NCBI RefSeq assembly: GCF_025506355.1
Contig: NZ_JANZYP010000007.1
Span: 1 to 64,000 of the forward strand
Reading direction: 5' to 3'
From: Sphaerisporangium corydalis
GTDB taxonomy: Bacteria > Actinomycetota > Actinomycetes > Streptosporangiales > Streptosporangiaceae
Length of the DNA stretch: 64,000 nucleotides
Of the stretch, positions 1 through 64,000 are shown piece after piece. The notes under the pieces were generated by a model, which did not search any database, was not told the origin of the DNA, and worked only from the letters and a program-made list of their open reading frames with translations. A program made the position numbers and the translations under genes. Position 1 is the first letter of the stretch. Every line of letters starts with the position of its first letter.

Positions 1-232
<232 letters not shown>

Positions 233-320
233 CAAAGCAATCTTTTTTCTTGCTCGCGTCCACTATGTGACTCAGAGACAGCAACCAGGGGTTTTCGCCT
301 GTGGTTGTGTGTTTCATGGG

Positions 321-438
321 GTTACGGCGGTCATGGCGGAAGGGAAACACCCGGTTACATTCCGAACCCGGAAGTTAAGCCTTCCAGCGCCGATGGTACT
401 GCACCGGGGACGGTGTGGGAGAGTAGGACGCCGCCGGA
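321..438 (+). rRNA. 5S ribosomal RNA
   Basis: The 118-base segment has the 5S hallmarks: a GTTACGGCGG start pairing with a CCGCCGGAC end, the internal CCCGGTTACATTCCGAACCCG-type loop, and the GAAGTTAAGC and GGGAGAGTAGG motifs. It lies about 90 bases after the 23S end and is followed by hairpins that should end the rRNA transcript. The ends are estimated from the terminal helix. Confidence 0.96.
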
Positions 439-472
439 CAAAACTTGATATATGTGTTTGCTGTTCGTAGGT

Positions 473-541
473 AAGGGCCGTCCACAGTGTGGGCGGCCCT
501 TCCTGCGTTTATCGGGCCATCCACGATGTGGGTGGCCTTTT
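473..541 (+). terminator. tandem terminator hairpins of the rRNA operon
   Basis: Two hairpins follow the 5S gene. The first pairs AAGGGCCG with a GGCCCTT arm (473-502). The second pairs GGCCATCCAC with GGGTGGCC (515-537) and runs into TTTT. The second has the layout of an intrinsic terminator. Confidence 0.8.
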
Positions 542-576
542 CGCGTTCACGGGAGGCGGGCAGGGGGTGGGCGGGG

Positions 577-2055
577 TCAGGGGAGGATGAGGAGGGCGTC
601 GCCTACGCCACGCTCGACGCCGTCGGAGGGGTGGTTGACGACCTTGCCCTTGACGACCATGGCGCTGGAGCCGCCGCCGTCCAGGTTGATGGCCTGCCGG
701 GCGCCGAGCCAGAGCATGAGCTGTGCGGCCTCGACCATGGAGGCCCCCACGGTGACGCCGGGCTTGCGGCCGTCGACGGTGACGAGGATGAGCTTGCCCG
801 ACTTGGTGACGCCGGCCATCGTGCGCGGGTGCCGCCGGAGGATCATGTTGACGTTCGCCTGCCCGTCCGCCTGCGCGATGATGCGCGGGTGGCCGTCGCG
901 GACCAGGCCGACCCCGCCGCCGATGATGCTGGTCTCCGGGGTGAGGGGGATGCCCTTGCCGTTGCGCAGGTCCGTCACCTTCGTGGTGATCTTCAGCTTC
1001 CAGGTCTCCCAGGCGTGCGACCACACCCAGTCGGACATGATGCCGGTCCCGTGCAGGACGCGGGTGCCGCGTGCGATCTTGCCGCCCGCCGGGCGGAGCT
1101 CCAGCACCTGGCCCTTGTCGTCCAGGACGGCTTCGGCTCCCTCGTCGGCGGGGGTCTTGGCGCCGAACTCGTCGGTGTAGAGGACGAGCTCGTCCGAGGC
1201 GGCGACCCGGTTGACGCCGTTGATCGTGGTCCGCTCCCCGTCGGCGGAGGACGCCGTGACGGTGCTCTTGACCTCGGTGATGCGGGCGGTGTCGCGCTTG
1301 AGGATCAGGGCGCTGCGGCCCACGAGGGCCTCGCTCAGCAGGCGCCCGTCGACCACGGAGATGCCCACCGGTTCGCCCCGGAGGTTCTTGTCGGTGTGGA
1401 TGTTGAAGAACCCGCCGTTGACCGCGGCGATGGCGCCGGCGCGCTTGGCCATGGACGAGGGGGTCTCGCGCTTGGCGACGGAGGTGCCGAGGCTGGCGTG
1501 GTACGACCCGCCGAAGGCCCGGGGGTCGACGGTGAGCACCCGCATGTCCCAGGGGCCGGTGGTCTGCAACCCGTCGTCACCCAGGAAATCCACCTTCGCC
1601 TTGATATTGGCGTCTTTGAGTTGCTTTACTACCTTTTCTGCCTCTTTGCGCTGTTTCAGGGTCCACAGGCCCAGTCGCACGGTGTAAGCGACGCCTTCCG
1701 GATAGTCGGCCACGCCGGGACGGGTGAACTGCTGAACCCCCACCTCGAAACCGGCGTTCCGCGCCGTCTCCGCCACGGCCTCCGCGTCGGACTGGGAACC
1801 GAAGTCCTTGCCCTTCATGAGAAGCGACACTGTGTACCCGTCGGCCGGCTTCCCGTGCAGCACGGTGAACAGGTCGATTCCCGCCGTGACCGCTTTCTTC
1901 TTCTGGGTGACTGCACCGGGTTCGCCCAGGGGGAAGCCGGTCGTCGGCAGCTCGGTACGAGCCGGTCTGGTCGCCGTCTCGGCGTACGCCGACGCGGGCG
2001 CGACGGTCGCGAGAAGGGACAGCACGGCAAGGCCGGCAGTGAGTCGACGTGGCAT
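577..2055 (-). CDS. secreted SPOR-like / phosphodiester glycosidase (NAGPA) domain protein
   Basis: This 492-residue protein is probably exported: it starts MPRRLTAGLAVLSLLATVAP and reaches an ASA-type cleavage site near residue 24. Residues about 60-170 look like a SPOR-type peptidoglycan-binding repeat (paired GYTVSL and YTVRLGLW segments). The rest matches the NAGPA/phosphodiester-glycosidase fold, with the AAVNGGFFN and NLDGGGSSAMV motifs near the C terminus. Family knowledge suggests cleavage of a sugar phosphodiester in the cell envelope, but the substrate is unknown. The ATG at 2055 is preferred over an adjacent upstream TTG because GGGAG lies just ahead. The gene is monocistronic and faces the rRNA terminator. 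Confidence 0.85.
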   Translation of the reverse strand: MPRRLTAGLAVLSLLATVAPASAYAETATRPARTELPTTGFPLGEPGAVTQKKKAVTAGIDLFTVLHGKPADGYTVSLLMKGKDFGSQSDAEAVAETARNAGFEVGVQQFTRPGVADYPEGVAYTVRLGLWTLKQRKEAEKVVKQLKDANIKAKVDFLGDDGLQTTGPWDMRVLTVDPRAFGGSYHASLGTSVAKRETPSSMAKRAGAIAAVNGGFFNIHTDKNLRGEPVGISVVDGRLLSEALVGRSALILKRDTARITEVKSTVTASSADGERTTINGVNRVAASDELVLYTDEFGAKTPADEGAEAVLDDKGQVLELRPAGGKIARGTRVLHGTGIMSDWVWSHAWETWKLKITTKVTDLRNGKGIPLTPETSIIGGGVGLVRDGHPRIIAQADGQANVNMILRRHPRTMAGVTKSGKLILVTVDGRKPGVTVGASMVEAAQLMLWLGARQAINLDGGGSSAMVVKGKVVNHPSDGVERGVGDALLILP

Positions 2056-2279
2056 CAAGGGCTCCCGTGGGTGATCTCATCCTTGATGCACCATGTTGTT
2101 GGTAATGACCGGCAAAGCGCCCGTAAACACGCCAACGTCTACGAGAATGTAACCCGCCGTCCTGTCACCTTGGAAACACGCCGCCTTCGCGTAATACGCG
2201 CACTTCAGGCCTCTATTTCGCGGCGGTGCCGATTACGATGCCGTGGTCACGTGCCCGAGGGGTCGCGACGTCGTCAAGC

Positions 2280-3890
2280 TCACCGGGTCTCCTTGCGGAA
2301 CGATTCCAGCGCGAGCAGGGCGACGTGGAGCGAAAGGCAGGACTCGACGTCGTCGAGGTCGGTCTCCAGGACGCGTTCCAGGCGGCGGAGCCGGTCGTAG
2401 AACGCGGGCCGTGACAGGTGGGCGCGCTGGGCGGCGACCGCCTTGTTGCGTCCGGCGTCCAGGTAGATACGCAGGATGCCGGTCAGGTCGCCGCCGCGGT
2501 GGGCGTCGTGGGCGAGCAGCGGGCTCAGCTCGCGTTCGGCGAACGTCTGCAGGCGCGCGTCGTCGCGCAGGAGGTGGAGCAGCCCGCGCAGCCGCAGGTC
2601 GGGCAGCCGGTAGAAGGGGCGCCGGTCGGGCTGGCGCGCGGCGGCCTCGGCGACCTGCTCGGCTTCGAGGAAGCTGCGCCGCACGTCCCTGACGGACTCG
2701 ACGACGGAGCCGGCGGCCAGGACGAAGGGGGTGGGGAAGGCCGTGGTGAGCCGTTCGGACAGGGCGGTGAGCGCGGCTTCGGCGGGGACGCGCGGCGGCA
2801 GGGGGAGCAGGACCCCGACGCGGTTCTGGTCCAGGGCGCCGACCAGGGCGGGCAGCTTGGCGTCGCGGCAGGCCGCCGCGGTCGCCTCGGCCAGCTCGCC
2901 GAGCCGGGCCTGCAGGTTGAGCACCGTCTCGGCCGGGTCGGTGAGCCGGAGCACGACGCTCATGAGCTTCCGGCCGGTGAGCGGGACCCCGACGGCCCGG
3001 GAACGGGCCGCGACCTCCTCGGGGTCGGCGTAGGTGTGGGTCAGGATGCCGTTGATGATGGTGCCGTGTGCCTGGCGCTCCAGGCTTTCCTGGTGGCGTT
3101 CCAGCAGCCGGCCCAGGGCGAGCGTCGTCGCGGCCCGCTCGGCCAGGACGATGTCGCGCGGCCCGGGCGCCGTGTCGCAGAACAGGATCAGCCGCCCCCA
3201 GTCGTGGCCGCGCGCGCCGACGACGGTCATCAGCCAGCCGGACGTGAGGTCGTAGGCCGTGCGCTCCGCCGGGGCCACCGCGCGGGACCTGGCCTCCCAG
3301 TTCGCCAGCAGCATGCCCGTGTCGCGTCCGCCGGGCTCGCAGGCGAGCACCTGGTGGGCGAGGTTCTCCAGGAGCGCGGGGCGGGCCGACAGCCGGGACA
3401 CCTGGCGCAGCACCTCGGTTGGCGGGGCGCCCTCCACCGACAGTTCGGTGAACACCTCGTGGAGGTGCTCGGAGGCGCGGAGCTCCTCGAGCTGGATGTC
3501 GATGATGCGGGCGTGCACCGACTCGGTGATCTGCACGAACGGCGTCTCGCGGGCGAGAGTGACCAGCGGGAGGCCGTGGGCCTCGGCCGACTCGACGACC
3601 GCGCGCGGCAGCTCGCCGACGAACCTGCGGCCCAGCTCGACGATCAGCCCGGAGGCGCCCACGGCCACCAGGTCGGCGATGTAGTCGGCCAGCTTGCCGG
3701 GGTCGTCGGGCAGGGCGACGCCGGTGGTGAGGATGAGCTCGCCGCCGCGCAGCAGGTGGGCGATGTCGCTGACCTCGCCGACGTGCACCCACCGGACGCG
3801 GGTGTCGAGCCGGTCGGCGCCCGCGACCACGCGCGGGTTCCCTCGGCGGACGGTGTCCAAGGCGAGGACGTCGGCCAGGGTCGGTAGCAC
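2280..3890 (-). CDS. PucR-family transcriptional regulator
   Basis: The 536-residue protein has the PucR layout. An N-terminal purine-catabolism-regulator-like sensor domain (LADVLALDTVRRGNPRVVAG and the GGELILTTG motif) covers residues 1-120. A central GGDEF-like region follows. The C-terminal PucR helix-turn-helix lies around residues 470-530 (LRIYLDAGRNKAVAAQRAHL, then YDRLRRLERVL). Such regulators often sit beside amine, GABA or purine catabolic genes, and an aminotransferase/MMSDH operon lies 2.5 kb downstream of its start, beyond a TetR/MFS pair. The start codon is GTG. Its ligand cannot be read from the sequence. A second PucR gene occurs at 16778. Confidence 0.9.
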   Translation of the reverse strand: MLPTLADVLALDTVRRGNPRVVAGADRLDTRVRWVHVGEVSDIAHLLRGGELILTTGVALPDDPGKLADYIADLVAVGASGLIVELGRRFVGELPRAVVESAEAHGLPLVTLARETPFVQITESVHARIIDIQLEELRASEHLHEVFTELSVEGAPPTEVLRQVSRLSARPALLENLAHQVLACEPGGRDTGMLLANWEARSRAVAPAERTAYDLTSGWLMTVVGARGHDWGRLILFCDTAPGPRDIVLAERAATTLALGRLLERHQESLERQAHGTIINGILTHTYADPEEVAARSRAVGVPLTGRKLMSVVLRLTDPAETVLNLQARLGELAEATAAACRDAKLPALVGALDQNRVGVLLPLPPRVPAEAALTALSERLTTAFPTPFVLAAGSVVESVRDVRRSFLEAEQVAEAAARQPDRRPFYRLPDLRLRGLLHLLRDDARLQTFAERELSPLLAHDAHRGGDLTGILRIYLDAGRNKAVAAQRAHLSRPAFYDRLRRLERVLETDLDDVESCLSLHVALLALESFRKETR

Positions 3891-3955
3891 GGCTCCGAGC
3901 CTAGCCGATCACGATGTATTACGGTCCTCCCACTCCCTGACATACTGTCCGACCG

Positions 3956-4684
3956 TCAGGGCTGGCGGAGGCGGGCCTCCAGGCCGTCCAGCAGCGCCAC
4001 CAGGCCGAAGTCGAAGCTGATGTGCATGGTGGCGGCCGGGTCGAGGTTCGCGTAGCCGGCGTAGTGGGCGCGCAGGCCCGGGTAGTCGGCCGCGGCGACG
4101 TCCACTTGGGGGCGCATCGCCTTCACCCACTCGTCGGCGTTCACGCCCGACCGGCTGAGCAGGTTGAGCCAGCTCACCTCGGGGGTGGTGGCGCCCAGCG
4201 TGTAGGAGATGACGGCGGCGGCGGCGTAGTCGAGGGCGATGCCGGTGAAGCCGGCGATCTCGAAGGCCTTCATCAGCCGGTCCGAGGCGGCCATCGCGTT
4301 CGGTCCCAGGCTGGGCAGCGTCCCGATGAGCGTGATCGACCACGGGTGGGTGACCATCGCCTGGCGCAGGCCGTACGCGAACACCGCGGCGGCGTCCCGC
4401 CAGCCGGTCTCGGCGGGGTCGGGGACCGACAGCTCGCCGTAGACCTCGTCGAGCACGAGCTCCAGCAGTTCCTCCTTATTGGTCACGTACCAGTAGATGC
4501 TGGTCGCCCCGGATCCGAGCCTGGCGCCGAGCTTGCGCATGCTGAGCGCGTCCAGCCCTTCGGCGTCGAGCAGCTCCATCGCGGCGTGGACGATCTGCGC
4601 GCGGCTGAGCACCGGTTGCTCGCGCGTGTTCTTGGGCGACGGTCGGCGCGACCAGACCGAGGTGAACGGGGACTTGCTCGACAC
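3956..4684 (-). CDS. TetR-family repressor, divergent from MFS efflux pump
   Basis: The 242-residue protein has a TetR helix-turn-helix at about residues 28-75 (ALSMRKLGARLGSGATSIYW, then YVTNKEELLEL) and an all-helical ligand-binding C-terminal domain of the TetR_C type. The GTG start at 4684 has a clear GGAGT ribosome-binding site. The gene is divergent from the MFS transporter at 4751, and the 66-bp gap carries three phased operator-like sites. The likely role is ligand-responsive repression of the pump and of itself. The repressed ligand is unknown. Confidence 0.92.
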   Translation of the reverse strand: MSSKSPFTSVWSRRPSPKNTREQPVLSRAQIVHAAMELLDAEGLDALSMRKLGARLGSGATSIYWYVTNKEELLELVLDEVYGELSVPDPAETGWRDAAAVFAYGLRQAMVTHPWSITLIGTLPSLGPNAMAASDRLMKAFEIAGFTGIALDYAAAAVISYTLGATTPEVSWLNLLSRSGVNADEWVKAMRPQVDVAAADYPGLRAHYAGYANLDPAATMHISFDFGLVALLDGLEARLRQP

Positions 4685-4719
4685 GGCGCGTACTCCTTCG
4701 TTCGCTCAAGGATAAATCT

Positions 4720-4778
4720 CTCGCACGCTGTTCAATGATCCTCGTACACTGTGCGAGTGAACTCGAACGCTGTACGAG
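4720..4778. promoter_or_regulatory. three phased 17-bp operator sites
   Basis: Three related sites start at 4720, 4741 and 4762, exactly 21 bases apart. The middle one (CTCGTACACTGTGCGAG) is an almost perfect palindrome. The third is CTCGAACGCTGTACGAG. The first (CTCGCACGCTGTTCAAT) keeps only the left half well. They lie between the divergent TetR and MFS genes and overlap the MFS start. TACACT at 4745-4750 fits a -10 box. Occupancy by the neighbouring TetR is inferred from position. Confidence 0.8.
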
Positions 4779-6277
4779 AAGAGCCGGGCGAGGCCCCGGC
4801 GAAGGATCCCCGGCGCTGGTGGATCCTCGGCGTGCTCTGCGTGAGCCTGCTGGTGCTGGTCGTGGACAACACGGTACTGAACCTCGCGATCCCCTCGCTG
4901 ATCCGTGATCTGGGCGCCACTCCTGCGGACATCCAGTGGATCATCGACGCCTACATCCTGGTGTTCGCCGGCCTGCTGCTGACCGCCGGGAGCCTGTCCG
5001 ACCGGTACGGGCGCCGCCGCTTCCTGATCGTGGGGCTCGTCGTGTTCGGCGGGGCCTCGGTGGTGGCGATGCTCGCCCAGGAGCCGTGGCAGCTCATCGG
5101 CGCCCGCGCGCTGATGGGCGTCGGCGGGTCGTTCCTGATGCCGAGCACCCTGTCGATCCTGATCACCGTCTTCGACGAGTCCGAGCGCCGCAAGGCCTTC
5201 GCGGCGTGGAGCGCGGTCGCGATGGTCGGCGTGATCGCCGGGCCGACGCTGGGCGGTTTCCTGCTGGAGCACTACTGGTGGGGGTCGGTGTTCCTGCTGA
5301 ACGTGCCGATCGCGGTCGTCGCCGTGGTGGCCGCGGTCCTGCTGATGCCCGAGTCCCGCGCCCCCGCCCGCCGTACCGACCCCTTCGGCGCGCTGATGTC
5401 CACGGTGGGCATGACCGCGCTGGTGTACGTCGTCATCGCGGCGCCGCGCGATGGGTGGACCTCGTCGCAGGCCCTGGTGGCGGCGGCCGTGGCGCTCGTG
5501 GCGCTCGGGATCTTCGTGGTCTGGGAGCGGCGGAGCGACCACCCGATGCTGCCCCTGTCCCTGTTCGGCGACCGCAACTTCAGCGGCGCGTCGTTCTCGA
5601 TCGTGCTGATGTCGTTCGGCACCGGCGCGCTGCTGCTGATGCTCACCCAGTACCTCCAGTTCGTCCTCGGGTACGGGCCGATGAAGGCGGGCCTGGCGCT
5701 CCTGCCGTACGCCGTGGCCGCCGCGGTCTTCAACGGGGTCGGCGCCGGGCTCGGTCAGCGCGTCAGCAACCGGGTGCTGATCGCGCTGGGGCTGCTCGTC
5801 ATGTCGGGCGGATTCCTGGTGCTGGCGCTCATCGGGCCGTCCGACGGGTACGGCATGCTGATCACCGGCCTGCTCATCATGGGCGTCGGCGGCGGCCTGG
5901 CCGGGCCGGCGGCGTACGCGACGCTGATGGGCGCCATCCCGCCGGCGCACGCGGGCGTCGGCTCGGCGCTCAACGACACCGTCCAGCAGGTCGGCATGGC
6001 GCTGAGCGTGGCCGTGCTCGGCAGCGTGCTGGCCGGGGTCTACACCGCCAGCATGCCCGAGTCCGCGCCGGCCGCGGCCAGGGACTCCATCGGCGGCGCG
6101 CTCGCGCTCGGCGAACCGGGGCTCGTGCGGACGGCCAAGGACGCGTTCGTGTCGGCGATGTCCTTCGGCTCGTGGGTCGGCGTCGCGTTCACGGTCGCCT
6201 CGGCCGCGCTGGCCTTCACGGTGCTGTGCCCGCGCGTGATCCCGGTTCGGGACCCGCAGCCCGAACCGATCTCCTGA
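4751..6277 (+). CDS. MFS drug transporter, DHA2 (EmrB/QacA) subfamily
   Basis: The 508-residue integral membrane protein has about 14 hydrophobic segments. It carries the DHA2 motif A (LSDRYGRRR, near residue 83) and a GPTLGG motif C-like turn, as in proton-driven efflux pumps for drugs, dyes or antibiotics. It is divergent from a TetR gene. No Shine-Dalgarno sequence precedes the GTG at 4751. A TACACT -10-like box at 4745-4750 would place transcription near the in-frame GTG at 4757, so a leaderless message starting there (MNSNAVREEP) is plausible. A terminator is not evident; about 130 bp separate it from the aminotransferase gene. Confidence 0.93.
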   Translation: MRVNSNAVREEPGEAPAKDPRRWWILGVLCVSLLVLVVDNTVLNLAIPSLIRDLGATPADIQWIIDAYILVFAGLLLTAGSLSDRYGRRRFLIVGLVVFGGASVVAMLAQEPWQLIGARALMGVGGSFLMPSTLSILITVFDESERRKAFAAWSAVAMVGVIAGPTLGGFLLEHYWWGSVFLLNVPIAVVAVVAAVLLMPESRAPARRTDPFGALMSTVGMTALVYVVIAAPRDGWTSSQALVAAAVALVALGIFVVWERRSDHPMLPLSLFGDRNFSGASFSIVLMSFGTGALLLMLTQYLQFVLGYGPMKAGLALLPYAVAAAVFNGVGAGLGQRVSNRVLIALGLLVMSGGFLVLALIGPSDGYGMLITGLLIMGVGGGLAGPAAYATLMGAIPPAHAGVGSALNDTVQQVGMALSVAVLGSVLAGVYTASMPESAPAAARDSIGGALALGEPGLVRTAKDAFVSAMSFGSWVGVAFTVASAALAFTVLCPRVIPVRDPQPEPIS

Positions 6278-6317
6278 GCCGCACGACGGACGGGCGCCCG
6301 GCGCGGCGGGCAGGTAA

Positions 6318-6439
6318 GGACATGATGTCCACAGGATGTCCGAGCCTGGCAACTGGCAGCATGTAAGGTGAACGCCCGGTACGCCGACACCTTGGAGCTG
6401 GGAGTCATGGCGATAAACGGACATAATCGGACTATGTCC
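6318..6439. promoter_or_regulatory. GGACAT/ATGTCC palindromes before the aminotransferase
   Basis: A perfect 13-bp palindrome GGACATGATGTCC lies at 6318-6330, followed by another ATGTCC half-site at about 6335. A second inverted repeat at 6419-6439 has GGACATA and TATGTCC arms around a 7-base spacer and spans the first codons of the gene. Repetition of the same hexamer suggests binding sites for one regulator, possibly the nearby PucR protein. That assignment is inference. Confidence 0.5.
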
Positions 6440-7732
6440 GACCTCCTGCCGCGCCATCGTGCGGTCATGCCAAGCTGGTTGTCCCTCTACTACGACGAGC
6501 CCATCGAGATCGTGCGAGGCAAGGGCAACCGCGTCGTCGACGCCGAGGGCCACACCTACCTCGACTTCTTCGCGGGCATCCTGACCAACATGATCGGGTA
6601 CGACGTCCCCGAGGTCCGCGAGGCGGTCGAGCGGCAGCTCGCGACCGGGATCGTGCACACCAGCACCCTCTACCTGCTCCGTGCCCAGGTCGAGCTCGCC
6701 GAGAAGATCGCCAGGCTGTCGGGCATCGAGAACGCCAAGGTCTTCTTCACCAACTCCGGCACCGAGGCCAACGAGACGGCCCTGCTGCTGGCCACCTACG
6801 CGCGCCGGTCCGACCAGGTGCTGGCCATGCGGCAGAGCTACCACGGCCGGGGCTTCGGCACGCTGTCGGTCACCAGCAACCGGAGCTGGAAGAACAACTC
6901 GCTGTCGCCGTTCAACGTGCACTTCCTGCACGGCGCCGACCGGCACCTGCCGCAGTTCAGCGGCCTGTCGGACGCGGACTACATCAAGGTCTGCGTCGAG
7001 GACCTGCGCCACGTGCTCGTCACGGCGGTGTCCAACGACGTCGCCGCGCTGATCGCCGAGCCGATCCAGGGCGTCGGCGGGTTCACCATGGCGCCCGACG
7101 GGCTGTTCCGCGCGTACAAGGAGGTCCTCGACGAGGAGGGCATCCTGTTCATCTCCGACGAGGTGCAGACCGGCTGGGGCCGCACGGGCTCGGCCTTCTT
7201 CGGCATCCAGAACCACCAGATGACGCCGGACATGATGACGTTCGCCAAGGGGCTCGGCAACGGGTTCGCCGTCGGCGGCGTGGTGGCGCGGGGCGACCTG
7301 ATGGACGCACCGCACGCCCTCGGGCTCGCGACCTTCGGCGGCAACCCGGTCTCGATGGCCGCCGCCAACGCGACGCTGGACTACGTGCTCGACCACGACC
7401 TGCAGTCCCGTGCAGCGGTCACCGGCGCGATCCTCATCGGCGGGCTGCGGGAGGCCATGGGCCGCCTGCCCGTCGTGGGCGACGTGCGGGGCAAGGGCCT
7501 GATGTTCGCCGTGGAGCTGGTCGACCCCGCCACGGGTGCTCCGGCGCCGGAGCTGGCCGCCCGCTTCATGGCCGAGACCAAGAAGCTCGGCCTGCTGGCC
7601 GGCAAGGGCGGCATCTACGGGAACGTGCTGCGTATGGCCCCACCGCTCACGCTCACCGACGAGGAGGCGCGGGAGGGGCTCGGCATCATCCTCACCGCGC
7701 TCGGGACGATCAACGAGGAGGCGGGCAGATGA
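6407..7732 (+). CDS. class III (omega) aminotransferase, beta-amino-acid type
   Basis: This PLP-dependent fold-type I transaminase has the motifs FTNSGTEANETALLLA, ISDEVQTGWGRTGSAFF and the Schiff-base lysine in MTFAKGLGNGFAVGG. Length (441 aa) is normal. It resembles AGXT2/beta-alanine- or 3-aminoisobutyrate-pyruvate aminotransferases and is co-translated with an acylating methylmalonate-semialdehyde dehydrogenase (4-base overlap). A role in beta-alanine or beta-aminoisobutyrate catabolism is therefore likely. The ATG at 6407 is chosen because GGGAG sits just upstream; a GTG at 6368 and an ATG at 6434 are in frame but lack a good ribosome-binding site. The exact amino donor is not determinable. 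Confidence 0.92.
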   Translation: MAINGHNRTMSDLLPRHRAVMPSWLSLYYDEPIEIVRGKGNRVVDAEGHTYLDFFAGILTNMIGYDVPEVREAVERQLATGIVHTSTLYLLRAQVELAEKIARLSGIENAKVFFTNSGTEANETALLLATYARRSDQVLAMRQSYHGRGFGTLSVTSNRSWKNNSLSPFNVHFLHGADRHLPQFSGLSDADYIKVCVEDLRHVLVTAVSNDVAALIAEPIQGVGGFTMAPDGLFRAYKEVLDEEGILFISDEVQTGWGRTGSAFFGIQNHQMTPDMMTFAKGLGNGFAVGGVVARGDLMDAPHALGLATFGGNPVSMAAANATLDYVLDHDLQSRAAVTGAILIGGLREAMGRLPVVGDVRGKGLMFAVELVDPATGAPAPELAARFMAETKKLGLLAGKGGIYGNVLRMAPPLTLTDEEAREGLGIILTALGTINEEAGR

Positions 7733-9255
7733 CGCGGGCCGAACCGGCGAGGCGGGTGACGCACTGGATCGGAGGCGCCGAGGCGGCGGGCCGGTCCGGA
7801 CGGCAGGCGGAGATCTTCAACCCGGCGACCGGGCAGGTCGCGGGGCACGTCGACCTGGCCGGGCCCGAGGACGTCGACGCGGCGGTGGCCGCGGCGCTCG
7901 CCGCGTTCCCCGCGTGGCGTGACGCCTCCCTGGTGAAGCGGGCGCAGGTGCTGTTCCGCTTCCGCGAGCTGATGTACGCCCACCGCGACGAGCTGGCGGC
8001 GCTGATCAGCGCCGAGCACGGCAAGGTGCACTCCGACGCGCTGGGTGAGGTCGCGCGCGGGCTGGAGGTCGTGGAGTTCGCCTGCGGCATCCCGCACCTT
8101 CTCAAGGGCGGCTTCTCGGAGAACGTGTCGACGAACGTGGACTCGTTCTCGATCCGCCAGCCGCTCGGGGTGGTGGCGGGCATCACCCCGTTCAACTTCC
8201 CGGCGATGGTCCCGATGTGGATGTACCCCGTCGCGATCGCCTGTGGCGACACCTTCGTCCTGAAGCCCTCCGAGCGGGATCCGTCGGCGTCGCTGCTGAT
8301 GGCAGCCCTGTGGAAGCGCGCGGGCCTGCCCGACGGGGTCTTCAACGTCGTCCAGGGGGACAAGGTCGCCGTCGACCGGCTGCTTGAGCACCCCGACGTG
8401 CGGGCCGTCTCGTTCGTCGGCTCGACCCCGATCGCCCGGCACGTGTACGAGACGGGCACCCGGCACGGCAAGCGGGTGCAGGCGCTCGGCGGGGCCAAGA
8501 ACCACATGCTCGTGCTGCCGGACGCCGACCTCGACCTGGTGGCCGACGCGGCGGTGAACGCCGGTTTCGGCTCGGCGGGGGAGCGGTGCATGGCCATCTC
8601 GGTCGTGCTCGCCGTCGACCCGATCGGCGACGAGCTGGTCGACAAGATCGTTCAGCGGGTGGGCGGGCTCACCGTCGGCCACGGTGACGACCCGGACGCC
8701 CAGATGGGACCGCTCGTCACGGGGGTACACCGCGACAAGGTGGTCTCCTACCTCGACACGGCGGTCGCCGAGGGCGCCAAGCTGGTGGTGGACGGCAGGG
8801 AGACCCCGGTCAAGGGCGGCACGACCGCCGCGCGGACGCCGGGGTTCTGGCTCGGGCCCACCGTGATCGACCAGGTCAGGCCCGGCTCGGCCGTGCACAG
8901 GGACGAGATCTTCGGCCCGGTGCTGTCGGTGGTCAGGGTTTCCTCGTACGACGAGGGCCTGAAGATCATCAACGACGTCGAGTACGGCAACGGCACCGCC
9001 ATCTTCACCAACGACGGCGGCGCCGCGCGGCGCTTCCAGAACGAGGTGGAGGTCGGAATGGTGGGGATCAACGTGCCGATCCCCGTGCCCATGGCGTTCT
9101 ACAGTTTCGGTGGCTGGAAGTCCTCACTCTTCGGTGACACCCACGTTCACGGCGCCGAGGGCGTCCATTTCTACACGCGCGGAAAGGTGGTCACCTCGCG
9201 GTGGCTGGATCCGAGCCACGGCGGTGTCAACCTCGGTTTCCCCACTAACGGGTAG
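7729..9255 (+). CDS. mmsA: CoA-acylating methylmalonate-semialdehyde dehydrogenase
   Basis: The 508-residue aldehyde dehydrogenase has the MMSDH signature: the ITPFNFPAMVPMWMYP segment, the catalytic cysteine in GSAGERCMAIS, and a C-terminal FYSFGGWKSSLFGD motif. Unlike most ALDHs this family forms acetyl- or propionyl-CoA from malonate or methylmalonate semialdehyde, using NAD and CoA. Its ATG overlaps the aminotransferase stop (ATGA), so the pair is translationally coupled. Together they would turn a beta-amino acid into a CoA ester. A strong terminator follows. The N terminus (about 20 residues before IGG) is slightly long. Confidence 0.94.
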   Translation: MTRAEPARRVTHWIGGAEAAGRSGRQAEIFNPATGQVAGHVDLAGPEDVDAAVAAALAAFPAWRDASLVKRAQVLFRFRELMYAHRDELAALISAEHGKVHSDALGEVARGLEVVEFACGIPHLLKGGFSENVSTNVDSFSIRQPLGVVAGITPFNFPAMVPMWMYPVAIACGDTFVLKPSERDPSASLLMAALWKRAGLPDGVFNVVQGDKVAVDRLLEHPDVRAVSFVGSTPIARHVYETGTRHGKRVQALGGAKNHMLVLPDADLDLVADAAVNAGFGSAGERCMAISVVLAVDPIGDELVDKIVQRVGGLTVGHGDDPDAQMGPLVTGVHRDKVVSYLDTAVAEGAKLVVDGRETPVKGGTTAARTPGFWLGPTVIDQVRPGSAVHRDEIFGPVLSVVRVSSYDEGLKIINDVEYGNGTAIFTNDGGAARRFQNEVEVGMVGINVPIPVPMAFYSFGGWKSSLFGDTHVHGAEGVHFYTRGKVVTSRWLDPSHGGVNLGFPTNG

Positions 9256-9276
9256 CGGTACGTCCGTGGCCGTCCA

Positions 9277-9320
9277 GGCCCGGCGGAGAGAATCACTCTC
9301 TCCGCCGGGCCGTTTCTTTT
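9277..9320 (+). terminator. intrinsic terminator after mmsA
   Basis: A perfect 14-bp stem (GGCCCGGCGGAGAG paired with CTCTCCGCCGGGCC, loop 9291-9297) is followed by GTTTCTTTTGTT. It lies 22 bases after the mmsA stop and is the clearest rho-independent terminator in the window. Confidence 0.93.
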
Positions 9321-9705
9321 GTTGGCATTTCACTATATCGCCGCCTTCGGTATCCGCGGCTTTCCGTACCTCGTGCGCGCCGCCGACGTGATTTCCGGCG
9401 GCGCCGTCGATGGTCGTGCGGACGGGCCGGTCGGTTCGGGCGGTTCGCCACTTCAGACGGCCTACCAGCATGGACTGTCATCATTGCGCCGCGTGAGCCG
9501 GTTATCCCGCTATTACCGACAAGGTGCTTCAGATGCAGTTATAACCGGGGTTCAATGGTGGTCGCGGGAGCGCCGGGCAAAGGTTTCCACGACGCCGGGC
9601 AGGCACGATGATCAGATGGGGAAAGGAAGTATCCAGAGATCATCGGCATGTCAAAGAGTTTCGCCGCCAGGTGACTTCATGAGATCCTCGGGGAGAGAAT
9701 GAAGA
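9321..9705. other. intergenic region without a supported gene
   Basis: These 385 bases lie between the mmsA terminator and the collagen-like gene. No reading frame has convincing coding character or a ribosome-binding site. The region probably holds the promoter of the collagen-like gene; no canonical -35/-10 pair was found. Confidence 0.5.
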
Positions 9706-11883
9706 GTGGCTACTTTTATGAAACGGACCCTGGTGGGCGGCGCGCTCGCCGGGGCTGTTCTCGTCTATTCGCCTGCTCCGGCAGGCGCCGAGGCAAGAAC
9801 CGCCTCGCCGCCCGGCCGGGCGGGTATCGGCAATTCAACGAGCGGCATGATACAAAGGACGCCTTCCGGCGTCCTTTCTCACACCTCTTCTTCGAGGCGT
9901 TCCGCCGCTCCCGATGACTGCGTTCCCACCGTTGTGTGCCCGCCGCCGGTGGTGCCGGTCGGGACCCTGCAGTGGATCAGCTGGCCCCGCCCGCGCCCTC
10001 TGCCCATCCCCGTCCCGGTCCCGGTCGGCCAGGGCACCGGCAGCGCGGTCCCGGCCGGCCCGGTCGCCAACGGGGCGATCCCGCTGTGCACCTGGCTGCA
10101 CGTTCCCCAATGGCTTTGCAAGGTGCCGCCGGGTCCCGCCGGTCCGCCCGGGCCCGCGGGTCCGGCAGGCCCGGCGGGCCCACGGGGCCCAGTGGGTGCG
10201 ACCGGCCTGCCCGGCGCCCCCGGCGCCCCCGGTGCTCCCGGGATCGACGGTGCTCCCGGCATCGACGGCGCGCCTGGCATCGACGGTGCTCCCGGCATGC
10301 CCGGCCCGGTCGGCCCCGCCGGCGCCACTGGCGCGCCTGGTCCCGTCGGCCCGATGGGTCCGATGGGTCCGGTTGGACTGCCTGGGATCGACGGCGCTCC
10401 GGGTGCTCCCGGCGTTGACGGCGCCCCGGGTGCTCCCGGCATCAACGGTGCTCCCGGCCCGGTGGGCCCGGTCGGTCCGGTCGGTCCGGTCGGTCCGGCG
10501 GGTCCCGCGGGAGGTCCGGCAGGCCCCGCGGGTCCGGCAGGCCCCGCAGGTCCCGCAGGCCCGCCCGGAGTCGACGGCGCTCCGGGTGCTCCCGGCATTG
10601 ACGGCGCTCCCGGCCCGGCCGGCCCGCAAGGTCCGCCTGGAGTGGACGGTGCCCCTGGTGCCCCTGGCGTTGACGGCGCTCCTGGTCCCGTCGGCCCGCA
10701 GGGTCCGCCTGGAGTGGACGGTGCTCCGGGTGCTCCTGGCCTTCCTGGTGCTCCGGGCGTTGACGGCGCTCCTGGTCCGCAGGGTCCGGCGGGTCCGGCG
10801 GGTCTGCCCGGAGTCGATGGCGCTCCGGGTACTCCCGGCCTTCCTGGCGCTCCCGGTATCGATGGCGCTCCTGGTCCGGTCGGCCCGCAGGGTCCGCCTG
10901 GAGTCGATGGCGCTCCGGGTACTCCCGGCCTTCCTGGCGCTCCCGGCGTTGACGGTGCTCCTGGTCCGGTCGGCCCGCAGGGTCCGGCAGGTCTGCCTGG
11001 AGTCGATGGCGCTCCTGGAACTCCTGGCCTTCCCGGTGCTCCGGGCGTTGACGGCGCTCCTGGTCCGCAGGGTCCGGCGGGTCCGGCGGGTCTGCCCGGA
11101 GTCGACGGTGCTCCGGGTGCTCCTGGCCTTCCTGGTGCTCCCGGCGTTGACGGTGCTCCTGGTCCGGTCGGCCCGCAGGGTCCGCCTGGAGTGGACGGTG
11201 CCCCGGGTGCTCCGGGCCTTCCTGGCGCTCCCGGCGTCGATGGCGCTCCTGGTCCGGTCGGCCCGCAGGGTCCGCCTGGAGTGGACGGTGCCCCGGGTGC
11301 TCCCGGCCTTCCTGGCGCTCCCGGCATTGACGGCGCTCCCGGCACTCCGGGTGCTCCGGGCATCGACGGTGCTCCCGGTCCGCAGGGTCCGGCCGGTCCG
11401 CAAGGTGCGCCTGGAGTCGACGGCGCTCCTGGCCTTCCTGGGGCTCCGGGCATTGACGGCGCTCCTGGCATTCCGGGTGCTCCCGGCGTCGATGGTGCTC
11501 CTGGTCCGCAGGGTCCGGCGGGTCCGGCGGGTCTGCCTGGAGTGGACGGTGCCCCGGGTGCTCCCGGCCTTCCGGGTGCTCCCGGCATTGACGGCGCTCC
11601 CGGCGCTCCGGGTGCTCCCGGTGTCGACGGTGCTCCCGGTCCGCAGGGTCCGGCCGGTCCGCAGGGTGCGCCTGGAAGTGGCGTGCCCGGTCCCGAGGGT
11701 CCGGCAGGACCTCCCGGACCGCAGGGTCCGCCCGGACCGCAGGGCCCTCCCGGTCCCTCTGGAGGGACGGGCAGCGGTCAGGCGGCCGGTACTCCGTCGA
11801 CCAGCCCGTGCGCGGCCGCGACGGGCCTGACGTACCCGCTCGTCTACGGCGTGTACTCCGTCTACCCCTCCTGCACCGGATGA
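9706..11883 (+). CDS. secreted collagen-like Gly-X-Y repeat protein
   Basis: The 725-residue protein begins with a signal peptide ([20 protein letters not shown], cleavage near AGA-EA at residue 28). A non-collagenous head of about 110 residues with four cysteines follows, then about 180 Gly-X-Y triplets (residues 143-685), then a short tail with two cysteines ending [23 protein letters not shown] and GPQGPAG blocks recur. Asp is almost the only charged residue in the repeats. The register breaks once inside a GPAGPAGG stretch and once near GAPGSGVPG. By analogy with bacterial collagens it should form a triple helix on or outside the cell. The GTG at 9706 follows GGGAG; an ATG at 9718 is the alternative. 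Confidence 0.9.
10200..11690 (+). repeat. tandem DNA repeats encoding collagen blocks
   Basis: Blocks of about 60-75 bp encoding combinations of [26 protein letters not shown] and [10 protein letters not shown] recur many times with near-identical DNA. This implies recent expansion and likely length variation between strains. The opposite strand stays open over the same region only because of the GGN/CCN composition. Confidence 0.8.
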
Positions 11884-11914
11884 GGTAGGCGGCGCGGCGA
11901 GTGAGATGACCACA

Positions 11915-11947
11915 GGGGCGCGGGCCGGATGACAGGGCCCGCGCCCC
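11915..11947 (+). terminator. hairpin after the collagen-like gene
   Basis: GGGGCGCGGGCC pairs with GGCCCGCGCCCC over a short loop, 31 bases after the stop codon. It has no T-run, which is common for actinomycete terminators. Confidence 0.7.
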
Positions 11948-12048
11948 TTCGGCGCTTCCACGCGGGCCGCCCGGCATGCCAGGTCGCCGGTGCGCCGGGC
12001 CCGATAGGCTCCCGGTGAGACCGACGAAGGCGGGAGGCGGGGGCCGGC

Positions 12049-13296
12049 ATGGTGAGTACGGGGCGACTCCGGACCGGCCTCGCGGCGATGGCCCTCCCGG
12101 TGGCGCTCGCCGCGTGCGCGGGGCCCGCTCCCGCGTCCCCGGGGAGCGACGCCGCCCAGGTCGCGGCGGCACCCAGCCCGACGCCGCCGGCCGCGACCGC
12201 GACGCCGTCCCCGTCCAGCACTCCCACGAGCACCCCGACCCCCGTCCCGAAGTCCTCGCGCGGCACTCCAGGGCCCGGCGAGGGCATGCTGACCGTGCTG
12301 ACGTTCCGCGGCTACGCCGAGTACGGCGGGAGCGACCCGGACGTCAACTGGGTCAAACCGTTCGAGCAGAGCACGGGCTGCCGGGTGAACCTCCGCTTCC
12401 CCCAGTCGGGCGACCAGATGGACAAGCTGCTCGCCCAGACCGCCTTCGACGTGGTCGCGGCGCCCCCGGAGGTCACGGGCAGGCTGATCGACGAGCGCAA
12501 GGTCGTCCCGCTCACCACCTCGCTCATCTCCGGCTACGACGCGATCCCGCGATGGCTGCGCACCCAGCGCTCGGTCACGGCCGGCGGCAAGGTGTACGGC
12601 GTCCCGTTCCTGTGGGGGTCGTACGTCACGCTCTACGACTCCGGCGGGGCGCGCCCGGCCAAGGGGGACGCGATCTACTCCGATCGCGGCCCCGTCACGG
12701 TGCGGAACAGCCCCATGTCGATCGCCGACGCCGCCCTCGCACTGAAGGGGCGGCGCCCGAAGCTCGGGGTGAAGGACCCGTTCGAGCTGACCCCGGCCCA
12801 GCTCGACGCCGCGATGGCGCTGCTCACCGAACGGCAGGGTGAGCGCGTCTACTGGAGGGAGCCGATCGAGGCCCTTCAGGGGCTGGCCGGGTCGACGGTG
12901 CGGCTGGGGCGGGCGCTGCCCTACCAGCTCGACATCCTGCGCCGGGCCGGCCGCCCGGTGAAGGCCGTGCCCGACGAGCCGACGACCGGCTGGGTGGACT
13001 CCTGGATGGTCTCGGCGCAGGCCACCGCCCCGAACTGCGCGTACAAGTGGCTCGCCTGGACCGCCTCGGCCGGCACGCAACGGCAGGCGGCGGCGTGGAA
13101 CGGGCTCGCGCCCGCCAACCCGGCCGCGTGCGGCGGGGCCGCCGCACGGGTCTGCGCCGCGTATCGGGTCAAAGACGATAAATGGCTGAAAAAGATCAGC
13201 TTTGCCGTTAGACCGTCGAAGGATTGCGGTGGCCGGCATGGGGAATGCACTGACTATGCCGAGTGGGCCACCAGATGGCAGCAGCTCGTGCGCTGA
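12049..13296 (+). CDS. extracellular solute-binding lipoprotein (polyamine type)
   Basis: The 415-residue protein starts with a signal sequence and lipobox (ALAAC, cysteine near residue 23). A Pro/Thr/Ser linker follows, then a periplasmic-binding fold of the spermidine/putrescine class (VLTFRGYAEYGG, FDVVAAPPEVTGRL, YGVPFLWGSY). It would be anchored outside the membrane and deliver a ligand to an ABC importer, but no permease or ATPase gene lies next to it. A good GGGAGG precedes the ATG. The downstream saccharopine-dehydrogenase-like gene suggests amine or amino-acid metabolism. The ligand is inferred from family only. Confidence 0.82.
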   Translation: MVSTGRLRTGLAAMALPVALAACAGPAPASPGSDAAQVAAAPSPTPPAATATPSPSSTPTSTPTPVPKSSRGTPGPGEGMLTVLTFRGYAEYGGSDPDVNWVKPFEQSTGCRVNLRFPQSGDQMDKLLAQTAFDVVAAPPEVTGRLIDERKVVPLTTSLISGYDAIPRWLRTQRSVTAGGKVYGVPFLWGSYVTLYDSGGARPAKGDAIYSDRGPVTVRNSPMSIADAALALKGRRPKLGVKDPFELTPAQLDAAMALLTERQGERVYWREPIEALQGLAGSTVRLGRALPYQLDILRRAGRPVKAVPDEPTTGWVDSWMVSAQATAPNCAYKWLAWTASAGTQRQAAAWNGLAPANPAACGGAAARVCAAYRVKDDKWLKKISFAVRPSKDCGGRHGECTDYAEWATRWQQLVR

Positions 13297-13366
13297 CCGG
13301 GGTGGTCTTTACCTGACGTGAGAAGGCCGCAGGCAGCGCCCGTCCCCCCGCTGGGCGCCGTCTGCC

Positions 13367-13407
13367 AGGGGCGCTCCGGATGCTCCCCCCGACTCCGGAG
13401 CGCCTCT
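13367..13407 (+). terminator. hairpin terminator after the binding-protein gene
   Basis: A near-perfect stem, AGGGGCGCTCCGGA against TCCGGAGCGCCTCT with a 13-base loop, lies about 70 bases after the stop codon at 13296. It is followed by TCG rather than a T-run. Confidence 0.7.
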
Positions 13408-13526
13408 TCGCGCTCCACCCCGGCCCCCGGGCCGGACGTACGGCCGAGCCCCTGACCGGCCGCGTACCCGCCTCGCGAAGCTCCGCCGGCGCGGGCCCGA
13501 TCCGGTTCCGCCGGGGGTCCGTTGAA

Positions 13527-13546
13527 TGGTCGACCAGTCAATTGGT
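13527..13546. promoter_or_regulatory. TGGTCGACCA operator-like palindrome
   Basis: A perfect 10-bp palindrome TGGTCGACCA (13527-13536) shares its ACCA arm with a second inverted repeat ending TGGT at 13546. It lies just before the ATG at 13559. TGGT/ACCA sites are typical of GntR/FadR-family regulators; no such gene is adjacent, so the binder is unknown. Confidence 0.45.
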
Positions 13547-13558
13547 AACGTCGCGGGC

Positions 13559-14800
13559 ATGCGCATCCTGCTGGCGGGCGCCGGTGGCGTCGGTTCCGCC
13601 GTGGTCCCCATCGCCGCCCGACGTGACTTCTTCGACCACATCGTCGTCGCCGACTACGACCGCTCGCGAGCCGAGGCGGTGGTCGCCAGGCGGACGGTTC
13701 CCGGGCCGGACGGCCCGCGTCCCGACGCGCGGTTCAGCGCCATCGGCCTGGACGCCTCCGACCAGGACGCCGTGGAGGCGGCGCTGAGGGAGCACGCCTG
13801 CGACGTGCTGTTCAACGCCGTGGACCCCCGGTTCGACATGCCCCTGTTCCGCGCCGCGCTGAACGCCGGCGCGCACTATCTGGACATGGCGATGTCGCTG
13901 TCCAGCCCGCACCCCTCGCGGCCGTACGAGCTGACCGGCGTCAAGCTCGGCGACGAGCAGTTCGCGCTGGCGCCCGAGTGGGAGGCCGGGCGCAGGCTCG
14001 CGCTGGTCGGCATGGGCGTCGAGCCCGGCCTGGCCGACGTGTTCGCCAGGTACGCCGCCGACCACCTGTTCCGGAGCATCGACGAGATCGGCGTACGGGA
14101 CGGGGCGAACCTGGTCATCGAGGGCCCCGACGGCGAGGAGGGCTTCGCGCCCACCTTCTCGATCTGGACGACCATCGAGGAATGCCTGAACCCGCCGGTC
14201 GTCTGGGAGGACGGCGGCTGGCACACGACCGCGCCGTTCAGCGAGCCGGAGGTCTTCGACTTCCCCGAGGGCATCGGCCCGGTCGAGTGCGTGAACGTCG
14301 AGCACGAGGAGGTCCTGCTGGTCCCGCGCTGGGTGGACGCGCGGCGGGTGACGTTCAAGTACGGTCTCGGCGAGGAGTTCATCGGCGTGCTCAGGACGCT
14401 GCACAAGCTCGGCCTGGACTCCACCCGGCCGGTGAACGTCAAGGGCGCCGAGGTGGCGCCGCGCGACGTCGTGGCGGCGTGCCTGCCCGACCCGGCGACC
14501 CTCGGGGACCGGATGCGCGGCAAGACCTGCGCCGGCACCTGGGTCAGGGGCACCGGCAAGGACGGCCGCCCGCGCGAGGTGTACCTGTACCACGTGGTCG
14601 ACAACGAGTGGTCCATGCGGGAGTACGGCTGCCAGGCCGTGCTCTGGCAGACCGCCGTCCACCCCGTCGTGGCGCTGGAGCTGGTCGCGCGCGGCGCCTG
14701 GAAGGGCGAGGGAGTGCTCGGCCCCGAGGCGTTCGACCCGGTCCCGTTCCTCGACCTGCTGAACGAGTACGGGTCGCCGTGGGGGATGCGCGAGCAGTGA
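13559..14800 (+). CDS. saccharopine dehydrogenase-like oxidoreductase
   Basis: The 413-residue protein starts with a Rossmann motif (MRILLAGAGGVGSAVVPIAA) and continues as the saccharopine-dehydrogenase/Lys9 family. It has the FNAVDPRFDMPLFRAALNAG segment and a C-terminal substrate domain (GVEPGLADVFARYA). Family members reduce or split saccharopine, or form carboxynorspermidine. The polyamine-type binding protein upstream and aminotransferases nearby make an amine or lysine role plausible but unproven. The ATG at 13559 is preferred because it begins the Rossmann strand; an in-frame ATG at 13526 would add 11 unconserved residues and lies in the palindrome. No ribosome-binding site is obvious, so a leaderless mRNA is possible. 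Confidence 0.82.
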   Translation: MRILLAGAGGVGSAVVPIAARRDFFDHIVVADYDRSRAEAVVARRTVPGPDGPRPDARFSAIGLDASDQDAVEAALREHACDVLFNAVDPRFDMPLFRAALNAGAHYLDMAMSLSSPHPSRPYELTGVKLGDEQFALAPEWEAGRRLALVGMGVEPGLADVFARYAADHLFRSIDEIGVRDGANLVIEGPDGEEGFAPTFSIWTTIEECLNPPVVWEDGGWHTTAPFSEPEVFDFPEGIGPVECVNVEHEEVLLVPRWVDARRVTFKYGLGEEFIGVLRTLHKLGLDSTRPVNVKGAEVAPRDVVAACLPDPATLGDRMRGKTCAGTWVRGTGKDGRPREVYLYHVVDNEWSMREYGCQAVLWQTAVHPVVALELVARGAWKGEGVLGPEAFDPVPFLDLLNEYGSPWGMREQ

Positions 14801-14859
14801 CCGGCGAGCCACGACGCGGGTGGGTGCGGATGTGACCTTGATCTGGAGCGGCGCCCGGG

Positions 14860-15108
14860 TCAGGGGAACGCGGCCCTGCTCTCAGAGCTCTTGTTCCGCG
14901 GCGCGGGGGTCGCGGGGAGCAGCGCTTCGGCGCACTCCTCGCAGGCCATCACCGGCGCGTCGTCCGGAAGCCTGCCGACACGGACCCGAGGCCGAGGCCA
15001 TTTCTTGCTGCAGACCACGCAGGCGTCCCCATCGCGCTGCGGGCCGGTGAGATCTTCTGGGTCGAACGTCAGGTTGAGCCGTGCGGCTCCGGTCGGATCC
15101 CAGCTCAT
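14860..15108 (-). CDS. small two-CxxC (zinc-ribbon-like) protein
   Basis: This 82-residue hypothetical protein carries CVVC at about residue 31 and CEEC at about residue 57, spaced as in a four-cysteine zinc ribbon. GGGAG lies six bases before the ATG at 15108. Its function is unknown. The spacing suggests a small metal- or nucleic-acid-binding protein. It is convergent with the saccharopine-dehydrogenase-like gene. Confidence 0.65.
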   Translation of the reverse strand: MSWDPTGAARLNLTFDPEDLTGPQRDGDACVVCSKKWPRPRVRVGRLPDDAPVMACEECAEALLPATPAPRNKSSESRAAFP

Positions 15109-15230
15109 CACGCTCCCGTTGATCGAGTGGCTTGTACCCGAACCGTTATAGCTCCATTACCGTCAGTGATCGACTAGAGGGATGTCAAGGACGGGTTAAA
15201 TCCCGGGCATCGCGCAGGTCTTTCAACAAC

Positions 15231-15257
15231 AAAAGGGACACCCGGCAGCAAGCCGGA
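15231..15257 (-). terminator. terminator of gabT
   Basis: AAAGGG pairs with CCCTTT around an inner CCCGGC/GCCGG stem. On the minus strand it follows the gabT stop by about 20 bases and ends in a short T-rich stretch. Confidence 0.7.
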
Positions 15258-15276
15258 TGCCCCTTTCGCGGGCTTC

Positions 15277-16668
15277 CTATAGGGACGACATGACCTTCTC
15301 CAGGATGGTCAGGCCCTCGTCGAGCAGGTTGCCGGGGATGGAGAGCGGCGGGAGGAACCGCAGGACGTTGCCGTAGGTGCCGGCGGTGAGCACGACCAGG
15401 CCCTCCGCGTGGCAGCGCCTGACGATCTCGCCGGTCACGTCCGCGTCCGGCTCGTTGGTGCCGGGGACCACGAGCTCGATCGCGATCATGGCGCCGCGTC
15501 CCCGCACGTCGCCGATCATGTCGAACCGCTCGGCCAGCGCGCGCAGCCGGGGCAGCATGACGCCGCCGATCTCCCTGGCCCGCTCGACGAGACCTTCGGC
15601 CTCGATGGTGTCGAGCACGGCCAGCGCCGCCTCGCACGCGAGCGGGTTGCCGCCGTAGGTGCCGCCGAGGCCGCCGATGTGGACGGCGTCGAGGAGCTCG
15701 GCCCTGCCGGTGACGGCCGCCAGCGGCAGGCCGCCGGCGATGCCCTTGGCCGTGCAGATGATGTCGGGCACGACGCCCTCGTCCTCGCAGGCGAACAGGT
15801 GGCCGGTGCGGGCGAACCCGGTCTGCACCTCGTCGGCGATGAACACGATCCCGGCGCCCCGGGCGTACTCCGCCAGGGCGGGGAGGAAGCCACGGGCCGG
15901 CTCGATGAAGCCGCCCTCGCCCTGGATCGGCTCGATCACGATGGCGGCGACGTTCTCCGCGCCGATCTGCTTGTTGATCATGTCGATGGTCTGCGCCGCG
16001 GCCTCCTCGGCGCAGTTCTCCGGCCCGGTGGGCCACCGGAACGGGTAGGCCATCGGCATCCGGTACACCTCAGGGGCGTACGGGCCGAACCGGTGCTTGT
16101 AGGGCATGTTCTTGGCCGTGAGCGTCATGGTCAGCAGCGTGCGGCCGTGGTACCCGTGGTCGAACACCACGACGGCCTGGCGGCCGGTCGCGTGCCGGGC
16201 CACCTTCACGGCGTTCTCCACGGCCTCGGCGCCCGAGTTGACCAGGAACGAGCGCTTCTCGTGGTCGCCCGGGGTGAGCCGGTTGAGCTTCTCGCAGACC
16301 TCGACGTACGACTCGTACGGCGTGACCATGAAGCAGGTGTGCGTGAAGTCGGCCACCTGCTTCCGCACCCGCTCCACCACGCGCGGTGCCGCGTTGCCGA
16401 CGCTGGTCACCGCGATGCCGGAGCCGAAGTCGATCAGCGAGTTGCCGTCGGCGTCCACCACCACGCCGCCGCCCGCGTGCGTCACGAAGACCGGCAGGGT
16501 GGTGCCGATGCCCTGCGGCACTGCGGCCCGCTTGCGCGCGAGCAGCTCACGTGACCTCGGACCGGGCACCTCGGTCACCAGGCGGCGCTCCTGGGGGAGC
16601 GAGGGGCCGCCGTGGGCGATGGGCGGGGACGCGTACGGCTGGTCGTTTACGTCACGCTCGATGCTCAT
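15277..16668 (-). CDS. gabT: 4-aminobutyrate aminotransferase
   Basis: This 463-residue class III transaminase matches bacterial GabT closely. It has VNSGAEAVENAVKVAR, the FDHGYHGRTLLTMTLT segment, EPIQGEGGF, IADEVQTGFARTG and the PLP lysine in IICTAKGIAGGLPL. It transfers the amino group of GABA to 2-oxoglutarate, giving succinate semialdehyde in the cytosol. It is divergent from a PucR regulator 110 bp away, a common arrangement in which the regulator controls gabT. The aldehyde dehydrogenase at 19124 may take the next step. Confidence 0.94.
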   Translation of the reverse strand: MSIERDVNDQPYASPPIAHGGPSLPQERRLVTEVPGPRSRELLARKRAAVPQGIGTTLPVFVTHAGGGVVVDADGNSLIDFGSGIAVTSVGNAAPRVVERVRKQVADFTHTCFMVTPYESYVEVCEKLNRLTPGDHEKRSFLVNSGAEAVENAVKVARHATGRQAVVVFDHGYHGRTLLTMTLTAKNMPYKHRFGPYAPEVYRMPMAYPFRWPTGPENCAEEAAAQTIDMINKQIGAENVAAIVIEPIQGEGGFIEPARGFLPALAEYARGAGIVFIADEVQTGFARTGHLFACEDEGVVPDIICTAKGIAGGLPLAAVTGRAELLDAVHIGGLGGTYGGNPLACEAALAVLDTIEAEGLVERAREIGGVMLPRLRALAERFDMIGDVRGRGAMIAIELVVPGTNEPDADVTGEIVRRCHAEGLVVLTAGTYGNVLRFLPPLSIPGNLLDEGLTILEKVMSSL

Positions 16669-16735
16669 GCTTGTGACGGTACGGCCACCTTGCCCGCCTG
16701 CTTACTTGGCGACATGGCACAATATGGCCATTCTG

Positions 16736-16754
16736 CTTGTCCAAGTTGTACAAG
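16736..16754. promoter_or_regulatory. possible operator between gabT and pucR-like gene
   Basis: An inverted repeat CTTGT-N9-ACAAG lies in the 110-bp divergent gap. An ATGGC...GGCCAT imperfect palindrome is present about 20 bases before it. Either could bind the PucR protein encoded next door; this is inferred from position only. Confidence 0.35.
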
Positions 16755-16777
16755 TACCGATGGTTCCTGGGGGCTGG

Positions 16778-18253
16778 ATGGCTCCGACCTTGCGGCGGGT
16801 GGCGGCACTGGTGCCGCTGCGCCTGAAGGTACGCGCGGGAGAGGCGGCCCTGGACCGCCCCGTGCGCTGGGTCGCGGTCAGCGAGCTGGCCGACCCCACC
16901 CCCTTCCTGGAGGGCGACGAGCTGGTGCTGACCATCGGGATGCGCCTCGGCCCGGCGGACGCCGAACCGTACATATCCCGGCTTGTCGCCCGGGGGGTGG
17001 CCGGGCTCGGGTTCGGCGTCGGGCTGGGCCACGACACCGTGCCCCGGGAGTTCACCGAGGCCGCCGCCCGCGCCGGGCTGCCGCTGGTCGAGGTGCCCCG
17101 GGAGACGCCGTTCATCGCGATCGGCAAGGCCGTCAGCGAGCTGCTGGCCGCCGAGCGGTACGAGGAGCTCAGCGGCGCCTTCGCCGCGCAGGGCCGGCTG
17201 ACCCGGGCCGCGCTCCAGACCGGCGGCATGGGCGCGGTGATCGAGCGGCTGGCCAGGGAGATCCACGGCTGGGCCGTGCTGCTGGACGAGGCGGGCGCCG
17301 AGCTGCACGCGGCCGGCGAGGGGTCGGCGCGGGGGGTGGAGACGACCCTGCGGGAGGTCGGGCGGCTGCGGGCCCCCGGCGCGCCCGCGAGCCTGGCCCT
17401 GTCAGGGCCGGACGAGCACGTCATCGTGCAGCCGCTCGGCGGGCGGCCGCACCTGAGAGGGTTCTTCGCGGTCGGCTCGGACCGGCCGTTCACGCCGGTC
17501 GGGCACACCATCGTCAACACCGCGAACTCGCTGCTCACCCTCTCTCTCGAACAGGGCAGGGGGCGCCTGGCCGCCGTGCGGCGCGTGCGCGCGGCGGCGC
17601 TCCGCCTGCTGCTGGCCGGCGACCGGGGCTCCGCCGAGGAGGTCGTCGAGATGGTCGGCGGCGGGCTGCCCGACGAGCCGTTCGTCGTGCTGGCCTGCGA
17701 CCCCGCCGACGCCGAGGCCCTGCTGGACGCGCTGCCGGCGTTCGCCGCCCCCTGGGGCCCGCTGGTGGTCGTGCTGGCGGCCGGGGACGCGGCCGGGCCC
17801 CTGATCGAGCTGGCCGCCGCCGGCGGCCGGGTCGGGGTGAGCGAGCCGGTCGGCATGACCGCGCTGGGCACCGGGCTCGAACAGGCGCGCCGCGCCCTGG
17901 CCTCGGCCGCCCCCGTCATGCGCCATGCCGACCTCGCCGGGCAGGGGCTGCTCTCCCTGGTCGACCCCGACGCCCTGGCCGGGTTCGCCACGGCCCTGCT
18001 CGCCCCGCTGCGCGAGTACGGCTCGCGGGCCGACCTGGTGGAATCGCTGCGCGCCTACCTGGCGTGCAACGGCCACTGGGACGCCGCGGCGCAGCGCCTC
18101 GGCGTCCACCGGCACACCTTGCGCTACCGCATGCGCCGGGTCGGCGAGCTGCTCGGGCGCGACCTGGACGACCCGGCGGCCCGCGCCGAACTGTGGATCG
18201 CGCTGTCGGCGGGCGGCCAGCGGGGCTGGCCATCGGCCGGTGGCCGGGGCTAG
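16778..18253 (+). CDS. PucR-family regulator beside gabT
   Basis: The 491-residue protein has the PucR sensor domain at the N terminus (LRRVAALVPLRLKVRAGEAA, then LEGDELVLTIGM) and the PucR helix-turn-helix at about residues 425-480 (LRAYLACNGHWDAAAQRLGV, then HRHTLRYRMRRVGELL). The ATG at 16778 follows GGGGG at a 5-base spacing, whereas the upstream in-frame codons lack a site. Divergence from gabT suggests it senses GABA or its semialdehyde and controls gabT, as PucR-type activators do elsewhere. It is convergent with a TetR gene; the two stop codons share the same CTAG (18250-18253). Confidence 0.9.
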   Translation: MAPTLRRVAALVPLRLKVRAGEAALDRPVRWVAVSELADPTPFLEGDELVLTIGMRLGPADAEPYISRLVARGVAGLGFGVGLGHDTVPREFTEAAARAGLPLVEVPRETPFIAIGKAVSELLAAERYEELSGAFAAQGRLTRAALQTGGMGAVIERLAREIHGWAVLLDEAGAELHAAGEGSARGVETTLREVGRLRAPGAPASLALSGPDEHVIVQPLGGRPHLRGFFAVGSDRPFTPVGHTIVNTANSLLTLSLEQGRGRLAAVRRVRAAALRLLLAGDRGSAEEVVEMVGGGLPDEPFVVLACDPADAEALLDALPAFAAPWGPLVVVLAAGDAAGPLIELAAAGGRVGVSEPVGMTALGTGLEQARRALASAAPVMRHADLAGQGLLSLVDPDALAGFATALLAPLREYGSRADLVESLRAYLACNGHWDAAAQRLGVHRHTLRYRMRRVGELLGRDLDDPAARAELWIALSAGGQRGWPSAGGRG

Positions 18254-18894
18254 AGGGGGATCGGGACCGAGTCCTTGTGCACCAGGTAGCGGCTGATCGC
18301 CGCCAGGGTGACGGAGGTGTAGATGTGGTCGCCCCGCAGGTGGCCCGCGCGTTCCAGGCTGACCGCGCCCTGCGCGGCGGCCCACAGGCAGTCGGCGACC
18401 TTGCGCGGCTGGGTGGGCACCAGGTACCCGGCGGAGATGCAGTCGGCGATCGCCCGGTCGAGGATGTTGACCGCGGCCCTGGCCAGCGTGCGGGCCCGCT
18501 CGCTCGGCTCCCAGCCGGGGATGGCCTTCTCGAACATCACGCTGTAGTAGCCGGGTTCGGCCAGGCACGCCTCGCGGTACGCCGGGCCGAGTGAGGTGAG
18601 GTACTCCAGCGGGTCGGCATGGCGCGGGACGGCCGCCAGCCGGCGCCGGAAGCGCTCGAAGCCCTCAAGGTAGAGCGCCTCGGCGAGCCCCTCCTTGTTG
18701 CCGAACATGGTGTAGACGACCGTGGTGGAACATCCCGCCTCGGCGGCGACGCCACGCATCGACAGGCTGTCCGCGCCGTCCGTCAGGAGAAGGTCGCCCG
18801 CGACGTTGATGAGGCGGACGCGCAGCTCGTCCTGTGAGGTCTGGCTGCCCAATGCGTACGCCCCTTGGAGGCCGAGCGGCGCCGGCGTACCCAT
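18250..18894 (-). CDS. TetR-family regulator
   Basis: The 214-residue protein has a TetR helix-turn-helix at about residues 25-72 (SMRGVAAEAGCSTTVVYTMF, then GNKEGLAEALY) and a WHG-type C-terminal domain (LWAAAQGAVSLERAGHL). It is divergent from the aldehyde dehydrogenase gene, 229 bp away, and may control it. The ATG at 18894 is not preceded by a strong ribosome-binding site, so translation may begin a few codons later. The ligand is unknown. Confidence 0.88.
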   Translation of the reverse strand: MGTPAPLGLQGAYALGSQTSQDELRVRLINVAGDLLLTDGADSLSMRGVAAEAGCSTTVVYTMFGNKEGLAEALYLEGFERFRRRLAAVPRHADPLEYLTSLGPAYREACLAEPGYYSVMFEKAIPGWEPSERARTLARAAVNILDRAIADCISAGYLVPTQPRKVADCLWAAAQGAVSLERAGHLRGDHIYTSVTLAAISRYLVHKDSVPIPL

Positions 18895-19096
18895 GAGCTA
18901 CCTAGACCCTTCTCCCCAAGGGTCCCGCGCGGACCCGCAAGATGACTTAACCACGTGCGGAGTCATTCAAACCGACACGCACCAGAAATCATCGTGAGAT
19001 TGCGGCATGTCCGTTACAGAACGGGGAAAATAAGTTCCTTATGCGGAACGTAGCGGTCGGGACGGCCGCTTGTCCGTACTGGAGTGGCACCCCCCG

Positions 19097-19119
19097 CCGA
19101 CCTTGTGACATACGGTCGG
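19097..19119. promoter_or_regulatory. inverted repeat before the aldehyde dehydrogenase
   Basis: CCGACC and GGTCGG arms flank an 11-base spacer immediately before the start codon. It is a candidate operator for the divergent TetR at 18250-18894. Evidence is positional only. Confidence 0.35.
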
Positions 19120-19123
19120 AAGC

Positions 19124-20551
19124 ATGGACGTAAGCCCCTTCTGGCTCGCCGGTTCGCCCGCCACGGGCGAGGCAGAGCTCACGGTGACCAACCCGCACGA
19201 CGGCCGCGTCGTCGGCACCGCATCCGTGCCCTCACCCGCCCAGGTCGAGCGGGCGGTGGCCGCCGCGCACGCGGTGCGCAAGGAGGCCGCCGCCCTGCCG
19301 CTGCACGTGCGCGCCGCGGCCCTGGCCCACGTCTCGCGCCGCCTGTCCGAGCGCGCCGAGGAGATCGCCCGGCTGATCAGCGCCGAGAACGGCAAGCCGA
19401 TCTTCTGGGCGCGCGGCGAGGTCGGCCGCGCGGTCGCCACCTTCCGGTTCGCCGCCGAGGAGACCCGGCGCTTCAGCGGCACCGCCCAGCGGCTCGACAC
19501 CGAGGCCGCCGCCACCGGCAGGCTCGCCTACGTCTCGCGCCAGCCCCACGGGCCGGTGCTGGCCATCACGCCGTTCAACTTCCCGCTCAACCTGGTCGCG
19601 CACAAGGTCGCCCCGGCCATCGCGGTCGGCGCTCCGGTGATCGTCAAGCCGGCGCCCGCCACCCCGCTCACGGCGCTGCTGCTCGGGGAGATCCTCGCCG
19701 AGACCGGCCTGCCCGAGGGCATGTTCTCGGTGCTGCCGGTGCCGAACGACCGGGCGGGTGCGCTGGTCGCCGACCCGCGCCTTCCGGTGGTGTCGTTCAC
19801 CGGCTCCGGCCCCGTCGGGTACGCCATCCAGGACCAGGTGCCGCGCAAGCACGTCACGCTGGAGCTCGGCGGCAACGCGGCGGCCGTCGTGCTCGCCGAC
19901 GCCGACCTGGACTGGGCGGCCACCCGCATCGCGCTGTTCTCCAACTACCAGGCCGGGCAGAGCTGCATCGCCGTCCAGCGGGTGATCGTCGAGGCGCCCG
20001 TGGCCGAGGCGTTCACCGCCAAGCTCGTCGCCGCCGTGGAGAGCCTGGTCGTCGGCGACCCGGCCGACGACAAGACGCAGGTGGGCCCGCTGGTGTCGGC
20101 CGAGGCGGCCGAGCGGGTCGAGCGGTGGGTGGCCGAGGCGGCCGCGTCCGGCGCGAAGGTGCTCACGGGCGGCGGCCGGGACGGGGCCACCGTGGCGCCG
20201 ACCGTGCTCGCGGACGTGCCGCGCGACGCCAAGGTCCTGCGCGAGGAGGTCTTCGGCCCGGTGCTGGTCGTCCAGCCGGTGGCCTCGGTGGACGAGGCGT
20301 TCGCCGCCGTCAACGACTCCAAGTACGGCCTGCAGGCCGGGGTGTTCACCCGGGACCTCGCCCTGGCCTTCCGGGCCGGCAAGGAGCTGGAGGTCGGCGG
20401 GGTGATCATCGGGGACGTGCCGTCGTACCGCGCCGACCAGATGCCCTACGGCGGCGTCAAGGAGTCGGGCACCGGCCGCGAGGGCCTGCGCTCGGCCATG
20501 GAGGACTACACCTACGAGAAGGTGATGGTCCTCACCGGCCTGACCCTGTAG
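19124..20551 (+). CDS. NAD(P)-dependent aldehyde dehydrogenase (semialdehyde type)
   Basis: The 475-residue ALDH has ITPFNFPLNLVAHKVAPA, the general-base glutamate in VTLELGGNAA and the catalytic cysteine in YQAGQSCIAVQRV. It looks like the broad succinate-semialdehyde/lactaldehyde group. Nearness to gabT supports oxidation of a semialdehyde from amine catabolism, but it is not a diagnostic GabD. GGAAG precedes the ATG. The leader carries an inverted repeat with CCGACC and GGTCGG arms (19097-19119), which could bind the divergent TetR. Confidence 0.88.
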   Translation: MDVSPFWLAGSPATGEAELTVTNPHDGRVVGTASVPSPAQVERAVAAAHAVRKEAAALPLHVRAAALAHVSRRLSERAEEIARLISAENGKPIFWARGEVGRAVATFRFAAEETRRFSGTAQRLDTEAAATGRLAYVSRQPHGPVLAITPFNFPLNLVAHKVAPAIAVGAPVIVKPAPATPLTALLLGEILAETGLPEGMFSVLPVPNDRAGALVADPRLPVVSFTGSGPVGYAIQDQVPRKHVTLELGGNAAAVVLADADLDWAATRIALFSNYQAGQSCIAVQRVIVEAPVAEAFTAKLVAAVESLVVGDPADDKTQVGPLVSAEAAERVERWVAEAAASGAKVLTGGGRDGATVAPTVLADVPRDAKVLREEVFGPVLVVQPVASVDEAFAAVNDSKYGLQAGVFTRDLALAFRAGKELEVGGVIIGDVPSYRADQMPYGGVKESGTGREGLRSAMEDYTYEKVMVLTGLTL

Positions 20552-20627
20552 GCCCCGGGCGTCACCTCCCGGGGATCACCGCCGCCCTGGGCGCCGTCCG
20601 GGCACCCGCTCTCGGCCGCCGTCCGGG

Positions 20628-21662
20628 TCACGCCCGCTGAGCCGCCTCGAAGACCCGCCGGGCCTGGCGGCCGAAGTACGGGCCGTACATCGTGCCGGGG
20701 TCGTCGCTGTACTTGAAGCTGCTGACCGAGGTCACCACCCCCTGCCCGGTCGCGGGGTCGAACGAGCTCAGCCACGGCCCGCCGCTGGACCCCGCCGTGA
20801 GGTCGCAGCGCATGCCCTGGTCGCCGGTCTGGCCGTTCGGGTCGCCGTGGAGGTCGCCCGAGCAGTAGATCAGGCGGCGGCCGTCGTAGGGAGGGTCGGC
20901 AGGGAAGCCGAACCCGTAGGCGCGCCGGCCCCTCGGCAGGTCGAACCCGATCTCCTGGCCGCCGACCGCCTGGCCGAGATGGCGCCCGCCCGAGGGGTTG
21001 ACCGCGACCATGCCCAGGTCGTCGCTGTCGTCGGCGCTGCGCGACCAGGGCTCGGGGACGAACATCCGCCTGGCGGTGAAGGTGCCGTAGGGCCGGCGCC
21101 CCGGCTCGTACCCGGGCACGAACGCCCAGTTCTCGGCCCAGGCGCCCGCGCCGTCCTTGACGCAGTGGCCGGCGGTGACGACCACGTCCAGGTTGCGGCT
21201 GCTGACGGCGCTCGCCGAGCAGACGTAGTCGACGCCCGCCAGGGTGAGGAACACCCGGCCGGTCGTGCGGGTCACCGCGCCTCCCGCGGCCCACCGCGCG
21301 CCGCTTGTGCTCACGCGCGGCGCGCCCGCGCCCTGCACCGGGACCACCGGGGACCTGGGCGCGGCCTTGGCCGTGGAGGAGGTCTGGGCGGGCGGGCGCG
21401 GGGACAGCACGCGCAGGGGCAGCGCGCCGGAGGCCGCCCGGCCGGCCGTCTCGACCGGACCGAGCAGGCCGGCGGGCAGCGCCCCCGCCATCCGCTCGGG
21501 GGTCCAGTAGCCCAGCACGCGGTGCTGCTCGGCCCCGGTTCGGGCGGCCACGTGCTGGACCACCCCGGCCGACGCGGGGGACGAGTCCGGCGACCCGGAC
21601 GGAGCGCCCACCAGGCCGGCGGCGAGGGGGATGGCGGCGATCAGGGCGGGGATCGGGGTCAT
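20628..21662 (-). CDS. secreted trypsin-like serine protease (V8/glutamyl type)
   Basis: The 344-residue precursor has a short hydrophobic N terminus (IPALIAAIPLAAGLVG), a propeptide of about 110 residues and a chymotrypsin-fold domain. The catalytic triad is visible as His in VVTAGHC, Asp in DDLGMV and Ser in TAGSSGGPW. The layout matches extracellular V8-like peptidases of actinomycetes. GGGAG precedes the ATG. It is a paralogue of the next gene upstream (21714-22820): both share FVPGY, GRRPYGT/GSRPYGT and the SSFKY...GPYFG ending. They probably arose by tandem duplication. Confidence 0.9.
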   Translation of the reverse strand: MTPIPALIAAIPLAAGLVGAPSGSPDSSPASAGVVQHVAARTGAEQHRVLGYWTPERMAGALPAGLLGPVETAGRAASGALPLRVLSPRPPAQTSSTAKAAPRSPVVPVQGAGAPRVSTSGARWAAGGAVTRTTGRVFLTLAGVDYVCSASAVSSRNLDVVVTAGHCVKDGAGAWAENWAFVPGYEPGRRPYGTFTARRMFVPEPWSRSADDSDDLGMVAVNPSGGRHLGQAVGGQEIGFDLPRGRRAYGFGFPADPPYDGRRLIYCSGDLHGDPNGQTGDQGMRCDLTAGSSGGPWLSSFDPATGQGVVTSVSSFKYSDDPGTMYGPYFGRQARRVFEAAQRA

Positions 21663-21713
21663 GGCTCCCGAGTTTGGACCACCTAGGGTGATCTTGCGAT
21701 TACTTTCGGTAAA

Positions 21714-22820
21714 TCAGGTGGCGTCCTCGGTCTGCGCCGTGGTGTAGACGGCCTGGGCCTCCGGGCCGAAGTACGGCCCGAACATCCAGTACGGCGCGAA
21801 GTTGTACTTGAAGCTGTTCACCGAGTTCAGCGTCCCCGCCCCGGTGCGCTGATCGAAGTTCTGGAACCAGCCGCCGCCGCTGGACCCGCCGGTCATGTCG
21901 CAGCTCAGTCCCTGGTCGGTGGAGACCAGGTAGTCCTCGAACACCCGGCCCGCGCAGTAGATCAGCTTGGAGCCGTTGTAGGGGCTCGCGGCCGGGTACC
22001 CGAAGGCGTACATCTGCCGCCCGCGCGCCTGGTTGAACGCCACGCCCTGGCCGCCCACGACGTCGGTGAGCAGCTGCCCGTTCAGCGGGGCGACGACGGC
22101 CGCGGCCATGTCGTAGTTCATGTCCTCGGTCGCGTTCCACTGCGTCGTGGTGAGCAGGTTGGTGGCGATCCAGGTCCCGTAGGGGCGGCTGCCGTTGTCG
22201 TAGCCGGGGACGAACACCCAGTTGGTGTGGAAGGCGCCGCCGAGCTTGACGCAGTGGCCGGCGGTGATGACGACGCTCTTGTTGGCGCTGGTCACCGCGG
22301 TGCCCGAGCAGGAGGCGCTGCGTCCCTGGTAGGTGAAGAAGACGCGGCCCTCGGTCTTCACGACCGTGCCGCCCGCCGTCCAGGCCGCGCCCGAGGAGCG
22401 GGACGAGAGGGCCGCCGGTGCCGCTGGCGTCGTGGACGGCGTGGCCGACGGGCTCGGCGAGGCGGAGGCGGAGGCGGGGGCGGAGGGCGACGGGGTCGGC
22501 GTGGCGGGGGTCGCGGGGGTGTCGGCGCGCTTCACCGAGCGGGCGCCGGGGGCGACCGCCGTGCCGCCGCCGGGCGCGGTCGTCGTACGGCCGGCGCGCG
22601 ACCTGACGAGGTCGAGCGGTTTGGCGGCCTCCATCTTGGCGGGGGTCCAGAACCGCTTGACGACGCCCTGCTCGGTCTTGGTGTCGGCCGCGTCGTGGAC
22701 GATGGGCCGGGGGCTGACGGGGCGGGCGGCCTGGGCGGTGGGGGCGGTCAGCAGGATCCCCCCGGCGGCGATGGGCGATATCACGAGGATGGGGATGAGG
22801 CGTCGTGCCGTGCGGTGCAT
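21714..22820 (-). CDS. secreted trypsin-like serine protease, paralogue
   Basis: The 368-residue precursor starts MHRTARRLIPILVISPIAAG with a signal peptide ending near AQA. A propeptide and a Ala/Pro/Ser/Thr-rich linker (residues about 95-135) follow, then the protease domain with His in VITAGHC, Asp in NYDMAAAVV and Ser in GGSSGGGW. The ATG at 22820 is chosen because GGAGGACC precedes it; the open frame continues further upstream only through G/C-homopolymer DNA. It lies 51 bp upstream of its paralogue and probably shares its transcript. Confidence 0.9.
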   Translation of the reverse strand: MHRTARRLIPILVISPIAAGGILLTAPTAQAARPVSPRPIVHDAADTKTEQGVVKRFWTPAKMEAAKPLDLVRSRAGRTTTAPGGGTAVAPGARSVKRADTPATPATPTPSPSAPASASASPSPSATPSTTPAAPAALSSRSSGAAWTAGGTVVKTEGRVFFTYQGRSASCSGTAVTSANKSVVITAGHCVKLGGAFHTNWVFVPGYDNGSRPYGTWIATNLLTTTQWNATEDMNYDMAAAVVAPLNGQLLTDVVGGQGVAFNQARGRQMYAFGYPAASPYNGSKLIYCAGRVFEDYLVSTDQGLSCDMTGGSSGGGWFQNFDQRTGAGTLNSVNSFKYNFAPYWMFGPYFGPEAQAVYTTAQTEDAT

Positions 22821-22825
22821 GCGGG

Positions 22826-22980
22826 GTCCTCCACGCTGAATGGTCGCGGTCGCCGGGTGGTGGGGCGGCGGGGGGGGGGGGCCCCCCCCCCCCGCGGGGG
22901 GGGGGGGGGGCCGCCCCCCCCCCCCCCGGGGCGGGGGCCTGTGCAGTCCTCCACGCTGAAGGGTCGCGGTCGCGGGGTGG
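22826..22980. repeat. 120-bp-spaced direct repeat around G/C homopolymers
   Basis: A 35-bp sequence beginning GTCCTCCACGCTGAA occurs at 22826-22860 and, with two mismatches, at 22946-22980. Between the copies lie four long homopolymers: about 12 G, 12 C, 16 G and 16 C (22870-22927). The first copy contains the protease ribosome-binding site in antisense. Either this is a true palindromic G/C tract or the base calls here are unreliable. Confidence 0.75.
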
Positions 22981-23224
22981 GGCGCCGGCGGGCGGGAGTG
23001 CCCGCCCGCCGGCGCGGTGGGTGTGTGCTCGGGCCCGGCTCCCGCTGGAACGGGTGCCATGTCCTGACGCGGGAAGCTAGTGCCGTCTAATGCCGCATTT
23101 CTCGCTATTCACCGAGACGGGTATGACGGGATTCGGGCGTTTAGCTGCTGCTTTCTCACCTGTCGCTCTGGTGACAAAGAACGGGGCCTTCGGCGACCGA
23201 GGGGGACGTCGGGATAATGGGGGC

Positions 23225-24484
23225 ATGCAGACCCCTCTCATGGACCCGGCCGATCTCACGGGCGTGGCCGGCCCCGCCGCCCAGGCGGGCCCGATGGAGC
23301 TCCCCGGCCCGCACGAGCGGCGCTCGATCGTCGTGCTCGGCTCGACCGGTTCGGTGGGCACCCAAGCCCTCGACGTCATCGAGCGCGACCCGGGGCGCTT
23401 CCGGGTCGCCGGGCTCGTCGCCGGAGGCGGCCGGGTCGACCTGCTGGCCGCCCAGGTCGAGCGGTTCCGCCCCGACGTGGTGGCCGTCGCCGACGAGCGC
23501 GCCGTGCCCGCCCTGCGCCGCGCCATCGGCCCGGTGCCGATCCTCGCGGGCCCCGAGGGGGTCGCCGAGGTCGCCGCCCGGCCCTGCGACATCGTCCTGA
23601 ACGGGATCACCGGGGCGATCGGCCTCACCTCCACCCTGGCCGCGCTGCGGGCGGGCCGCGTGCTGGCGCTCGCCAACAAGGAGTCGCTCATCATCGGCGG
23701 CCCGCTGGTGAAGCGGCTGGCCCGTCCCGGCCAGATCCTGCCGGTGGACTCCGAGCACTCGGCGCTGGCGCAGTGCCTGTGGGCCGCGGGACCCTCGGGG
23801 TACGACCCCTCGGCCGTGCGGCGGCTGATCGTCACCGCCAGCGGCGGGCCGTTCCGCGGCCGGGCGCGCGCCGACATGACGGAGGTCACCCCCGAGCAGG
23901 CGCTCAGGCACCCCACCTGGGACATGGGCCCGGTGATCACGCTCAACTCGGCGACGCTGGTCAACAAGGGCCTGGAGGTCATCGAGGCCAACCTGCTGTT
24001 CGACATCCCCTTCGACCGGATCGTCGTGGTCGTCCACCCGCAGTCGATGATCCACTCGATGGTGGAGTTCGTCGACGGCTCCACCATCGCCCAGGCCAGC
24101 CCGCCCGACATGCGGCTGCCGATCTCGCTCACGCTCGGCTGGCCGTCCCGCGTGCCGGGCGCGGCCAGGGCCGTCGACTGGACCACCGCCCACACCTGGA
24201 CCTTCGAGCCCCTGGACGACGAGGCGTTCCCGTCCGTGGCGCTGGCCCGGCACGTGGGCTCCCAGGGCGGCACGGCCCCGGCGGTGTACAACGCCGCCAA
24301 CGAGGTGTGCCTGGAGGCATTCCTCGGCGGGCGGCTGCCGTTCACCGGGATCGTCGACACCATCGCGGCCGTCGTCGGCGAGCACTCCGTCTCGCCGGCC
24401 GGGTCGGTGGCGGAGGTCCTGGACGCGGACGCCTGGGCCCGCGCCCGGGCCCGCGAGCTGACCGCCGCCGCGCCTCCCCGGTAG
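23225..24484 (+). CDS. dxr: 1-deoxy-D-xylulose-5-phosphate reductoisomerase
   Basis: This 419-residue enzyme catalyses the first committed step of the MEP pathway, converting DXP to 2-C-methyl-D-erythritol 4-phosphate with NADPH and a divalent metal. The NADPH-binding [26 protein letters not shown], the metal/substrate region [19 protein letters not shown] and YNAANEV motifs are all present. The ATG at 23225 follows GGGATAATGGGGG, so a -10-like box lies immediately upstream and the mRNA may be leaderless. The open frame extends upstream to 23090 without conserved sequence. ispG follows after 120 bp. Confidence 0.95.
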
Positions 24485-24604
24485 CCGCCGCCGAAGTCAC
24501 GCCAGGGTCAAGGACTTTCTCCGTATCCGTAACTCGGTGGTCGTGCGGGTTACCTAGACTGGGGAGGTCTGAGCGCGTCGCCGAACACCAAGGTGCTGGG
24601 AAAT

Positions 24605-25774
24605 ATGACATCTGTTGAACTGGGGATTCCCTCGGTACGGAGCAAGCCGATCGCCGAGCGGCGGGTGTCGCGGCAGATCATGGTCGGATCGGTCCCGGTA
24701 GGTGGTGACGCGCCGGTTTCGGTCCAGTCCATGACCACCACCCTGACGTCGGACATCAACGCCACCCTTCAGCAGATCGCCGAGCTGACCGCGTCTGGCT
24801 GCCAGATCGTCCGCGTCGCGGTGCCCTCGCAGGACGACGCGGACGCGCTGCCGATCATCGCCCGCAAGTCGCAGATCCCGGTGATCGCCGACATCCACTT
24901 CCAGCCCAAGTACGTGTTCGCCGCCATCGAGGCCGGCTGCGCGGCGGTCCGGGTCAACCCCGGCAACATCAAGAAGTTCGACGACAAGGTCGGCGAGATC
25001 GCCCGCGCCGCGGCCGACACCGGCACCCCGATCCGCATCGGCGTGAACGCCGGCTCCCTGGACCCGCGCCTGCTGGCCAAGTACGGCAAGGCGACGCCCG
25101 AGGCGCTGGTGGAGTCGGCGCTGTGGGAGTGCTCGCTGTTCGAGGAGCACGGCTTCCGCGACATCAAGATCTCCGTCAAGCACCACGACCCGGTCGTCAT
25201 GATCCAGGCCTACCGCCTGCTCGCGACCCGCTGCGACTACCCCCTGCACCTCGGCGTCACCGAGGCGGGCCCGACGTTCCAGGGCACGATCAAGTCGGCC
25301 GTGGCGTTCGGCGCCCTGCTGGCCGAGGGCATCGGCGACACGATCCGGGTCTCGCTGTCGGCGCCCCCGGTCGAGGAGATCAAGGTCGGCATCGGCATCC
25401 TGGAGTCCCTCAACCTGCGCGAGCGCGGGCTGGAGATCGTGTCCTGCCCCTCGTGCGGCCGGGCCCAGGTCGACGTGTACACCCTGGCCGAGCAGGTCCA
25501 CGCCGGCCTCGACGGGCTGAAGGTCCCCCTGCGGGTCGCCGTGATGGGCTGCGTCGTCAACGGCCCCGGCGAGGCGCGCGAGGCCGATCTCGGCGTCGCC
25601 TCGGGCAACGGCAAGGGCCAGATCTTCGTCAAGGGCAAGGTCGTCAAGACCGTCCCCGAGTCCCAGATCGTGGAGACCCTGATCGAGGAGGCCCTGCGCC
25701 TGGCCGAGGAGATGGGCGTGGACGTCGACCTCGACGACGAGGACGCCCCCGGCCCGCAGGTCGTCGTCAGCTGA
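24605..25774 (+). CDS. ispG: 4-hydroxy-3-methylbut-2-en-1-yl diphosphate synthase
   Basis: The 389-residue IspG (GcpE) reduces MEcPP to HMBPP using a [4Fe-4S] cluster. It shows the conserved VSVQSMTTT and [19 protein letters not shown] segments and the cluster cysteines in [10 protein letters not shown] and [15 protein letters not shown]. Length matches actinobacterial homologues. The ATG at 24605 aligns with usual starts; a GTG at 24593 is in frame. In many actinobacteria an M50 site-2 protease gene separates dxr from ispG; here the 120-bp gap has none. A TAGACT -10-like box at 24555 may give ispG its own promoter. Confidence 0.96.
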
Positions 25775-25937
25775 CCCACCCCGCCGGCCGACCCACCCGC
25801 CGGGGGACCGCCCCCGGCCCGGTGCCCGTCGCGAGCCGCGCCCGTGCCCGCCCTAGCCGGTCATTCGCCTGGTCACGGGCCTGGCGTGGCGGGCGTCGCT
25901 GGTCGCGCGGGCTCGGGCGGGGGTGTATGCATGAAGG

Positions 25938-27047
25938 GTGCCGGTTCGGCGGTGGCTGTCCGATCCGCACCGGACGTGGCGGCCGGGTCACGCACTGGTG
26001 GCGGTGCCGCTCGCGCTGATCGCGGTGATCACCGTCGCGGACCTGCTGGCCCCGCAGGAGATCCAGCTCAGCCCCCTGCTGGTCACGGCGCCTGCGATCA
26101 CCGCCTCGTTCGCCGGGCCCTGGTTCACCGCCGTGGTGAGCGTCATCACCATCGCCGACGAGGTGATGCTCGGCGCCCAGAACGGCCTGCTGGGCTCGCG
26201 CGGGATGCAGACGCAACTGGCGGCCCTGGTCGTGGTCTCGGCCTGCCTGGTGCTGTTCGCCTACGTCCGCGACCGGCACATGAAGCAACTGACCCAGGTC
26301 CGATCGGTGTCGGAGACCGCGCAGCGTGCCCTGCTCCGGCCCATACCGTCGGTCCTCGGCCCGCTCAGGCTCGCCTCCACCTACCTGGCCGCCGAGGAGG
26401 AGGCCCAGATCGGCGGTGACCTGTACGCCGCCCTCCGCACGCCCAAGGGCGCGCGGATCGTCATCGGCGACGTCCGGGGCAAGGGCCTGCCCTCGGTGGG
26501 CGACGCCGCGATGCTCCTCGGCGCCTTCCGCGAGGCCGCCCGCCGCCACGTGGCCCTGGCCGACGTCGTGTGCCATCTGGACGAGAGCGTGCGGGCCGAC
26601 CTGGAGGAGAACGCCCAGGAGTGCGAGGACTCCGGCGAGAACTTCATCACGGCGGTCGTGCTGGACATCCCGGACGGCGATCCGGTGGTCGAGATGATCG
26701 ACTGCGGGCACCCGCCGCCCCTGCTGATCCGCGACCACCGGCTGGTGTCCCTGGAGGCCGTCCACCCCTCGCCGCCGCTCGGGCTCGGCGAGCTGGCCGA
26801 ACCGGTCTACCAGGCCGAGGTCTCCCGCTTCGAGGTCGGCGACACCCTGCTGCTCTACACCGACGGCGTCATCGAGGCCCGCTGCCCCGGCGGCGGGTTC
26901 TACCCGCTGGCCGAGCGGATCGGGTCCTGGACGGGGGAGGGGCCGGAGTCGCTCGTCGGGTTCCTGCGCGACGACCTGCTGTCCCACGTCGGCGGCCGGC
27001 TCGGCGACGACGCCGCCATGGTCGCGATCCAGCGCCTCGCCCACTGA
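25938..27047 (+). CDS. membrane SpoIIE/PP2C-type serine phosphatase
   Basis: The 369-residue protein has three N-terminal membrane segments (residues about 18-120). A SpoIIE-type PP2C domain follows from about residue 145 (GGDLYAALRTP, VIGDVRGKGLPSV, DCGHPPPLL, YTDGVIEAR, GDDAAMVAI), with the metal-binding aspartates present. Such RsbU/SpoIIE-like phosphatases usually dephosphorylate anti-sigma-factor antagonists and thereby control alternative sigma factors. No partner gene is adjacent. The GTG start lacks a strong ribosome-binding site. Confidence 0.9.
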   Translation: MPVRRWLSDPHRTWRPGHALVAVPLALIAVITVADLLAPQEIQLSPLLVTAPAITASFAGPWFTAVVSVITIADEVMLGAQNGLLGSRGMQTQLAALVVVSACLVLFAYVRDRHMKQLTQVRSVSETAQRALLRPIPSVLGPLRLASTYLAAEEEAQIGGDLYAALRTPKGARIVIGDVRGKGLPSVGDAAMLLGAFREAARRHVALADVVCHLDESVRADLEENAQECEDSGENFITAVVLDIPDGDPVVEMIDCGHPPPLLIRDHRLVSLEAVHPSPPLGLGELAEPVYQAEVSRFEVGDTLLLYTDGVIEARCPGGGFYPLAERIGSWTGEGPESLVGFLRDDLLSHVGGRLGDDAAMVAIQRLAH

Positions 27048-27178
27048 GCCCGCCGCGCTTCCCACTACCCGGCGCAACCGATTGACTACGGATTGGTAAA
27101 CATTGGGCCGGGTCGGCGGTCGCATCACGTCCGCATCCGACAGCATCGCCTCTGCCACGAGAGCAGAGGGAGTGACGC

Positions 27179-28759
27179 GTGAAGCGGGTCTTCGGGGTAG
27201 TCGCGTGTACGACGGTGCTGATCACCGGGTTGACAGGGGGGACGGGCAGCGCGGTCGCGGTCCCCCGTGAGGGCGTGGTCTGGGGCGCGTGCCCGGGGGC
27301 GCAGACGACGCCCAACGTCGAGTGCGCGATCGTGCGGGCACCGCTCGACCCCGCCCGGCCGGCCGGGCCGTCCATCGGCCTGGCGCTCAACCGCGTCCGG
27401 GGCGCGGCCTCCCACGGCCCGCACGGCCAGGGGGTGCTCCTGGTCAACCCCGGCGGCCCCGGGGCGTCGGGGCTGACCCTGGCCCGGTACGTCGCGACCG
27501 TCCTGCCCAAGGACGTCTCGTCGCGGTACGACGTGATCGGGTTCGACCCCCGGGGGGTGGGCAAGAGCGAGCCCGCGCTGAGCTGCGTCGACCCCAAGAA
27601 GCATTTCGCCGCCCCCCGGCCGGACCAGGTGCCGGCCAACGACGCCGCCGAGGCCGGCCTGCTCGCGCGGGCCAAGGAGTACGCCGACGCGTGCGGCCGG
27701 CGCTGGTCGTGGCTGCTGCCCCACCTCACCACCGAGAACTCCGCCCGCGACATCGACGTGATCCGCGAGGCGCTCGGCGAGCCGAAGATCAGCTACTTCG
27801 GGTACTCGTACGGGACCTACCTCGGGTCGGTGTACGCGACGCTGTTCCCCAACCGGGTGAAGCGGCTGGTGCTGGACAGCGTGGTCGACCCCGAGGGGGT
27901 CTGGTACGACGCCAACATCGCCCAGGACTACGCCTTCGACCGGCGGCACCGCGACTTCCTGTCCTGGGTGGCCCGGTACGACTCGGTGTACCACCTGGGC
28001 CGCACCGAGCACGATGTCGCCGGCGCCTGGTACGCCATGCGGGCGCGCCTCGCCGCCGCCCCGGCCGGCCTGATCGGGCCGAGCGAGCTGGACGACATCT
28101 TCACCGTCGGCGGGTACACCAACGCCGTCTGGCCGCAGTTCGCCGGGGCCTTCGCCATGTACGCCAGGAAGGGCAGGGCCGACGGCCTGCTGGCCGCCTA
28201 CCGCCAGCACGTGGATCACGACGCGGAGGCCGAGAACAACTACGCGGTCTACCTCGGGGTGCAGTGCCGCGACGCCGAGTGGCCGCGCGACTGGGCCAAG
28301 TGGTACGCCGACACGGTCAAGGTGAACGCCAAGGCGCCGTTCATGGCCTGGGCCAACGCCTGGTACAACGCCCCCTGCGCCTTCTGGCCGGACAAGGGGG
28401 GGACGCCGATCCGCGTGGGTAACGTCGACAACGTGCCGCCGTTCCTGCTCATCCAGTCCAGGCAGGACGCGGCCACGCCGTACCCCGGGGCGCTGCGGGT
28501 GCGCGGCCGGTTCCCGAGCTCGCGGCTGCTCGTCGAGGGCGGCGGCAACCACGGGGTGTCGCTCGGGGGCAACCTCTGCGTCGACCGCTACCTCGCGGCC
28601 TACCTGCGGAACGGCAGCCTTCCCGGCGGCACGGAACGGCAGGCCGGGCGGCACGCCGACGCCAAGTGCCCGGCGGCCCCCGAACCCCGGCCGATTCTCC
28701 CGATGGCGTCGGGCGGTGGCGGGCACCTGAGGCTCACGAAGGTGATTCACGGCCAGTAG
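27179..28759 (+). CDS. secreted alpha/beta hydrolase, tripeptidyl aminopeptidase-like
   Basis: This 526-residue precursor has a signal peptide (VFGVVACTTVLITGLTG, cleavage near AVA) and an alpha/beta-hydrolase fold. The oxyanion region is VNPGGPGASG, the nucleophile serine lies in GYSYGTYLG near residue 216, and the TAP C-terminal domain supplies the Asp (QSRQDAATP) and His (GGGNHGV). Relatives remove tripeptides from exported proteins in Streptomyces-like bacteria. GTG start. The gene is monocistronic, between the phosphatase and GNAT genes. Confidence 0.9.
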   Translation: MKRVFGVVACTTVLITGLTGGTGSAVAVPREGVVWGACPGAQTTPNVECAIVRAPLDPARPAGPSIGLALNRVRGAASHGPHGQGVLLVNPGGPGASGLTLARYVATVLPKDVSSRYDVIGFDPRGVGKSEPALSCVDPKKHFAAPRPDQVPANDAAEAGLLARAKEYADACGRRWSWLLPHLTTENSARDIDVIREALGEPKISYFGYSYGTYLGSVYATLFPNRVKRLVLDSVVDPEGVWYDANIAQDYAFDRRHRDFLSWVARYDSVYHLGRTEHDVAGAWYAMRARLAAAPAGLIGPSELDDIFTVGGYTNAVWPQFAGAFAMYARKGRADGLLAAYRQHVDHDAEAENNYAVYLGVQCRDAEWPRDWAKWYADTVKVNAKAPFMAWANAWYNAPCAFWPDKGGTPIRVGNVDNVPPFLLIQSRQDAATPYPGALRVRGRFPSSRLLVEGGGNHGVSLGGNLCVDRYLAAYLRNGSLPGGTERQAGRHADAKCPAAPEPRPILPMASGGGGHLRLTKVIHGQ

Positions 28760-28803
28760 GGTCGGTTCGTTCCAAAATCGGGGCGGTCGCGTAGGCTAAG
28801 CCC

Positions 28804-29649
28804 GTGATGCTGCGAACATCGGCGTCGCGCGTGCTCGACGATCAGGACCGCGAAGAGGTGCTCTCGGTACTCGACGCGGACCCCGTCGCCAACGTCTTCG
28901 TCGCTTCCCGGGTCCGGTCCGTCGGGCTGAGCCCGGCCCGGCTCGGCGGACAGATGTGGGGATTCGGCCCGCGCGGCGGGCTGACCTCATTGTGCTACGC
29001 CGGGGCCAACCTGGTACCGGTCAACGCCGGGCCCGAGGCCGTGCAGGCCTTCGCGGACCGTGCCCGCAAACAGGGCCGTCGCTGCTCCTCGATCGTCGGC
29101 CCTGTGGACCCCGTCGAGAAGCTGTGGGAACGGCTGGAGCCCTACTGGGGCCCGGCGCGGGCCATCCGATGGGCCCAGCCGGTCATGGCGATCTCGTCGC
29201 CCTCGCCGGTCCCGCCCGACCCCTTGGTGCGGCGCGTCCGCCCCGATGAGTTCGCCACGCTGCTCCCCGCATGCGTGGCGATGTTCACGGAGGAGGTCGG
29301 CATCTCGCCCGACCTCGGGGACGGCGGCGCGCTGTACCGGTCGCGGGTGGCCGAGCTGATCCGGGTCGGCCGCTCGTTCGCCCGCATCGAGGACGGCCGG
29401 GTCGTCTTCAAGGCGGAGGTCGGAGCGGTGACCCCCCAGGTGTGCCAGATCCAGGGCGTGTGGGTGCACCCGGAGCTGCGCGGCCGGGGGCACGCCGTCA
29501 CGGGCATGTCCGCCATCGTGGAGCAGACCCTGCGGCATTTCGCGCCCGCGGTGACGCTGTACGTCAACGACTTCAACGCGCCGGCGCGCGCGGCGTACCG
29601 CAGGGTGGGCTTCAAAGAGGTGGACACGTTCATGTCCGTCCTGTTCTGA
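28804..29649 (+). CDS. GNAT acetyltransferase with DUF4081 N-terminal domain
   Basis: The 281-residue protein combines an N-terminal DUF4081-like half with a C-terminal GNAT domain whose acetyl-CoA loop reads VHPELRGRGHAVTGM. In Mycobacterium and other actinobacteria the orthologue sits directly after ispG in the dxr-rip1-ispG-GNAT cluster. Here two genes (phosphatase and hydrolase) lie between, so the ancestral order is partly kept. The acetylated substrate is unknown. GTG at 28804 or ATG at 28807 may be the start. Confidence 0.88.
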   Translation: MMLRTSASRVLDDQDREEVLSVLDADPVANVFVASRVRSVGLSPARLGGQMWGFGPRGGLTSLCYAGANLVPVNAGPEAVQAFADRARKQGRRCSSIVGPVDPVEKLWERLEPYWGPARAIRWAQPVMAISSPSPVPPDPLVRRVRPDEFATLLPACVAMFTEEVGISPDLGDGGALYRSRVAELIRVGRSFARIEDGRVVFKAEVGAVTPQVCQIQGVWVHPELRGRGHAVTGMSAIVEQTLRHFAPAVTLYVNDFNAPARAAYRRVGFKEVDTFMSVLF

Positions 29650-29682
29650 CCGGCCGGACCACGCATCGGCCGGTTTCTCGAT

Positions 29683-29745
29683 GTCGTGACCCGGTTCCTT
29701 ACCGTCGTGACCCGGGTTCTCACCGTCGTGACCCGGCCGTTCGTG
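29683..29745 (+). repeat. three 21-bp iterons upstream of the HipA-like gene
   Basis: GTCGTGACCCGG begins at 29683, 29704 and 29725, an exact 21-base period, with partly conserved TTC-ACC linkers. The array lies between the GNAT stop and the HipA-like start, roughly 75 bases before the GTG. Phasing at two helical turns suggests a protein-binding array. Confidence 0.7.
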
Positions 29746-29820
29746 CTCCTGGGCCCGGCGGGTCCTGTGCCGTGGTGACCGGCGGGCCGGGACGGGTGCC
29801 GGCGTCGGTACCCTGGGCGA

Positions 29821-30573
29821 GTGCTCGAACAGGTGACCGCGACGCGGTACGTGACCCCGCTCCGGGAGGGCGGGTCGTTGCCGGGCGTCGTCGAGGCCGA
29901 TGACCTAGGCACATATGTCGTGAAATTTCGGGGTGCGGGGCAGGGGCGGCGGGTGCTGGTCGCCGAGATCATCTGCGCCGAGCTGGCCCGCCGCCTCGGC
30001 CTGCGCACCCCGGACCTGCGCGTGGTCGACCTCGACCCGCAGATCGGCGCCAGGGAGCCCGACCAGGAGATCCAGGACCTGCTCAACGCCAGCGAGGGCC
30101 TCAACCTCGGCGTCGACTTCCTGCCCGGCGCCCTCGGCTTCGACCCGCTGGTGTGGACCCCCGACGCCGGTTTCGCCTCCCGGGTGCTCTGGTTCGACGC
30201 CCTGGTCCACAACGTGGACCGGAGCTGGCGCAACCCCAACCTGCTGGTCTGGCACGGCGACACCTGGCTGATCGACCACGGCGCCGCCCTGTGGTTCCAC
30301 CACAACTGGCGCACCGCCGACCCGCAGCGCGCCTTCGACGCCCGCGACCACGTCCTCGCGCCGTTCGCGACGCGCGTCAAGGAGGCCGACGCCGAGCTTC
30401 CCGCCCTGATCACCGAAGACCTGCTCCGCACCGTCGTGGACCTGGTCCCCGGCGAGTGGCTGGACGGCGAGCCCGGCTTCGAGGACGCCTCCGCCGTGCG
30501 TCGGGCCTACGTCGACCACCTGCTCGCCCGCGCCCACGGCCCGCGCGCCTGGCTCCCGGCGGTGACGCGATGA
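29821..30573 (+). CDS. HipA-like kinase family protein
   Basis: The 250-residue protein matches the small HipA-kinase-like family. It has TYVVKFRGAGQGRRVLVAEI (nucleotide/lysine region), LVHNVDRSWRNPNLLVW (catalytic-loop-like Asp and Asn) and TWLIDHGAAL (metal-binding Asp). True HipA phosphorylates glutamyl-tRNA synthetase; this short form lacks the N-terminal HipA subdomain and its target is unknown. Its stop overlaps the ATG of the DUF3037 gene (ATGA), so the two are co-translated, a pairing seen in other bacteria. Confidence 0.85.
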   Translation: MLEQVTATRYVTPLREGGSLPGVVEADDLGTYVVKFRGAGQGRRVLVAEIICAELARRLGLRTPDLRVVDLDPQIGAREPDQEIQDLLNASEGLNLGVDFLPGALGFDPLVWTPDAGFASRVLWFDALVHNVDRSWRNPNLLVWHGDTWLIDHGAALWFHHNWRTADPQRAFDARDHVLAPFATRVKEADAELPALITEDLLRTVVDLVPGEWLDGEPGFEDASAVRRAYVDHLLARAHGPRAWLPAVTR

Positions 30574-30965
30574 CCGAGGCGGCCGTCTACGAGTACGCGG
30601 TGATCCGCGTCGTGCCGTGCGTGGCCCGGGGCGAGCGGATGAACGCCGGGGTGATCGTCTACTCCCAGCCCCGCGGCTACCTGTGCGCCCGCACCGAGCT
30701 GGACGAGGCGCGGCTGCGCGCCCTCGACGGCGGCGTGGACCTGGAGGGCGTCCGGCTGGCCCTGGCCGGGTACGAGCGGGCCTGCTCCGACGACTCCGGG
30801 CCGCTGCGCGCCGAGCCGCTCGGCGCCCGGTTCCGCTGGCTGACGGCGCCGCGCAGCACGGTCGTCCAGGCGGGGCCCGTGCACGCGGGACTGGCCGCCG
30901 ACCCGGCCGCCGAGCTGGAGACCCTGCTCGGGCGGCTGGTCAGGCGGGTCACGTCCGCGCGATGA
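30570..30965 (+). CDS. DUF3037 protein, partner of HipA-like kinase
   Basis: The 131-residue protein begins MTEAAVYEYAVIRVVPCVAR, with the DUF3037 signature (RVVP...GERMNAGVIVYS). Its ATG overlaps the upstream stop by four bases. DUF3037 genes commonly follow HipA-like kinase genes. The relationship (partner, substrate or antitoxin) is not established here. Confidence 0.85.
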   Translation: MTEAAVYEYAVIRVVPCVARGERMNAGVIVYSQPRGYLCARTELDEARLRALDGGVDLEGVRLALAGYERACSDDSGPLRAEPLGARFRWLTAPRSTVVQAGPVHAGLAADPAAELETLLGRLVRRVTSAR

Positions 30966-31010
30966 CCCACTCCGATGGCCGGGCGGTGACCCTTTCCCAC
31001 GGCCGGGCGG

Positions 31011-31895
31011 TCACATGCGCGCGATGACCTCCTCCGCGAAGCGCTCCATCGTCGCGATCTTGAGTTCCAGGGTGCCCTCCCCGTGCCTGGCCTTCTCCTC
31101 GGGGGTGGCGAGCCACCACGGGGCGGCCATCGTGCCGGTGACGCCCTTGCCCGCGAGCCTGCGGTAGGTCACCGCATCGGGCATGGCGGCGAGCGCGGTG
31201 ACGATCTCCAGATCGCCCTCGGACCTGCCGTACTCCTTCAGGTAGCCGTTCAGGCGGGCGATCACCTGGTCGAGCTGCTCCTCGGCGTAGACGCGGTTGC
31301 CGATCCACCCGTCCCCGAGCCGGGCGGCCCGGCGCAGCGCGGCGTCGCTGTCGCCGCCGACGTAGAACGGCACCGGGCGCGCGGGGACCGGGGCGATCGA
31401 CAGCGGGCCGAAGTCGAAGAACGCGCCGTGATGCTCGACCGTGCCGCCCGTCCACAGCTCGCGCAGCACCGGGATCATCTCGTCCAGCCGCCTGCCCCGG
31501 GTGTGGAAGTCCTGCCCGGTCTGCACGAACTCGTCCTTGCACCAGCCGACCCCCACGCCGAAGGAGACCCGGTCGCGGGAGAGCACGGCGGCGGTGGACA
31601 CCTGCTTGGCGACGGTGAACAGGTCGCGGGCAGGGGCGATGTACACGTTCGGCGCGAACCGCAGGCGTTCGGTGACGGCCGCCATCGCGCCGATGGTGAC
31701 CCAGACGTCCGGCCAGTGCGTCGCGGCGGTCCAGCGCGGCGCCCCGGTACGGGAGTACGGGTAGGCCGACTCGTAGTCGGCGAAGAAGATGTGGTCGGAC
31801 AGGGTCAGAGTGTCCATGCCGCACCGCTCCGACGCCTTGGCCAGCTCGATGAACTGGTCGGTGTCGGAGAACGACGCACCCAGCCAGAAACGCAC
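31011..31895 (-). CDS. LLM-class F420-dependent oxidoreductase
   Basis: The 294-residue protein is a luciferase-like (beta/alpha)8 barrel. It starts MRFWLGASFSDTDQFIELAK and has LRFAPNVYIAPARDLFTVAK and the VSFGVGVGWCKDEF segment typical of F420-dependent LLM enzymes. It would oxidise or reduce an organic substrate using coenzyme F420 or flavin. It is last of a tight three-gene set (hydrolase, LLM, LLM; gaps of 9-12 bases). The GTG start follows GAGGGG. The substrate is unknown. Confidence 0.9.
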   Translation of the reverse strand: MRFWLGASFSDTDQFIELAKASERCGMDTLTLSDHIFFADYESAYPYSRTGAPRWTAATHWPDVWVTIGAMAAVTERLRFAPNVYIAPARDLFTVAKQVSTAAVLSRDRVSFGVGVGWCKDEFVQTGQDFHTRGRRLDEMIPVLRELWTGGTVEHHGAFFDFGPLSIAPVPARPVPFYVGGDSDAALRRAARLGDGWIGNRVYAEEQLDQVIARLNGYLKEYGRSEGDLEIVTALAAMPDAVTYRRLAGKGVTGTMAAPWWLATPEEKARHGEGTLELKIATMERFAEEVIARM

Positions 31896-31904
31896 CCGTC
31901 CCCC

Positions 31905-33152
31905 TCAGTCGCTGAACTCGGGAATGACCTTGGTGGCGAACAGCTCCAGGTTGCGCTTGACCGTGTCGAGCGGCAGCACCCCCTGCTGGCCCTGCATGAA
32001 CATGCCGAACCACTCCAGGTCGGGCATCCGGTCGAGCATGCGCTGGATGCCGCGCTTGACGTCGTCGGGCGTCCCGAGCAGGGCCAGCTCGACCTCGTTC
32101 ATACGCTTGTAGTCGCCCTTCTCCGGGGAGATCGGCTGGTGCCGGTCGTCCTCCTGCTTGCGCAGGACCTCCAGGTAGCCGAAGGGGCCGAAGAACGCGG
32201 CGAAGTCCTTCTGCATCGGGCCGTAGGTGGCGATGGCCTCCTCACGGGTGTCGGCCATGCCGACGACCTTCAGGATGCCGGTGTGCTCGCCGAGCTTGTA
32301 GGGCCGGCCGCACTTGGCCGACTCCTCCTGGTACAGCTTGGCCTTCTTGGCGTGCTCGTCGGGGTTCGGGGTGAACATCCACGGCAGGATGTTCTCCTGC
32401 GCGGCCCGCACCACCGAGCGGTCGCTGACCGTGAACGGCTGCCACAGCTCGGGGTAGGGGTCCTGATACGGCCTCGGGCTCACCGAGACGGCCTGGATCT
32501 TGCCGTCCTCGGACACCTCGCCCGGCGCGCCGAACGTCTTGGTCCACTCCACGGCCGGCCAGCCCTCGATGCCCGAGTAGGGGGAGGGGACCTCGTAGTC
32601 GAGCATGTCGCTCTTGTACCTGAGGGTCTCCTGCGTCCACGCCAGCTTCATGATGTGCAGGATCTCGCCGAACACGTCGAAGTTACGCGTGTCGGCCGCC
32701 GACCCGTCCGAGCGGGCCGCCGAGGCGTGCCAGCGCTGGCCGAGGACGTTCAGCCACCGGTTCTGGTACCCGCGCGCCACGCCCAGCCGCAGGCGTCCCT
32801 TGCAGAACTGGTCGAGCAGCGCGACGTCCTCCGCCGCCCGGATGGGGTCCCAGGCGGGCAGCACCAGGCCGAGGGGCGCCAGCAGGATGCGCTCGGTGCG
32901 CGCCGCGAGGTCGGTGAGGACCATCAGCGGGTTGACCGAGAACTCGAAGCCCTCAGAGTGGAAGTGGTGCTCGGTCATCATCAGGGCGTCGAAGCCGAGC
33001 TGGTCGGCGTGGACGGCGATCTCGCGGACCTCGTGCAGCAGTTTCTGGTAGGACTCGGTGTCGCGGCCGATCGGGCGCCTGGCCTTGGCGTTCTCCTCCT
33101 GGCTGTATCCGGAGCCGGGGATCTGCGGGTTGAGCATTATGGAAAATTTCAT
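31905..33152 (-). CDS. LLM-class flavin-dependent monooxygenase-like protein
   Basis: The 415-residue luciferase-like monooxygenase has the AVHADQLGFDALMMTEHHFH core and the LRLGVARGYQNRWLNVLG region. Its length and long insert around residues 170-260 set it apart from the shorter LLM neighbours. A GGAGAGG site precedes the ATG. It is co-transcribed with the alpha/beta hydrolase 12 bases upstream, which could hydrolyse an ester formed by Baeyer-Villiger-type oxidation. That pathway idea is inference. Confidence 0.9.
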   Translation of the reverse strand: MKFSIMLNPQIPGSGYSQEENAKARRPIGRDTESYQKLLHEVREIAVHADQLGFDALMMTEHHFHSEGFEFSVNPLMVLTDLAARTERILLAPLGLVLPAWDPIRAAEDVALLDQFCKGRLRLGVARGYQNRWLNVLGQRWHASAARSDGSAADTRNFDVFGEILHIMKLAWTQETLRYKSDMLDYEVPSPYSGIEGWPAVEWTKTFGAPGEVSEDGKIQAVSVSPRPYQDPYPELWQPFTVSDRSVVRAAQENILPWMFTPNPDEHAKKAKLYQEESAKCGRPYKLGEHTGILKVVGMADTREEAIATYGPMQKDFAAFFGPFGYLEVLRKQEDDRHQPISPEKGDYKRMNEVELALLGTPDDVKRGIQRMLDRMPDLEWFGMFMQGQQGVLPLDTVKRNLELFATKVIPEFSD

Positions 33153-33164
33153 GGTGACCTCTCC

Positions 33165-33989
33165 TCACGCGCGAGCGCCGGCGAGCGCCTTCAGCCATTT
33201 GTTGACGACGAGGAGGAACTCCGCCGGACGTTCCTCGTGCAGCCGGTGACCGCTGCCCTCCCAGACCACGGTCCGCGAGCGGGGGTCCTTGAACAGTCCC
33301 GACTCCCAGGCGGCCTGCCCGGGGTCGAACCAGAAACTGAGCACCGGGCAGTCCCTGCGCGCCAGGAAGTCGTCGGAGTGGGGCCGCACGCCGATGGCGC
33401 CCGGCACCGCGAACATCTCCTCGAACGCCTCCACCAGGACGTGGGGAGGCGTGGCGAGGGTGCGCCGTCTGTGCCACTCCCGCAGCAAGGGCGGGGTGGC
33501 CGGGGTGTACGACCACTGGTCGATGCCGACGGCGACGGCGTTGGCGTCCCCGCCGCGCAGGGCCGCGACCATGGCGGGAAAGTTCGCGGCGACCGGCCCG
33601 CCGAAGCCGTACCCGGGGTCGACCGCCACCAGCGCGCGCACCGTCCCGGGGTGCTCGACCGCCAGGTGGGAGACCACCTGGCCGCCCATGGAGTGGCCGA
33701 CGGCCACCACGGGCCCGGTGCCGAGCCCGGCGAGCAGCTCGGCGAGGTCGGCGGCCATCCGGCGCGGGACGTTGCCGGTGTCGCGGCAGGAGGAGTGGCC
33801 ATGTCCCCGCAGGTCGACGGCGATGACACGGTGCTTCTTGCGCAGCGCCGGGATGTGGTGGGACCACTCGTGCGAGTCGGACCCCCATCCGTGGACCAGC
33901 AACAGCACCGAGCCGGGCGCGCCGTCACCGGCGTCGTCCGTGTCATCGGTGTAGAACAGTCGCACGCCGTCGACATCGGCGAATGCCAT
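33165..33989 (-). CDS. alpha/beta hydrolase
   Basis: The 274-residue cytosolic alpha/beta hydrolase has the LLVHGWGSDSHEW oxyanion segment, the nucleophile in VVAVGHSMGGQ (about residue 98), an acid in the FWFDPGQ region and a terminal histidine in GSGHRLHEE. It is first in the minus-strand operon with two LLM oxidoreductases and divergent from a third LLM gene. A shared palindrome lies in the 107-bp gap. The substrate is unknown. Confidence 0.9.
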   Translation of the reverse strand: MAFADVDGVRLFYTDDTDDAGDGAPGSVLLLVHGWGSDSHEWSHHIPALRKKHRVIAVDLRGHGHSSCRDTGNVPRRMAADLAELLAGLGTGPVVAVGHSMGGQVVSHLAVEHPGTVRALVAVDPGYGFGGPVAANFPAMVAALRGGDANAVAVGIDQWSYTPATPPLLREWHRRRTLATPPHVLVEAFEEMFAVPGAIGVRPHSDDFLARRDCPVLSFWFDPGQAAWESGLFKDPRSRTVVWEGSGHRLHEERPAEFLLVVNKWLKALAGARA

Positions 33990-34045
33990 TGAGCGCCCCT
34001 CCTATGAGGACTTCCCGCCAGGCAAGCTACCCTAGGAATGCTAAC

Positions 34046-34059
34046 CGAGCAATCGCTTG
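34046..34059. promoter_or_regulatory. CRAGCRNNYGCTYG-type palindrome
   Basis: CGAGCAATCGCTTG is a near-perfect 14-bp palindrome in the divergent gap between the hydrolase/LLM operon and the LLM gene at 34097. The same pattern recurs twice before the second ABC-transporter operon (61495-61508 and 61572-61585). It resembles TetR-type operators. Confidence 0.6.
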
Positions 34060-34096
34060 TTTAACCACGCGGGGATGTCACGGAGAGGACGGCGTC

Positions 34097-34924
34097 ATGC
34101 GGCTCGGCGTCACGATGTTCACCACCGACCAGGCCATGCCGGTCGCCGACCTCGCACGCGCGGCCGAGGAGCGCGGCCTCACCTCGCTGTACGTGCCCGA
34201 GCACACCCACATACCCATCTCGCGCCGCACTCCGCCCGCGGCGGGCCAGGACGTGCTCCCCGAAGAGTACAAGCGGACCCTCGACCCGCTGGTGACGCTC
34301 GCGTACGCGGCGGCCGTCACCGAACGCCTCACCGTCGGCACCGGCATCATGCTCGCCGCCCAGCGCGACCCCATCGTCACCGCCAAGGCCATCGCCACCC
34401 TCGACCACCTGTCCGGCGGGCGCTTCGTGCTCGGCGTCGGATTCGGGTGGAACGTCGAGGAGATGGAAAGCCACGGCGTCACGTACGCCACGCGCCGCGA
34501 CGTCGTCCGCGAGCACGTGCTGGCCATGAAGGAACTCTGGAACCGGGACGTCGCCGGCTTCCAGGGGCGGCACGTGAGCTTCGAGCCGTCCTGGTCGTGG
34601 CCCAAGCCGGTCGCCGGTCCGCCCGTCCTCATCGGCGGCGCGGCAGGACCCAAGCTGTTCGCCCACGTCGCCGAGTACGCCGACGGGTGGATCCCGATCG
34701 GCGGCAAGGGCGTGAAGGACGCGCTGCCCGCGCTGCGCGAGGCGTGCGAGAAGGCCGGCCGGGACCCGGCGGCGATCAAGGTGATCCCGTTCGGGACGGT
34801 GCCGAGCGCGGGGAAACTCGAGTACTACGCGGGGCTGGGCATCGAGGAGGTCGTGTGCAGCCTGCCCAGCGCTCCCGCCGCCACCATCCTGCCGATCCTC
34901 GACGACTACTCCTCGTTCCTCTGA
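34097..34924 (+). CDS. LLM-class F420-dependent oxidoreductase
   Basis: The 275-residue luciferase-like barrel begins MRLGVTMFTTDQAMPVADLA and has ERLTVGTGIMLAAQRDPIVT and FVLGVGFGWNVEEM, as in the F420-dependent TIGR03619 type. GGAGAGG lies ahead of the ATG at 34097. It is divergent from the LLM/hydrolase operon and likely co-regulated through the palindrome between them. Its 3' end overlaps the convergent alkylsulfatase-like gene by 19 bases. Confidence 0.92.
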   Translation: MRLGVTMFTTDQAMPVADLARAAEERGLTSLYVPEHTHIPISRRTPPAAGQDVLPEEYKRTLDPLVTLAYAAAVTERLTVGTGIMLAAQRDPIVTAKAIATLDHLSGGRFVLGVGFGWNVEEMESHGVTYATRRDVVREHVLAMKELWNRDVAGFQGRHVSFEPSWSWPKPVAGPPVLIGGAAGPKLFAHVAEYADGWIPIGGKGVKDALPALREACEKAGRDPAAIKVIPFGTVPSAGKLEYYAGLGIEEVVCSLPSAPAATILPILDDYSSFL

Positions 34925-36414
34925 CCCTCGGCGCCGGGGCCGCTGTGGTCCTCGTGGCCGGTCGCTTCGTTCTCTCCGGTCGTTTCGTTCCGGTCGTTCG
35001 GGCTGGTCCGGTCGTTCCGGTCGTTCCGGTCGTTCCGGTCGTTCCGGTCGCTCTGGTCGTTCGGGGTGGCCGGGGTGGACGGGTCGGCGGTGGGTTCGCG
35101 ACGGGACGGGATCCACCACATCTGCCCGCCGGTGATCTCGTGGTAGACGTCGAGCAGGTCCTTGCCGGTGGTCACGCTTCGGGACTCCGCCGCCGCCCAG
35201 GTGTACACGCCGCGCGACATCACCGACGTCTCCTCCTGCACCCGGAGCGTGTACACGCGCGCCCGGACCTCGTGCACCTTGTGGTCGGCCGGATCCGCCT
35301 GCATCGCCAGCTCGGAGAGCTGGCAGGCCAGCCGGAGATCCCCCTGCGCGGCGGCCCTGGCGGCCCGCGCGGCGAGCGCGCCCGCGCCTCCGGCCAGCTC
35401 GGCGAGCGCCCCGGCGAGCACGTTGTCCGGCGCCGGCTTGAGGTGCGCGGGATTGCCGTCGTGCCAGCCGCCGTACAGCCGCCAGATGTTGCGCACGACG
35501 AACTCCGGCTCGTCGTAGTACGGCTGGAGGTAGGGCAGCCCAGAAAGCGCCTCGGGCGGCCTCACGATGTGGATGATCTCGTCGAGGCGGGCCCCGGCGT
35601 TCATCAGCTCCAGCGTCTGGTCGACCAGGCTGTCCAGATAGTCCGCCGTGTCGGTCAGCGCCTGCCGCACCCGCCCCGCGCCCACGATGGGCAGGCCGTG
35701 ACCCGGGAGCAGCACCTCCGCGTCCAGCGCCGCCATCTTCCGCAGCGCCACCGCCCACTCGTCCGGATACCGCTGGACCTTCTGCGGGTTCCCCGCGTTC
35801 GGGGTGACCCAGATGAACAGGTCACCGGTCAGCAGCACCCCGCGCTCCGGCAGGAACGCCCAGGTCGCGTCGTCGGTCTCCCCCCGGGCGTGCCGCAGGT
35901 CGAACGTCACGTCACCGAGCGAGACGTGCATCTGGTCGCGGTACGTCAGGTCGGGCTGCCGGTAGTTCGTCGGCCAGTTCATCTGCGTGAAGCCGAACTG
36001 CCGCTGGTTGATCACCGTGTTGTACCCGGCGGTCCTGGCGTACCGGGCGAACCGCGCCGCGACCGCCTCGTGCGCGATGACGCTCGGACGCGGGCCGTCC
36101 TCGGCGTCGAACGGATCCATGCCCGCCACGTGGTCGAAGTGCCCATGCGAGAAGACGGCGTAGCGGACTGGCTCGGCCGACCAGGCCCTCATGGCCGCGT
36201 GCATCGTCAACGCGTCCACGTGGTTGCCGGTGTCGAACAGAGCCAGGCCGCCATCGCCACGGATACCGTAGACGTTTCCGAAGGCCGGCCACATCGCCAC
36301 GCCTTCGGCCACCTCCTGCACCCCCCTCGAGCGCAGGTCCCGCAGCGGCACCTCCTGCGGGGTCACCGACCCCCGCCAGACACTGTCCGCGTGGTCAAGG
36401 ATCGATGATGTCAT
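34906..36414 (-). CDS. alkylsulfatase-like metallo-beta-lactamase-fold hydrolase
   Basis: This 502-residue protein has an MBL domain with the zinc motif SHGHFDHVAGMD and VLLTGDLFIW. The alkylsulfatase dimerisation domain follows (PYYDEPEFVVRNIWRLYGGW, then HDGNPAHLKPAP). The usual SCP2-like C-terminal domain of SdsA1 enzymes is absent. In its place is a hydrophilic tail of DRN repeats and Glu/Gly/Asn-rich sequence (last about 50 residues). It probably hydrolyses alkyl sulfate esters or a related substrate. An ATG at 36414 begins the family-like sequence. The tail is encoded by a 9-bp microsatellite. Confidence 0.87.
   Translation of the reverse strand: MTSSILDHADSVWRGSVTPQEVPLRDLRSRGVQEVAEGVAMWPAFGNVYGIRGDGGLALFDTGNHVDALTMHAAMRAWSAEPVRYAVFSHGHFDHVAGMDPFDAEDGPRPSVIAHEAVAARFARYARTAGYNTVINQRQFGFTQMNWPTNYRQPDLTYRDQMHVSLGDVTFDLRHARGETDDATWAFLPERGVLLTGDLFIWVTPNAGNPQKVQRYPDEWAVALRKMAALDAEVLLPGHGLPIVGAGRVRQALTDTADYLDSLVDQTLELMNAGARLDEIIHIVRPPEALSGLPYLQPYYDEPEFVVRNIWRLYGGWHDGNPAHLKPAPDNVLAGALAELAGGAGALAARAARAAAQGDLRLACQLSELAMQADPADHKVHEVRARVYTLRVQEETSVMSRGVYTWAAAESRSVTTGKDLLDVYHEITGGQMWWIPSRREPTADPSTPATPNDQSDRNDRNDRNDRNDRTSPNDRNETTGENEATGHEDHSGPGAEGQRNEE
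34990..35067. repeat. 9-bp tandem repeat coding the DRN tail
   Basis: GTTCCGGTC-type 9-mers repeat about seven times inside the 3' end of the alkylsulfatase-like gene, encoding Asp-Arg-Asn on the minus strand. The repeat length keeps frame, so copy number can change without truncation. Confidence 0.8.
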
Positions 36415-36528
36415 GCGCAAAGCCTGCCGCCTGCGGCCCCCGCGGCATCAGTAGGGAGATCCCTACACCTCGGATCTTCACCCGTGGCCGACCTTGGCAC
36501 GACGCGCGCAAGGGTGCTCAGAGGGATG

Positions 36529-36890
36529 GACGACCCAGCGCGCGTTCAGGCTCAAATACTTCGTTGGGCACGGGATTCCCCCCACCCGGCACCCGGTTGG
36601 GTGGTCAAGCAGTTGATGCCCACCCAAAAACACACCCCCATATGAGAGAGCACCCAACTCCCGGATTGGTTGAGCACCCCAACCTCGGGATCGGGGGGCG
36701 CTCAACCCCCGGACCAGGAGCACTCAACTCCCGGATCGGTTGAGCACCCCAACCTCGGGACGGGGAAGCGCTCAATCCCGGGATCCGGGGAGTGCCCAAT
36801 CCCCGGGATCGGGGGAGCGCCCAGCCCTCGGGATCGGGGGGCGTTCAACCCCGGGACCGGAAGGAAGCGCTTCACCCCCGGGCTCAGGTC
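36529..36890 (+). repeat. dispersed structured repeat, copy 1 (head plus iterons)
   Basis: The head (36529-36639) contains the conserved core at 36580-36639 with the parts CCACCC, GGGTGG, TCAA-GCAG-TTGA and a second CCACCC. An array of 8-9 imperfect repeats of about 24-27 bp (AACCCCGGGACC-type, to about 36890) follows. The same head occurs at 41249, 41698 and 46671 (the last two inverted). The gap 36415-37040 holds no supported gene. Confidence 0.8.
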
Positions 36891-37040
36891 GGCGGGTGCG
36901 CAGGATGGTCGCCTTGGCGAGCGTCAGGGCCTTGGGAGCGTCAGGGGAGCTTGGTGGTAGGGCTTGGCGGGAGGTGGCGGGTGGGTGCCGGGGGGTCAGG
37001 GTAGGGCTCGGTGGGTTGTGGACTGCGCGGTGAATAAATC

Positions 37041-37478
37041 TCATGCCGGTCGGGGTGCCCAGAGCAGGGCGAGGAGGAGGATCTGGGCGGCTCCGATGAT
37101 CGGGATGACGACATGGAACATCGGCGAGGACGTCCAGGAGAAAGCGCTGAACACGATGGACAGCACCTGGGAGGCCGTGGTCAACCGGCGGGTCCACAGT
37201 CGTGCGGTGGCCAGCTTCCACACCAGCAGTGCGCACAGCGCCAGCAGGACGCCATGGAACACCGCTCCGGAAGTCACGGCGATGTCGGCGGACCGCGAGA
37301 CCTCGGCCGCGCCGAACCCCGGGTGCTGGGCAGCGATCTCGTTCCGTAACTCTCCCTGACGTGCCCACATCACCACGGGCACCACCAGGTGGCTGACCGC
37401 GACGGCGGCGAGCAGGGCCCGTGCCAGTTGGACGGGTGCCGGTACCGGCGGAACGCGAGTAGTGGCGGTGGCCTCCAT
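37041..37478 (-). CDS. small membrane protein in a MarR operon
   Basis: This 145-residue protein has four hydrophobic segments (around LLAAVAVSHLVVPVVMW, a GAVFHGVLLALCALLVW stretch, a QVLSIVFSAFSW stretch and IPIIGAAQILLLALLW). I do not recognise a named family. AGGAG precedes the ATG at 37478, and the MarR stop lies two bases upstream, so the two are co-transcribed. It may be a transporter or membrane sensor controlled by the MarR protein. Confidence 0.7.
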   Translation of the reverse strand: MEATATTRVPPVPAPVQLARALLAAVAVSHLVVPVVMWARQGELRNEIAAQHPGFGAAEVSRSADIAVTSGAVFHGVLLALCALLVWKLATARLWTRRLTTASQVLSIVFSAFSWTSSPMFHVVIPIIGAAQILLLALLWAPRPA

Positions 37479-37480
37479 AT

Positions 37481-37990
37481 CTAGTTCTCCTCTTGTTCGA
37501 TGTTCGTCGGACGGCGTGCCCGGCGCCACCGGGGGCCCGTCCCGGAGGGGGTCGCGTCGGCGGCGGTGTCGCCGTGCCGCGCCCAGGCCTCGTTGAGGCG
37601 GGTGATCAACTCCCGCGCTGTGGCCACGTCCTCGTCCGGCCAGTCGGCGATGACCTTCGAGAACACGGCGGCCCCGGCCTGGATGGTGGTGTCGATCTCG
37701 GCGCGGCCGCTTTCGGTCTGCCGTACCAAGAAGGTGCGGGAGTCGGTCGGATCGGGCTCCACCGCGACCTGTCCCGCCCGTTCCAGCGCGGAGAGGTGGC
37801 GGCTGGTCGCCGACGCGGTGAGGCCGATCTCGGCGGCGATCGCGCTCGGGCGGACGGGCCCCCGGGCGGCCACCGTCCCCAGCACCCGGACCCTGGTCAG
37901 GTCGAGACGCCGGGAGATCCGGCGGTGTCCCTGGTCGATGAGTTCCATGACCGCTTGAGCCAATTCTACGCGATCATTTCGTTGCGTCAT
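37481..37990 (-). CDS. MarR-family transcriptional regulator
   Basis: The 169-residue protein carries a MarR winged helix (LTRVRVLGTVAARGPVRPSA, then IAAEIGLTASATSRHLSALE, with the wing around RTFLVRQTESG). It is co-transcribed with a small membrane protein. An inverted repeat with TCATTTC and GAAATGA arms (37974-37997) is centred on its own start codon, suggesting autorepression. The ligand is unknown. Confidence 0.9.
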   Translation of the reverse strand: MTQRNDRVELAQAVMELIDQGHRRISRRLDLTRVRVLGTVAARGPVRPSAIAAEIGLTASATSRHLSALERAGQVAVEPDPTDSRTFLVRQTESGRAEIDTTIQAGAAVFSKVIADWPDEDVATARELITRLNEAWARHGDTAADATPSGTGPRWRRARRPTNIEQEEN

Positions 37991-37997
37991 GAAATGA
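37974..37997. promoter_or_regulatory. inverted repeat over the marR start
   Basis: TCATTTC and GAAATGA (7-bp perfect arms, 10-base spacer) flank the start codon at 37988-37990. The position fits autogenous repression by the MarR protein. Confidence 0.55.
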
Positions 37998-38126
37998 AAT
38001 TATCACGCATGATCGCTGACAGGAGGTTCCAGGGGTAGAAGCGACAGGTGTCGGTTCGCAGCCGGACTGGCGAACCTGTCCGCCGCGGTGGCGAGAAGGT
38101 GGCGCGTTCTCACTGGAAAAGGCGAA

Positions 38127-38161
38127 AAGGGCCCCCTCGGGGTGAAGCAGGGGGCCCTCTT
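38127..38161 (-). terminator. terminator of the aldo/keto reductase gene
   Basis: AAGGGCCCCCT pairs with AGGGGGCCCT. On the minus strand the stem runs into CCTTTTCGCC. It lies about 90 bases after the aldo/keto reductase stop at 38251. Confidence 0.8.
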
Positions 38162-38250
38162 CGTCCGTGCGGCGACGCTGAGCTGGGGCGTAGCGGTTCA
38201 GGGCCCCGGCCCAAGGCTTAGGTGATGAGGTGCCTGGGTGGGGTGCGGGG

Positions 38251-39264
38251 TCAGGCCGCGTTGTGCTGACCGTTGACCGGAGGGGTCACGGTGCATCGAC
38301 TGGTGGCGTTCAAGCGGGCCGAGACGGGTTCGGGAAGGTTGAACGCCAGGCTGGCGAGGTTCGCGGCCAGTTGCTCGGTTGAGCGTGGGCCGACGATCAC
38401 TGAGGTGATCGCGGGTTGATCGCTGAGCCAGGCCAGCGCAACGGTCGGCGCGGTCGTTTTCAGTTCGGCGGCGACGGCTGCGACTTCGTCGGCGATGTCG
38501 AAGTGCTGTTCGGCCAGTAGGCCGCTGACGAACGCGCGTGCCATTGGGCTGGGCATCGCAGCCCACTGAGCGAGCCTCGATCCTTCGGTCGGCGCGGTAC
38601 CTCGCTGGTATCGTCCCGCGAGCAGTCCACTGCCGAGTGGGCTGTAGGCGAGGATGCCGAGCCCGTATTGCCGGCAGGCGGGGATGATTTCAGCTTCTAT
38701 GGCGCGCATGATCAGGGAGTAGTTGGCTTGCAGGCTGATGAAGGGCGTGCCGCTGGTGCGCTGCGCGGCCCATTGGGCGGTGATGATGCCTGCGGCGGTG
38801 AAGTTCGAGCAGCCCAGGTAACGGACTTTGCCGGAGCGTACGAAGTCGTCAAGCGCCGCCATGGTTTCTTCGGCCGGGGTGTCCGGGTCCGGGACATGGC
38901 ACTGGTACAGGTCGATGTAGTCGGTGCCCAGTCGGCGCAGGCTGTCCTCCAGGGCGCGTGTCAGGTGCGCGCGGGACAGGCCTCGGTTGTTGGGTCCGTC
39001 GCCTTGCGGTGCTGCCCCTTTGGTGGCCAGGACGACCTCGGCTCGGCGGTGCGCGATGGCTCGGCCCACGACTTCTTCGCTGGTGCCACCTCGGTAGGTG
39101 TCGGCGGTGTCGATGAAGTTGTGACCGGCGTCGAGGAACGCGTCGATGATTCGCCGGGCTTCGGGTTCCGGGGTCGGGGCTTGCGGGTCGCTGCCGAAGT
39201 TCATCGTGCCCAGGCATACCCGGGAGACGCGGAGGCCGGATCGGCCCAGTGTCGTGTAGTCCAT
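38251..39264 (-). CDS. aldo/keto reductase
   Basis: The 337-residue protein starts MDYTTLGRSGLRVSRVCLGT and has the AKR tetrad in context: FIDTADTYRGG (Asp and Tyr), VLATKGAAPQ (Lys) and IDLYQCHVPD (His). The NADPH-binding end VIVGPRSTEQLAANL is present. It reduces aldehydes or ketones with NADPH. GAGGG precedes the ATG at 39264. It is divergent from a TetR gene; two GGAATC/GATTCC palindromes lie between them, so repression by that TetR is likely. Confidence 0.92.
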   Translation of the reverse strand: MDYTTLGRSGLRVSRVCLGTMNFGSDPQAPTPEPEARRIIDAFLDAGHNFIDTADTYRGGTSEEVVGRAIAHRRAEVVLATKGAAPQGDGPNNRGLSRAHLTRALEDSLRRLGTDYIDLYQCHVPDPDTPAEETMAALDDFVRSGKVRYLGCSNFTAAGIITAQWAAQRTSGTPFISLQANYSLIMRAIEAEIIPACRQYGLGILAYSPLGSGLLAGRYQRGTAPTEGSRLAQWAAMPSPMARAFVSGLLAEQHFDIADEVAAVAAELKTTAPTVALAWLSDQPAITSVIVGPRSTEQLAANLASLAFNLPEPVSARLNATSRCTVTPPVNGQHNAA

Positions 39265-39281
39265 GTCGCCCTCGTAGAATC

Positions 39282-39321
39282 GGAATCGTGATTCCGCTTG
39301 AAGATACGGAACCTGGATTCC
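39282..39321. promoter_or_regulatory. two GGAATC-GATTCC operators
   Basis: GGAATCGTGATTCC (39282-39295) is a perfect palindrome with a two-base centre. GGAACCTGGATTCC (39308-39321) is the same site with one mismatched position, 26 bases further on. Both lie in the 91-bp gap between the aldo/keto reductase and its divergent TetR. Confidence 0.72.
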
Positions 39322-39355
39322 TCTTGTCAACGGCGCTGGACCCCACGGGGTCGGC

Positions 39356-39937
39356 ATGATGCGTTCTGATGCGGCACGCAATCGGGCGAAGGTGCTCGCG
39401 GCTGCCGAGGCGGTGCTCGGCGAACAAGGACCGGCGGCCCGCATGGACGAGATCGCCCGGCGAGCCGGAGTCGGTGTCGGCACCGTCTACCGGCACTTCG
39501 CCACCAAAGAGGCCCTGTACGCGGCCCTTGTCTCGGCCCGTGTCGATCTGCTTCTGCAGGAGGCGGCCCGATTGCGAACGGGCACAGAGCCGCAGACCGC
39601 GTTCTTCACCTTCTTCACGCAGATCGTCGCGGACGCGGCAAGCAAGAAGGCTTTGACCGACGCGTTGCAAGGGGCCGGAGTTGACATCAAGGCAGAGCAA
39701 ACAGACCAGCGAACACAGATGCGCGAGGCGCTGGCGGACCTCCTGCACGGCGCTCAGCGCGTAGGCGCCATACGTCCCGACGTGGGCATGCCCGAGATCC
39801 TCGCCCTGCTACGGGGGGCAAGCATGGCGGCGGAAACCGGCGAGTACTCCGGCCCGGTCCTCGACCGCGCGGTCGCCGTCCTGTTCGACGGCTTGCGACC
39901 GTCGGCGATCTCTACGGCGCCCATGCCACCGGCATGA
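39356..39937 (+). CDS. TetR-family repressor of the aldo/keto reductase
   Basis: The 193-residue protein has a TetR helix-turn-helix (ARMDEIARRAGVGVGTVYRH, then FATKEALYAAL) at residues about 28-62 and a SBD-type C-terminal domain. It is divergent from the aldo/keto reductase with two matching palindromes between them. Two consecutive ATGs at 39356 and 39359 could both serve. The ligand may be an aldehyde or other reactive carbonyl by analogy with similar pairs (inference). Confidence 0.9.
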   Translation: MMRSDAARNRAKVLAAAEAVLGEQGPAARMDEIARRAGVGVGTVYRHFATKEALYAALVSARVDLLLQEAARLRTGTEPQTAFFTFFTQIVADAASKKALTDALQGAGVDIKAEQTDQRTQMREALADLLHGAQRVGAIRPDVGMPEILALLRGASMAAETGEYSGPVLDRAVAVLFDGLRPSAISTAPMPPA

Positions 39938-40238
39938 GCGCACCCGTTCCGGCCTCGGACAAGTGAGAGAGGATGGCTAGTGACGACAGCACCGCAACCT
40001 GGCGAACCGCGGCTCAGCCCCGGTCCGCCTCGCCAGTTCAGTCGAGAGGCGACGACAGTGCCAACCGATCAAGTCTTTCGTCACGGCCGGGGAACGGCGC
40101 CGCGGCCCCCACCTCGACGGTCGTCGAAGTGATCACCGGTCACCCCGCCCACACCTTCGCCCAATGGGCGAAGGACACGCCGCCGACTTCCGCTGAAAGA
40201 CTCAGCCGGCCGGAACAGGTGCTGAAGGGGGACTTGAG
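39938..40238. other. intergenic region, no supported gene
   Basis: These 301 bases between the TetR and the YdjC-like gene contain an open frame from 39973 (preceded by GAGAGG) that runs into the next gene in another frame. Its product is a low-complexity Ser/Arg/Thr-rich sequence without family features, so I do not call it. Confidence 0.45.
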
Positions 40239-41138
40239 ATGGAGCCGAGTGGTGCGGGGGCCGCGGGGTTGGGGTTTCCCTCCGGGGCTCGGGTGCTCAT
40301 CGTCAACAACGACGACTTCGGGATGTATCACGCGATCAACGCGGCGGTCATCGAGTCGATCGAGAAGGGGATCGCCAGTTCGTGCAGTCTGATGGTGCCG
40401 TGTCCATGGGCGCGGCACGCGATGCACCTGCTCCGTGAACGGCCGGAGATCCCGTTCGGGATTCATCTCACGTTGTTCTGCGACACGACCCACTATGGGT
40501 GGGGGCCGCTGACCGCGAAGGAGAAGGTGCCGTCCCTTCTGGACGAGAATGGCGAGCTGTTCACGCCCGCTCAGGTTCCCGAGCTGCTCGCCCAGGCCCG
40601 TCTGGACCAGGTGGAGGTGGAGTTTCGGGCACAGGTAGAGGTTGTGCTCGGCGCCGGGCTGGCGCCCACCCACCTGGACTGGCACTGCCTGGCCGACGGG
40701 GGACGCGCGGACGTCTTCGACCTGACCGTGGCCCTGGCCGACGAGTACGGCCTGGCGGTACGGGCTTGGCTCGAACCCGCACGCCAGAAGCTACGGCGAA
40801 GGGGTCTTCCAGTCGTCGACCACGACTTCCTGGACAGCTTCCGCCTCGATCTCGGCGACAAGCAGGCCCGCTACGCCGAACTACTGCGCGCCCTGCCGCC
40901 CGGCCTGACCGAATGGGCGGTACACCCCGGCCTGGGCGACTCCGAGTCCCAGGCGATCGACCCCGGCTGGCGCGTCCGCCAAACCGACCACGATTTTCTC
41001 ACGTCCCCACAAGCCCGCGAGATCCTCCACCAAGAACGCATCATCGTGACCGACTACCGAACCCTCCAACGAAGATGGTCCCAAACCTCAGCCCACTCAC
41101 CAGGCCAGCCGGCTCTGGATACTCCTCAGGCTCTTTAA
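40239..41138 (+). CDS. YdjC/ChbG-type carbohydrate deacetylase
   Basis: The 299-residue protein belongs to the YdjC family of metal-dependent deacetylases (ChbG removes acetyl from chitooligosaccharides). Metal- and substrate-site motifs are visible: IVNNDDFGMYHAIN (Asp pair), GIHLTLFCD (His), PTHLDWHCLADGG and WAVHPGLGDSES. GGGGGA lies before the ATG. It stands alone, with no chitobiose transporter next to it. A copy of the dispersed repeat starts about 75 bases after its stop. Confidence 0.9.
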   Translation: MEPSGAGAAGLGFPSGARVLIVNNDDFGMYHAINAAVIESIEKGIASSCSLMVPCPWARHAMHLLRERPEIPFGIHLTLFCDTTHYGWGPLTAKEKVPSLLDENGELFTPAQVPELLAQARLDQVEVEFRAQVEVVLGAGLAPTHLDWHCLADGGRADVFDLTVALADEYGLAVRAWLEPARQKLRRRGLPVVDHDFLDSFRLDLGDKQARYAELLRALPPGLTEWAVHPGLGDSESQAIDPGWRVRQTDHDFLTSPQAREILHQERIIVTDYRTLQRRWSQTSAHSPGQPALDTPQAL

Positions 41139-41213
41139 TTCCTCTAGCCCAGCCCCCTGGAGGCTCTCTCCATCGTCCACTGCGAATCGATTCTGGGGGA
41201 GCTTGGACCTGTC

Positions 41214-41310
41214 ACATCCAAGCCAAACGTCGGTGAGCGCGGGATTTTCCCCACCCGGCACCCAGTTGGGTGGTCAAGCAGTTGATGCCCGCCCAAGAAC
41301 ACACCCCCGG
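41214..41310 (+). repeat. dispersed structured repeat, copy 2 (head)
   Basis: The conserved core lies at 41249-41308. The second arm reads CCGCCC instead of CCACCC, which still pairs with GGGTGG through a G-U wobble. The TCAA-GCAG-TTGA inner stem is intact. Only a short, decayed iteron tail follows. It points toward copy 3. Confidence 0.8.
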
Positions 41311-41434
41311 ACCGACGGGCGCCTCATCACCGGCTCAGCCCGATCGGTGTTCAGGCTCGCTGCGGTGGTGCGAGAACGAGCAACACGAACAATCGCTAGC
41401 CGGCCCCTGCCCACTTCCCGGCTGAGCCGGGGGG

Positions 41435-41747
41435 TTAAGCGCTTCCGGTCCGAGCGATGGCCGCTGCCTGGTCCCGCGGGTTATCCGCTCCCCGTCCGGG
41501 GTTGGGCGCTGCCCGTTCCTGCGGGTTAGCCGATGCTTGGTCCCTGGGGTTGGGCAGTTCCGGTCCGGGGGTAGGGCGCTGCCTGGTCCTGCAGGTTGGC
41601 CGCTGCCCGTCCGGGGGGTTAGGCGCTGCCCGGTCCCGGGAGTTTGTTGTTGGGTGGGCATCAAGTGCTTGACCACCCAATTGGGTGCCGGGTGGGGGAA
41701 ATTCCTCTCCCACCGCAGTTTTGGTTTGGATGCGCGCTGGGTCGTTC
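41435..41747 (-). repeat. dispersed structured repeat, copy 3 (head plus iterons)
   Basis: Read on the minus strand, the head runs from 41747 to 41646 (GACCCAGCGCGC, then the core with GGGTGG, TCAA-GCAC-TTGA and CCACCC). Seven to eight iterons of about 25 bp continue to 41435. It is inverted relative to copy 2. Together copies 2 and 3 fill most of the 700-base gap 41139-41839, which has no supported gene. Confidence 0.8.
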
Positions 41748-41839
41748 ACTATACGAAGGTGTCAGTGTGGATACACGCGTAGGGCTGGGCCAGCCTGGGA
41801 TCGCCTTCAGATTGGGCGGTCCTATTGCTGCCTGTAAGG

Positions 41840-42043
41840 TCAGCTAGGGATGTCGCCGGTCTTTATGCTGGTCAGGAACCTGGACCATTCACCCGGTAGG
41901 AACATCAGGTTCGCACTATGCGGATCTTTGCTGTCCCTGACTCCGATGCTGCCGGGTACGCCCGTAGCGACCTCGACGCACTGGCCCGAGTCGCTACTGT
42001 AACTGCTCTTACGCCACCGTGCGCTCCAAAGGTCATCCGCCAA
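41840..42043 (-). CDS. DUF397 protein
   Basis: This 67-residue DUF397 protein has the family pattern W-R-KSSYS...GQCVEVA...IGVRDSKDP...W-FL. DUF397 proteins usually follow XRE/DUF5753 regulators in actinomycetes and are thought to act with them in development or as toxin-antitoxin-like pairs (role unsettled). The start is a TTG, the first available codon after an in-frame stop. The sequence around the start (GTGAACCAAATTGGCG) duplicates that of the DUF397 gene at 42471, so this is probably a tandem duplicate. Confidence 0.82.
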   Translation of the reverse strand: MADDLWSARWRKSSYSSDSGQCVEVATGVPGSIGVRDSKDPHSANLMFLPGEWSRFLTSIKTGDIPS

Positions 42044-42267
42044 TTTGGTTCACCGTCCCTCGACAGTTGGAATGTCTGTGTGAGACGGTAGCGGATCCGT
42101 GACTAACCTGACAGGGCGAAGATATCCCGAGATACCGGTCAGCAGTGATTGTCGTTTCCACTGTTCGTACCGATTGGTCACCTCACAAGGTGCCGAGTTC
42201 GCTGGTAGACGTGGGAGATCCCTTATGGGGCGGGGCTCGCAGGGGGCTATCGAAGTGGATCGATGGG

Positions 42268-42471
42268 TCAGGTGGGGAAGTTGCCGGATTTTATGCTGGT
42301 TAGGAATTTAGACCATTCATCAGGTACGAGCGCCAGGATCGCGCCGGACGGATCTTTGCTGTCTCTGACTCCGATGACGCCAGGCACGCTCAGGGTGACT
42401 TCGATGCAATTCCCCTGATCGGCGCTGAAGCTGCTCTTACGCCACCGTGCGCTCCGAAGGTCGCTCGCCAA
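42268..42471 (-). CDS. DUF397 protein, first copy
   Basis: The 67-residue DUF397 protein (W-R-KSSFSADQGNCIEV, then GVRDSKDPSG) is about 65% identical to the copy at 41840. Its TTG start lies inside the end of the upstream DUF5753 fragment (35-base overlap), so it was part of the usual XRE-DUF397 operon. Confidence 0.82.
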   Translation of the reverse strand: MASDLRSARWRKSSFSADQGNCIEVTLSVPGVIGVRDSKDPSGAILALVPDEWSKFLTSIKSGNFPT

Positions 42472-42700
42472 TTTGGTTCACCGCTTCCTCTATGAGTCGG
42501 AGTGACTGTTTGAACGGTACGGCTTCGGCCCTGATCGCGTCATACCGAAGGATGAGATCGGCGATCAACTGGCGATCGTCGAAGGTGCGTCCGACAGGTT
42601 GCGCGTCGGCGTAGGGGTACCCGTTCCGTTCGGCGATGATGAATCCACCCATCAGACCGCAGTGCGGCCGCGCTTCGTAAGGCACAAGCTGAATCGTCAC
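42437..42700 (-). pseudogene. C-terminal part of DUF5753 regulator (frameshifted)
   Basis: The 87-residue reading frame starts with a GTG that overlaps the stop of the XRE fragment (GTGA). It carries the second half of a DUF5753 domain: VTIQLVPYEARPHCGLMGGF, then FDDRQLIADLILRYDAIRAE and the terminal SLRLIEEAV. Intact DUF5753 proteins read continuously through this point. It is either a single-base frameshift or a coupled split gene; I favour a frameshift. Confidence 0.7.
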
Positions 42701-43257
42701 CTGAGGTGCTCGGCGACCTCAAGGAGAAAGATCAGTTGCTCGCGCATGATCTGCATGCTCCCGATGACGTGGCGGATAACGTCCTCATCAATGATCACGT
42801 TGAGGGTGGGTGGCTTCTCGCGGTGGAGTAGTGCCTGCCGTTGCATACGGTTCGTCAGGCGCTCCTCCAGCTCCTCTGCAGTGATACCCGGCCAGGTTGC
42901 CAGGACCTTCTGGGCGTAAGCCGGCGTTTGGAGCAAGCCGGGGACGACTACCGGCTGCCAGGTTCGGAGACTGGCGGCGTCGTCTTCCTCCTCCAGCCAT
43001 GGGCGGAGGTATTCCGGTGCCTTGTTCCAGGTGGTGGCGGAGTACAGCCTGATCATGGCGCCTTCGAGGCCGAGGGCGCGGTCGCATAGTTCGGCGAACT
43101 GCTTCGACGGGGGGCGCCTGTTCATCTCGACCATGTTGACCATGGAGTCGGAGTACCCGATGCGGTCGCCGAGTTCCCGCTGGGTGAGTTGCGCCGCCCG
43201 CCGGTGGCGATGCAGCTCGAAGGCGAAGAGGGCGCGCGGGGACTCGTAAGGATCCAC
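42697..43257 (-). CDS. XRE-family regulator, N-terminal part (frameshifted DUF5753)
   Basis: This frame carries the XRE helix-turn-helix (LTQRELGDRIGYSDSMVNMV) and the first half of DUF5753 (WLEEEDDAASLRTWQPVVVP, then GLLQTPAYAQKVL), ending at MREQLIFLLEVAEHLR. The remainder of the domain continues in the -1 frame at 42700. The GTG at 43257 (VDPYESPRALF) is the family-like start. The complete regulator would be about 270 residues. The upstream extension to 43410 is not conserved. Confidence 0.78.
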   Translation of the reverse strand: MDPYESPRALFAFELHRHRRAAQLTQRELGDRIGYSDSMVNMVEMNRRPPSKQFAELCDRALGLEGAMIRLYSATTWNKAPEYLRPWLEEEDDAASLRTWQPVVVPGLLQTPAYAQKVLATWPGITAEELEERLTNRMQRQALLHREKPPTLNVIIDEDVIRHVIGSMQIMREQLIFLLEVAEHLR

Positions 43258-43749
43258 TTCTTGGGTGGTGCGAGCCCTCCGGCCAGTTCTATTTGCTTCG
43301 AATACACCGGAGCGGCACCAACGCAGCAGATTACCCCCGAGCGCTGCGCAGAAGGTACAACCGCGAGAAAGGCGCAGGGGAGGCGCTCTGTGAACGTTTT
43401 TCATCCTCATACGGCGGTTTGCTGATCACAGCGTGGTCGCGGAACGGGTATTCGCCTGACGACGTAGAGAGTTCCTGGTAGGCGGGTTGATCACCACAAT
43501 CGGACCCGTCTCAACCAGGAGCTTCTGTGCTGTTCTATCGCGCTGCCGTCGATTTGTCGCGTTCAACGCTAAACTACGTGGCCCGGGTGCGGGATCGGAC
43601 CGACGTAGCTGCACTCGATCCTATTGTTTGCGAGCAAGGGTTGCATGGTCGTCCATGCCCGCCGACACGTGTCAGGGTGGCCATTCACCGTAGGACACCG
43701 GGGTATCGGCCCGTGGAGGACGCCGTGTGCTCCTTAGCTGTCGAACACC
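43258..43749. other. intergenic region, no supported gene
   Basis: These 492 bases lie between the XRE fragment and the BTRD1-repeat gene, both on the minus strand. GC content is lower than in the neighbours. Short frames exist on both strands, but none has a domain or a good ribosome-binding site. The XRE promoter should lie here. Confidence 0.45.
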
Positions 43750-44997
43750 TCAGCCGATGGAGTAGCCGCTGAACTGGACCAGCCGGAATCCTTGGCTGGA
43801 CAGTTCGTCAAACTTCTGTTGGTACTGATCCGAGGTCAGGCCGTACACAGCGCGCTGCGGCGGGCCACTCTGCTGCTCAAACATTGCCGCGAAACGCTCC
43901 TGGCTCCCCAGCGAGTAGCCATTGACCCCCACGAGCCGGAAACCCTGCCCCTTCAATTCGTCGAATTTCTGCTGGAACCGATCAGGCGTCAGCCCGTGGA
44001 ACGCCAGCCAGGGCGGACCATCCTGCTGCTGGAAAATCGCCGCGAAACGCTCCTGGCTCCCCAGCGAGTAGCCGCTGAACTGGACCAGCCGGAATCCTTG
44101 GCTGGACAGTTCGTCAAACTTCTGTTGGTACTGATCCGAGGTCAGGCCGTACACCGGGCGCTGTGGCGGGCCACTCTGCTGCTCAAACATTGCCGCGAAA
44201 CGCTCCTGGCTCCCCAGCGAGTAGCCGCTGAACTGGACCAGCCGGAATCCTTGGCTGGACAGTTCGTCAAACTTCTGTTGGTACTGATCCGAGGTCAGGC
44301 CGTACACCGGGCGCTGTGGCGGGCCACTCTGCTGCTCAAACATTGCCGCGAAACGCTCCTCGTTCCCCAGCGAGTAGCCGCTGAACTGGACCAGCCGGAA
44401 ACCCTGCCCCTTCAATTCGTCGAACTTCTGCTGGAATCGATCAGGCGTCAGCCCGTGCAACGCCAGCCACGACGGCCCAGAGGTTTGCTCAAAGATCGCC
44501 GCATAGCGGCCGGTGTCCGGAGGTTGGTCGCCGGCCAGGCGACCGCCCGGACCGACAGCAAGGGTCAGGGTGCCACCAGCGGCGCCGAGCAACATCAGCG
44601 CTGCCAAGATGAGGGCGGCAAGACCCCCAACGTGGACATGGGTTCTCCTGGATAGATCGACGTTGCCGATATTGCCACCGATGACCGAGTGACTCATCCG
44701 GACAGACCTGGTTGTCGACACCCTTACGTCTGGGGCCAGCGGCGTCCCTGCCGCCGCAGTGGTTCCGGATTGAGATTGGTCTGGGCCGACCGAGGTCGTC
44801 CGGTCTGGCGATGGCGCCCGCGAGGCGCCAATCGCCTTCAAGCCCTCAAGCCCGGCGAACATCGCAATCAATAACAGGACGCCGACGGCTATACCCCAGT
44901 GCCATTGGTTGGCGAGGAAACCGCCGACGACTCCGCTGAGCGCGGAAACCACTGCGGCCGACGCGGCAATTGCTGGGTGTGACAACAAGCGGCGCAT
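43750..44997 (-). CDS. membrane protein with five BTRD1 (polyglycine-hydrolase-like) repeats
   Basis: The 415-residue protein begins with two hydrophobic segments (residues 8-28 and 33-52). A polar linker follows, then a glycine-rich stretch (SVIGGNIGNVDLSRRTHVHVGG, abbreviated here as IGGN...VHVG, residues 105-125) directly before a third membrane segment (126-150). Five repeats of 51 residues fill residues 164-415, each RFAAxFEQxxGPP...YGLTxDQYQQKFDEL...GFRLVQFSGYSLG, the BTRD1 pattern. Repeats 2 and 3 are identical. AGGAG precedes the ATG at 44997. The repeats probably lie outside the membrane. Function is unknown. Confidence 0.82.
   Translation of the reverse strand: MRRLLSHPAIAASAAVVSALSGVVGGFLANQWHWGIAVGVLLLIAMFAGLEGLKAIGASRAPSPDRTTSVGPDQSQSGTTAAAGTPLAPDVRVSTTRSVRMSHSVIGGNIGNVDLSRRTHVHVGGLAALILAALMLLGAAGGTLTLAVGPGGRLAGDQPPDTGRYAAIFEQTSGPSWLALHGLTPDRFQQKFDELKGQGFRLVQFSGYSLGNEERFAAMFEQQSGPPQRPVYGLTSDQYQQKFDELSSQGFRLVQFSGYSLGSQERFAAMFEQQSGPPQRPVYGLTSDQYQQKFDELSSQGFRLVQFSGYSLGSQERFAAIFQQQDGPPWLAFHGLTPDRFQQKFDELKGQGFRLVGVNGYSLGSQERFAAMFEQQSGPPQRAVYGLTSDQYQQKFDELSSQGFRLVQFSGYSIG
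44051..44356 (-). repeat. two identical 153-bp tandem repeats
   Basis: 44051-44203 and 44204-44356 appear identical base for base and encode BTRD1 repeats 2 and 3. The flanking repeats (43745-44050 and after 44357) share the period but have diverged. Identity at the DNA level points to recent duplication or gene conversion. Confidence 0.85.
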
Positions 44998-45744
44998 CGA
45001 GACTCCTGTTCGACGGGGTGCGGCCCGTGCACGCATGGCAGGTGCAATGGTTCAGGCACCTGACAGCGGTCTTAATTAATAGTGCCATAGACGCCGAGAC
45101 GCCACCTACCGTATGCGTCTCGACTACTGACGGCCAACAGCCGAATCGATCACAATGAGTCAACGTTTCGACACCGCCTAATCCGCTATCCGAGCCAACC
45201 GGGCTGTTCGGTCCCAGAAATCAGGTGACTTGATCACGCCCCGACCCGCTGTGCGATACGTAAGGGGTTGAGACGAGCGGGGCGGCTGTGTCCGCGGATT
45301 GCAGCGTCTATATTTCATCGCATCGCTCGATGTCTGAGGGATCATGTCATCGATCGGCGCCTGTGACCTGCGGCTCGACATGTGCGATGAGACAGAGGAA
45401 GGCCCAGATTCTCGGTAAGGGTTGCACCTTTGAAGTCGGAGAGCACTCCGGCACCCAGGTTCGTCCAAGCAATCACTGATCCACCGGGACTCGCCAAATC
45501 TACCGGGACGAAATTCACCCAGCTGAGGGACACCTGCGGGCACAACCGCCGCTCCGTCTGGGAATCCGCCAAGTTGTCCACCCGAATACCGAGTCGCCCA
45601 AGGATGAAGAGGCTCAGTGTAGCGTGTCCGCTAGTTCCGCATAGGCTCGCCCTTTTGTCTCTTATATGGCTTTAGTCTGGATCTGAAGATCAAGGACATG
45701 TTGTTCCTCAATCAACGTTGACGGTATTTCGGGGGACACCAATT
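44998..45744. other. intergenic region, no supported gene
   Basis: About 750 bases of comparatively AT-rich DNA separate the BTRD1 gene from the IS630 remnant. Frames on either strand (for example 45342-45581 minus) lack recognisable domains and ribosome-binding sites. It probably contains the BTRD1 promoter and old insertion debris. Confidence 0.45.
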
Positions 45745-46575
45745 GATCATCTGGCGGGTCTCGCCGAGATGCAAAGCGTGGGCGGAGTTGGAAGCCGGGC
45801 CGGCCACTTATGGGTGGTAGGACCAGTGCTGGACGCTGGGCCGGATCGCTGAGGTGATCCGGCTCCGGTTCGGGTTCAGCTATACCCCGGCTGGGGTCTG
45901 GTATCTGCTGCGCTGGGCCGGTTGGTCCTGGCAGGCCCCGGCCCGGCGGGCGACCGAACGTGATGAGAGTGCCATTGCCGCCTGGAAGGCCGAGCAGTGG
46001 CCGGTCATTAAAGGACCGTCGCGGAGTTGGGGGCTTGGCTCTGCTTCGAGGATGAGGCGGGCCAGACCCTGAGATCGCCGAAAGGCCGTACCTGGGGGGC
46101 CAAAGGCGGCGGCCGTGTCTCCATCGCCGCCTTGGTGGCGGTCAAACCCGGGCAGCGGCCCCGGCTGATCTACCGCACCCGTACTTATCGCGGCCGCAAG
46201 GGCGAGCCGAAAGGCTTCGGCTCCGCTGACTATGCGGCCTTGTTCGATGGCGCTCATCAGCACCTCGGCGCACCGGTGGTGGTGGCGGTGGACAACCTCA
46301 ACACCCAGGTCTCGGCGCGGATGAGGCAGTTGATCGCCGCCCGCCCGTGGCTGAGGGTCTACCAGCTGCCGCCTTATGCGCTGGAGTTCAACCCGGTCGA
46401 GGCGGTCTGGGCGCATATGAAGAAGTCTCTGGCCAACCTCACCACCCGAACCCTTGACCAACTCGCTGACCTGGTCAAGAACCGGCTGAAACGCATGCAG
46501 TACCGGCCTGCGCTGATCAGCGGCTTCTCGCCAAGACCGGGCTGGACCCCAACCCGCCGTAACCTCCGCCATTAA
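45745..46575 (+). pseudogene. IS630-family transposase remnant
   Basis: The region encodes most of an IS630 DDE transposase in two frames. First comes RIAEVIRLRFGFSYTPAGVW and further helix-turn-helix sequence to about 46020, then the catalytic part with FEDEAG (first Asp), VAVDNLNTQ (second Asp) and LEFNPVEAVWAHMKK (Glu). An in-frame TAG at 45818-45820 and a one-base frameshift near 46020-46030 break it, and the N terminus is missing. It cannot make an active enzyme. Clear terminal inverted repeats were not found. Confidence 0.85.
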
Positions 46576-46603
46576 ACTCTCTAGGCCGGAGCTTAGGTGC
46601 TTC

Positions 46604-46712
46604 CGGTCGGGGGGTGTGTTTTTGGGTGGGCATCAACTGCTTGACCACCCAAGTGGGTGCCGGGTGGGGGGACTCTCCTTGCGAACCGAGTTTGTGGGCT
46701 TGAACGCGCGCC
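46604..46712 (-). repeat. dispersed structured repeat, copy 4 (head)
   Basis: On the minus strand the head (from GCGCGCGTTCAAGCCC at about 46712) leads to the core 46671-46610 with both CCACCC arms, GGGTGG and TCAA-GCAG-TTGA. Only one partial iteron follows before unrelated DNA. It begins a few bases after the LuxR stop and ends about 30 bases from the IS630 remnant. Confidence 0.8.
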
Positions 46713-46723
46713 GCTGGCAGGGG

Positions 46724-49504
46724 TCAGACTTCGCCGCGTTCGTAGGCGAGGGCTAGTTCCACGCGGGAGCGGAGGCCGGTTTTGGCGTAGACGCGGGTGA
46801 GGTAGACCTCGACGGTCTTGCGGCTGTAATGCAGTTCGTCGGCGATCTGGGGGTTGGAGAGGCCGCCCGCGACCAGTTCGATCACGCGTCGTTCGACCGG
46901 GGTGAGCGCCGCCGCGGGGGCGGCGGCGAGGCCGGCGGTTTTCAGGTGGCGGGCCGCTCGTTCGCGCCAGGGTGCCGCGCCGAGGTCGGTGAAGATGCCG
47001 TGCGCCCGTACGAGCTGGGCGCCGTCGCCGAGTGCGCCGAGGATGAGGCGGGCCCGGGCCTCCTCGAACTTCAGGCCGTCGGCCCTGGCGGATTCCAGTA
47101 CCGCCTCGGCCCGCTCGGCGTCCTGGAAGGCCCCCGCGGTCGCGAGTTCGGAGGTGATGCGGGCCTTCGGCGTGCCCGTTCGCACGATCTCGGATAGTTC
47201 GTCGGCCACCTTCCTGGCCATGTCCATCTCCCCGGCGAAGCTGTGCATGGCGACGCGGAGCGCCAGCACGCGGTGGACCACGTCGGGCGGGCCGCCGTCG
47301 AGGGCCTCGTCCAGCAGGCGGGTGGCCGTCGCCCGGTCGCCCAGGCCGAGCGCGCGCTTGGCCTTGAACATGGCGCGCAGCGAGAGCTGGAGGACGCAGT
47401 TGGGCGGCGGGTCGGCGAGCAGGGGTTCGGCCTCGGAGTAGCGTCCCTGGTCGAGCAGGATGTCCAGCTCGATGTTGCGCAGCAGCGCCACGTTCTCCCA
47501 CAACCCGGCGTCGGTGAGCGTGACCGCGTCGGACCGGATGTCGCGCAGGGCGTGGTCCCATTCGCCGCCGAGCCGGCGCACGACCGCCATGGTGCGGACG
47601 TGCTGGCCGGCGATGTTGTGCCAGCCGAGTCCCCGGTAGATCTGTTCGGCCTGGGTGAGCAGGTCGAGCGTGCGGGTGCGCAGGCCGCCGCTGGCCAGGA
47701 TGTGCGCCGACGACTCCAGCGCGGCGAGGCGCCCGGCGGGTGGCAGGGCCGCCGACGCCGACAGCAGGGTGTCGAGAGCGCGTTCGGTCTCCTCCCATCG
47801 CCCCTTGATGATCGCGACGCCGGCGAGGGCGCTGAGGGCGATCACCAGGTCTTCGGGCGGGCAGTCGGGGAGCGCCTGCCAGGCGCCGCGCACCATGTCG
47901 TCCGAGTCGCGGCCGAGCTGGGTGCTGACCACGGCCTGCTGGGCGAGCAGGGCGGTCGGGTCGTCGGCGGCCGGGAGCTGCTCGGCGGCGATGGACACCG
48001 CGACCTCGTACTGCCCCATGGAGTGCGCGGCGTTGACCATCGTCTGGGCGGTGCGGGTGTGCCGGCGCCCCGGGGTGAGGACGGCGAGGGCCGCCTGCCC
48101 GGCGCTCAGCGCGTCGACCGGGCGTGAGCCCTTCCAGTACGACAGCGCCTGCCTGGACAGCAGCACGCCGCGTTCCCCGTCGGGGGCGAGTTCGGCGGCC
48201 CTGCCGTACCAGTGGCCGGCCGACAGGGGCGCGGTCCAGCGGGTCAGCTCGGCGGCGCGGAGCATGGCGGGCAGCGCCTCGGCGCTCGTGCCGCCTTCGG
48301 CGAGGTGGGTGGCCCATTCCAGGACCCGGCGGGTCCCGCTGAGGCCCTGCCGCTGGAGCAGTTCGGCGATGCGGGTGTGGACCCGGCGCCGTTCGGCGGG
48401 CCCGAGGTCGGCGTACAGGGCCTCGGCGACCAGGGGGTGGGCGAACTCGTAGGCGCCGTCGCCGGTCGCGACGACGAGGCCGTCCCTGACGAGGCCGTCG
48501 AACGCGCGCTCGGCCTCCCCGGCGTCGAGCCCGGCGACCTCGGCCAGCGCTTCGAGGTCGGCCATGCCGGCGGGGCGGGTGCGGCGCAGCGCGGCGAGAA
48601 CTCTGGCGAGGGTACGTCCGCCTTTGTCGCGCTGGAACAGCCGGGTGAGGATGGCGCCGCGGCGCGGGCCGGGGTAGGCGGACTGGACGGCGCCGCCCTG
48701 CACCAGGGTGAGCACCGCCTCGCGGACGAACCAGGGGTTGCCCCGGCTCTCGTCGTGGACGCGGCGCAGGATCGGCTCGCTCGGGGTGCGGCCGAGCAGG
48801 CCGGTCACCAGGGCGGTCACCTCGTCGAGCGACAGCGGGCTGAGCCGGACGACCATGTCGGCGTCCATCGCGGGCAGCCGCCGCGCGGTGCCGGCGACGA
48901 CGAGTCCCCGTACGCGGCGGGGGAGGTAGGAAAGGACGCCGAGCGTGTCGGCGTCGGCCAGGTGCAGGTCGTCGATGGCGAGGAACGTGCGGCCCGGCAG
49001 CCCTTCGAGCAGGTTGGCCGTGCGTACGGCGGGGGCGGCGCCCATGATCCCGAGGGCGGCCTGGTCGATCGCGTCCAGGAGTTCCTTGAGGGGTTCCCGC
49101 GCGGCCGGGTCGGCGTGCAGCGGGCCCAGCGCGTCGGCGAGCGAGGCGAACGCGAGGCCGCTGCCGAAGTCCCGCGCCTGGCCGTGCAGCACGCGGTACC
49201 CCATCGACCTGGCCAGGGCCTCGGTCTCGGCCAGCAGGTGCGTCTTGCCGATCCCGGCTTCGCCGTGCACCAGCAGCGTCACGGGCGGTCGCGTGAGCGC
49301 GGACTCGAACCGGCGCAGCAACCCCGGCCGGTCCGTCGCGGCGAGCGGATCGGATCGGTCCGCGGCCTCGGTGGGGTGAGGGCTCGGGGGGGGAGGGGAG
49401 GGCAGGGCCGGGGGGTGCGGGAGATTCTGTGCCGGGGGGGCGCCGGGTAACCCGCCGGAGGGGGCCGGGGTGTCACCGTCGGGGCGGTCAGGGGGGAGGT
49501 TCAC
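46724..49504 (-). CDS. LuxR-family (LAL) ATPase transcriptional regulator
   Basis: The 926-residue protein has a Pro-rich N terminus, an AAA-type ATPase with Walker A GEAGIGKTHLL (residues 81-91) and Walker B FLAIDDLHLAD (about 170), a long TPR-like helical middle, and a LuxR helix-turn-helix at the C terminus (LTPVERRVIELVAGGLSNPQ, then IADELHYSRKTVEVYLTRVY). This is the LAL activator layout. Its ATG overlaps the stop of the upstream TetR gene (ATGA), so both are made together. The target may include the divergent MMPL gene. Confidence 0.93.
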   Translation of the reverse strand: MNLPPDRPDGDTPAPSGGLPGAPPAQNLPHPPALPSPPPPSPHPTEAADRSDPLAATDRPGLLRRFESALTRPPVTLLVHGEAGIGKTHLLAETEALARSMGYRVLHGQARDFGSGLAFASLADALGPLHADPAAREPLKELLDAIDQAALGIMGAAPAVRTANLLEGLPGRTFLAIDDLHLADADTLGVLSYLPRRVRGLVVAGTARRLPAMDADMVVRLSPLSLDEVTALVTGLLGRTPSEPILRRVHDESRGNPWFVREAVLTLVQGGAVQSAYPGPRRGAILTRLFQRDKGGRTLARVLAALRRTRPAGMADLEALAEVAGLDAGEAERAFDGLVRDGLVVATGDGAYEFAHPLVAEALYADLGPAERRRVHTRIAELLQRQGLSGTRRVLEWATHLAEGGTSAEALPAMLRAAELTRWTAPLSAGHWYGRAAELAPDGERGVLLSRQALSYWKGSRPVDALSAGQAALAVLTPGRRHTRTAQTMVNAAHSMGQYEVAVSIAAEQLPAADDPTALLAQQAVVSTQLGRDSDDMVRGAWQALPDCPPEDLVIALSALAGVAIIKGRWEETERALDTLLSASAALPPAGRLAALESSAHILASGGLRTRTLDLLTQAEQIYRGLGWHNIAGQHVRTMAVVRRLGGEWDHALRDIRSDAVTLTDAGLWENVALLRNIELDILLDQGRYSEAEPLLADPPPNCVLQLSLRAMFKAKRALGLGDRATATRLLDEALDGGPPDVVHRVLALRVAMHSFAGEMDMARKVADELSEIVRTGTPKARITSELATAGAFQDAERAEAVLESARADGLKFEEARARLILGALGDGAQLVRAHGIFTDLGAAPWRERAARHLKTAGLAAAPAAALTPVERRVIELVAGGLSNPQIADELHYSRKTVEVYLTRVYAKTGLRSRVELALAYERGEV

Positions 49505-50232
49505 CTTTCACGCCCCGTTTCGCGGAACACGGCCGGATCCTGGGCGCGTCGCGGTTCGCGGGGCGCGGCCGAATCTTGCGCCCGCCCCTTTTCGCGTATC
49601 GCCGAATCTTGCGCGCGCCCCGCTTCGCGTATCGCCGAGTCCCGCGCACGCCCTGATTCGGGGGGTAGGGCCAGGGTTTCGGAGGGCGTGGCCGAGTCGT
49701 GGATCGCGAGGGCCAGGGCGACGAGCATTCGCCACACGGTCTCCTGCGGTAGGGCCATGGTCTTGACCACGGCGAGCTGCAGGGCGCCCATGACCGCCCA
49801 CGCCCGTATCCGGTCCTCGTCGCTGGGCGCGGGCCCGGCGAGCTTGGCGTGGATCTCGTCGCGGAACGCCCGGATGGTCTCCCCGGGGGACCCCGGCGGC
49901 GCGCTGTCGGCTCCGCCGATGTCGTCCATGAGGAGCCCGATCACGGCGCGGTGGCGCACCATGAAGTCCGCGAGCGGCTCGACGAACACGCGGGTGCCGG
50001 TCCCGAAGTCGCCGCCGAGCAACCGGATGAGGTCATCGGCCGCAGGGGCGATGAGTTCCGCGGCCAGTTTGTCCTTCGGGTGGAAGTGGTAGGCGACGGC
50101 CGTCTTGGTGAGGCCGACCTGGCTCGCGATGTCGGCGAGGGAGGTGCCGGCGTATCCGCGTTCGGCGAAGAGCTGCCGGGCGGCGGCGAGAATCCGGCTC
50201 CGGGTGTCGTTGCCTTGGTCGAATGTGGTCAT
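49501..50232 (-). CDS. TetR-family regulator with repeat tail
   Basis: The 243-residue protein has a TetR helix-turn-helix at residues about 25-58 (TSLADIASQVGLTKTAVAYH, then FHPKDKLAAELI) and a normal ligand-binding domain to about residue 190. The last 45 residues are unusual, with four degenerate 11-12-residue repeats (GRAQDSAIREK-like). GTGAGACG lies before the ATG at 50232. The gene is divergent from the MMPL transporter and coupled to the LuxR gene. It probably represses the transporter. Confidence 0.88.
   Translation of the reverse strand: MTTFDQGNDTRSRILAAARQLFAERGYAGTSLADIASQVGLTKTAVAYHFHPKDKLAAELIAPAADDLIRLLGGDFGTGTRVFVEPLADFMVRHRAVIGLLMDDIGGADSAPPGSPGETIRAFRDEIHAKLAGPAPSDEDRIRAWAVMGALQLAVVKTMALPQETVWRMLVALALAIHDSATPSETLALPPESGRARDSAIREAGRAQDSAIREKGRAQDSAAPREPRRAQDPAVFRETGRER
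49505..49660 (-). repeat. 33-36-bp tandem repeats in the TetR 3' end
   Basis: Four imperfect direct repeats code RAQDSAIREKG-like units at the C terminus of the TetR protein. Each is a multiple of three, so the frame is kept. They sit immediately before the coupled LuxR start codon. Confidence 0.65.
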
Positions 50233-50367
50233 CGTCTCACTTCTCAGCGCGGTCGAGCGTTTGAGGATATTCGCGCCTACACTCTTAACGAGCGTCCTGC
50301 ACGGGCGTACAGAACGGATGTTCCGGAAGTGTTTCCAATTCCTCAATAGTGTCTGGGACGGTCACCA

Positions 50368-52626
50368 ATGGCTAGCTGGCTGGGTCGACTGGGTGGGTGG
50401 TGCGCGCGGCACGGCCGCGTCGTGCTCGCGGTGTGGATCATTCTCGCGGGCGCGCTCACGGCGGGAACGCTGGTCTTCGGGCGTCCCGTCAGCAGTGACG
50501 TCTCCATTCCGGGCACGGACGCCCAGCGCGCGCACGACCTGATGCGCGACGGCTTCGGCCCTGGTTACGGCTCCGGCGGCACCGTGCAGATCGTCCTCTA
50601 CTCCAAGGACGGGTCGCTGCTCGAAGCCGGCCGCAAGCACGCGGTGGAGGACGCCCTGGCCATGGTGCGCCAGGTTCCGCACGTCGTGCAGGTGGACACG
50701 CCGTACCGGGTGGGCGGCATCTCCTCCAACTTGGTGATCGGCGTCATAACCGTACGCCTCTCCGGCCAGGATCCGGGCAAACTAGCGGAGACCTCCCAGC
50801 GGATCTCCGAGGCGGCGGAGCCCGCGCGGCGGGCCGGCATCGAGGCCGTCCCCGCCGACAACGCGACCCCCGCCGACAAGGACATCAAGACCGGGCCCAG
50901 CGAGATCATCGGCGTCGCCTGCGCGCTGCTGGTGCTGCTGTTCGCGTTCGGGACGCTCGTCGCCGCGCTGGTGCCCGTCTTCACCGCGCTGATCAGCATC
51001 GGCGTCGGGCTCGCCGTGATCGGCCTGCTGGGTCATCTCACCGACGTGCCCAAGGACGCGTCGGTCATGGCGTCCATGATCGGGCTCGGCGTGGGCATCG
51101 ACTACGCGCTGTTCCTGCTGTCGCGGTACCGCAAGCTCCTGGCCGACGGCGTCCCCGTGCACGACGCCGTGCGCCGGACGACGGCCGGCGCGGGCGGGGC
51201 CGTCCTGTTCGCGGGCGGCACCGTCGTCATCGCGCTCAGCGCGCTGGTGCTCGCCGGGTTCCCGATGCTGCGCACGCTCGGCTGGACGACCGGCATCTCG
51301 GTGGTGTGCGCCGTGCTGACCTCCCTCACGCTCGTGCCCGCGCTGCTCGGCATCCTCGGCCACCGCGTCAACGCGCTGCGCCTGCCGTTCGCCGGCGCGC
51401 GCGGCACCGGGGCGCACGGCACCCCGAGCGGCTGGACCCGGCTCGGCCGCTGGGTCGCCGGGCGCCCGTGGCGGGTGCTCCTGGTGGCCGCGCTCGCGCT
51501 CGGCGCCCTCGCCGCCCCGGCCCTCGGGCTCCGGCTCGGCACGGTCGACGACGGGTACGCCGACAAGGGGTCGACCGCCCGGCGGGCGTACGAGCTGATG
51601 CAGACCGGGTTCGGGCCGGGGGTCAACGGCCCGCTGATCGTCGTCGCCGAGCTGGACGAGAAGGCCGGGACCGGCGAACCGCCCTCCCGGGCCGTCAAGG
51701 AGCTGAAGGACCGGCTGACCTACGTTCCGGGCGTCGCGTACGTCGCCCCGGCGAAGGTCAACACGTCCGGTATGTCGGTGCTGTTCCAGGTCGTGCCCGA
51801 GTACGCCCCGAGCGACCCCCGGGCCGTCGACCTCGTGCACGCCGTACGCGACCTGCGGGTCCCCGGCGCGCAGGTGCACGTCGGCGGGGAGGTCGCGGGC
51901 ACGGCGGACGTGGGCGACCGCATCGCCGAGCGCACCCCGGCCGTCATCGCCGTCGTCGTGCTGCTCAGCGCCCTGCTCCTGCTGCTCGCCTTCCGCGCGC
52001 CGGTGGTCGCGATCAAGGCGGCGCTGATGAACCTCATCTCGCTCGGCGCCGCGTTCGGCGCGCTGTCGATCGTGTTCTCCTACGGGCTCGGCAGCGGCCT
52101 GGTCGGGATGGACCCGCCCGTGCCGATGGACGGATCGTCTCTGACGACGCTGTTCTTCACCGTGCCGATCGACTTCTACGTCCCGCTCATTCTGTTCGCC
52201 GTGCTGTTCGGGCTGTCCATGGACTACGAGGTGTTCCTGCTGACCTCGGTCCGCCAGGCGTACCTGCGGTCGGGGGACAACCGGCGGGCGGTCGCCGAGG
52301 GGCTGGGCGCGACCGGCCGGGTCATCACCTCCGCCGCGCTGATCATGGTGGTGGTGTTCGTCGCGTTCGTCGCCTACCCCGACCCGCTGGTGAAGGTGTT
52401 CGGCGTGGGCCTCGCGGTCGCCGTCGCCGTGGACGCCACCATCATCCGGGGGCTGCTCGTCCCGGCCACGATGGCGCTGCTCGGCCGGCTCAACTGGTGG
52501 TGCCCGCCGTGGCTCGACAAGATCCTGCCCAACCTGTCCATCGCCGACCACGCCGACGACGATGACGAGGTCCGGCCGCCCGCGCCGGACCCCGGCCGGC
52601 GGCTGGTGACCTCGGGCCGCCCCTGA
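50368..52626 (+). CDS. MMPL-family RND transporter
   Basis: The 752-residue membrane protein has the MMPL layout. It has two copies of one transmembrane helix, a large extracellular loop and a 5-helix bundle, with GLGVGIDYALFLLSRYRK in the first half and GLSMDYEVFLLTSVRQAY in the second. These carry the acidic residues used for proton coupling. Such proteins export lipids, siderophores or drugs. It is divergent from the TetR/LuxR pair, which likely controls it. The cargo is unknown. Confidence 0.93.
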   Translation: MASWLGRLGGWCARHGRVVLAVWIILAGALTAGTLVFGRPVSSDVSIPGTDAQRAHDLMRDGFGPGYGSGGTVQIVLYSKDGSLLEAGRKHAVEDALAMVRQVPHVVQVDTPYRVGGISSNLVIGVITVRLSGQDPGKLAETSQRISEAAEPARRAGIEAVPADNATPADKDIKTGPSEIIGVACALLVLLFAFGTLVAALVPVFTALISIGVGLAVIGLLGHLTDVPKDASVMASMIGLGVGIDYALFLLSRYRKLLADGVPVHDAVRRTTAGAGGAVLFAGGTVVIALSALVLAGFPMLRTLGWTTGISVVCAVLTSLTLVPALLGILGHRVNALRLPFAGARGTGAHGTPSGWTRLGRWVAGRPWRVLLVAALALGALAAPALGLRLGTVDDGYADKGSTARRAYELMQTGFGPGVNGPLIVVAELDEKAGTGEPPSRAVKELKDRLTYVPGVAYVAPAKVNTSGMSVLFQVVPEYAPSDPRAVDLVHAVRDLRVPGAQVHVGGEVAGTADVGDRIAERTPAVIAVVVLLSALLLLLAFRAPVVAIKAALMNLISLGAAFGALSIVFSYGLGSGLVGMDPPVPMDGSSLTTLFFTVPIDFYVPLILFAVLFGLSMDYEVFLLTSVRQAYLRSGDNRRAVAEGLGATGRVITSAALIMVVVFVAFVAYPDPLVKVFGVGLAVAVAVDATIIRGLLVPATMALLGRLNWWCPPWLDKILPNLSIADHADDDDEVRPPAPDPGRRLVTSGRP

Positions 52627-52643
52627 CCACGCGTCCGCCCGTC

Positions 52644-53660
52644 TCAGCGTTCGCGCCTGAGGCGGGCGGTCACGGCCGGGAGCAGGCCGCCGGGCAGGAA
52701 GAGGACGACCACGATGAGCACCACCGCGTACACCGCGTACGACAGCACGCTCGGCGCGTAGCTCGGCATCCCCGGCGCCGTCCCGATGACGTTCAGCCCC
52801 TGGACGAGCAGGGTGATCGCGGCGGCGCCCACCACCGCGCCCCAGACGGTGCCGAGCCCGCCGACCACGGCCATGACGATGTACTCGATGGACAGCAGCA
52901 CTGGGAAGGAGCTCGGGGCGACGTACCCGACGTAGAACGCGTAGATCCCCCCGGCCAGCCCGGCGAACGCGGCGGACAGGGCGAACACCACGAGCTTGTA
53001 CCGGCCGACCGGGACCCCCGAGGACGCCGCCGCCGTCTCGCTGGTGGCCAGGGCACGCAGCGCGCGGCCGGGCCGGGAGACGATGACGTTCCGCGTCACC
53101 AGCATGACCAGCGCCACCCCGGCCCACGTCAGGTACGCGTACCCGGAGGCGTCGCCCAGCTCGTACGGCCCGGCGCCGAGCCTCGGGATGCCCTGGAGGC
53201 CGATGTCCCCGCCGGTGAACTCCAGCTGGCCCGCCAGCGACAGAAGGATCAGCTGGGTGGCGATCGTCGCGAACGCCAGGTGGTGCCCGCGCAGGCGGAG
53301 CAGGGGGACGCCGACCACCACCGCGAACGCCGCCGCGACGACCGGCGCGGCCAGCAGCCCGGCCAGCGGGGGGCCGCCGCGCACGGCGAGGATCCCGGCC
53401 GTGTAGCCGCCCACGGCGTAGAAGGCGCCCTGGCCGAGCGACACCTGCCCGGCGTACCCCATGAGCAGCGAGACGCCGACCGTCACCATCGCGGCGAGGC
53501 CGAGGAAGATGTACACCGTCAGTGCGCTGTCGTCCAGGAACGCGGGCAGGGCCAGCGTGACGGCCGCGACGACGCCCCCGGGCAGCACCCGCCGTATCCG
53601 GGACCCCGGCCGCGCCCCGGCCGCCTCCCTGACCGGAGCGACGGGCGTCAGGCGGGTCAT
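52644..53660 (-). CDS. livM: Liv-type ABC transporter permease (LivM)
   Basis: The 338-residue integral membrane permease has 8-10 helices. It carries GVSLLMGYAGQVSLGQGAFY near the start and the EAA-like GRALRALATSETAAASSGVP cytosolic loop of LivM proteins. It forms the transmembrane pore with LivH. A GGAGG precedes the ATG. It is the last gene of the livK-livG-livF-livH-livM operon; a 50-bp duplication separates it from livH. The substrate is a branched-chain amino acid, amide or aromatic acid by family. Confidence 0.92.
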   Translation of the reverse strand: MTRLTPVAPVREAAGARPGSRIRRVLPGGVVAAVTLALPAFLDDSALTVYIFLGLAAMVTVGVSLLMGYAGQVSLGQGAFYAVGGYTAGILAVRGGPPLAGLLAAPVVAAAFAVVVGVPLLRLRGHHLAFATIATQLILLSLAGQLEFTGGDIGLQGIPRLGAGPYELGDASGYAYLTWAGVALVMLVTRNVIVSRPGRALRALATSETAAASSGVPVGRYKLVVFALSAAFAGLAGGIYAFYVGYVAPSSFPVLLSIEYIVMAVVGGLGTVWGAVVGAAAITLLVQGLNVIGTAPGMPSYAPSVLSYAVYAVVLIVVVLFLPGGLLPAVTARLRRER

Positions 53661-53729
53661 GTGCTTTCCTCCGGGACGGCGGTGCGGAGGGTGGGCCGGA
53701 GGCGGGTCATGTGCTCTCCTCCAGGACGG
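53651..53729. repeat. 50-bp junction duplication
   Basis: A 29-bp sequence beginning GGCGGGTCATGTGCT occurs at 53651 and 53701 with two mismatches, a 50-base period. Each copy contains an ATGA stop/start overlap on the minus strand and a GGAGGA ribosome-binding site. Confidence 0.8.
53657..53710 (-). CDS. 17-codon micro-ORF bridging livH and livM
   Basis: The frame reads MTRLRPTLRTAVPEEST. Its ATG overlaps the livH stop (ATGA at 53707-53710) and its stop overlaps the livM ATG (ATGA at 53657-53660). Its start matches the livM N terminus (MTRL) and its end matches the livH C terminus (EEST), so it arose by tandem duplication of the junction. It may simply keep ribosomes moving from livH to livM. 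Whether the peptide is used is unknown. Confidence 0.5.
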   Translation of the reverse strand: MTRLRPTLRTAVPEEST

Positions 53730-54567
53730 TCGCGCGCCGGGTGGACTGGACGACCATGATGACGAGCATCAGGCCGAGGGCGATCTCCGTCTGGTAGGCC
53801 GCGTACCCGTACCCCGCCGCCAGCGACTCGGCGACCCCGAGCAGCAGCGCGCCCGACAGGGCGAGGACCGGCCGGGTGAGCGCGCCGAAGACGGCGGCGG
53901 CGAAGCCGTTGACGATGAGCGTGACGTCGGAGTCGAACGAGATGGGCCGCAGCGGGGTGACCAGCACCCCGGCCACCCCGCCGAGCAGGCCGCCGATGGC
54001 GAAGGCCAGCAGCCCCATCGTGGTGACGTCGATGCCGACGACCCGGGCCGCGTACGGGTTGGAGGCGCAGGCGCTGAGCGCCTTGCCGAGGTAGGTGCGG
54101 CCGAAGAACGCGCTGAGCAGGACGAAGGTGACGGCGGTGGCCGCGATGACGAGCAGGTGCTGCCGCTGGACGCCGACCCCGGCGACGGTGAGCGACCCCG
54201 GCAGGCCGGGGAAGGACCTCGGCTGGTCCCCCCAGACGAAGATCTCCACCGCGTACGCCAGCACGCCGGCGCCCAGGGTGACGATCAGGGACGACTGCGG
54301 CGTGGTGCCCCGCCTCCCGATCGCGATCAGGCCGGTGAGCAGGCCGGTCATCGTGGCGATCAGGACGGCGGCGACCTCGCTCACGCCGTGCGGCAGGCCG
54401 ACGCCGAGCAGCCAGGACGCGCTCAGCCCCGCCACGACGGCGAACATGCCCTGGGCGAAGTTCACCACGCCGGTCACGCGGTGGACGGCGACCAGGCCGC
54501 TGGCGATCAGCGCGAACCCGCAGCCGACCGCGAGGCCGTTGACGAGATAGGTCAGGAACTCGCGCAC
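53707..54567 (-). CDS. livH: Liv-type ABC transporter permease (LivH)
   Basis: The 286-residue membrane permease is of the LivH type. It has LVAVHRVTGVVNFAQGMFAV near residue 28, multiple helices and the GKALSACASNPYAARVVGID loop. It pairs with LivM to form the channel. A GAGGTGG site precedes the GTG start. The gap to livF is 22 bp. Length and order fit the standard livK-G-F-H-M operon. Confidence 0.93.
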   Translation of the reverse strand: MREFLTYLVNGLAVGCGFALIASGLVAVHRVTGVVNFAQGMFAVVAGLSASWLLGVGLPHGVSEVAAVLIATMTGLLTGLIAIGRRGTTPQSSLIVTLGAGVLAYAVEIFVWGDQPRSFPGLPGSLTVAGVGVQRQHLLVIAATAVTFVLLSAFFGRTYLGKALSACASNPYAARVVGIDVTTMGLLAFAIGGLLGGVAGVLVTPLRPISFDSDVTLIVNGFAAAVFGALTRPVLALSGALLLGVAESLAAGYGYAAYQTEIALGLMLVIMVVQSTRRATVLEEST

Positions 54568-54589
54568 GCGCCACCTCCTCGCCGCGGGG

Positions 54590-55339
54590 TCACGGCGTGG
54601 CCTCCTCGATCGGGCCGCCGAGGTAGGCGCGCGCGACCTGGGGGTTCGCGGCCAGCTCGGCGCACGGCCCCTCCGCGACCACCCGTCCCGCCTCCAGGAC
54701 GTACGCCCGCTCGCACACCCCGAACGCCAGCCGGGCGTTCTGCTCGATGAGCAGCACGGTCAGCCCGCGCTCCCGGTTGAGCGCCACCAGGTGGGCGGCG
54801 AGGTCGCGGGTGACCATGGGGGCGAGCCCGAGCGACAGCTCGTCCACGACCAGCACGTCGGGCCGCGACATCAGCGCCCGCCCGAAGGCCACCATCTGCT
54901 GCTCGCCCCCCGACAGCACCCCGGCCCGCCGGCGCCGCAGTTCGGCCAGCCTGGGCAGGAGGTCGTACACCGACGACGGGTCGCGTGCGCGCGACCGCCA
55001 GCCGCCGAGGACGAGGTTGTCCTCCACGCTGAGGTCGGGGAACAGCTGCCGCCCTTCGGGGATGTGCGCCAGCCTGCCGCCGGTGCGCGCGGTGCCCGAC
55101 GCCGGGGTGACGATGCCGGACAGCGTGTTCGCCAGGGTCGACTTGCCCGCCCCGTTGGGCCCGAGCAGCGCGACCATCTCCCCGGCCCGCACCGACAGCG
55201 TGACGTGGTCGAGCGCGGTCGCCGAGCCGTAGGTGACGACGAGCCCGGCGACCTCGATCGTCCCGCCACTCCGCGCGGCCTCGGCCGGGCCGCCGCCCTG
55301 GGCCGGTTCGGTGCCGCCGTCCGTGGGTGGCCCGGTCAT
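54590..55339 (-). CDS. livF: Liv-type ABC transporter ATPase (LivF)
   Basis: The 249-residue ABC ATPase has Walker A GPNGAGKST, the signature LSGGEQQMVAFGRALM and Walker B VLVVDELSLGLAP, with the H-loop replaced by LIEQN as is typical for LivF. It powers import with LivG. Its ATG overlaps the livG stop (ATGA at 55336-55339). A 26-residue Gly/Pro/Ala-rich N-terminal extension precedes the domain. Confidence 0.93.
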   Translation of the reverse strand: MTGPPTDGGTEPAQGGGPAEAARSGGTIEVAGLVVTYGSATALDHVTLSVRAGEMVALLGPNGAGKSTLANTLSGIVTPASGTARTGGRLAHIPEGRQLFPDLSVEDNLVLGGWRSRARDPSSVYDLLPRLAELRRRRAGVLSGGEQQMVAFGRALMSRPDVLVVDELSLGLAPMVTRDLAAHLVALNRERGLTVLLIEQNARLAFGVCERAYVLEAGRVVAEGPCAELAANPQVARAYLGGPIEEATP

Positions 55340-56091
55340 TCCGGCTCCCCGAGGTAGGCCGACACGACGAGGGGGTCGGCGCGGATCTCGCCGGGGGTGC
55401 CCTCGGCGATGACCCGGCCGAGGTCGAGAACGGTGATCCGGTCCGCCAGCCGGGTGACGAAGGCGACGTCGTGCTCGATGAGCATGATGGTCAGCCCGGC
55501 GGCCCGCAGCTCCTCGATGAGCACCGCCAGCGCCTCGCGCTCGCCGGCCCGCAGCCCCGACGCGGGCTCGTCCAGCAGCAGCAGACGCGGTTCGGCGCAC
55601 AGGGCCCTGGCGACCTGCATGGACCGCTGCTGCCCGAGCGGCAGCAGGCCCGCCTGCCGGTCGGCCCACGCGGTGAGGCCCACCCGCGCGAGCGCCTCGT
55701 CGGCGCGGCGCGCGATCTCCCGCTCGTCACGCCGGTGCCGGGGGAGCCGCAGGGCGGCGGACACGAACCCGGCGCGCGTACGGCTGTGCGCGCCGACCAT
55801 GACGTTCTCCCTGACCGTCATGCCGCGGAACACCCGCGCGCCCTGGAAGACGATCGACATCCCGAGCGCCGCGCGCCGATGCGGCGGGAGGCGGTCCACG
55901 TTCGCGGACCGCAGGGAGATGGCGCCCCGGTCGGTGGCCAGGTGGCCGGTGATGAGGTGGAACAGCGTCGACTTCCCGGCGCCGTTCGGCCCGATGACGC
56001 CGCGGACCTCGCCGTCGGCGATGTCGAGGCTGACATCGCGGACGGCGTAGACGCCCCCGAACGAGCGCGAGACCTCCTGAACACTGAGCAC
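55336..56091 (-). CDS. livG: Liv-type ABC transporter ATPase (LivG)
   Basis: The 251-residue ABC ATPase has Walker A GPNGAGKST, a LivG-style signature LPLGQQRSMQVARAL, Walker B LLLLDEPASGL and the switch histidine in LIEHD. The GTG start lies 13 bases after the livK stop. It forms the ATPase pair with LivF. Confidence 0.93.
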   Translation of the reverse strand: MLSVQEVSRSFGGVYAVRDVSLDIADGEVRGVIGPNGAGKSTLFHLITGHLATDRGAISLRSANVDRLPPHRRAALGMSIVFQGARVFRGMTVRENVMVGAHSRTRAGFVSAALRLPRHRRDEREIARRADEALARVGLTAWADRQAGLLPLGQQRSMQVARALCAEPRLLLLDEPASGLRAGEREALAVLIEELRAAGLTIMLIEHDVAFVTRLADRITVLDLGRVIAEGTPGEIRADPLVVSAYLGEPE

Positions 56092-56104
56092 GTGGCAGGG
56101 TGTC

Positions 56105-57301
56105 CTACTCGGTGGAGACGGTCGTGGTGAGCTGCTTCTTGGCCCAGTCCGTCACGACGAACCGCCCGTCCTTCACGGTGTTGATCGAGATGTACTCCGG
56201 CTTCAGCCCGGAGTGGTCGGTCGCGGAGTAGCGGAACCGGCCGTTGGGGGTGACCAGGTCCATGGTCTCCAGCGCCTGCCGCACCTGGTCCCTGCCGCTG
56301 CCGCCGGCCTTCCTGATCGCCTCGAACAGCAGCAGGGCGGCGCTGTAACCGTCCTGGGCGAACTGCGGCGGCGGGTAGCCGTACTTCTGCTGGAACGGCA
56401 CGGCCATCTGGTCGATGACCTGCTTCTGCTTGCCGGCCGGGAGCTGGTCGCCGACGACGCCGATCGCGCTCTGCACCGTCATGCCCTCGGCGGCGGCGCC
56501 CATCGGCTCCAGCCACAGCTTGCTGGCCTGCGACCCGGTCAGGAACAGCGGCACCTTCAGCCCGGACGCGGCGTACTGCTTGCCGGCCGTGACGCCGGGC
56601 GCGCCCGAGCCCCAGAAGACCAGGGCCTGCGCGTCGCTGTCGCGGACGTGGGTGAAGATCGCGCTGAAGTCGGAGTTCGTGGTCTCGTACGGCTCGTCGG
56701 CGACGACGGTCACGCCGTACTTCGTGGCCAGGGAGATCATCGCCTTGTGGCCGGCCACCGAGTAGGCGCTCTTGGTGTCGTGCGCGACCGCGATCTTCGT
56801 GATCTTCTCCGCCTGCATGTACTGCAGGTACCGCTCGGCGTACATGCTGGTGAGCGCCGGGGTGACGAAGATGTACGACTTGATCGGCTCCACCTGCTCC
56901 TGGGCGGGCGCGAGCGAGAGGTAGGGGATCTTCTCGCGCTGCGCGAGCGGTTCGATGGCGAGCGCGGAGTTGGAGAACACCGGGCCGATGAGCGCGTCGA
57001 TCTGGCCCTTGATCTGGTTGAAGGCCACGATCCCCTGGTCGGGCGCGGTCTTGTCGTCCCGCTGGACGAGCTCCACCTTGCGTCCGAGCAGCCCGCCCTG
57101 GGCGTTGACCTGTTCGACGGCGAGCTCGACGGCCTTCTTGTCCTCGCTGCCGAGAGGGGTGTAGTTGCCGGTCAGGGAGATGATGAGGCCGACCCTGATG
57201 GGGCCGGGGCCGGTGGATCCGTCTCCGCCGGACCCTCCGCCACCGCCGCACGCGGTCACGGCCAGGGTGAGACAGGCGATCACTGGGACGAGCTTGCGCA
57301 C
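56105..57301 (-). CDS. livK: Liv-type substrate-binding lipoprotein (LivK)
   Basis: The 398-residue precursor starts MRKLVPVIACLTLAVTACGG, a signal with lipobox (VTAC), then a glycine linker and a type I periplasmic-binding fold (IRVGLIISLTGNYTPLGSED, ALIGPVFSNSALAIEPLAQ). It captures ligand outside the cell for the LivHMGF importer. The GTG at 57301 follows an AGGAGG site. The promoter TTGACA-N17-TAAATT (57415-57443) lies about 110 bases upstream, overlapping the divergent paaX leader. PaaX proximity hints at an aromatic ligand (inference). Confidence 0.93.
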   Translation of the reverse strand: MRKLVPVIACLTLAVTACGGGGGSGGDGSTGPGPIRVGLIISLTGNYTPLGSEDKKAVELAVEQVNAQGGLLGRKVELVQRDDKTAPDQGIVAFNQIKGQIDALIGPVFSNSALAIEPLAQREKIPYLSLAPAQEQVEPIKSYIFVTPALTSMYAERYLQYMQAEKITKIAVAHDTKSAYSVAGHKAMISLATKYGVTVVADEPYETTNSDFSAIFTHVRDSDAQALVFWGSGAPGVTAGKQYAASGLKVPLFLTGSQASKLWLEPMGAAAEGMTVQSAIGVVGDQLPAGKQKQVIDQMAVPFQQKYGYPPPQFAQDGYSAALLLFEAIRKAGGSGRDQVRQALETMDLVTPNGRFRYSATDHSGLKPEYISINTVKDGRFVVTDWAKKQLTTTVSTE

Positions 57302-57414
57302 GTGTGCCTCCTGAAGCTCATGTCGCGGCAACAGGCCCGCGCATGCCTCCATCAGGCGCTGGTACGGCCACCGCGCAGGGAATGACGGCGTGATCAAAAT
57401 CCCCGATCGCCCTG

Positions 57415-57443
57415 AATTTAGGCACGTCACTTACGGCTGTCAA
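57415..57443 (-). promoter_or_regulatory. livK operon promoter, near-consensus
   Basis: On the minus strand TTGACA (57443-57438) is followed by exactly 17 bases and TAAATT (57420-57415). Transcription should start near 57408, giving a leader of about 105 bases. The -35 box ends 4 bases from the divergent paaX start codon, so PaaX or RNA polymerase binding would affect both genes. Confidence 0.75.
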
Positions 57444-57447
57444 TAGA

Positions 57448-58365
57448 ATGCCCAACATCATCGACGAGAGGGACGGCGTGGCGGCACAGGTTCAGGAAAG
57501 CCTCCCGGGACCGGGTCTGCGGTCCCAGTCGGTGATGTTCACCTTCCTCGGCGACCACGTTTACGGACACCCGCTCTGCGTCTTCTCCGGGAGCTTCATC
57601 GAGGTGTTCGCCCGGGTGGGGGTGTCGGAGGAGGCGACCCGGTCGACGCTGAGCCGCATGGTCGCCCGGGGCCTGCTGCGGCGGCAGCGGCACGGCCGCC
57701 GGGTGTACTTCGGGCTCACGCTGCGGACGGTGGAGATACTCAAGGACGGCCGGCGGCGCATCTGGCACACCGGCGTCGTCAACGACGTCCCCGGCGACCG
57801 GTGGACGCTCATCGGGTTCTCGCTGCCGGAGTCCTGGCAGCGGCAGCGCCACGAGCTGCGGTCGCGGCTGATCTGGGCGGGGTTCGGGCCGCTGCAGAAC
57901 GGGCTGTGGATCTCCCCGGCGGAGGTGGACGTGGAGGCGGTGGTCCGCGACCTGGACCTCGGCCCCGACGCCAACGTGAAGGTGTTCTCGGCCGAGCCCC
58001 GCGAGCCCACCGACATGGAGCGCGTCATCAGGGACGCCTACGACCTCGACGGCCTCGGCGGGCGGTACCGCGACTTCCTCGACCGGTGGGACCGGGCCGA
58101 CCCGATGCCGGAGGCGCCCGACCACCTGGCGCGCTCCCTGGTGATGCTCACCGAATGGCTGCGGATCATCCGCACCGACCCCCGGCTCCCGGTGCGCTAC
58201 CTGCCGCGCGGCTGGCCGGCCGGGCGGGCCCAGCGGGTGTGCCACACCCTGCACGAACGGTTCCGGGACGAGGCCCGCGCGATCGCCGCCCGGCTCATGG
58301 ACACCGTCCCCGACACGGCCGGCCCGGCCGGGCAGGACGGTGACAGCCGTCATACTCTGGCCTAG
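57448..58365 (+). CDS. PaaX-family transcriptional regulator
   Basis: The 305-residue protein has a PaaX winged helix at the N terminus (SVMFTFLGDHVYGHPLCVFS, then EEATRSTLSRMVARGLL) and the PaaX dimerisation and C-terminal domains (DRWTLIGFSLPESWQRQRHE). PaaX proteins repress aromatic catabolic genes and are released by an aryl-CoA ligand such as phenylacetyl-CoA. It is divergent from the liv operon and 36 bp upstream of the amidohydrolase, so it probably controls both. Confidence 0.9.
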   Translation: MPNIIDERDGVAAQVQESLPGPGLRSQSVMFTFLGDHVYGHPLCVFSGSFIEVFARVGVSEEATRSTLSRMVARGLLRRQRHGRRVYFGLTLRTVEILKDGRRRIWHTGVVNDVPGDRWTLIGFSLPESWQRQRHELRSRLIWAGFGPLQNGLWISPAEVDVEAVVRDLDLGPDANVKVFSAEPREPTDMERVIRDAYDLDGLGGRYRDFLDRWDRADPMPEAPDHLARSLVMLTEWLRIIRTDPRLPVRYLPRGWPAGRAQRVCHTLHERFRDEARAIAARLMDTVPDTAGPAGQDGDSRHTLA

Positions 58366-58401
58366 GTTGGGGCGAGATCATCCCGGCCGTCAAGGAGCGC
58401 C

Positions 58402-59313
58402 ATGCCGAATCAGGGATCGGGCCCCTCGCCGGGGCGTCCGGTGATGGACGTGGAGTCCCTCGTCGCGATCGACGTCCACACCCACGCCGAGGTCTCAGAA
58501 CACGGCGGCGAGTCGCTCTCCGGCCCGCTCAAGCGTGGCGCCGACGAGTACTTCAAGCTGGCGGGGCACGGCCGGCCGACCGTCCCGGAGATGGCCGCCT
58601 ACTACCGTGAGCGGAACATGGCCGCCGTCGTGTTCACCGTCGACGCCGAGACCGCGACCGGCCACCCTCCCGTGCCGAACGACGAGATCGCCCAAGCGTG
58701 CGCGGACAACGCCGACGTGCTGATCCCCTTCGCCGGGGTCGACCCGTGGAAGGGCAAGGCGGCTGTGCGGCAGGCGCGCCGCCTGGTCGAGGAGTACGGG
58801 GTGCGGGGGTTCAAGTTCCACCCCAACCTTCAGGCGTTCTACCCCGACGACCGGATGGCGTACGGCCTGTACGAGGCGCTGGAGGAGCTCCAGGTCCCGG
58901 CGCTGTTCCATACCGGCCAGACCGGTCTCGGCGCGGGGGTGCCCGGCGGCGGGGGAGTACGGCTGAAGTACTCCAACCCGATGCGCGTGGACGACGTCGC
59001 CGTGGACTTCCCGGGCCTGCCGATCATCCTGGCCCACCCGTCGTTCCCCTGGCAGGACGAGGCCCTGGCGGTCGCCACGCACAAGCCCCTGGTCCACATC
59101 GACCTGTCCGGCTGGTCCCCGAAGTACTTCCCGCCGCAGCTCGTGCAGTACGCGAACACCCTGCTCAAGGACAAGGTCCTGTTCGGCTCGGACTACCCCC
59201 TCATCTCACCGGACCGCTGGCTGGCCGACTTCGAGAAACTCCCCATCAAGGACGAGGTCCGCCCCAAAATCCTCAAACACAACGCCGCCCGCCTCCTCGG
59301 CCTGACCTCCTGA
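58402..59313 (+). CDS. amidohydrolase-2 family hydrolase/decarboxylase
   Basis: The 303-residue TIM-barrel protein belongs to the amidohydrolase superfamily. It has the HxH motif in IDVHTHAE, GFKFHPNLQAF, FHTGQTG, LAHPSFPW and the metal-site Asp in FGSDYPL. Relatives include decarboxylases of aromatic acids and the 4-hydroxyphenyl-beta-ketoacyl-CoA hydrolase of hydroxycinnamate degradation. AAGGAG precedes the ATG. Adjacent PaaX and liv genes support an aromatic-acid pathway. The exact reaction is not determinable here. Confidence 0.85.
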   Translation: MPNQGSGPSPGRPVMDVESLVAIDVHTHAEVSEHGGESLSGPLKRGADEYFKLAGHGRPTVPEMAAYYRERNMAAVVFTVDAETATGHPPVPNDEIAQACADNADVLIPFAGVDPWKGKAAVRQARRLVEEYGVRGFKFHPNLQAFYPDDRMAYGLYEALEELQVPALFHTGQTGLGAGVPGGGGVRLKYSNPMRVDDVAVDFPGLPIILAHPSFPWQDEALAVATHKPLVHIDLSGWSPKYFPPQLVQYANTLLKDKVLFGSDYPLISPDRWLADFEKLPIKDEVRPKILKHNAARLLGLTS

Positions 59314-59328
59314 CGGGGACTGTGGCCG

Positions 59329-59985
59329 TCAGGCGCTTTCGTCACCGCGTGCCTTCACCGGTCGCCTGGCGAGGATGCCGGGTACGCGGTCGAACCCCTT
59401 CAGCCACGTCGAGACCGGTGGTTGCAGATAGCCCAGTAGCCGATGGATCTTGGCGTGATCTGCGGAGAGATGCCGGTGATGGATGGGTTCATGGTGCATG
59501 ATCCGGTTACGGAGCAACACCATGGATTGAAGGTTGTCGCGCAGGGGCTCGCGCCCACCCGAATAGTGGGGAAACGCACGATGCAGTGTCGGGACCCAGA
59601 AATGCCGGTCGTACGCACGGCTGAGAAGCGACACCCAGAGCCCGAACGTCGTCGCGGCCACCACGTCGTCCGCGCTGGGCGCGCGTACACCCTTGCGCCG
59701 CAGATCCTCCAGGGCCTTCGTGATCTTGCATGAATCGTGCTGCCGCAGCGGCGCCACCGTCCACCAGTCGGCCCGGCCGTACCGTGAGCGGAGCCGGTCG
59801 TGCTCGGCGTTCCGAAGACCGATCTCCAGGCAGTGCAGCGGGCCGTAGAAGGCTTCCGAGACCTCGATGTTCCAGCGGTACAGGCGCCATGCGCTGGTGG
59901 CGTCCCCGCTCGAGGCCCGTAAGTACGGCTCGAACCGAGGTGTGGAGAATGTCCGGCCGAACCATTCGGGTGGTCCCGGGACCAT
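59329..59985 (-). CDS. Abi-family (Abi_2/AbiD-F-like) HEPN protein
   Basis: The 218-residue protein resembles the Abi_2 family. It has FSTPRFEPYLRASSGD, then LHCLEIGLRNAEHDRL near residue 50 and LLRNRIMHHEPI at residues 157-168. The latter contains the R-x4-H HEPN ribonuclease motif (R159, H164). Some Abi_2 proteins are RNA-cleaving phage-defence effectors, and some are held by a neighbouring ncRNA. The ATG at 59985 is preferred because GAAGGGA lies 11 bases upstream; an ATG at 60003 is the alternative. It stands alone and is convergent with the amidohydrolase. Confidence 0.78.
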   Translation of the reverse strand: MVPGPPEWFGRTFSTPRFEPYLRASSGDATSAWRLYRWNIEVSEAFYGPLHCLEIGLRNAEHDRLRSRYGRADWWTVAPLRQHDSCKITKALEDLRRKGVRAPSADDVVAATTFGLWVSLLSRAYDRHFWVPTLHRAFPHYSGGREPLRDNLQSMVLLRNRIMHHEPIHHRHLSADHAKIHRLLGYLQPPVSTWLKGFDRVPGILARRPVKARGDESA

Positions 59986-60149
59986 GCGGCATCCCTTCGA
60001 CATCGGCCGTTGGCGGGCGGCTACCTTGGGTATACTGAGCACGTAAGCCCCGGGTCCGCCTCTGCTTCGCATGCCGCCCGGGGCACGGCTTTTCCCGGGT
60101 CGAGCGGACCGTCGAGACATGCCTCGCGGTCGTTCAGGCCCGGACGAAA

Positions 60150-60205
60150 TACGCCTTCGCCTCTGCACCGTAATGCCTTCGGCTTCGCGTACGCAGCGTA
60201 ATGCC
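60150..60205 (-). repeat. two 28-bp tandem repeats upstream of the Abi gene
   Basis: 60150-60177 and 60178-60205 match at 22 of 28 positions and share CGTAATGCC at their ends. A shorter, gapped relative ending ATGCC lies at 60058-60076. A CCCGGG...CCCGGG hairpin (60077-60099) lies between. The 309-base gap 60004-60312 has no supported protein gene, so it could encode an RNA partner of the Abi protein. Confidence 0.65.
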
Positions 60206-60312
60206 CTGTGAACCAACGGTTGACTCGCGGGACTATCGCCGATGACGCGATGCCGGGTCGCCGGGCGAGCCGGCATCATCTCTCAACCTGTTCTGGCCCG
60301 TCGGCCCACGGG

Positions 60313-61416
60313 TCAGTCGAAGGTGATGACGCTGCGGGCGACGGTGCCCTGGCGGGCGTGTTCTATGGCTTTGTTGATGTGGTCGAGGGGGACGCGTTCG
60401 CTGACGAGGCCGGCGAGGTCGAGGCGGCCGCGGAGGTACTGTCCGGCCAGCATCGGCAGGTCGCGCAGGGGGGCGGCGTCGCCGCCCTGGGTGCCCATCA
60501 GGCGGCGGGAGGCGAACAGCAGGGACGCCTCGACCGTCAGGGAGCTGCCGGCGGGCGGGCTGCCGACCATGACGGTGGTGCCGCCTGGGCGGGTGGCCGC
60601 GAACGCGGTGCCGAGGACGCCCGCCACGCCGGTCACGTCGAAGGCGTAGTCGGCGCCGCCGGGGACGATCTCGCCGACCTGCGCGGCCAGGTCCCGCGGG
60701 GTGAGCGCGTGGGTGGCGCCGAACCGCTCGGCGAGCCGCAGCTTGGACTCGGCGACGTCCGCCGCGAGGATCGTCGTGGCACCGGCGAGTACGGCCCCCT
60801 GGATCACGTTGAGGCCGACGCCGCCGCAGCCGACCACCAGGACGCTGGACCCGGGGCGCACGTCGGCGACGTTGAGGACGGCGCCCACGCCGGTGACGAC
60901 CGCGCAGGCGAGCAGGCACATGAGGTCCATCGGGGCGGTCTTGTCGATCTTGACGCACATGGCCTCGCCGACCACGGCGTACTCGGCGAACGAGCCGATG
61001 CCGATCATCGTCCGGGCGGGGGTGCCCGCGACGGTCACGCGGGTGGTGCCGTCGCCCATCGTGCCCATGATGGCGGCCATCCGCGCCGCGCCGCCGCACA
61101 GGTGGAAGCGGCCCGCGCCGCAGTTGCGGCACCGGCCGCAGGGCCCGTTCATCCCGATGATCACGTGGTCGCCCGGGGCGACGGCGGTCACGCCGGCGCC
61201 GGTGCTCTCCACCACCCCGGCGCTCTCGTGGCCGAGGACGAAGGGCGTCCGCCGGACGACGGGGCTCTTGCCGTCGAGGGCCTTGATGTCGGAGCCGCAC
61301 ACGCCGGAGGCGGCGATCTTGACGCGTACCTCGCCGGGGCCGGGGTCGGCGATCTCGACCTCCATGACCTCCATGGCGGCCTTGAACTCGGTCAGTACGG
61401 CTGCGCGCATCAACAT
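60313..61416 (-). CDS. zinc-dependent medium-chain alcohol dehydrogenase
   Basis: The 367-residue MDR dehydrogenase has the catalytic-zinc motif GVCGSD with GHESAGVVE, the structural-zinc cysteines in CGRCRNCGAGRFHLC and the NAD fold VLVVGCGGVGLNVIQGAVLA. It oxidises an alcohol with NAD (or NDMA-type bound cofactor). The ATG at 61416 follows GGAGCC; 61410 also begins a family-like MRAAVL. It is divergent from the second Liv-type binding protein and shares a palindrome-bearing control region with it. Confidence 0.9.
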   Translation of the reverse strand: MLMRAAVLTEFKAAMEVMEVEIADPGPGEVRVKIAASGVCGSDIKALDGKSPVVRRTPFVLGHESAGVVESTGAGVTAVAPGDHVIIGMNGPCGRCRNCGAGRFHLCGGAARMAAIMGTMGDGTTRVTVAGTPARTMIGIGSFAEYAVVGEAMCVKIDKTAPMDLMCLLACAVVTGVGAVLNVADVRPGSSVLVVGCGGVGLNVIQGAVLAGATTILAADVAESKLRLAERFGATHALTPRDLAAQVGEIVPGGADYAFDVTGVAGVLGTAFAATRPGGTTVMVGSPPAGSSLTVEASLLFASRRLMGTQGGDAAPLRDLPMLAGQYLRGRLDLAGLVSERVPLDHINKAIEHARQGTVARSVITFD

Positions 61417-61494
61417 CGGCCGGGCTCCGTCCCTGCGTTCCCCGGGATCTCCCACGGGTCCGTCCAGAACGCTAGCGAGGGCTCCGGATCAAAG

Positions 61495-61508
61495 CAAGCA
61501 GTTGCTTG
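61495..61508. promoter_or_regulatory. CRAGCRNNYGCTYG palindrome, upstream copy
   Basis: CAAGCAGTTGCTTG is a near-perfect palindrome between the alcohol dehydrogenase and the second ABC operon. The same site type occurs at 61572 and at 34046. A TetR-family binder is likely; none is encoded adjacent. Confidence 0.6.
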
Positions 61509-61533
61509 GGCAAGCCAGGCGGGCGCGCGTCCA

Positions 61534-61586
61534 TTGACAGTGTCCCGAGGTGAACCTACTCTGCGGGCAACCAAGCGAGCGCTAGG
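61534..61586 (+). promoter_or_regulatory. promoter with operator of the second ABC operon
   Basis: TTGACA (61534-61539) and TACTCT (61557-61562) are separated by 17 bases. The palindrome CCAAGCGAGCGCTAGG (61571-61586) covers the expected transcription start, a position from which a repressor would block initiation. The binding-protein ATG is at 61634. Confidence 0.7.
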
Positions 61587-61633
61587 CCAAATCGCCCGGC
61601 CGCCCGCGCGGGTACGCGGCGCGAAGGAGTGAG

Positions 61634-62881
61634 ATGCGACGGCAGGCGCTCATGGGGCTGGTGGTGGTCGCGGCGCTGGTCGGCTGCGCGGCCGAGCAGA
61701 AGGCGGGCGGCGGCGCGTCCGGCGCGGCGGGCTCTGACGGCGTCACCGCCACCACGATCAAGGTCGGCGGCGTGCTCACCAAGACCAGTGCCAGCGGATA
61801 CTCCACCAAGGACGCCGAGATCGGGGCCAGGGCCCGCTTCGAGCGCGCGAACGCCGAGGGCGGCGTCAACGGCCGCACCATCGAGTTCGTCGGCGCCGAG
61901 GACGACAACCAGGACGCGGCCAAGGGCGACGCCGCCGCCAAGAAGCTCGTCCAGAAGGACCAGGTCTTCGCCGTCGTGCCCGTGCACGCGCCCAACTTCG
62001 GCGGCGCGGTCTTCCTGGAGGGCGCCAAGGTGCCCTGGTTCGGCTGGGCGACCGGCCCGCAGTGGTGCGGCACCACCACCGGCTTCGGCTACAACGGCTG
62101 CCTGGCGCCCAAGCCCGGCGCCGGCTCGCAGACCTGGTGGGGCAACCAGCTCGCCGACCTGGCCGGCGGCGCCCAGGGCAAGACCGTCTACGTGCAGACC
62201 ACCGACTCCAGCGGCAGCAAGTACGGCGGCACCACGATCTCCCAGTCCTTCCAGGCCGCCGGCTTCAAGCTGGTCGGCGTCAACTCCGGCCTGCCCGCCG
62301 CCGCGCCGCCCCCCGACTGGCTGCCGTACGTGAACAAGATCATGCGGTCGGACGGGGGCGCGGCGCCGGACGTCGTGGTGTCCATCATCGCCGGCACCAA
62401 GTTCAACACCGGCCTGTACTCGGCGCTGAAGAAGGCCGGATACAAGGGGATACTGACCGACGCGACCAGCTACGACGCGGCGATCCTCAAGGACCCCGCC
62501 ACCGCGCAGGCGCTGGAGGGCGTGGTCGCGGCGCCGATGTTCGAGCCCTTCGAGTCCACCGCGCCCGAGGTGGCCCGGCTCAGGGCCGACGTCGAGAAGG
62601 TCGCCCCCGGCACCACGCTCACCCAGCACCTGGCCATCGGCTACTGGTCGGCCGACATCTTCCTGAAGGTGCTCGAGAAGACCGGAAAGGACCTGACCAG
62701 GGAGAGCTTCCTGCGGACCGCCAACTCCGGGTTCACCTACGAGAACCCCGGTTTCGGCCGCATCGAGTACCCCAAGGACCACACCGAGCCGAACGGCTGC
62801 GGCGCCCTGGTCAAGCTCGTCGGCGGCGCCTTCCAGGTGGCCGAGAACATGAAGTGCTTCGACAACGTGCCACTGAAGTGA
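61634..62881 (+). CDS. second Liv-type substrate-binding lipoprotein
   Basis: The 415-residue precursor has a signal and lipobox (LVGC, Cys near residue 18) and a type I binding fold (IKVGGVLTKTSASGYSTKDA, QVFAVVPVHAPNFGGAVFLE). It delivers an organic ligand to the permease encoded 105 bp downstream. GAAGGAG precedes the ATG at 61634. The CRAGCRNNYGCTYG operator before it links it to the LLM/hydrolase locus at 34 kb. The ligand is unknown; the ATPase genes must lie beyond the window. Confidence 0.9.
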   Translation: MRRQALMGLVVVAALVGCAAEQKAGGGASGAAGSDGVTATTIKVGGVLTKTSASGYSTKDAEIGARARFERANAEGGVNGRTIEFVGAEDDNQDAAKGDAAAKKLVQKDQVFAVVPVHAPNFGGAVFLEGAKVPWFGWATGPQWCGTTTGFGYNGCLAPKPGAGSQTWWGNQLADLAGGAQGKTVYVQTTDSSGSKYGGTTISQSFQAAGFKLVGVNSGLPAAAPPPDWLPYVNKIMRSDGGAAPDVVVSIIAGTKFNTGLYSALKKAGYKGILTDATSYDAAILKDPATAQALEGVVAAPMFEPFESTAPEVARLRADVEKVAPGTTLTQHLAIGYWSADIFLKVLEKTGKDLTRESFLRTANSGFTYENPGFGRIEYPKDHTEPNGCGALVKLVGGAFQVAENMKCFDNVPLK

Positions 62882-62883
62882 CC

Positions 62884-62943
62884 ACAGTGCCGCCGACTAC
62901 AGTGCCGCCCGCCACAGTGCCGCCCGCCACAGTGCCGTCCACC
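62884..62943 (+). repeat. four 15-bp tandem repeats between binding protein and permease
   Basis: Units of ACAGTGCCGCCCGCC type start at 62884, 62899, 62914 and 62929; units two and three are identical. They follow the binding-protein stop codon directly. In one frame they read as TVPPAT repeats, but that frame is not joined to the gene. Confidence 0.75.
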
Positions 62944-62986
62944 ACCGGGCCGTCCCGGAAGCTCTCCGCGCCACCAGGGGGATCCC

Positions 62987-64000
62987 ATGTCGGAGCTTCT
63001 CGGCTACGTCCTCAGCGGCCTGGTCACCGGCGCCGTCTTCGCGGTGATGGCGTCGGGCCTCACCCTGTCGTACGCGGCGACCGGCGTGTTCAACTTCGCC
63101 CACGGGGCCGTCGGCTTCCTGACCGCCCTGGTCTACTACGAGCTCACCGCCGCCTTCGGCTGGCCCACCTGGGCGGCGGCGGTGGCGGCGGTCGCGGTCT
63201 TCGCCCCCGGGCTCGGGTACGCCCTGCACAGGGCGATGTTCCGCGGGCTGGCCCAGGCGGGTGAGACGGCCCAGATCGTCGGCACCATCGGCCTGACGAT
63301 CGCGCTGCCCGCCCTCGGCCTGTGGGTGATCGAGCTGTCCGGCGGCCTGCTGGCCGCCGCCGACGCCACCGCCCTGCCGCGCGGCCTCGGGCCGTACCCG
63401 CCGGTCACCGTCGAGATCGGCGGCGTCGGGCTCGACTCCGCCCAGATCATGACCTTCTGCCTCGCCGCGCTCGCCGCCGCCGGGCTGTGGGCGTTCCTGC
63501 GGCACACCGTGTACGGGCTGCGCATGCGGGCCTCGGTGGACCGGCGGCGGCTCGCCACCCTGCGCGGCATCGACGCGGACGCCTCCTCGGCGCTGGCCTG
63601 GATGCTCGGTTCCACGCTGGCCGGGCTGGCCGGCGTGCTCGCCGTCCCGACCCTGGGCCTGGACGCGACGGCGTTCACGGTGATGCTGTTCGTGTCGGCG
63701 ACCGCGGCGGTGTTCGGGCGGCTGACCTCGATCCCGGTGACGTTCGCGGCGGGACTCGGGCTCGGCGTGGTGCAGAACCTGGTCGCCGGGTACGCCGACT
63801 TCGCGGAGAACGTCACCGGCCTGCGCACGGCGGTGCCCGTGCTGCTGCTGTTCGCGGGGCTCGTGCTGCTGAACCGCTCGCGGGAGCGGGTGGCGGGCTC
63901 CGCCTCCGAGGACGCCCCGCCACCCGACCATCTCGCCGCCCGGCCCGCGTGGCGTCGCCGCGCCCCCTGGGTGGCGGCCACGGTCGCGCTGCTGGCCTGG
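62987..64000 (+). CDS. Liv-type ABC permease, runs off the window
   Basis: The first 338 residues are seen. The protein begins MSELLGYVLSGLVTGAVFAV, with the LivH-type SYAATGVFNFAHGAVGFL motif and about eight helices to residue 300. A linker follows and a new hydrophobic segment starts at the window edge (WVAATVALLAW). That suggests a fused LivH-LivM permease. AGGGGG precedes the ATG. Coding is in the frame of 62987 and has no stop to 64000. Confidence 0.88.
   Translation, partial: MSELLGYVLSGLVTGAVFAVMASGLTLSYAATGVFNFAHGAVGFLTALVYYELTAAFGWPTWAAAVAAVAVFAPGLGYALHRAMFRGLAQAGETAQIVGTIGLTIALPALGLWVIELSGGLLAAADATALPRGLGPYPPVTVEIGGVGLDSAQIMTFCLAALAAAGLWAFLRHTVYGLRMRASVDRRRLATLRGIDADASSALAWMLGSTLAGLAGVLAVPTLGLDATAFTVMLFVSATAAVFGRLTSIPVTFAAGLGLGVVQNLVAGYADFAENVTGLRTAVPVLLLFAGLVLLNRSRERVAGSASEDAPPPDHLAARPAWRRRAPWVAATVALLAW

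Follow-up and report, generated by a model that had tools for sequence, protein, structure and literature searches.

The repeat copies and the block that they bound

The window, a 64,000-nucleotide stretch of DNA from Sphaerisporangium corydalis, lies on contig C130 of its own genome (G000; 9.48 Mb, 162 contigs, 99.4% complete). Two conserved genes on the minus strand frame the region of interest, one of the alkyl-sulfatase/metallo-beta-lactamase (MBL) type on the left (34906..36420) and one for an AAA + LuxR-type regulator on the right (46724..49504). Between them lies a 10.2-kb block (36478..46710) with a GC content of 64.4%, compared with 71.9% in the remaining window. The genes in its left part (37041..41138) encode a 145-aa protein without family and MarR-like, aldo/keto reductase, TetR and YdjC-like proteins, and those in its right part (42697..45036, minus strand) an XRE/DUF5753 regulator and a BTRD1-repeat protein. 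The C-terminal remnant of an IS630-family transposase (46027..46575, plus strand) lies beside the last of four repeat copies.

An earlier note on this DNA had described these four copies as cores of about 60 bp outside genes, with hairpin-forming arms and, in two of them, iteron tails. Using copy 1 as a blastn query, we recovered copy 4 (2.4e-28), copy 2 (3.9e-24) and copy 3 (1.5e-23) where the note had placed them, and a self-comparison of the window returned copies 1-4 as inverted and direct repeat pairs. The core had been drawn too short: the similarity covers about 100 nt (36538-36639 versus 46610-46711, 86%), reaching about 36527 on the outer side and the iteron tails on the inner side. 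Copy 1 (36527..36639, plus strand) has an outer part (36527-36555) and a core (36556-36639), and was delimited by blastn, a repeat search and a covariance model, as was copy 3 (41638..41748, minus strand; core 41638-41720). Copy 2 (41215..41308, plus strand), delimited by blastn, the covariance model and gene calls, begins about 80 nt past the stop of the YdjC-like gene. Copy 4 (46610..46711, minus strand) ends about 12 nt short of the end of the stop codon of the LuxR-family gene. All four cores lie outside called genes, and the GGGTGG/CCACCC arms, the change of the copy 2 arm to CCGCCC with G-U pairing and the altered loop of copy 3 are as described. The iteron tails of copies 1 and 3 are real: Tandem Repeats Finder reported 8.9 units of 25 bp at 36648-36860 and 9.2 units of 24 bp at 41430-41640. 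The full tails cover 36648..36885 (plus strand; period about 24-25 nt, also 48 and 70) and 41425..41640 (minus strand; period about 23-24 nt, also 46 and 69-70). The near-absence of iterons at copy 4 also held, with one iteron-like unit (46583..46609, minus strand) followed inward by the IS630-type remnant. The note had missed both the 10.2-kb insertion between copies 1 and 4 and 30 further full copies elsewhere in G000.

The note had proposed a comparison of empty and occupied sites, and for the window block this revealed an empty site in five of the eight congener stretches fetched. The distance between the MBL and LuxR genes is 22 bp in G002, 23 in G007, 34 in G006, 53 in G009 and 156 in G008, versus 10.2 kb in G000. 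(The eight stretches came from nine congener matches; the G005 match is at a contig end, G004 gave no match, and the G010 stretch is without the LuxR gene.) G001 and G003 carry about 10.9 and 12.6 kb of other DNA at this site, without the repeat, so the site may be a general insertion hot spot and the repeat a passenger. The right junction of the block falls within about 20 nt of the end of copy 4, and copy 1 starts about 50 nt inside the left junction. No target-site duplication was found at the block; the longest shared word was 8 nt, a length equalled in 121 of 1000 shuffles. In G010, tandem 51-nt palindromic units and 74-75-nt units occur about 6 and 9 kb from the MBL gene.

Copies elsewhere in the genome

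We built a covariance model from 32 copies and searched G000 with it. Scoring covered the best 150 of 16,367 candidates, so weaker copies may have been missed. The search yielded 34 full copies and one partial copy on eight contigs, with 4 full copies on C130, 2 on C153, 6 on C86, 6 on C96, 4 on C97, 7 on C91, 4 on C78 and 1 on C100. Of the 37 rows returned, three were not additional full copies: one was the partial copy, which lies on C86, and the other two matched full C86 copies on their reverse strand. C100 opens with a copy that shares 96% identity with the final copy of C91, located at the end of that contig; hence these two contigs probably join, which makes seven loci. Against a profile of the cores, 33 of the 34 full copies scored 57-90 bits and the other one 47. 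The core of about 85 nt contains alternating GGTGGGC/GCCCACC motifs at a spacing of about 19 nt, followed by iterons.

The copies are situated between genes, and their arrangement is similar from locus to locus. In a hand tally, the first copy was on the plus strand and the last on the minus strand, both facing inward, in six of the seven loci (C130, C153, C96, C97, C91/C100 and C78); C86 is the exception, its last copies being on the plus strand. If orientation were random and the loci independent, at least six inward-facing loci out of seven would arise with a chance of about 0.0013. Tandem copies are spaced by 180 to 314 bp, and the tail periods are specific to the locus (23-24, 46-48 and 69-70 nt in the window, 47 in C86, 52-53 in C78, 50 in C96, 45 in C91 and 54 in C153). 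Copies from the same locus are more alike (mean identity 0.73, 70 pairs) than copies from different loci (0.62, 491 pairs). Within a locus, pairs in opposite orientation are less alike (0.69, 38 pairs) than pairs in the same orientation (0.78, 32 pairs), unlike the prediction for strict terminal inverted repeats. With gene calls from a home-made codon model, a hand tally of the outermost copies of 19 arrays placed 12 beside the 3' end of a gene and 6 beside a 5' end, with 1 undecided; a strict 3'-end element was rejected on this tally.

The regions between arrays, which we refer to as islands, have a GC content below that of the neighbouring sequence in all seven cases, the six outside the window by 0.9 to 3.8 points. 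No gene is common to all blocks, and the enclosed genes are unrelated accessory genes: regulators (MarR, TetR, ArsR, XRE/DUF5753, a response regulator, HATPase_c_2), small enzymes (aldo/keto reductase, zinc alcohol dehydrogenase, Nudix, GNAT, RibD_C) and several ORFs without a family match. Among the island proteins scanned, the IS630 remnant was the only trace of a recombinase, with no autonomous element related to the repeat, and no Rep or Tra gene was present among the proteins scanned.

Comparison with congeners was informative at two further loci. At C86, the interval from a GH3 gene to a convergent gene measures 150 bp in G006, 808 bp in G001, about 7.5 kb in G003 and about 11 kb in G000; this second gene was not found in the stretches from G002, G009 and G005. 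G003 has a long inverted pair at this site (647 nt, 74%). At C78, a response-regulator gene enclosed by facing arrays has the opposite orientation to its close homologues (82-87% DNA identity) in all four congeners that have one in the fetched stretch. It lies on the strand opposite to an EAL gene in these four (G003, G006, G007 and G008) and on the same strand in G000. The kinase partner directly precedes the response regulator in G007 and G008 and is outside the left array in G000. LacI-family matches to C96 in congeners were at most 61% identical. No facing small arrays were present among the matches listed for the congener stretches at the window, C86 and C78 sites. At the three loci examined (the window, C86 and C78), the DNA enclosed by the copies is absent or reversed in congeners.

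Hairpins and covariation

In the downstream helix (13 bp), 89.4% of 416 cells can pair, which exceeds all 500 shuffles (mean 87.7%). Covariation in this helix was not above shuffles, as 238 of the 500 reached the observed value for changes on both sides, 410 for pair types and 216 for the covariation score. Of the 256 cells of the inner downstream helix (alignment columns 52-59 with 75-82), 247 carry no change, 7 have become G-U and 2 are mismatched. The upstream helix pairs in 96.4% of 220 cells and shows almost no variation. The copies vary too little to make the covariation test a strong one. What preserves the hairpins is near-identity together with G-U changes, without covariation, and a switch is therefore unproven. 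The folding z-score was -3.3 for a C86 core hairpin, -1.2 for the window core (18 of 200 shuffles) and -1.6 to +0.4 for four longer stretches. No T run follows the hairpin by eye, and an Rfam search gave only rRNA genes at gathering score, with two chance-level matches far below it. A conserved sequence with palindromes fits these data, which do not demonstrate selection on RNA structure.

In about half of the copies, the alternation of the two hairpins may be a consequence of a core built from two similar units of about 38 nt in tandem. In a test for two such units, the score of 18 of the 32 copies was reached by at most 10 of 200 shuffles, and one of the four window copies passed; 108 of 2000 shuffles reached the score of the consensus. 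The palindrome score of the first unit was reached by 1757 of 2000 shuffles and that of the second by 2 of 2000. A core made of two tandem units of about 38 nt is thus only partly supported. The earlier note had inferred a structured nucleic-acid element that is mobile or regulatory and not assignable to a known family. The lack of an Rfam family, the 34 full copies and the inserted blocks agree with this proposal, but a function of the alternation is unsupported.

Occurrence in other genomes

An exact core pattern had 22 matches in G000 versus none in 148 other genomes, and none in a large genome collection that did not include G000. On the same 149 genomes, blastn with few candidates scored per genome gave matches of about 30-44 nt in G004 and G019 (E 1.4e-4 and 2.3e-4). 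The covariance model detected no arrays among the best 150 candidates per genome in 10 congeners, and none in 340 other genomes of the family with stricter filters and 13 candidates scored per genome. The latter search gave only two weak single matches, one in G003 from the same genus (41.8 bits, E 4.1e-5), beginning about 10 nt past the stop of a HATPase_c_2 gene, and one in G245 from another genus (39.4 bits, E 1.7e-4), beginning about 20 nt past the stop of a gene whose sequence was likened by eye to a LacI-type regulator. No arrays surround either match in the stretches read. These two matches, of modest score, may be distantly related to the sequence from which the repeat arose. Further copies, for which the note had proposed a search of the genome and its relatives, were thus numerous in G000, but arrays were absent from the relatives searched.

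A looser pattern, with a perfect 10-bp stem and a loop of 8-14 nt as its sole requirement, retrieved 24 stretches from the large genome collection and 2 from viral contigs. Their highest score against the profile of the cores was 21.3 bits, compared with 57-90 for true copies (one at 47). On the wrong strand, the hairpin of a true copy reaches up to 20.9 bits, about the same value, and we treated these stretches as unrelated. With one C86 copy as the query, neither the 72,556 plasmid records nor the 50,697 phage records contained a match at E 0.01, and a plasmid or phage source was rejected. Titles and abstract openings in the literature contained no described repeat family that fits, which is not proof of absence. 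Within the sets searched, the repeat is seemingly private to one genome.

Discussion

The repeat is probably a non-autonomous mobile or recombination-prone sequence and not an RNA switch. Our preferred reading, which we put forward tentatively and would not yet call likely, is a BOX/MITE-like, genome-private repeat that marks the joints of insertions and rearrangements. In this reading, a modular, non-autonomous repeat able to form hairpins would have multiplied in one actinomycete genome, and the core would be its conserved head; this head, of about 85-110 nt, is joined to a tail that varies and is composed of degenerate units of about 23-54 nt. The repeat may have spread as a MITE- or BOX-like element moved by an enzyme encoded elsewhere, after which slippage or unequal exchange would have expanded tails and whole heads. 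Facing or dispersed copies could then have recombined and so helped to assemble and invert the enclosed gene blocks. The hairpins might be relevant as DNA, in recognition or recombination, or be by-products of palindromic units, and an RNA switch would be unnecessary.

Not far behind this explanation, although itself rather doubtful, is the separate collection of repeats and genes at hot spots, with a passive, palindromic, minisatellite-like intergenic repeat that expands under weak selection. The spacing of tandem copies, the locus-specific tail periods, the other DNA at the window site in G001 and G003 and the unrelated tandem units of G010 near that site are all consistent with this, as are the lack of a Y1 transposase in G000 and of a target duplication at the window block. 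However, a passive repeat requires a transfer mechanism to reach seven loci, and it leaves the inward-facing arrays and the position of copy 4 at an insertion junction unexplained. It is unlikely that the repeat is a gene-end element, that is, a hairpin that sits downstream of genes, resembles a terminator or protects mRNA, and multiplied in G000. Most arrays adjoin a 3' end, the weak matches in G003 and G245 follow a stop codon in sense, and one C86 core hairpin has a folding z-score of -3.3; but six arrays adjoin a 5' end, the hairpin lacks a T run and covariation, and the window core folds hardly more stably than its shuffles.

The remaining alternatives appear less probable still. The arrays could be the ends of an undescribed class of actinomycete gene-capturing island, in which a recombinase encoded elsewhere recognises inverted heads and tails and inserts, inverts and exchanges unrelated gene blocks between conserved neighbours, like an integron with two-sided sites; we consider this quite improbable. 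The alternating motifs followed by iterons recall plasmid origins and transfer loci, and the repeat might be a recognition site for a replication, transfer or recombination protein, but the negative plasmid and phage search with one C86 copy and the lack of Rep and Tra among the proteins scanned make this very unlikely. Least probable is a transcribed RNA that switches between mutually exclusive hairpins. Most copies allow both pairings, the downstream one more often than in any shuffle, but tandem similar units automatically yield both pairings, neither helix covaries above shuffles, no Rfam family was detected at gathering score, and the position relative to genes is inconsistent.

Small interspersed repeats are usually viewed as scattered parasites. 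The G000 repeat is linked to the edges of multi-gene insertions and to part of an operon that is inverted, and a comparison of strains could directly test how such repeats shape the accessory regions of actinomycetes.

Comparison with known repeat systems

A mobile, genome-private repeat as we favour it can be compared with BOX, RUP and SPRITE of Streptococcus pneumoniae. As described in PMC3049150, these are nearly confined to one or two species, intergenic, hairpin-forming, thought to be parasitic and over-represented between convergent genes, with 125 BOX, 110 RUP and 30 SPRITE in one genome and a variable number of middle modules in BOX. The G000 repeat resembles BOX in being species-restricted, modular, hairpin-forming and intergenic, a likeness of description. 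It differs from all three in that its 34 full copies form seven clusters, mostly of facing arrays around multi-gene blocks. RUP has been hypothesised to be moved by an IS630 element (cited in PMC3049150), and the IS630 remnant beside copy 4 is therefore a lead, and no more. REP, REPIN and BIME are described in PMC3733652 as palindromes in head-to-head or tail-to-tail pairs and clusters. The G000 palindromes likewise occur in facing pairs and clusters, but their head is about 85 nt long, and REP is a palindrome of 20-40 bp with a GTAG or CGTC foot. A REP/RAYT (REPIN) system was set aside because a search for Y1_Tnp (PF01797) gave 0 matches in G000, with a control search positive in 5 of 14 genomes.

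MITEs and their composites have inverted ends around DNA that is missing at the empty site. The G000 loci are similar in their inward-facing ends and in the empty site of the window block; they differ in having several copies per end and, at the window block, the one site tested, no target duplication. In integrons, attC arrays are folded imperfect palindromes near captured genes. The G000 repeat also places imperfect palindromes near the block genes, but its copies are found in either orientation and do not follow a one-per-gene pattern. Because no Y1 transposase accompanies the repeat and no target duplication was found at the one site, we file it as a variant within the broad kind of genome-private interspersed repeats and not as a member of a named family. 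By analogy, the systems that it most resembles in its working may be the BOX-type modular repeats.

Other repeats and sequence features in the window and in congeners

The MBL-type gene that flanks the window block on its left has a GTAGGGA..TCCCTAC palindrome upstream (window 36451-36466), which is conserved in those sequences of congeners that were read (L091, L095, and L096) and is perhaps an operator. Within the block, a 218-nt sequence occurs twice at 41838-42483 (78% alike, 428 nt from start to start), and the segment 42266-43254 is homologous (74%) to DNA close to the MBL gene in the congener G010 (stretch L090, 5636-6634). Two kinds of tandem unit, one of 51 nt containing an internal palindrome and one of 74-75 nt, occur in the same G010 stretch at distances of ∼6 and 9 kb from this gene (8495-8800 and 5324-5546). 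These units may be coding, or may form an independent array close to the same possible hot spot.

The gene at 43750-45036 encodes a BTRD1-repeat, polyglycine-hydrolase-like protein and includes a 153-bp unit repeated ∼4.2 times in tandem (43760-44400). A degraded IS630-family transposase, with an open reading confined to its C-terminal part, adjoins the single iteron of copy 4 (45800-46590). Long tandem repeats with periods mostly in multiples of 9 bp are also present at 10126-11753, looking by eye like a collagen-like Gly-X-Y coding region.

Repeats and HATPase_c_2 relatives at other loci

Elsewhere in the S. corydalis genome, a 17-bp unit that differs from the hairpin repeat forms a tandem array at the right edge of the block on contig C86 (L010, 15252-15419), and three 50-bp tandem units, 90-92% alike, lie between facing copies on contig C96 (L011, 6243-6392). 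At the C86 site, the congener G003 has an inverted pair of 647 nt (L057, 8858-9504 and 12923-13569; 74% alike).

Searching the whole S. corydalis genome with the HATPase_c_2 protein of G003 resulted in at least 50 matches. Two of the matches listed sit within islands of genes among repeat copies (contigs C153 and C78), and the one on C153 has XRE/DUF5753 and DUF397 genes close by, an arrangement resembling that of whiJ-like sets.
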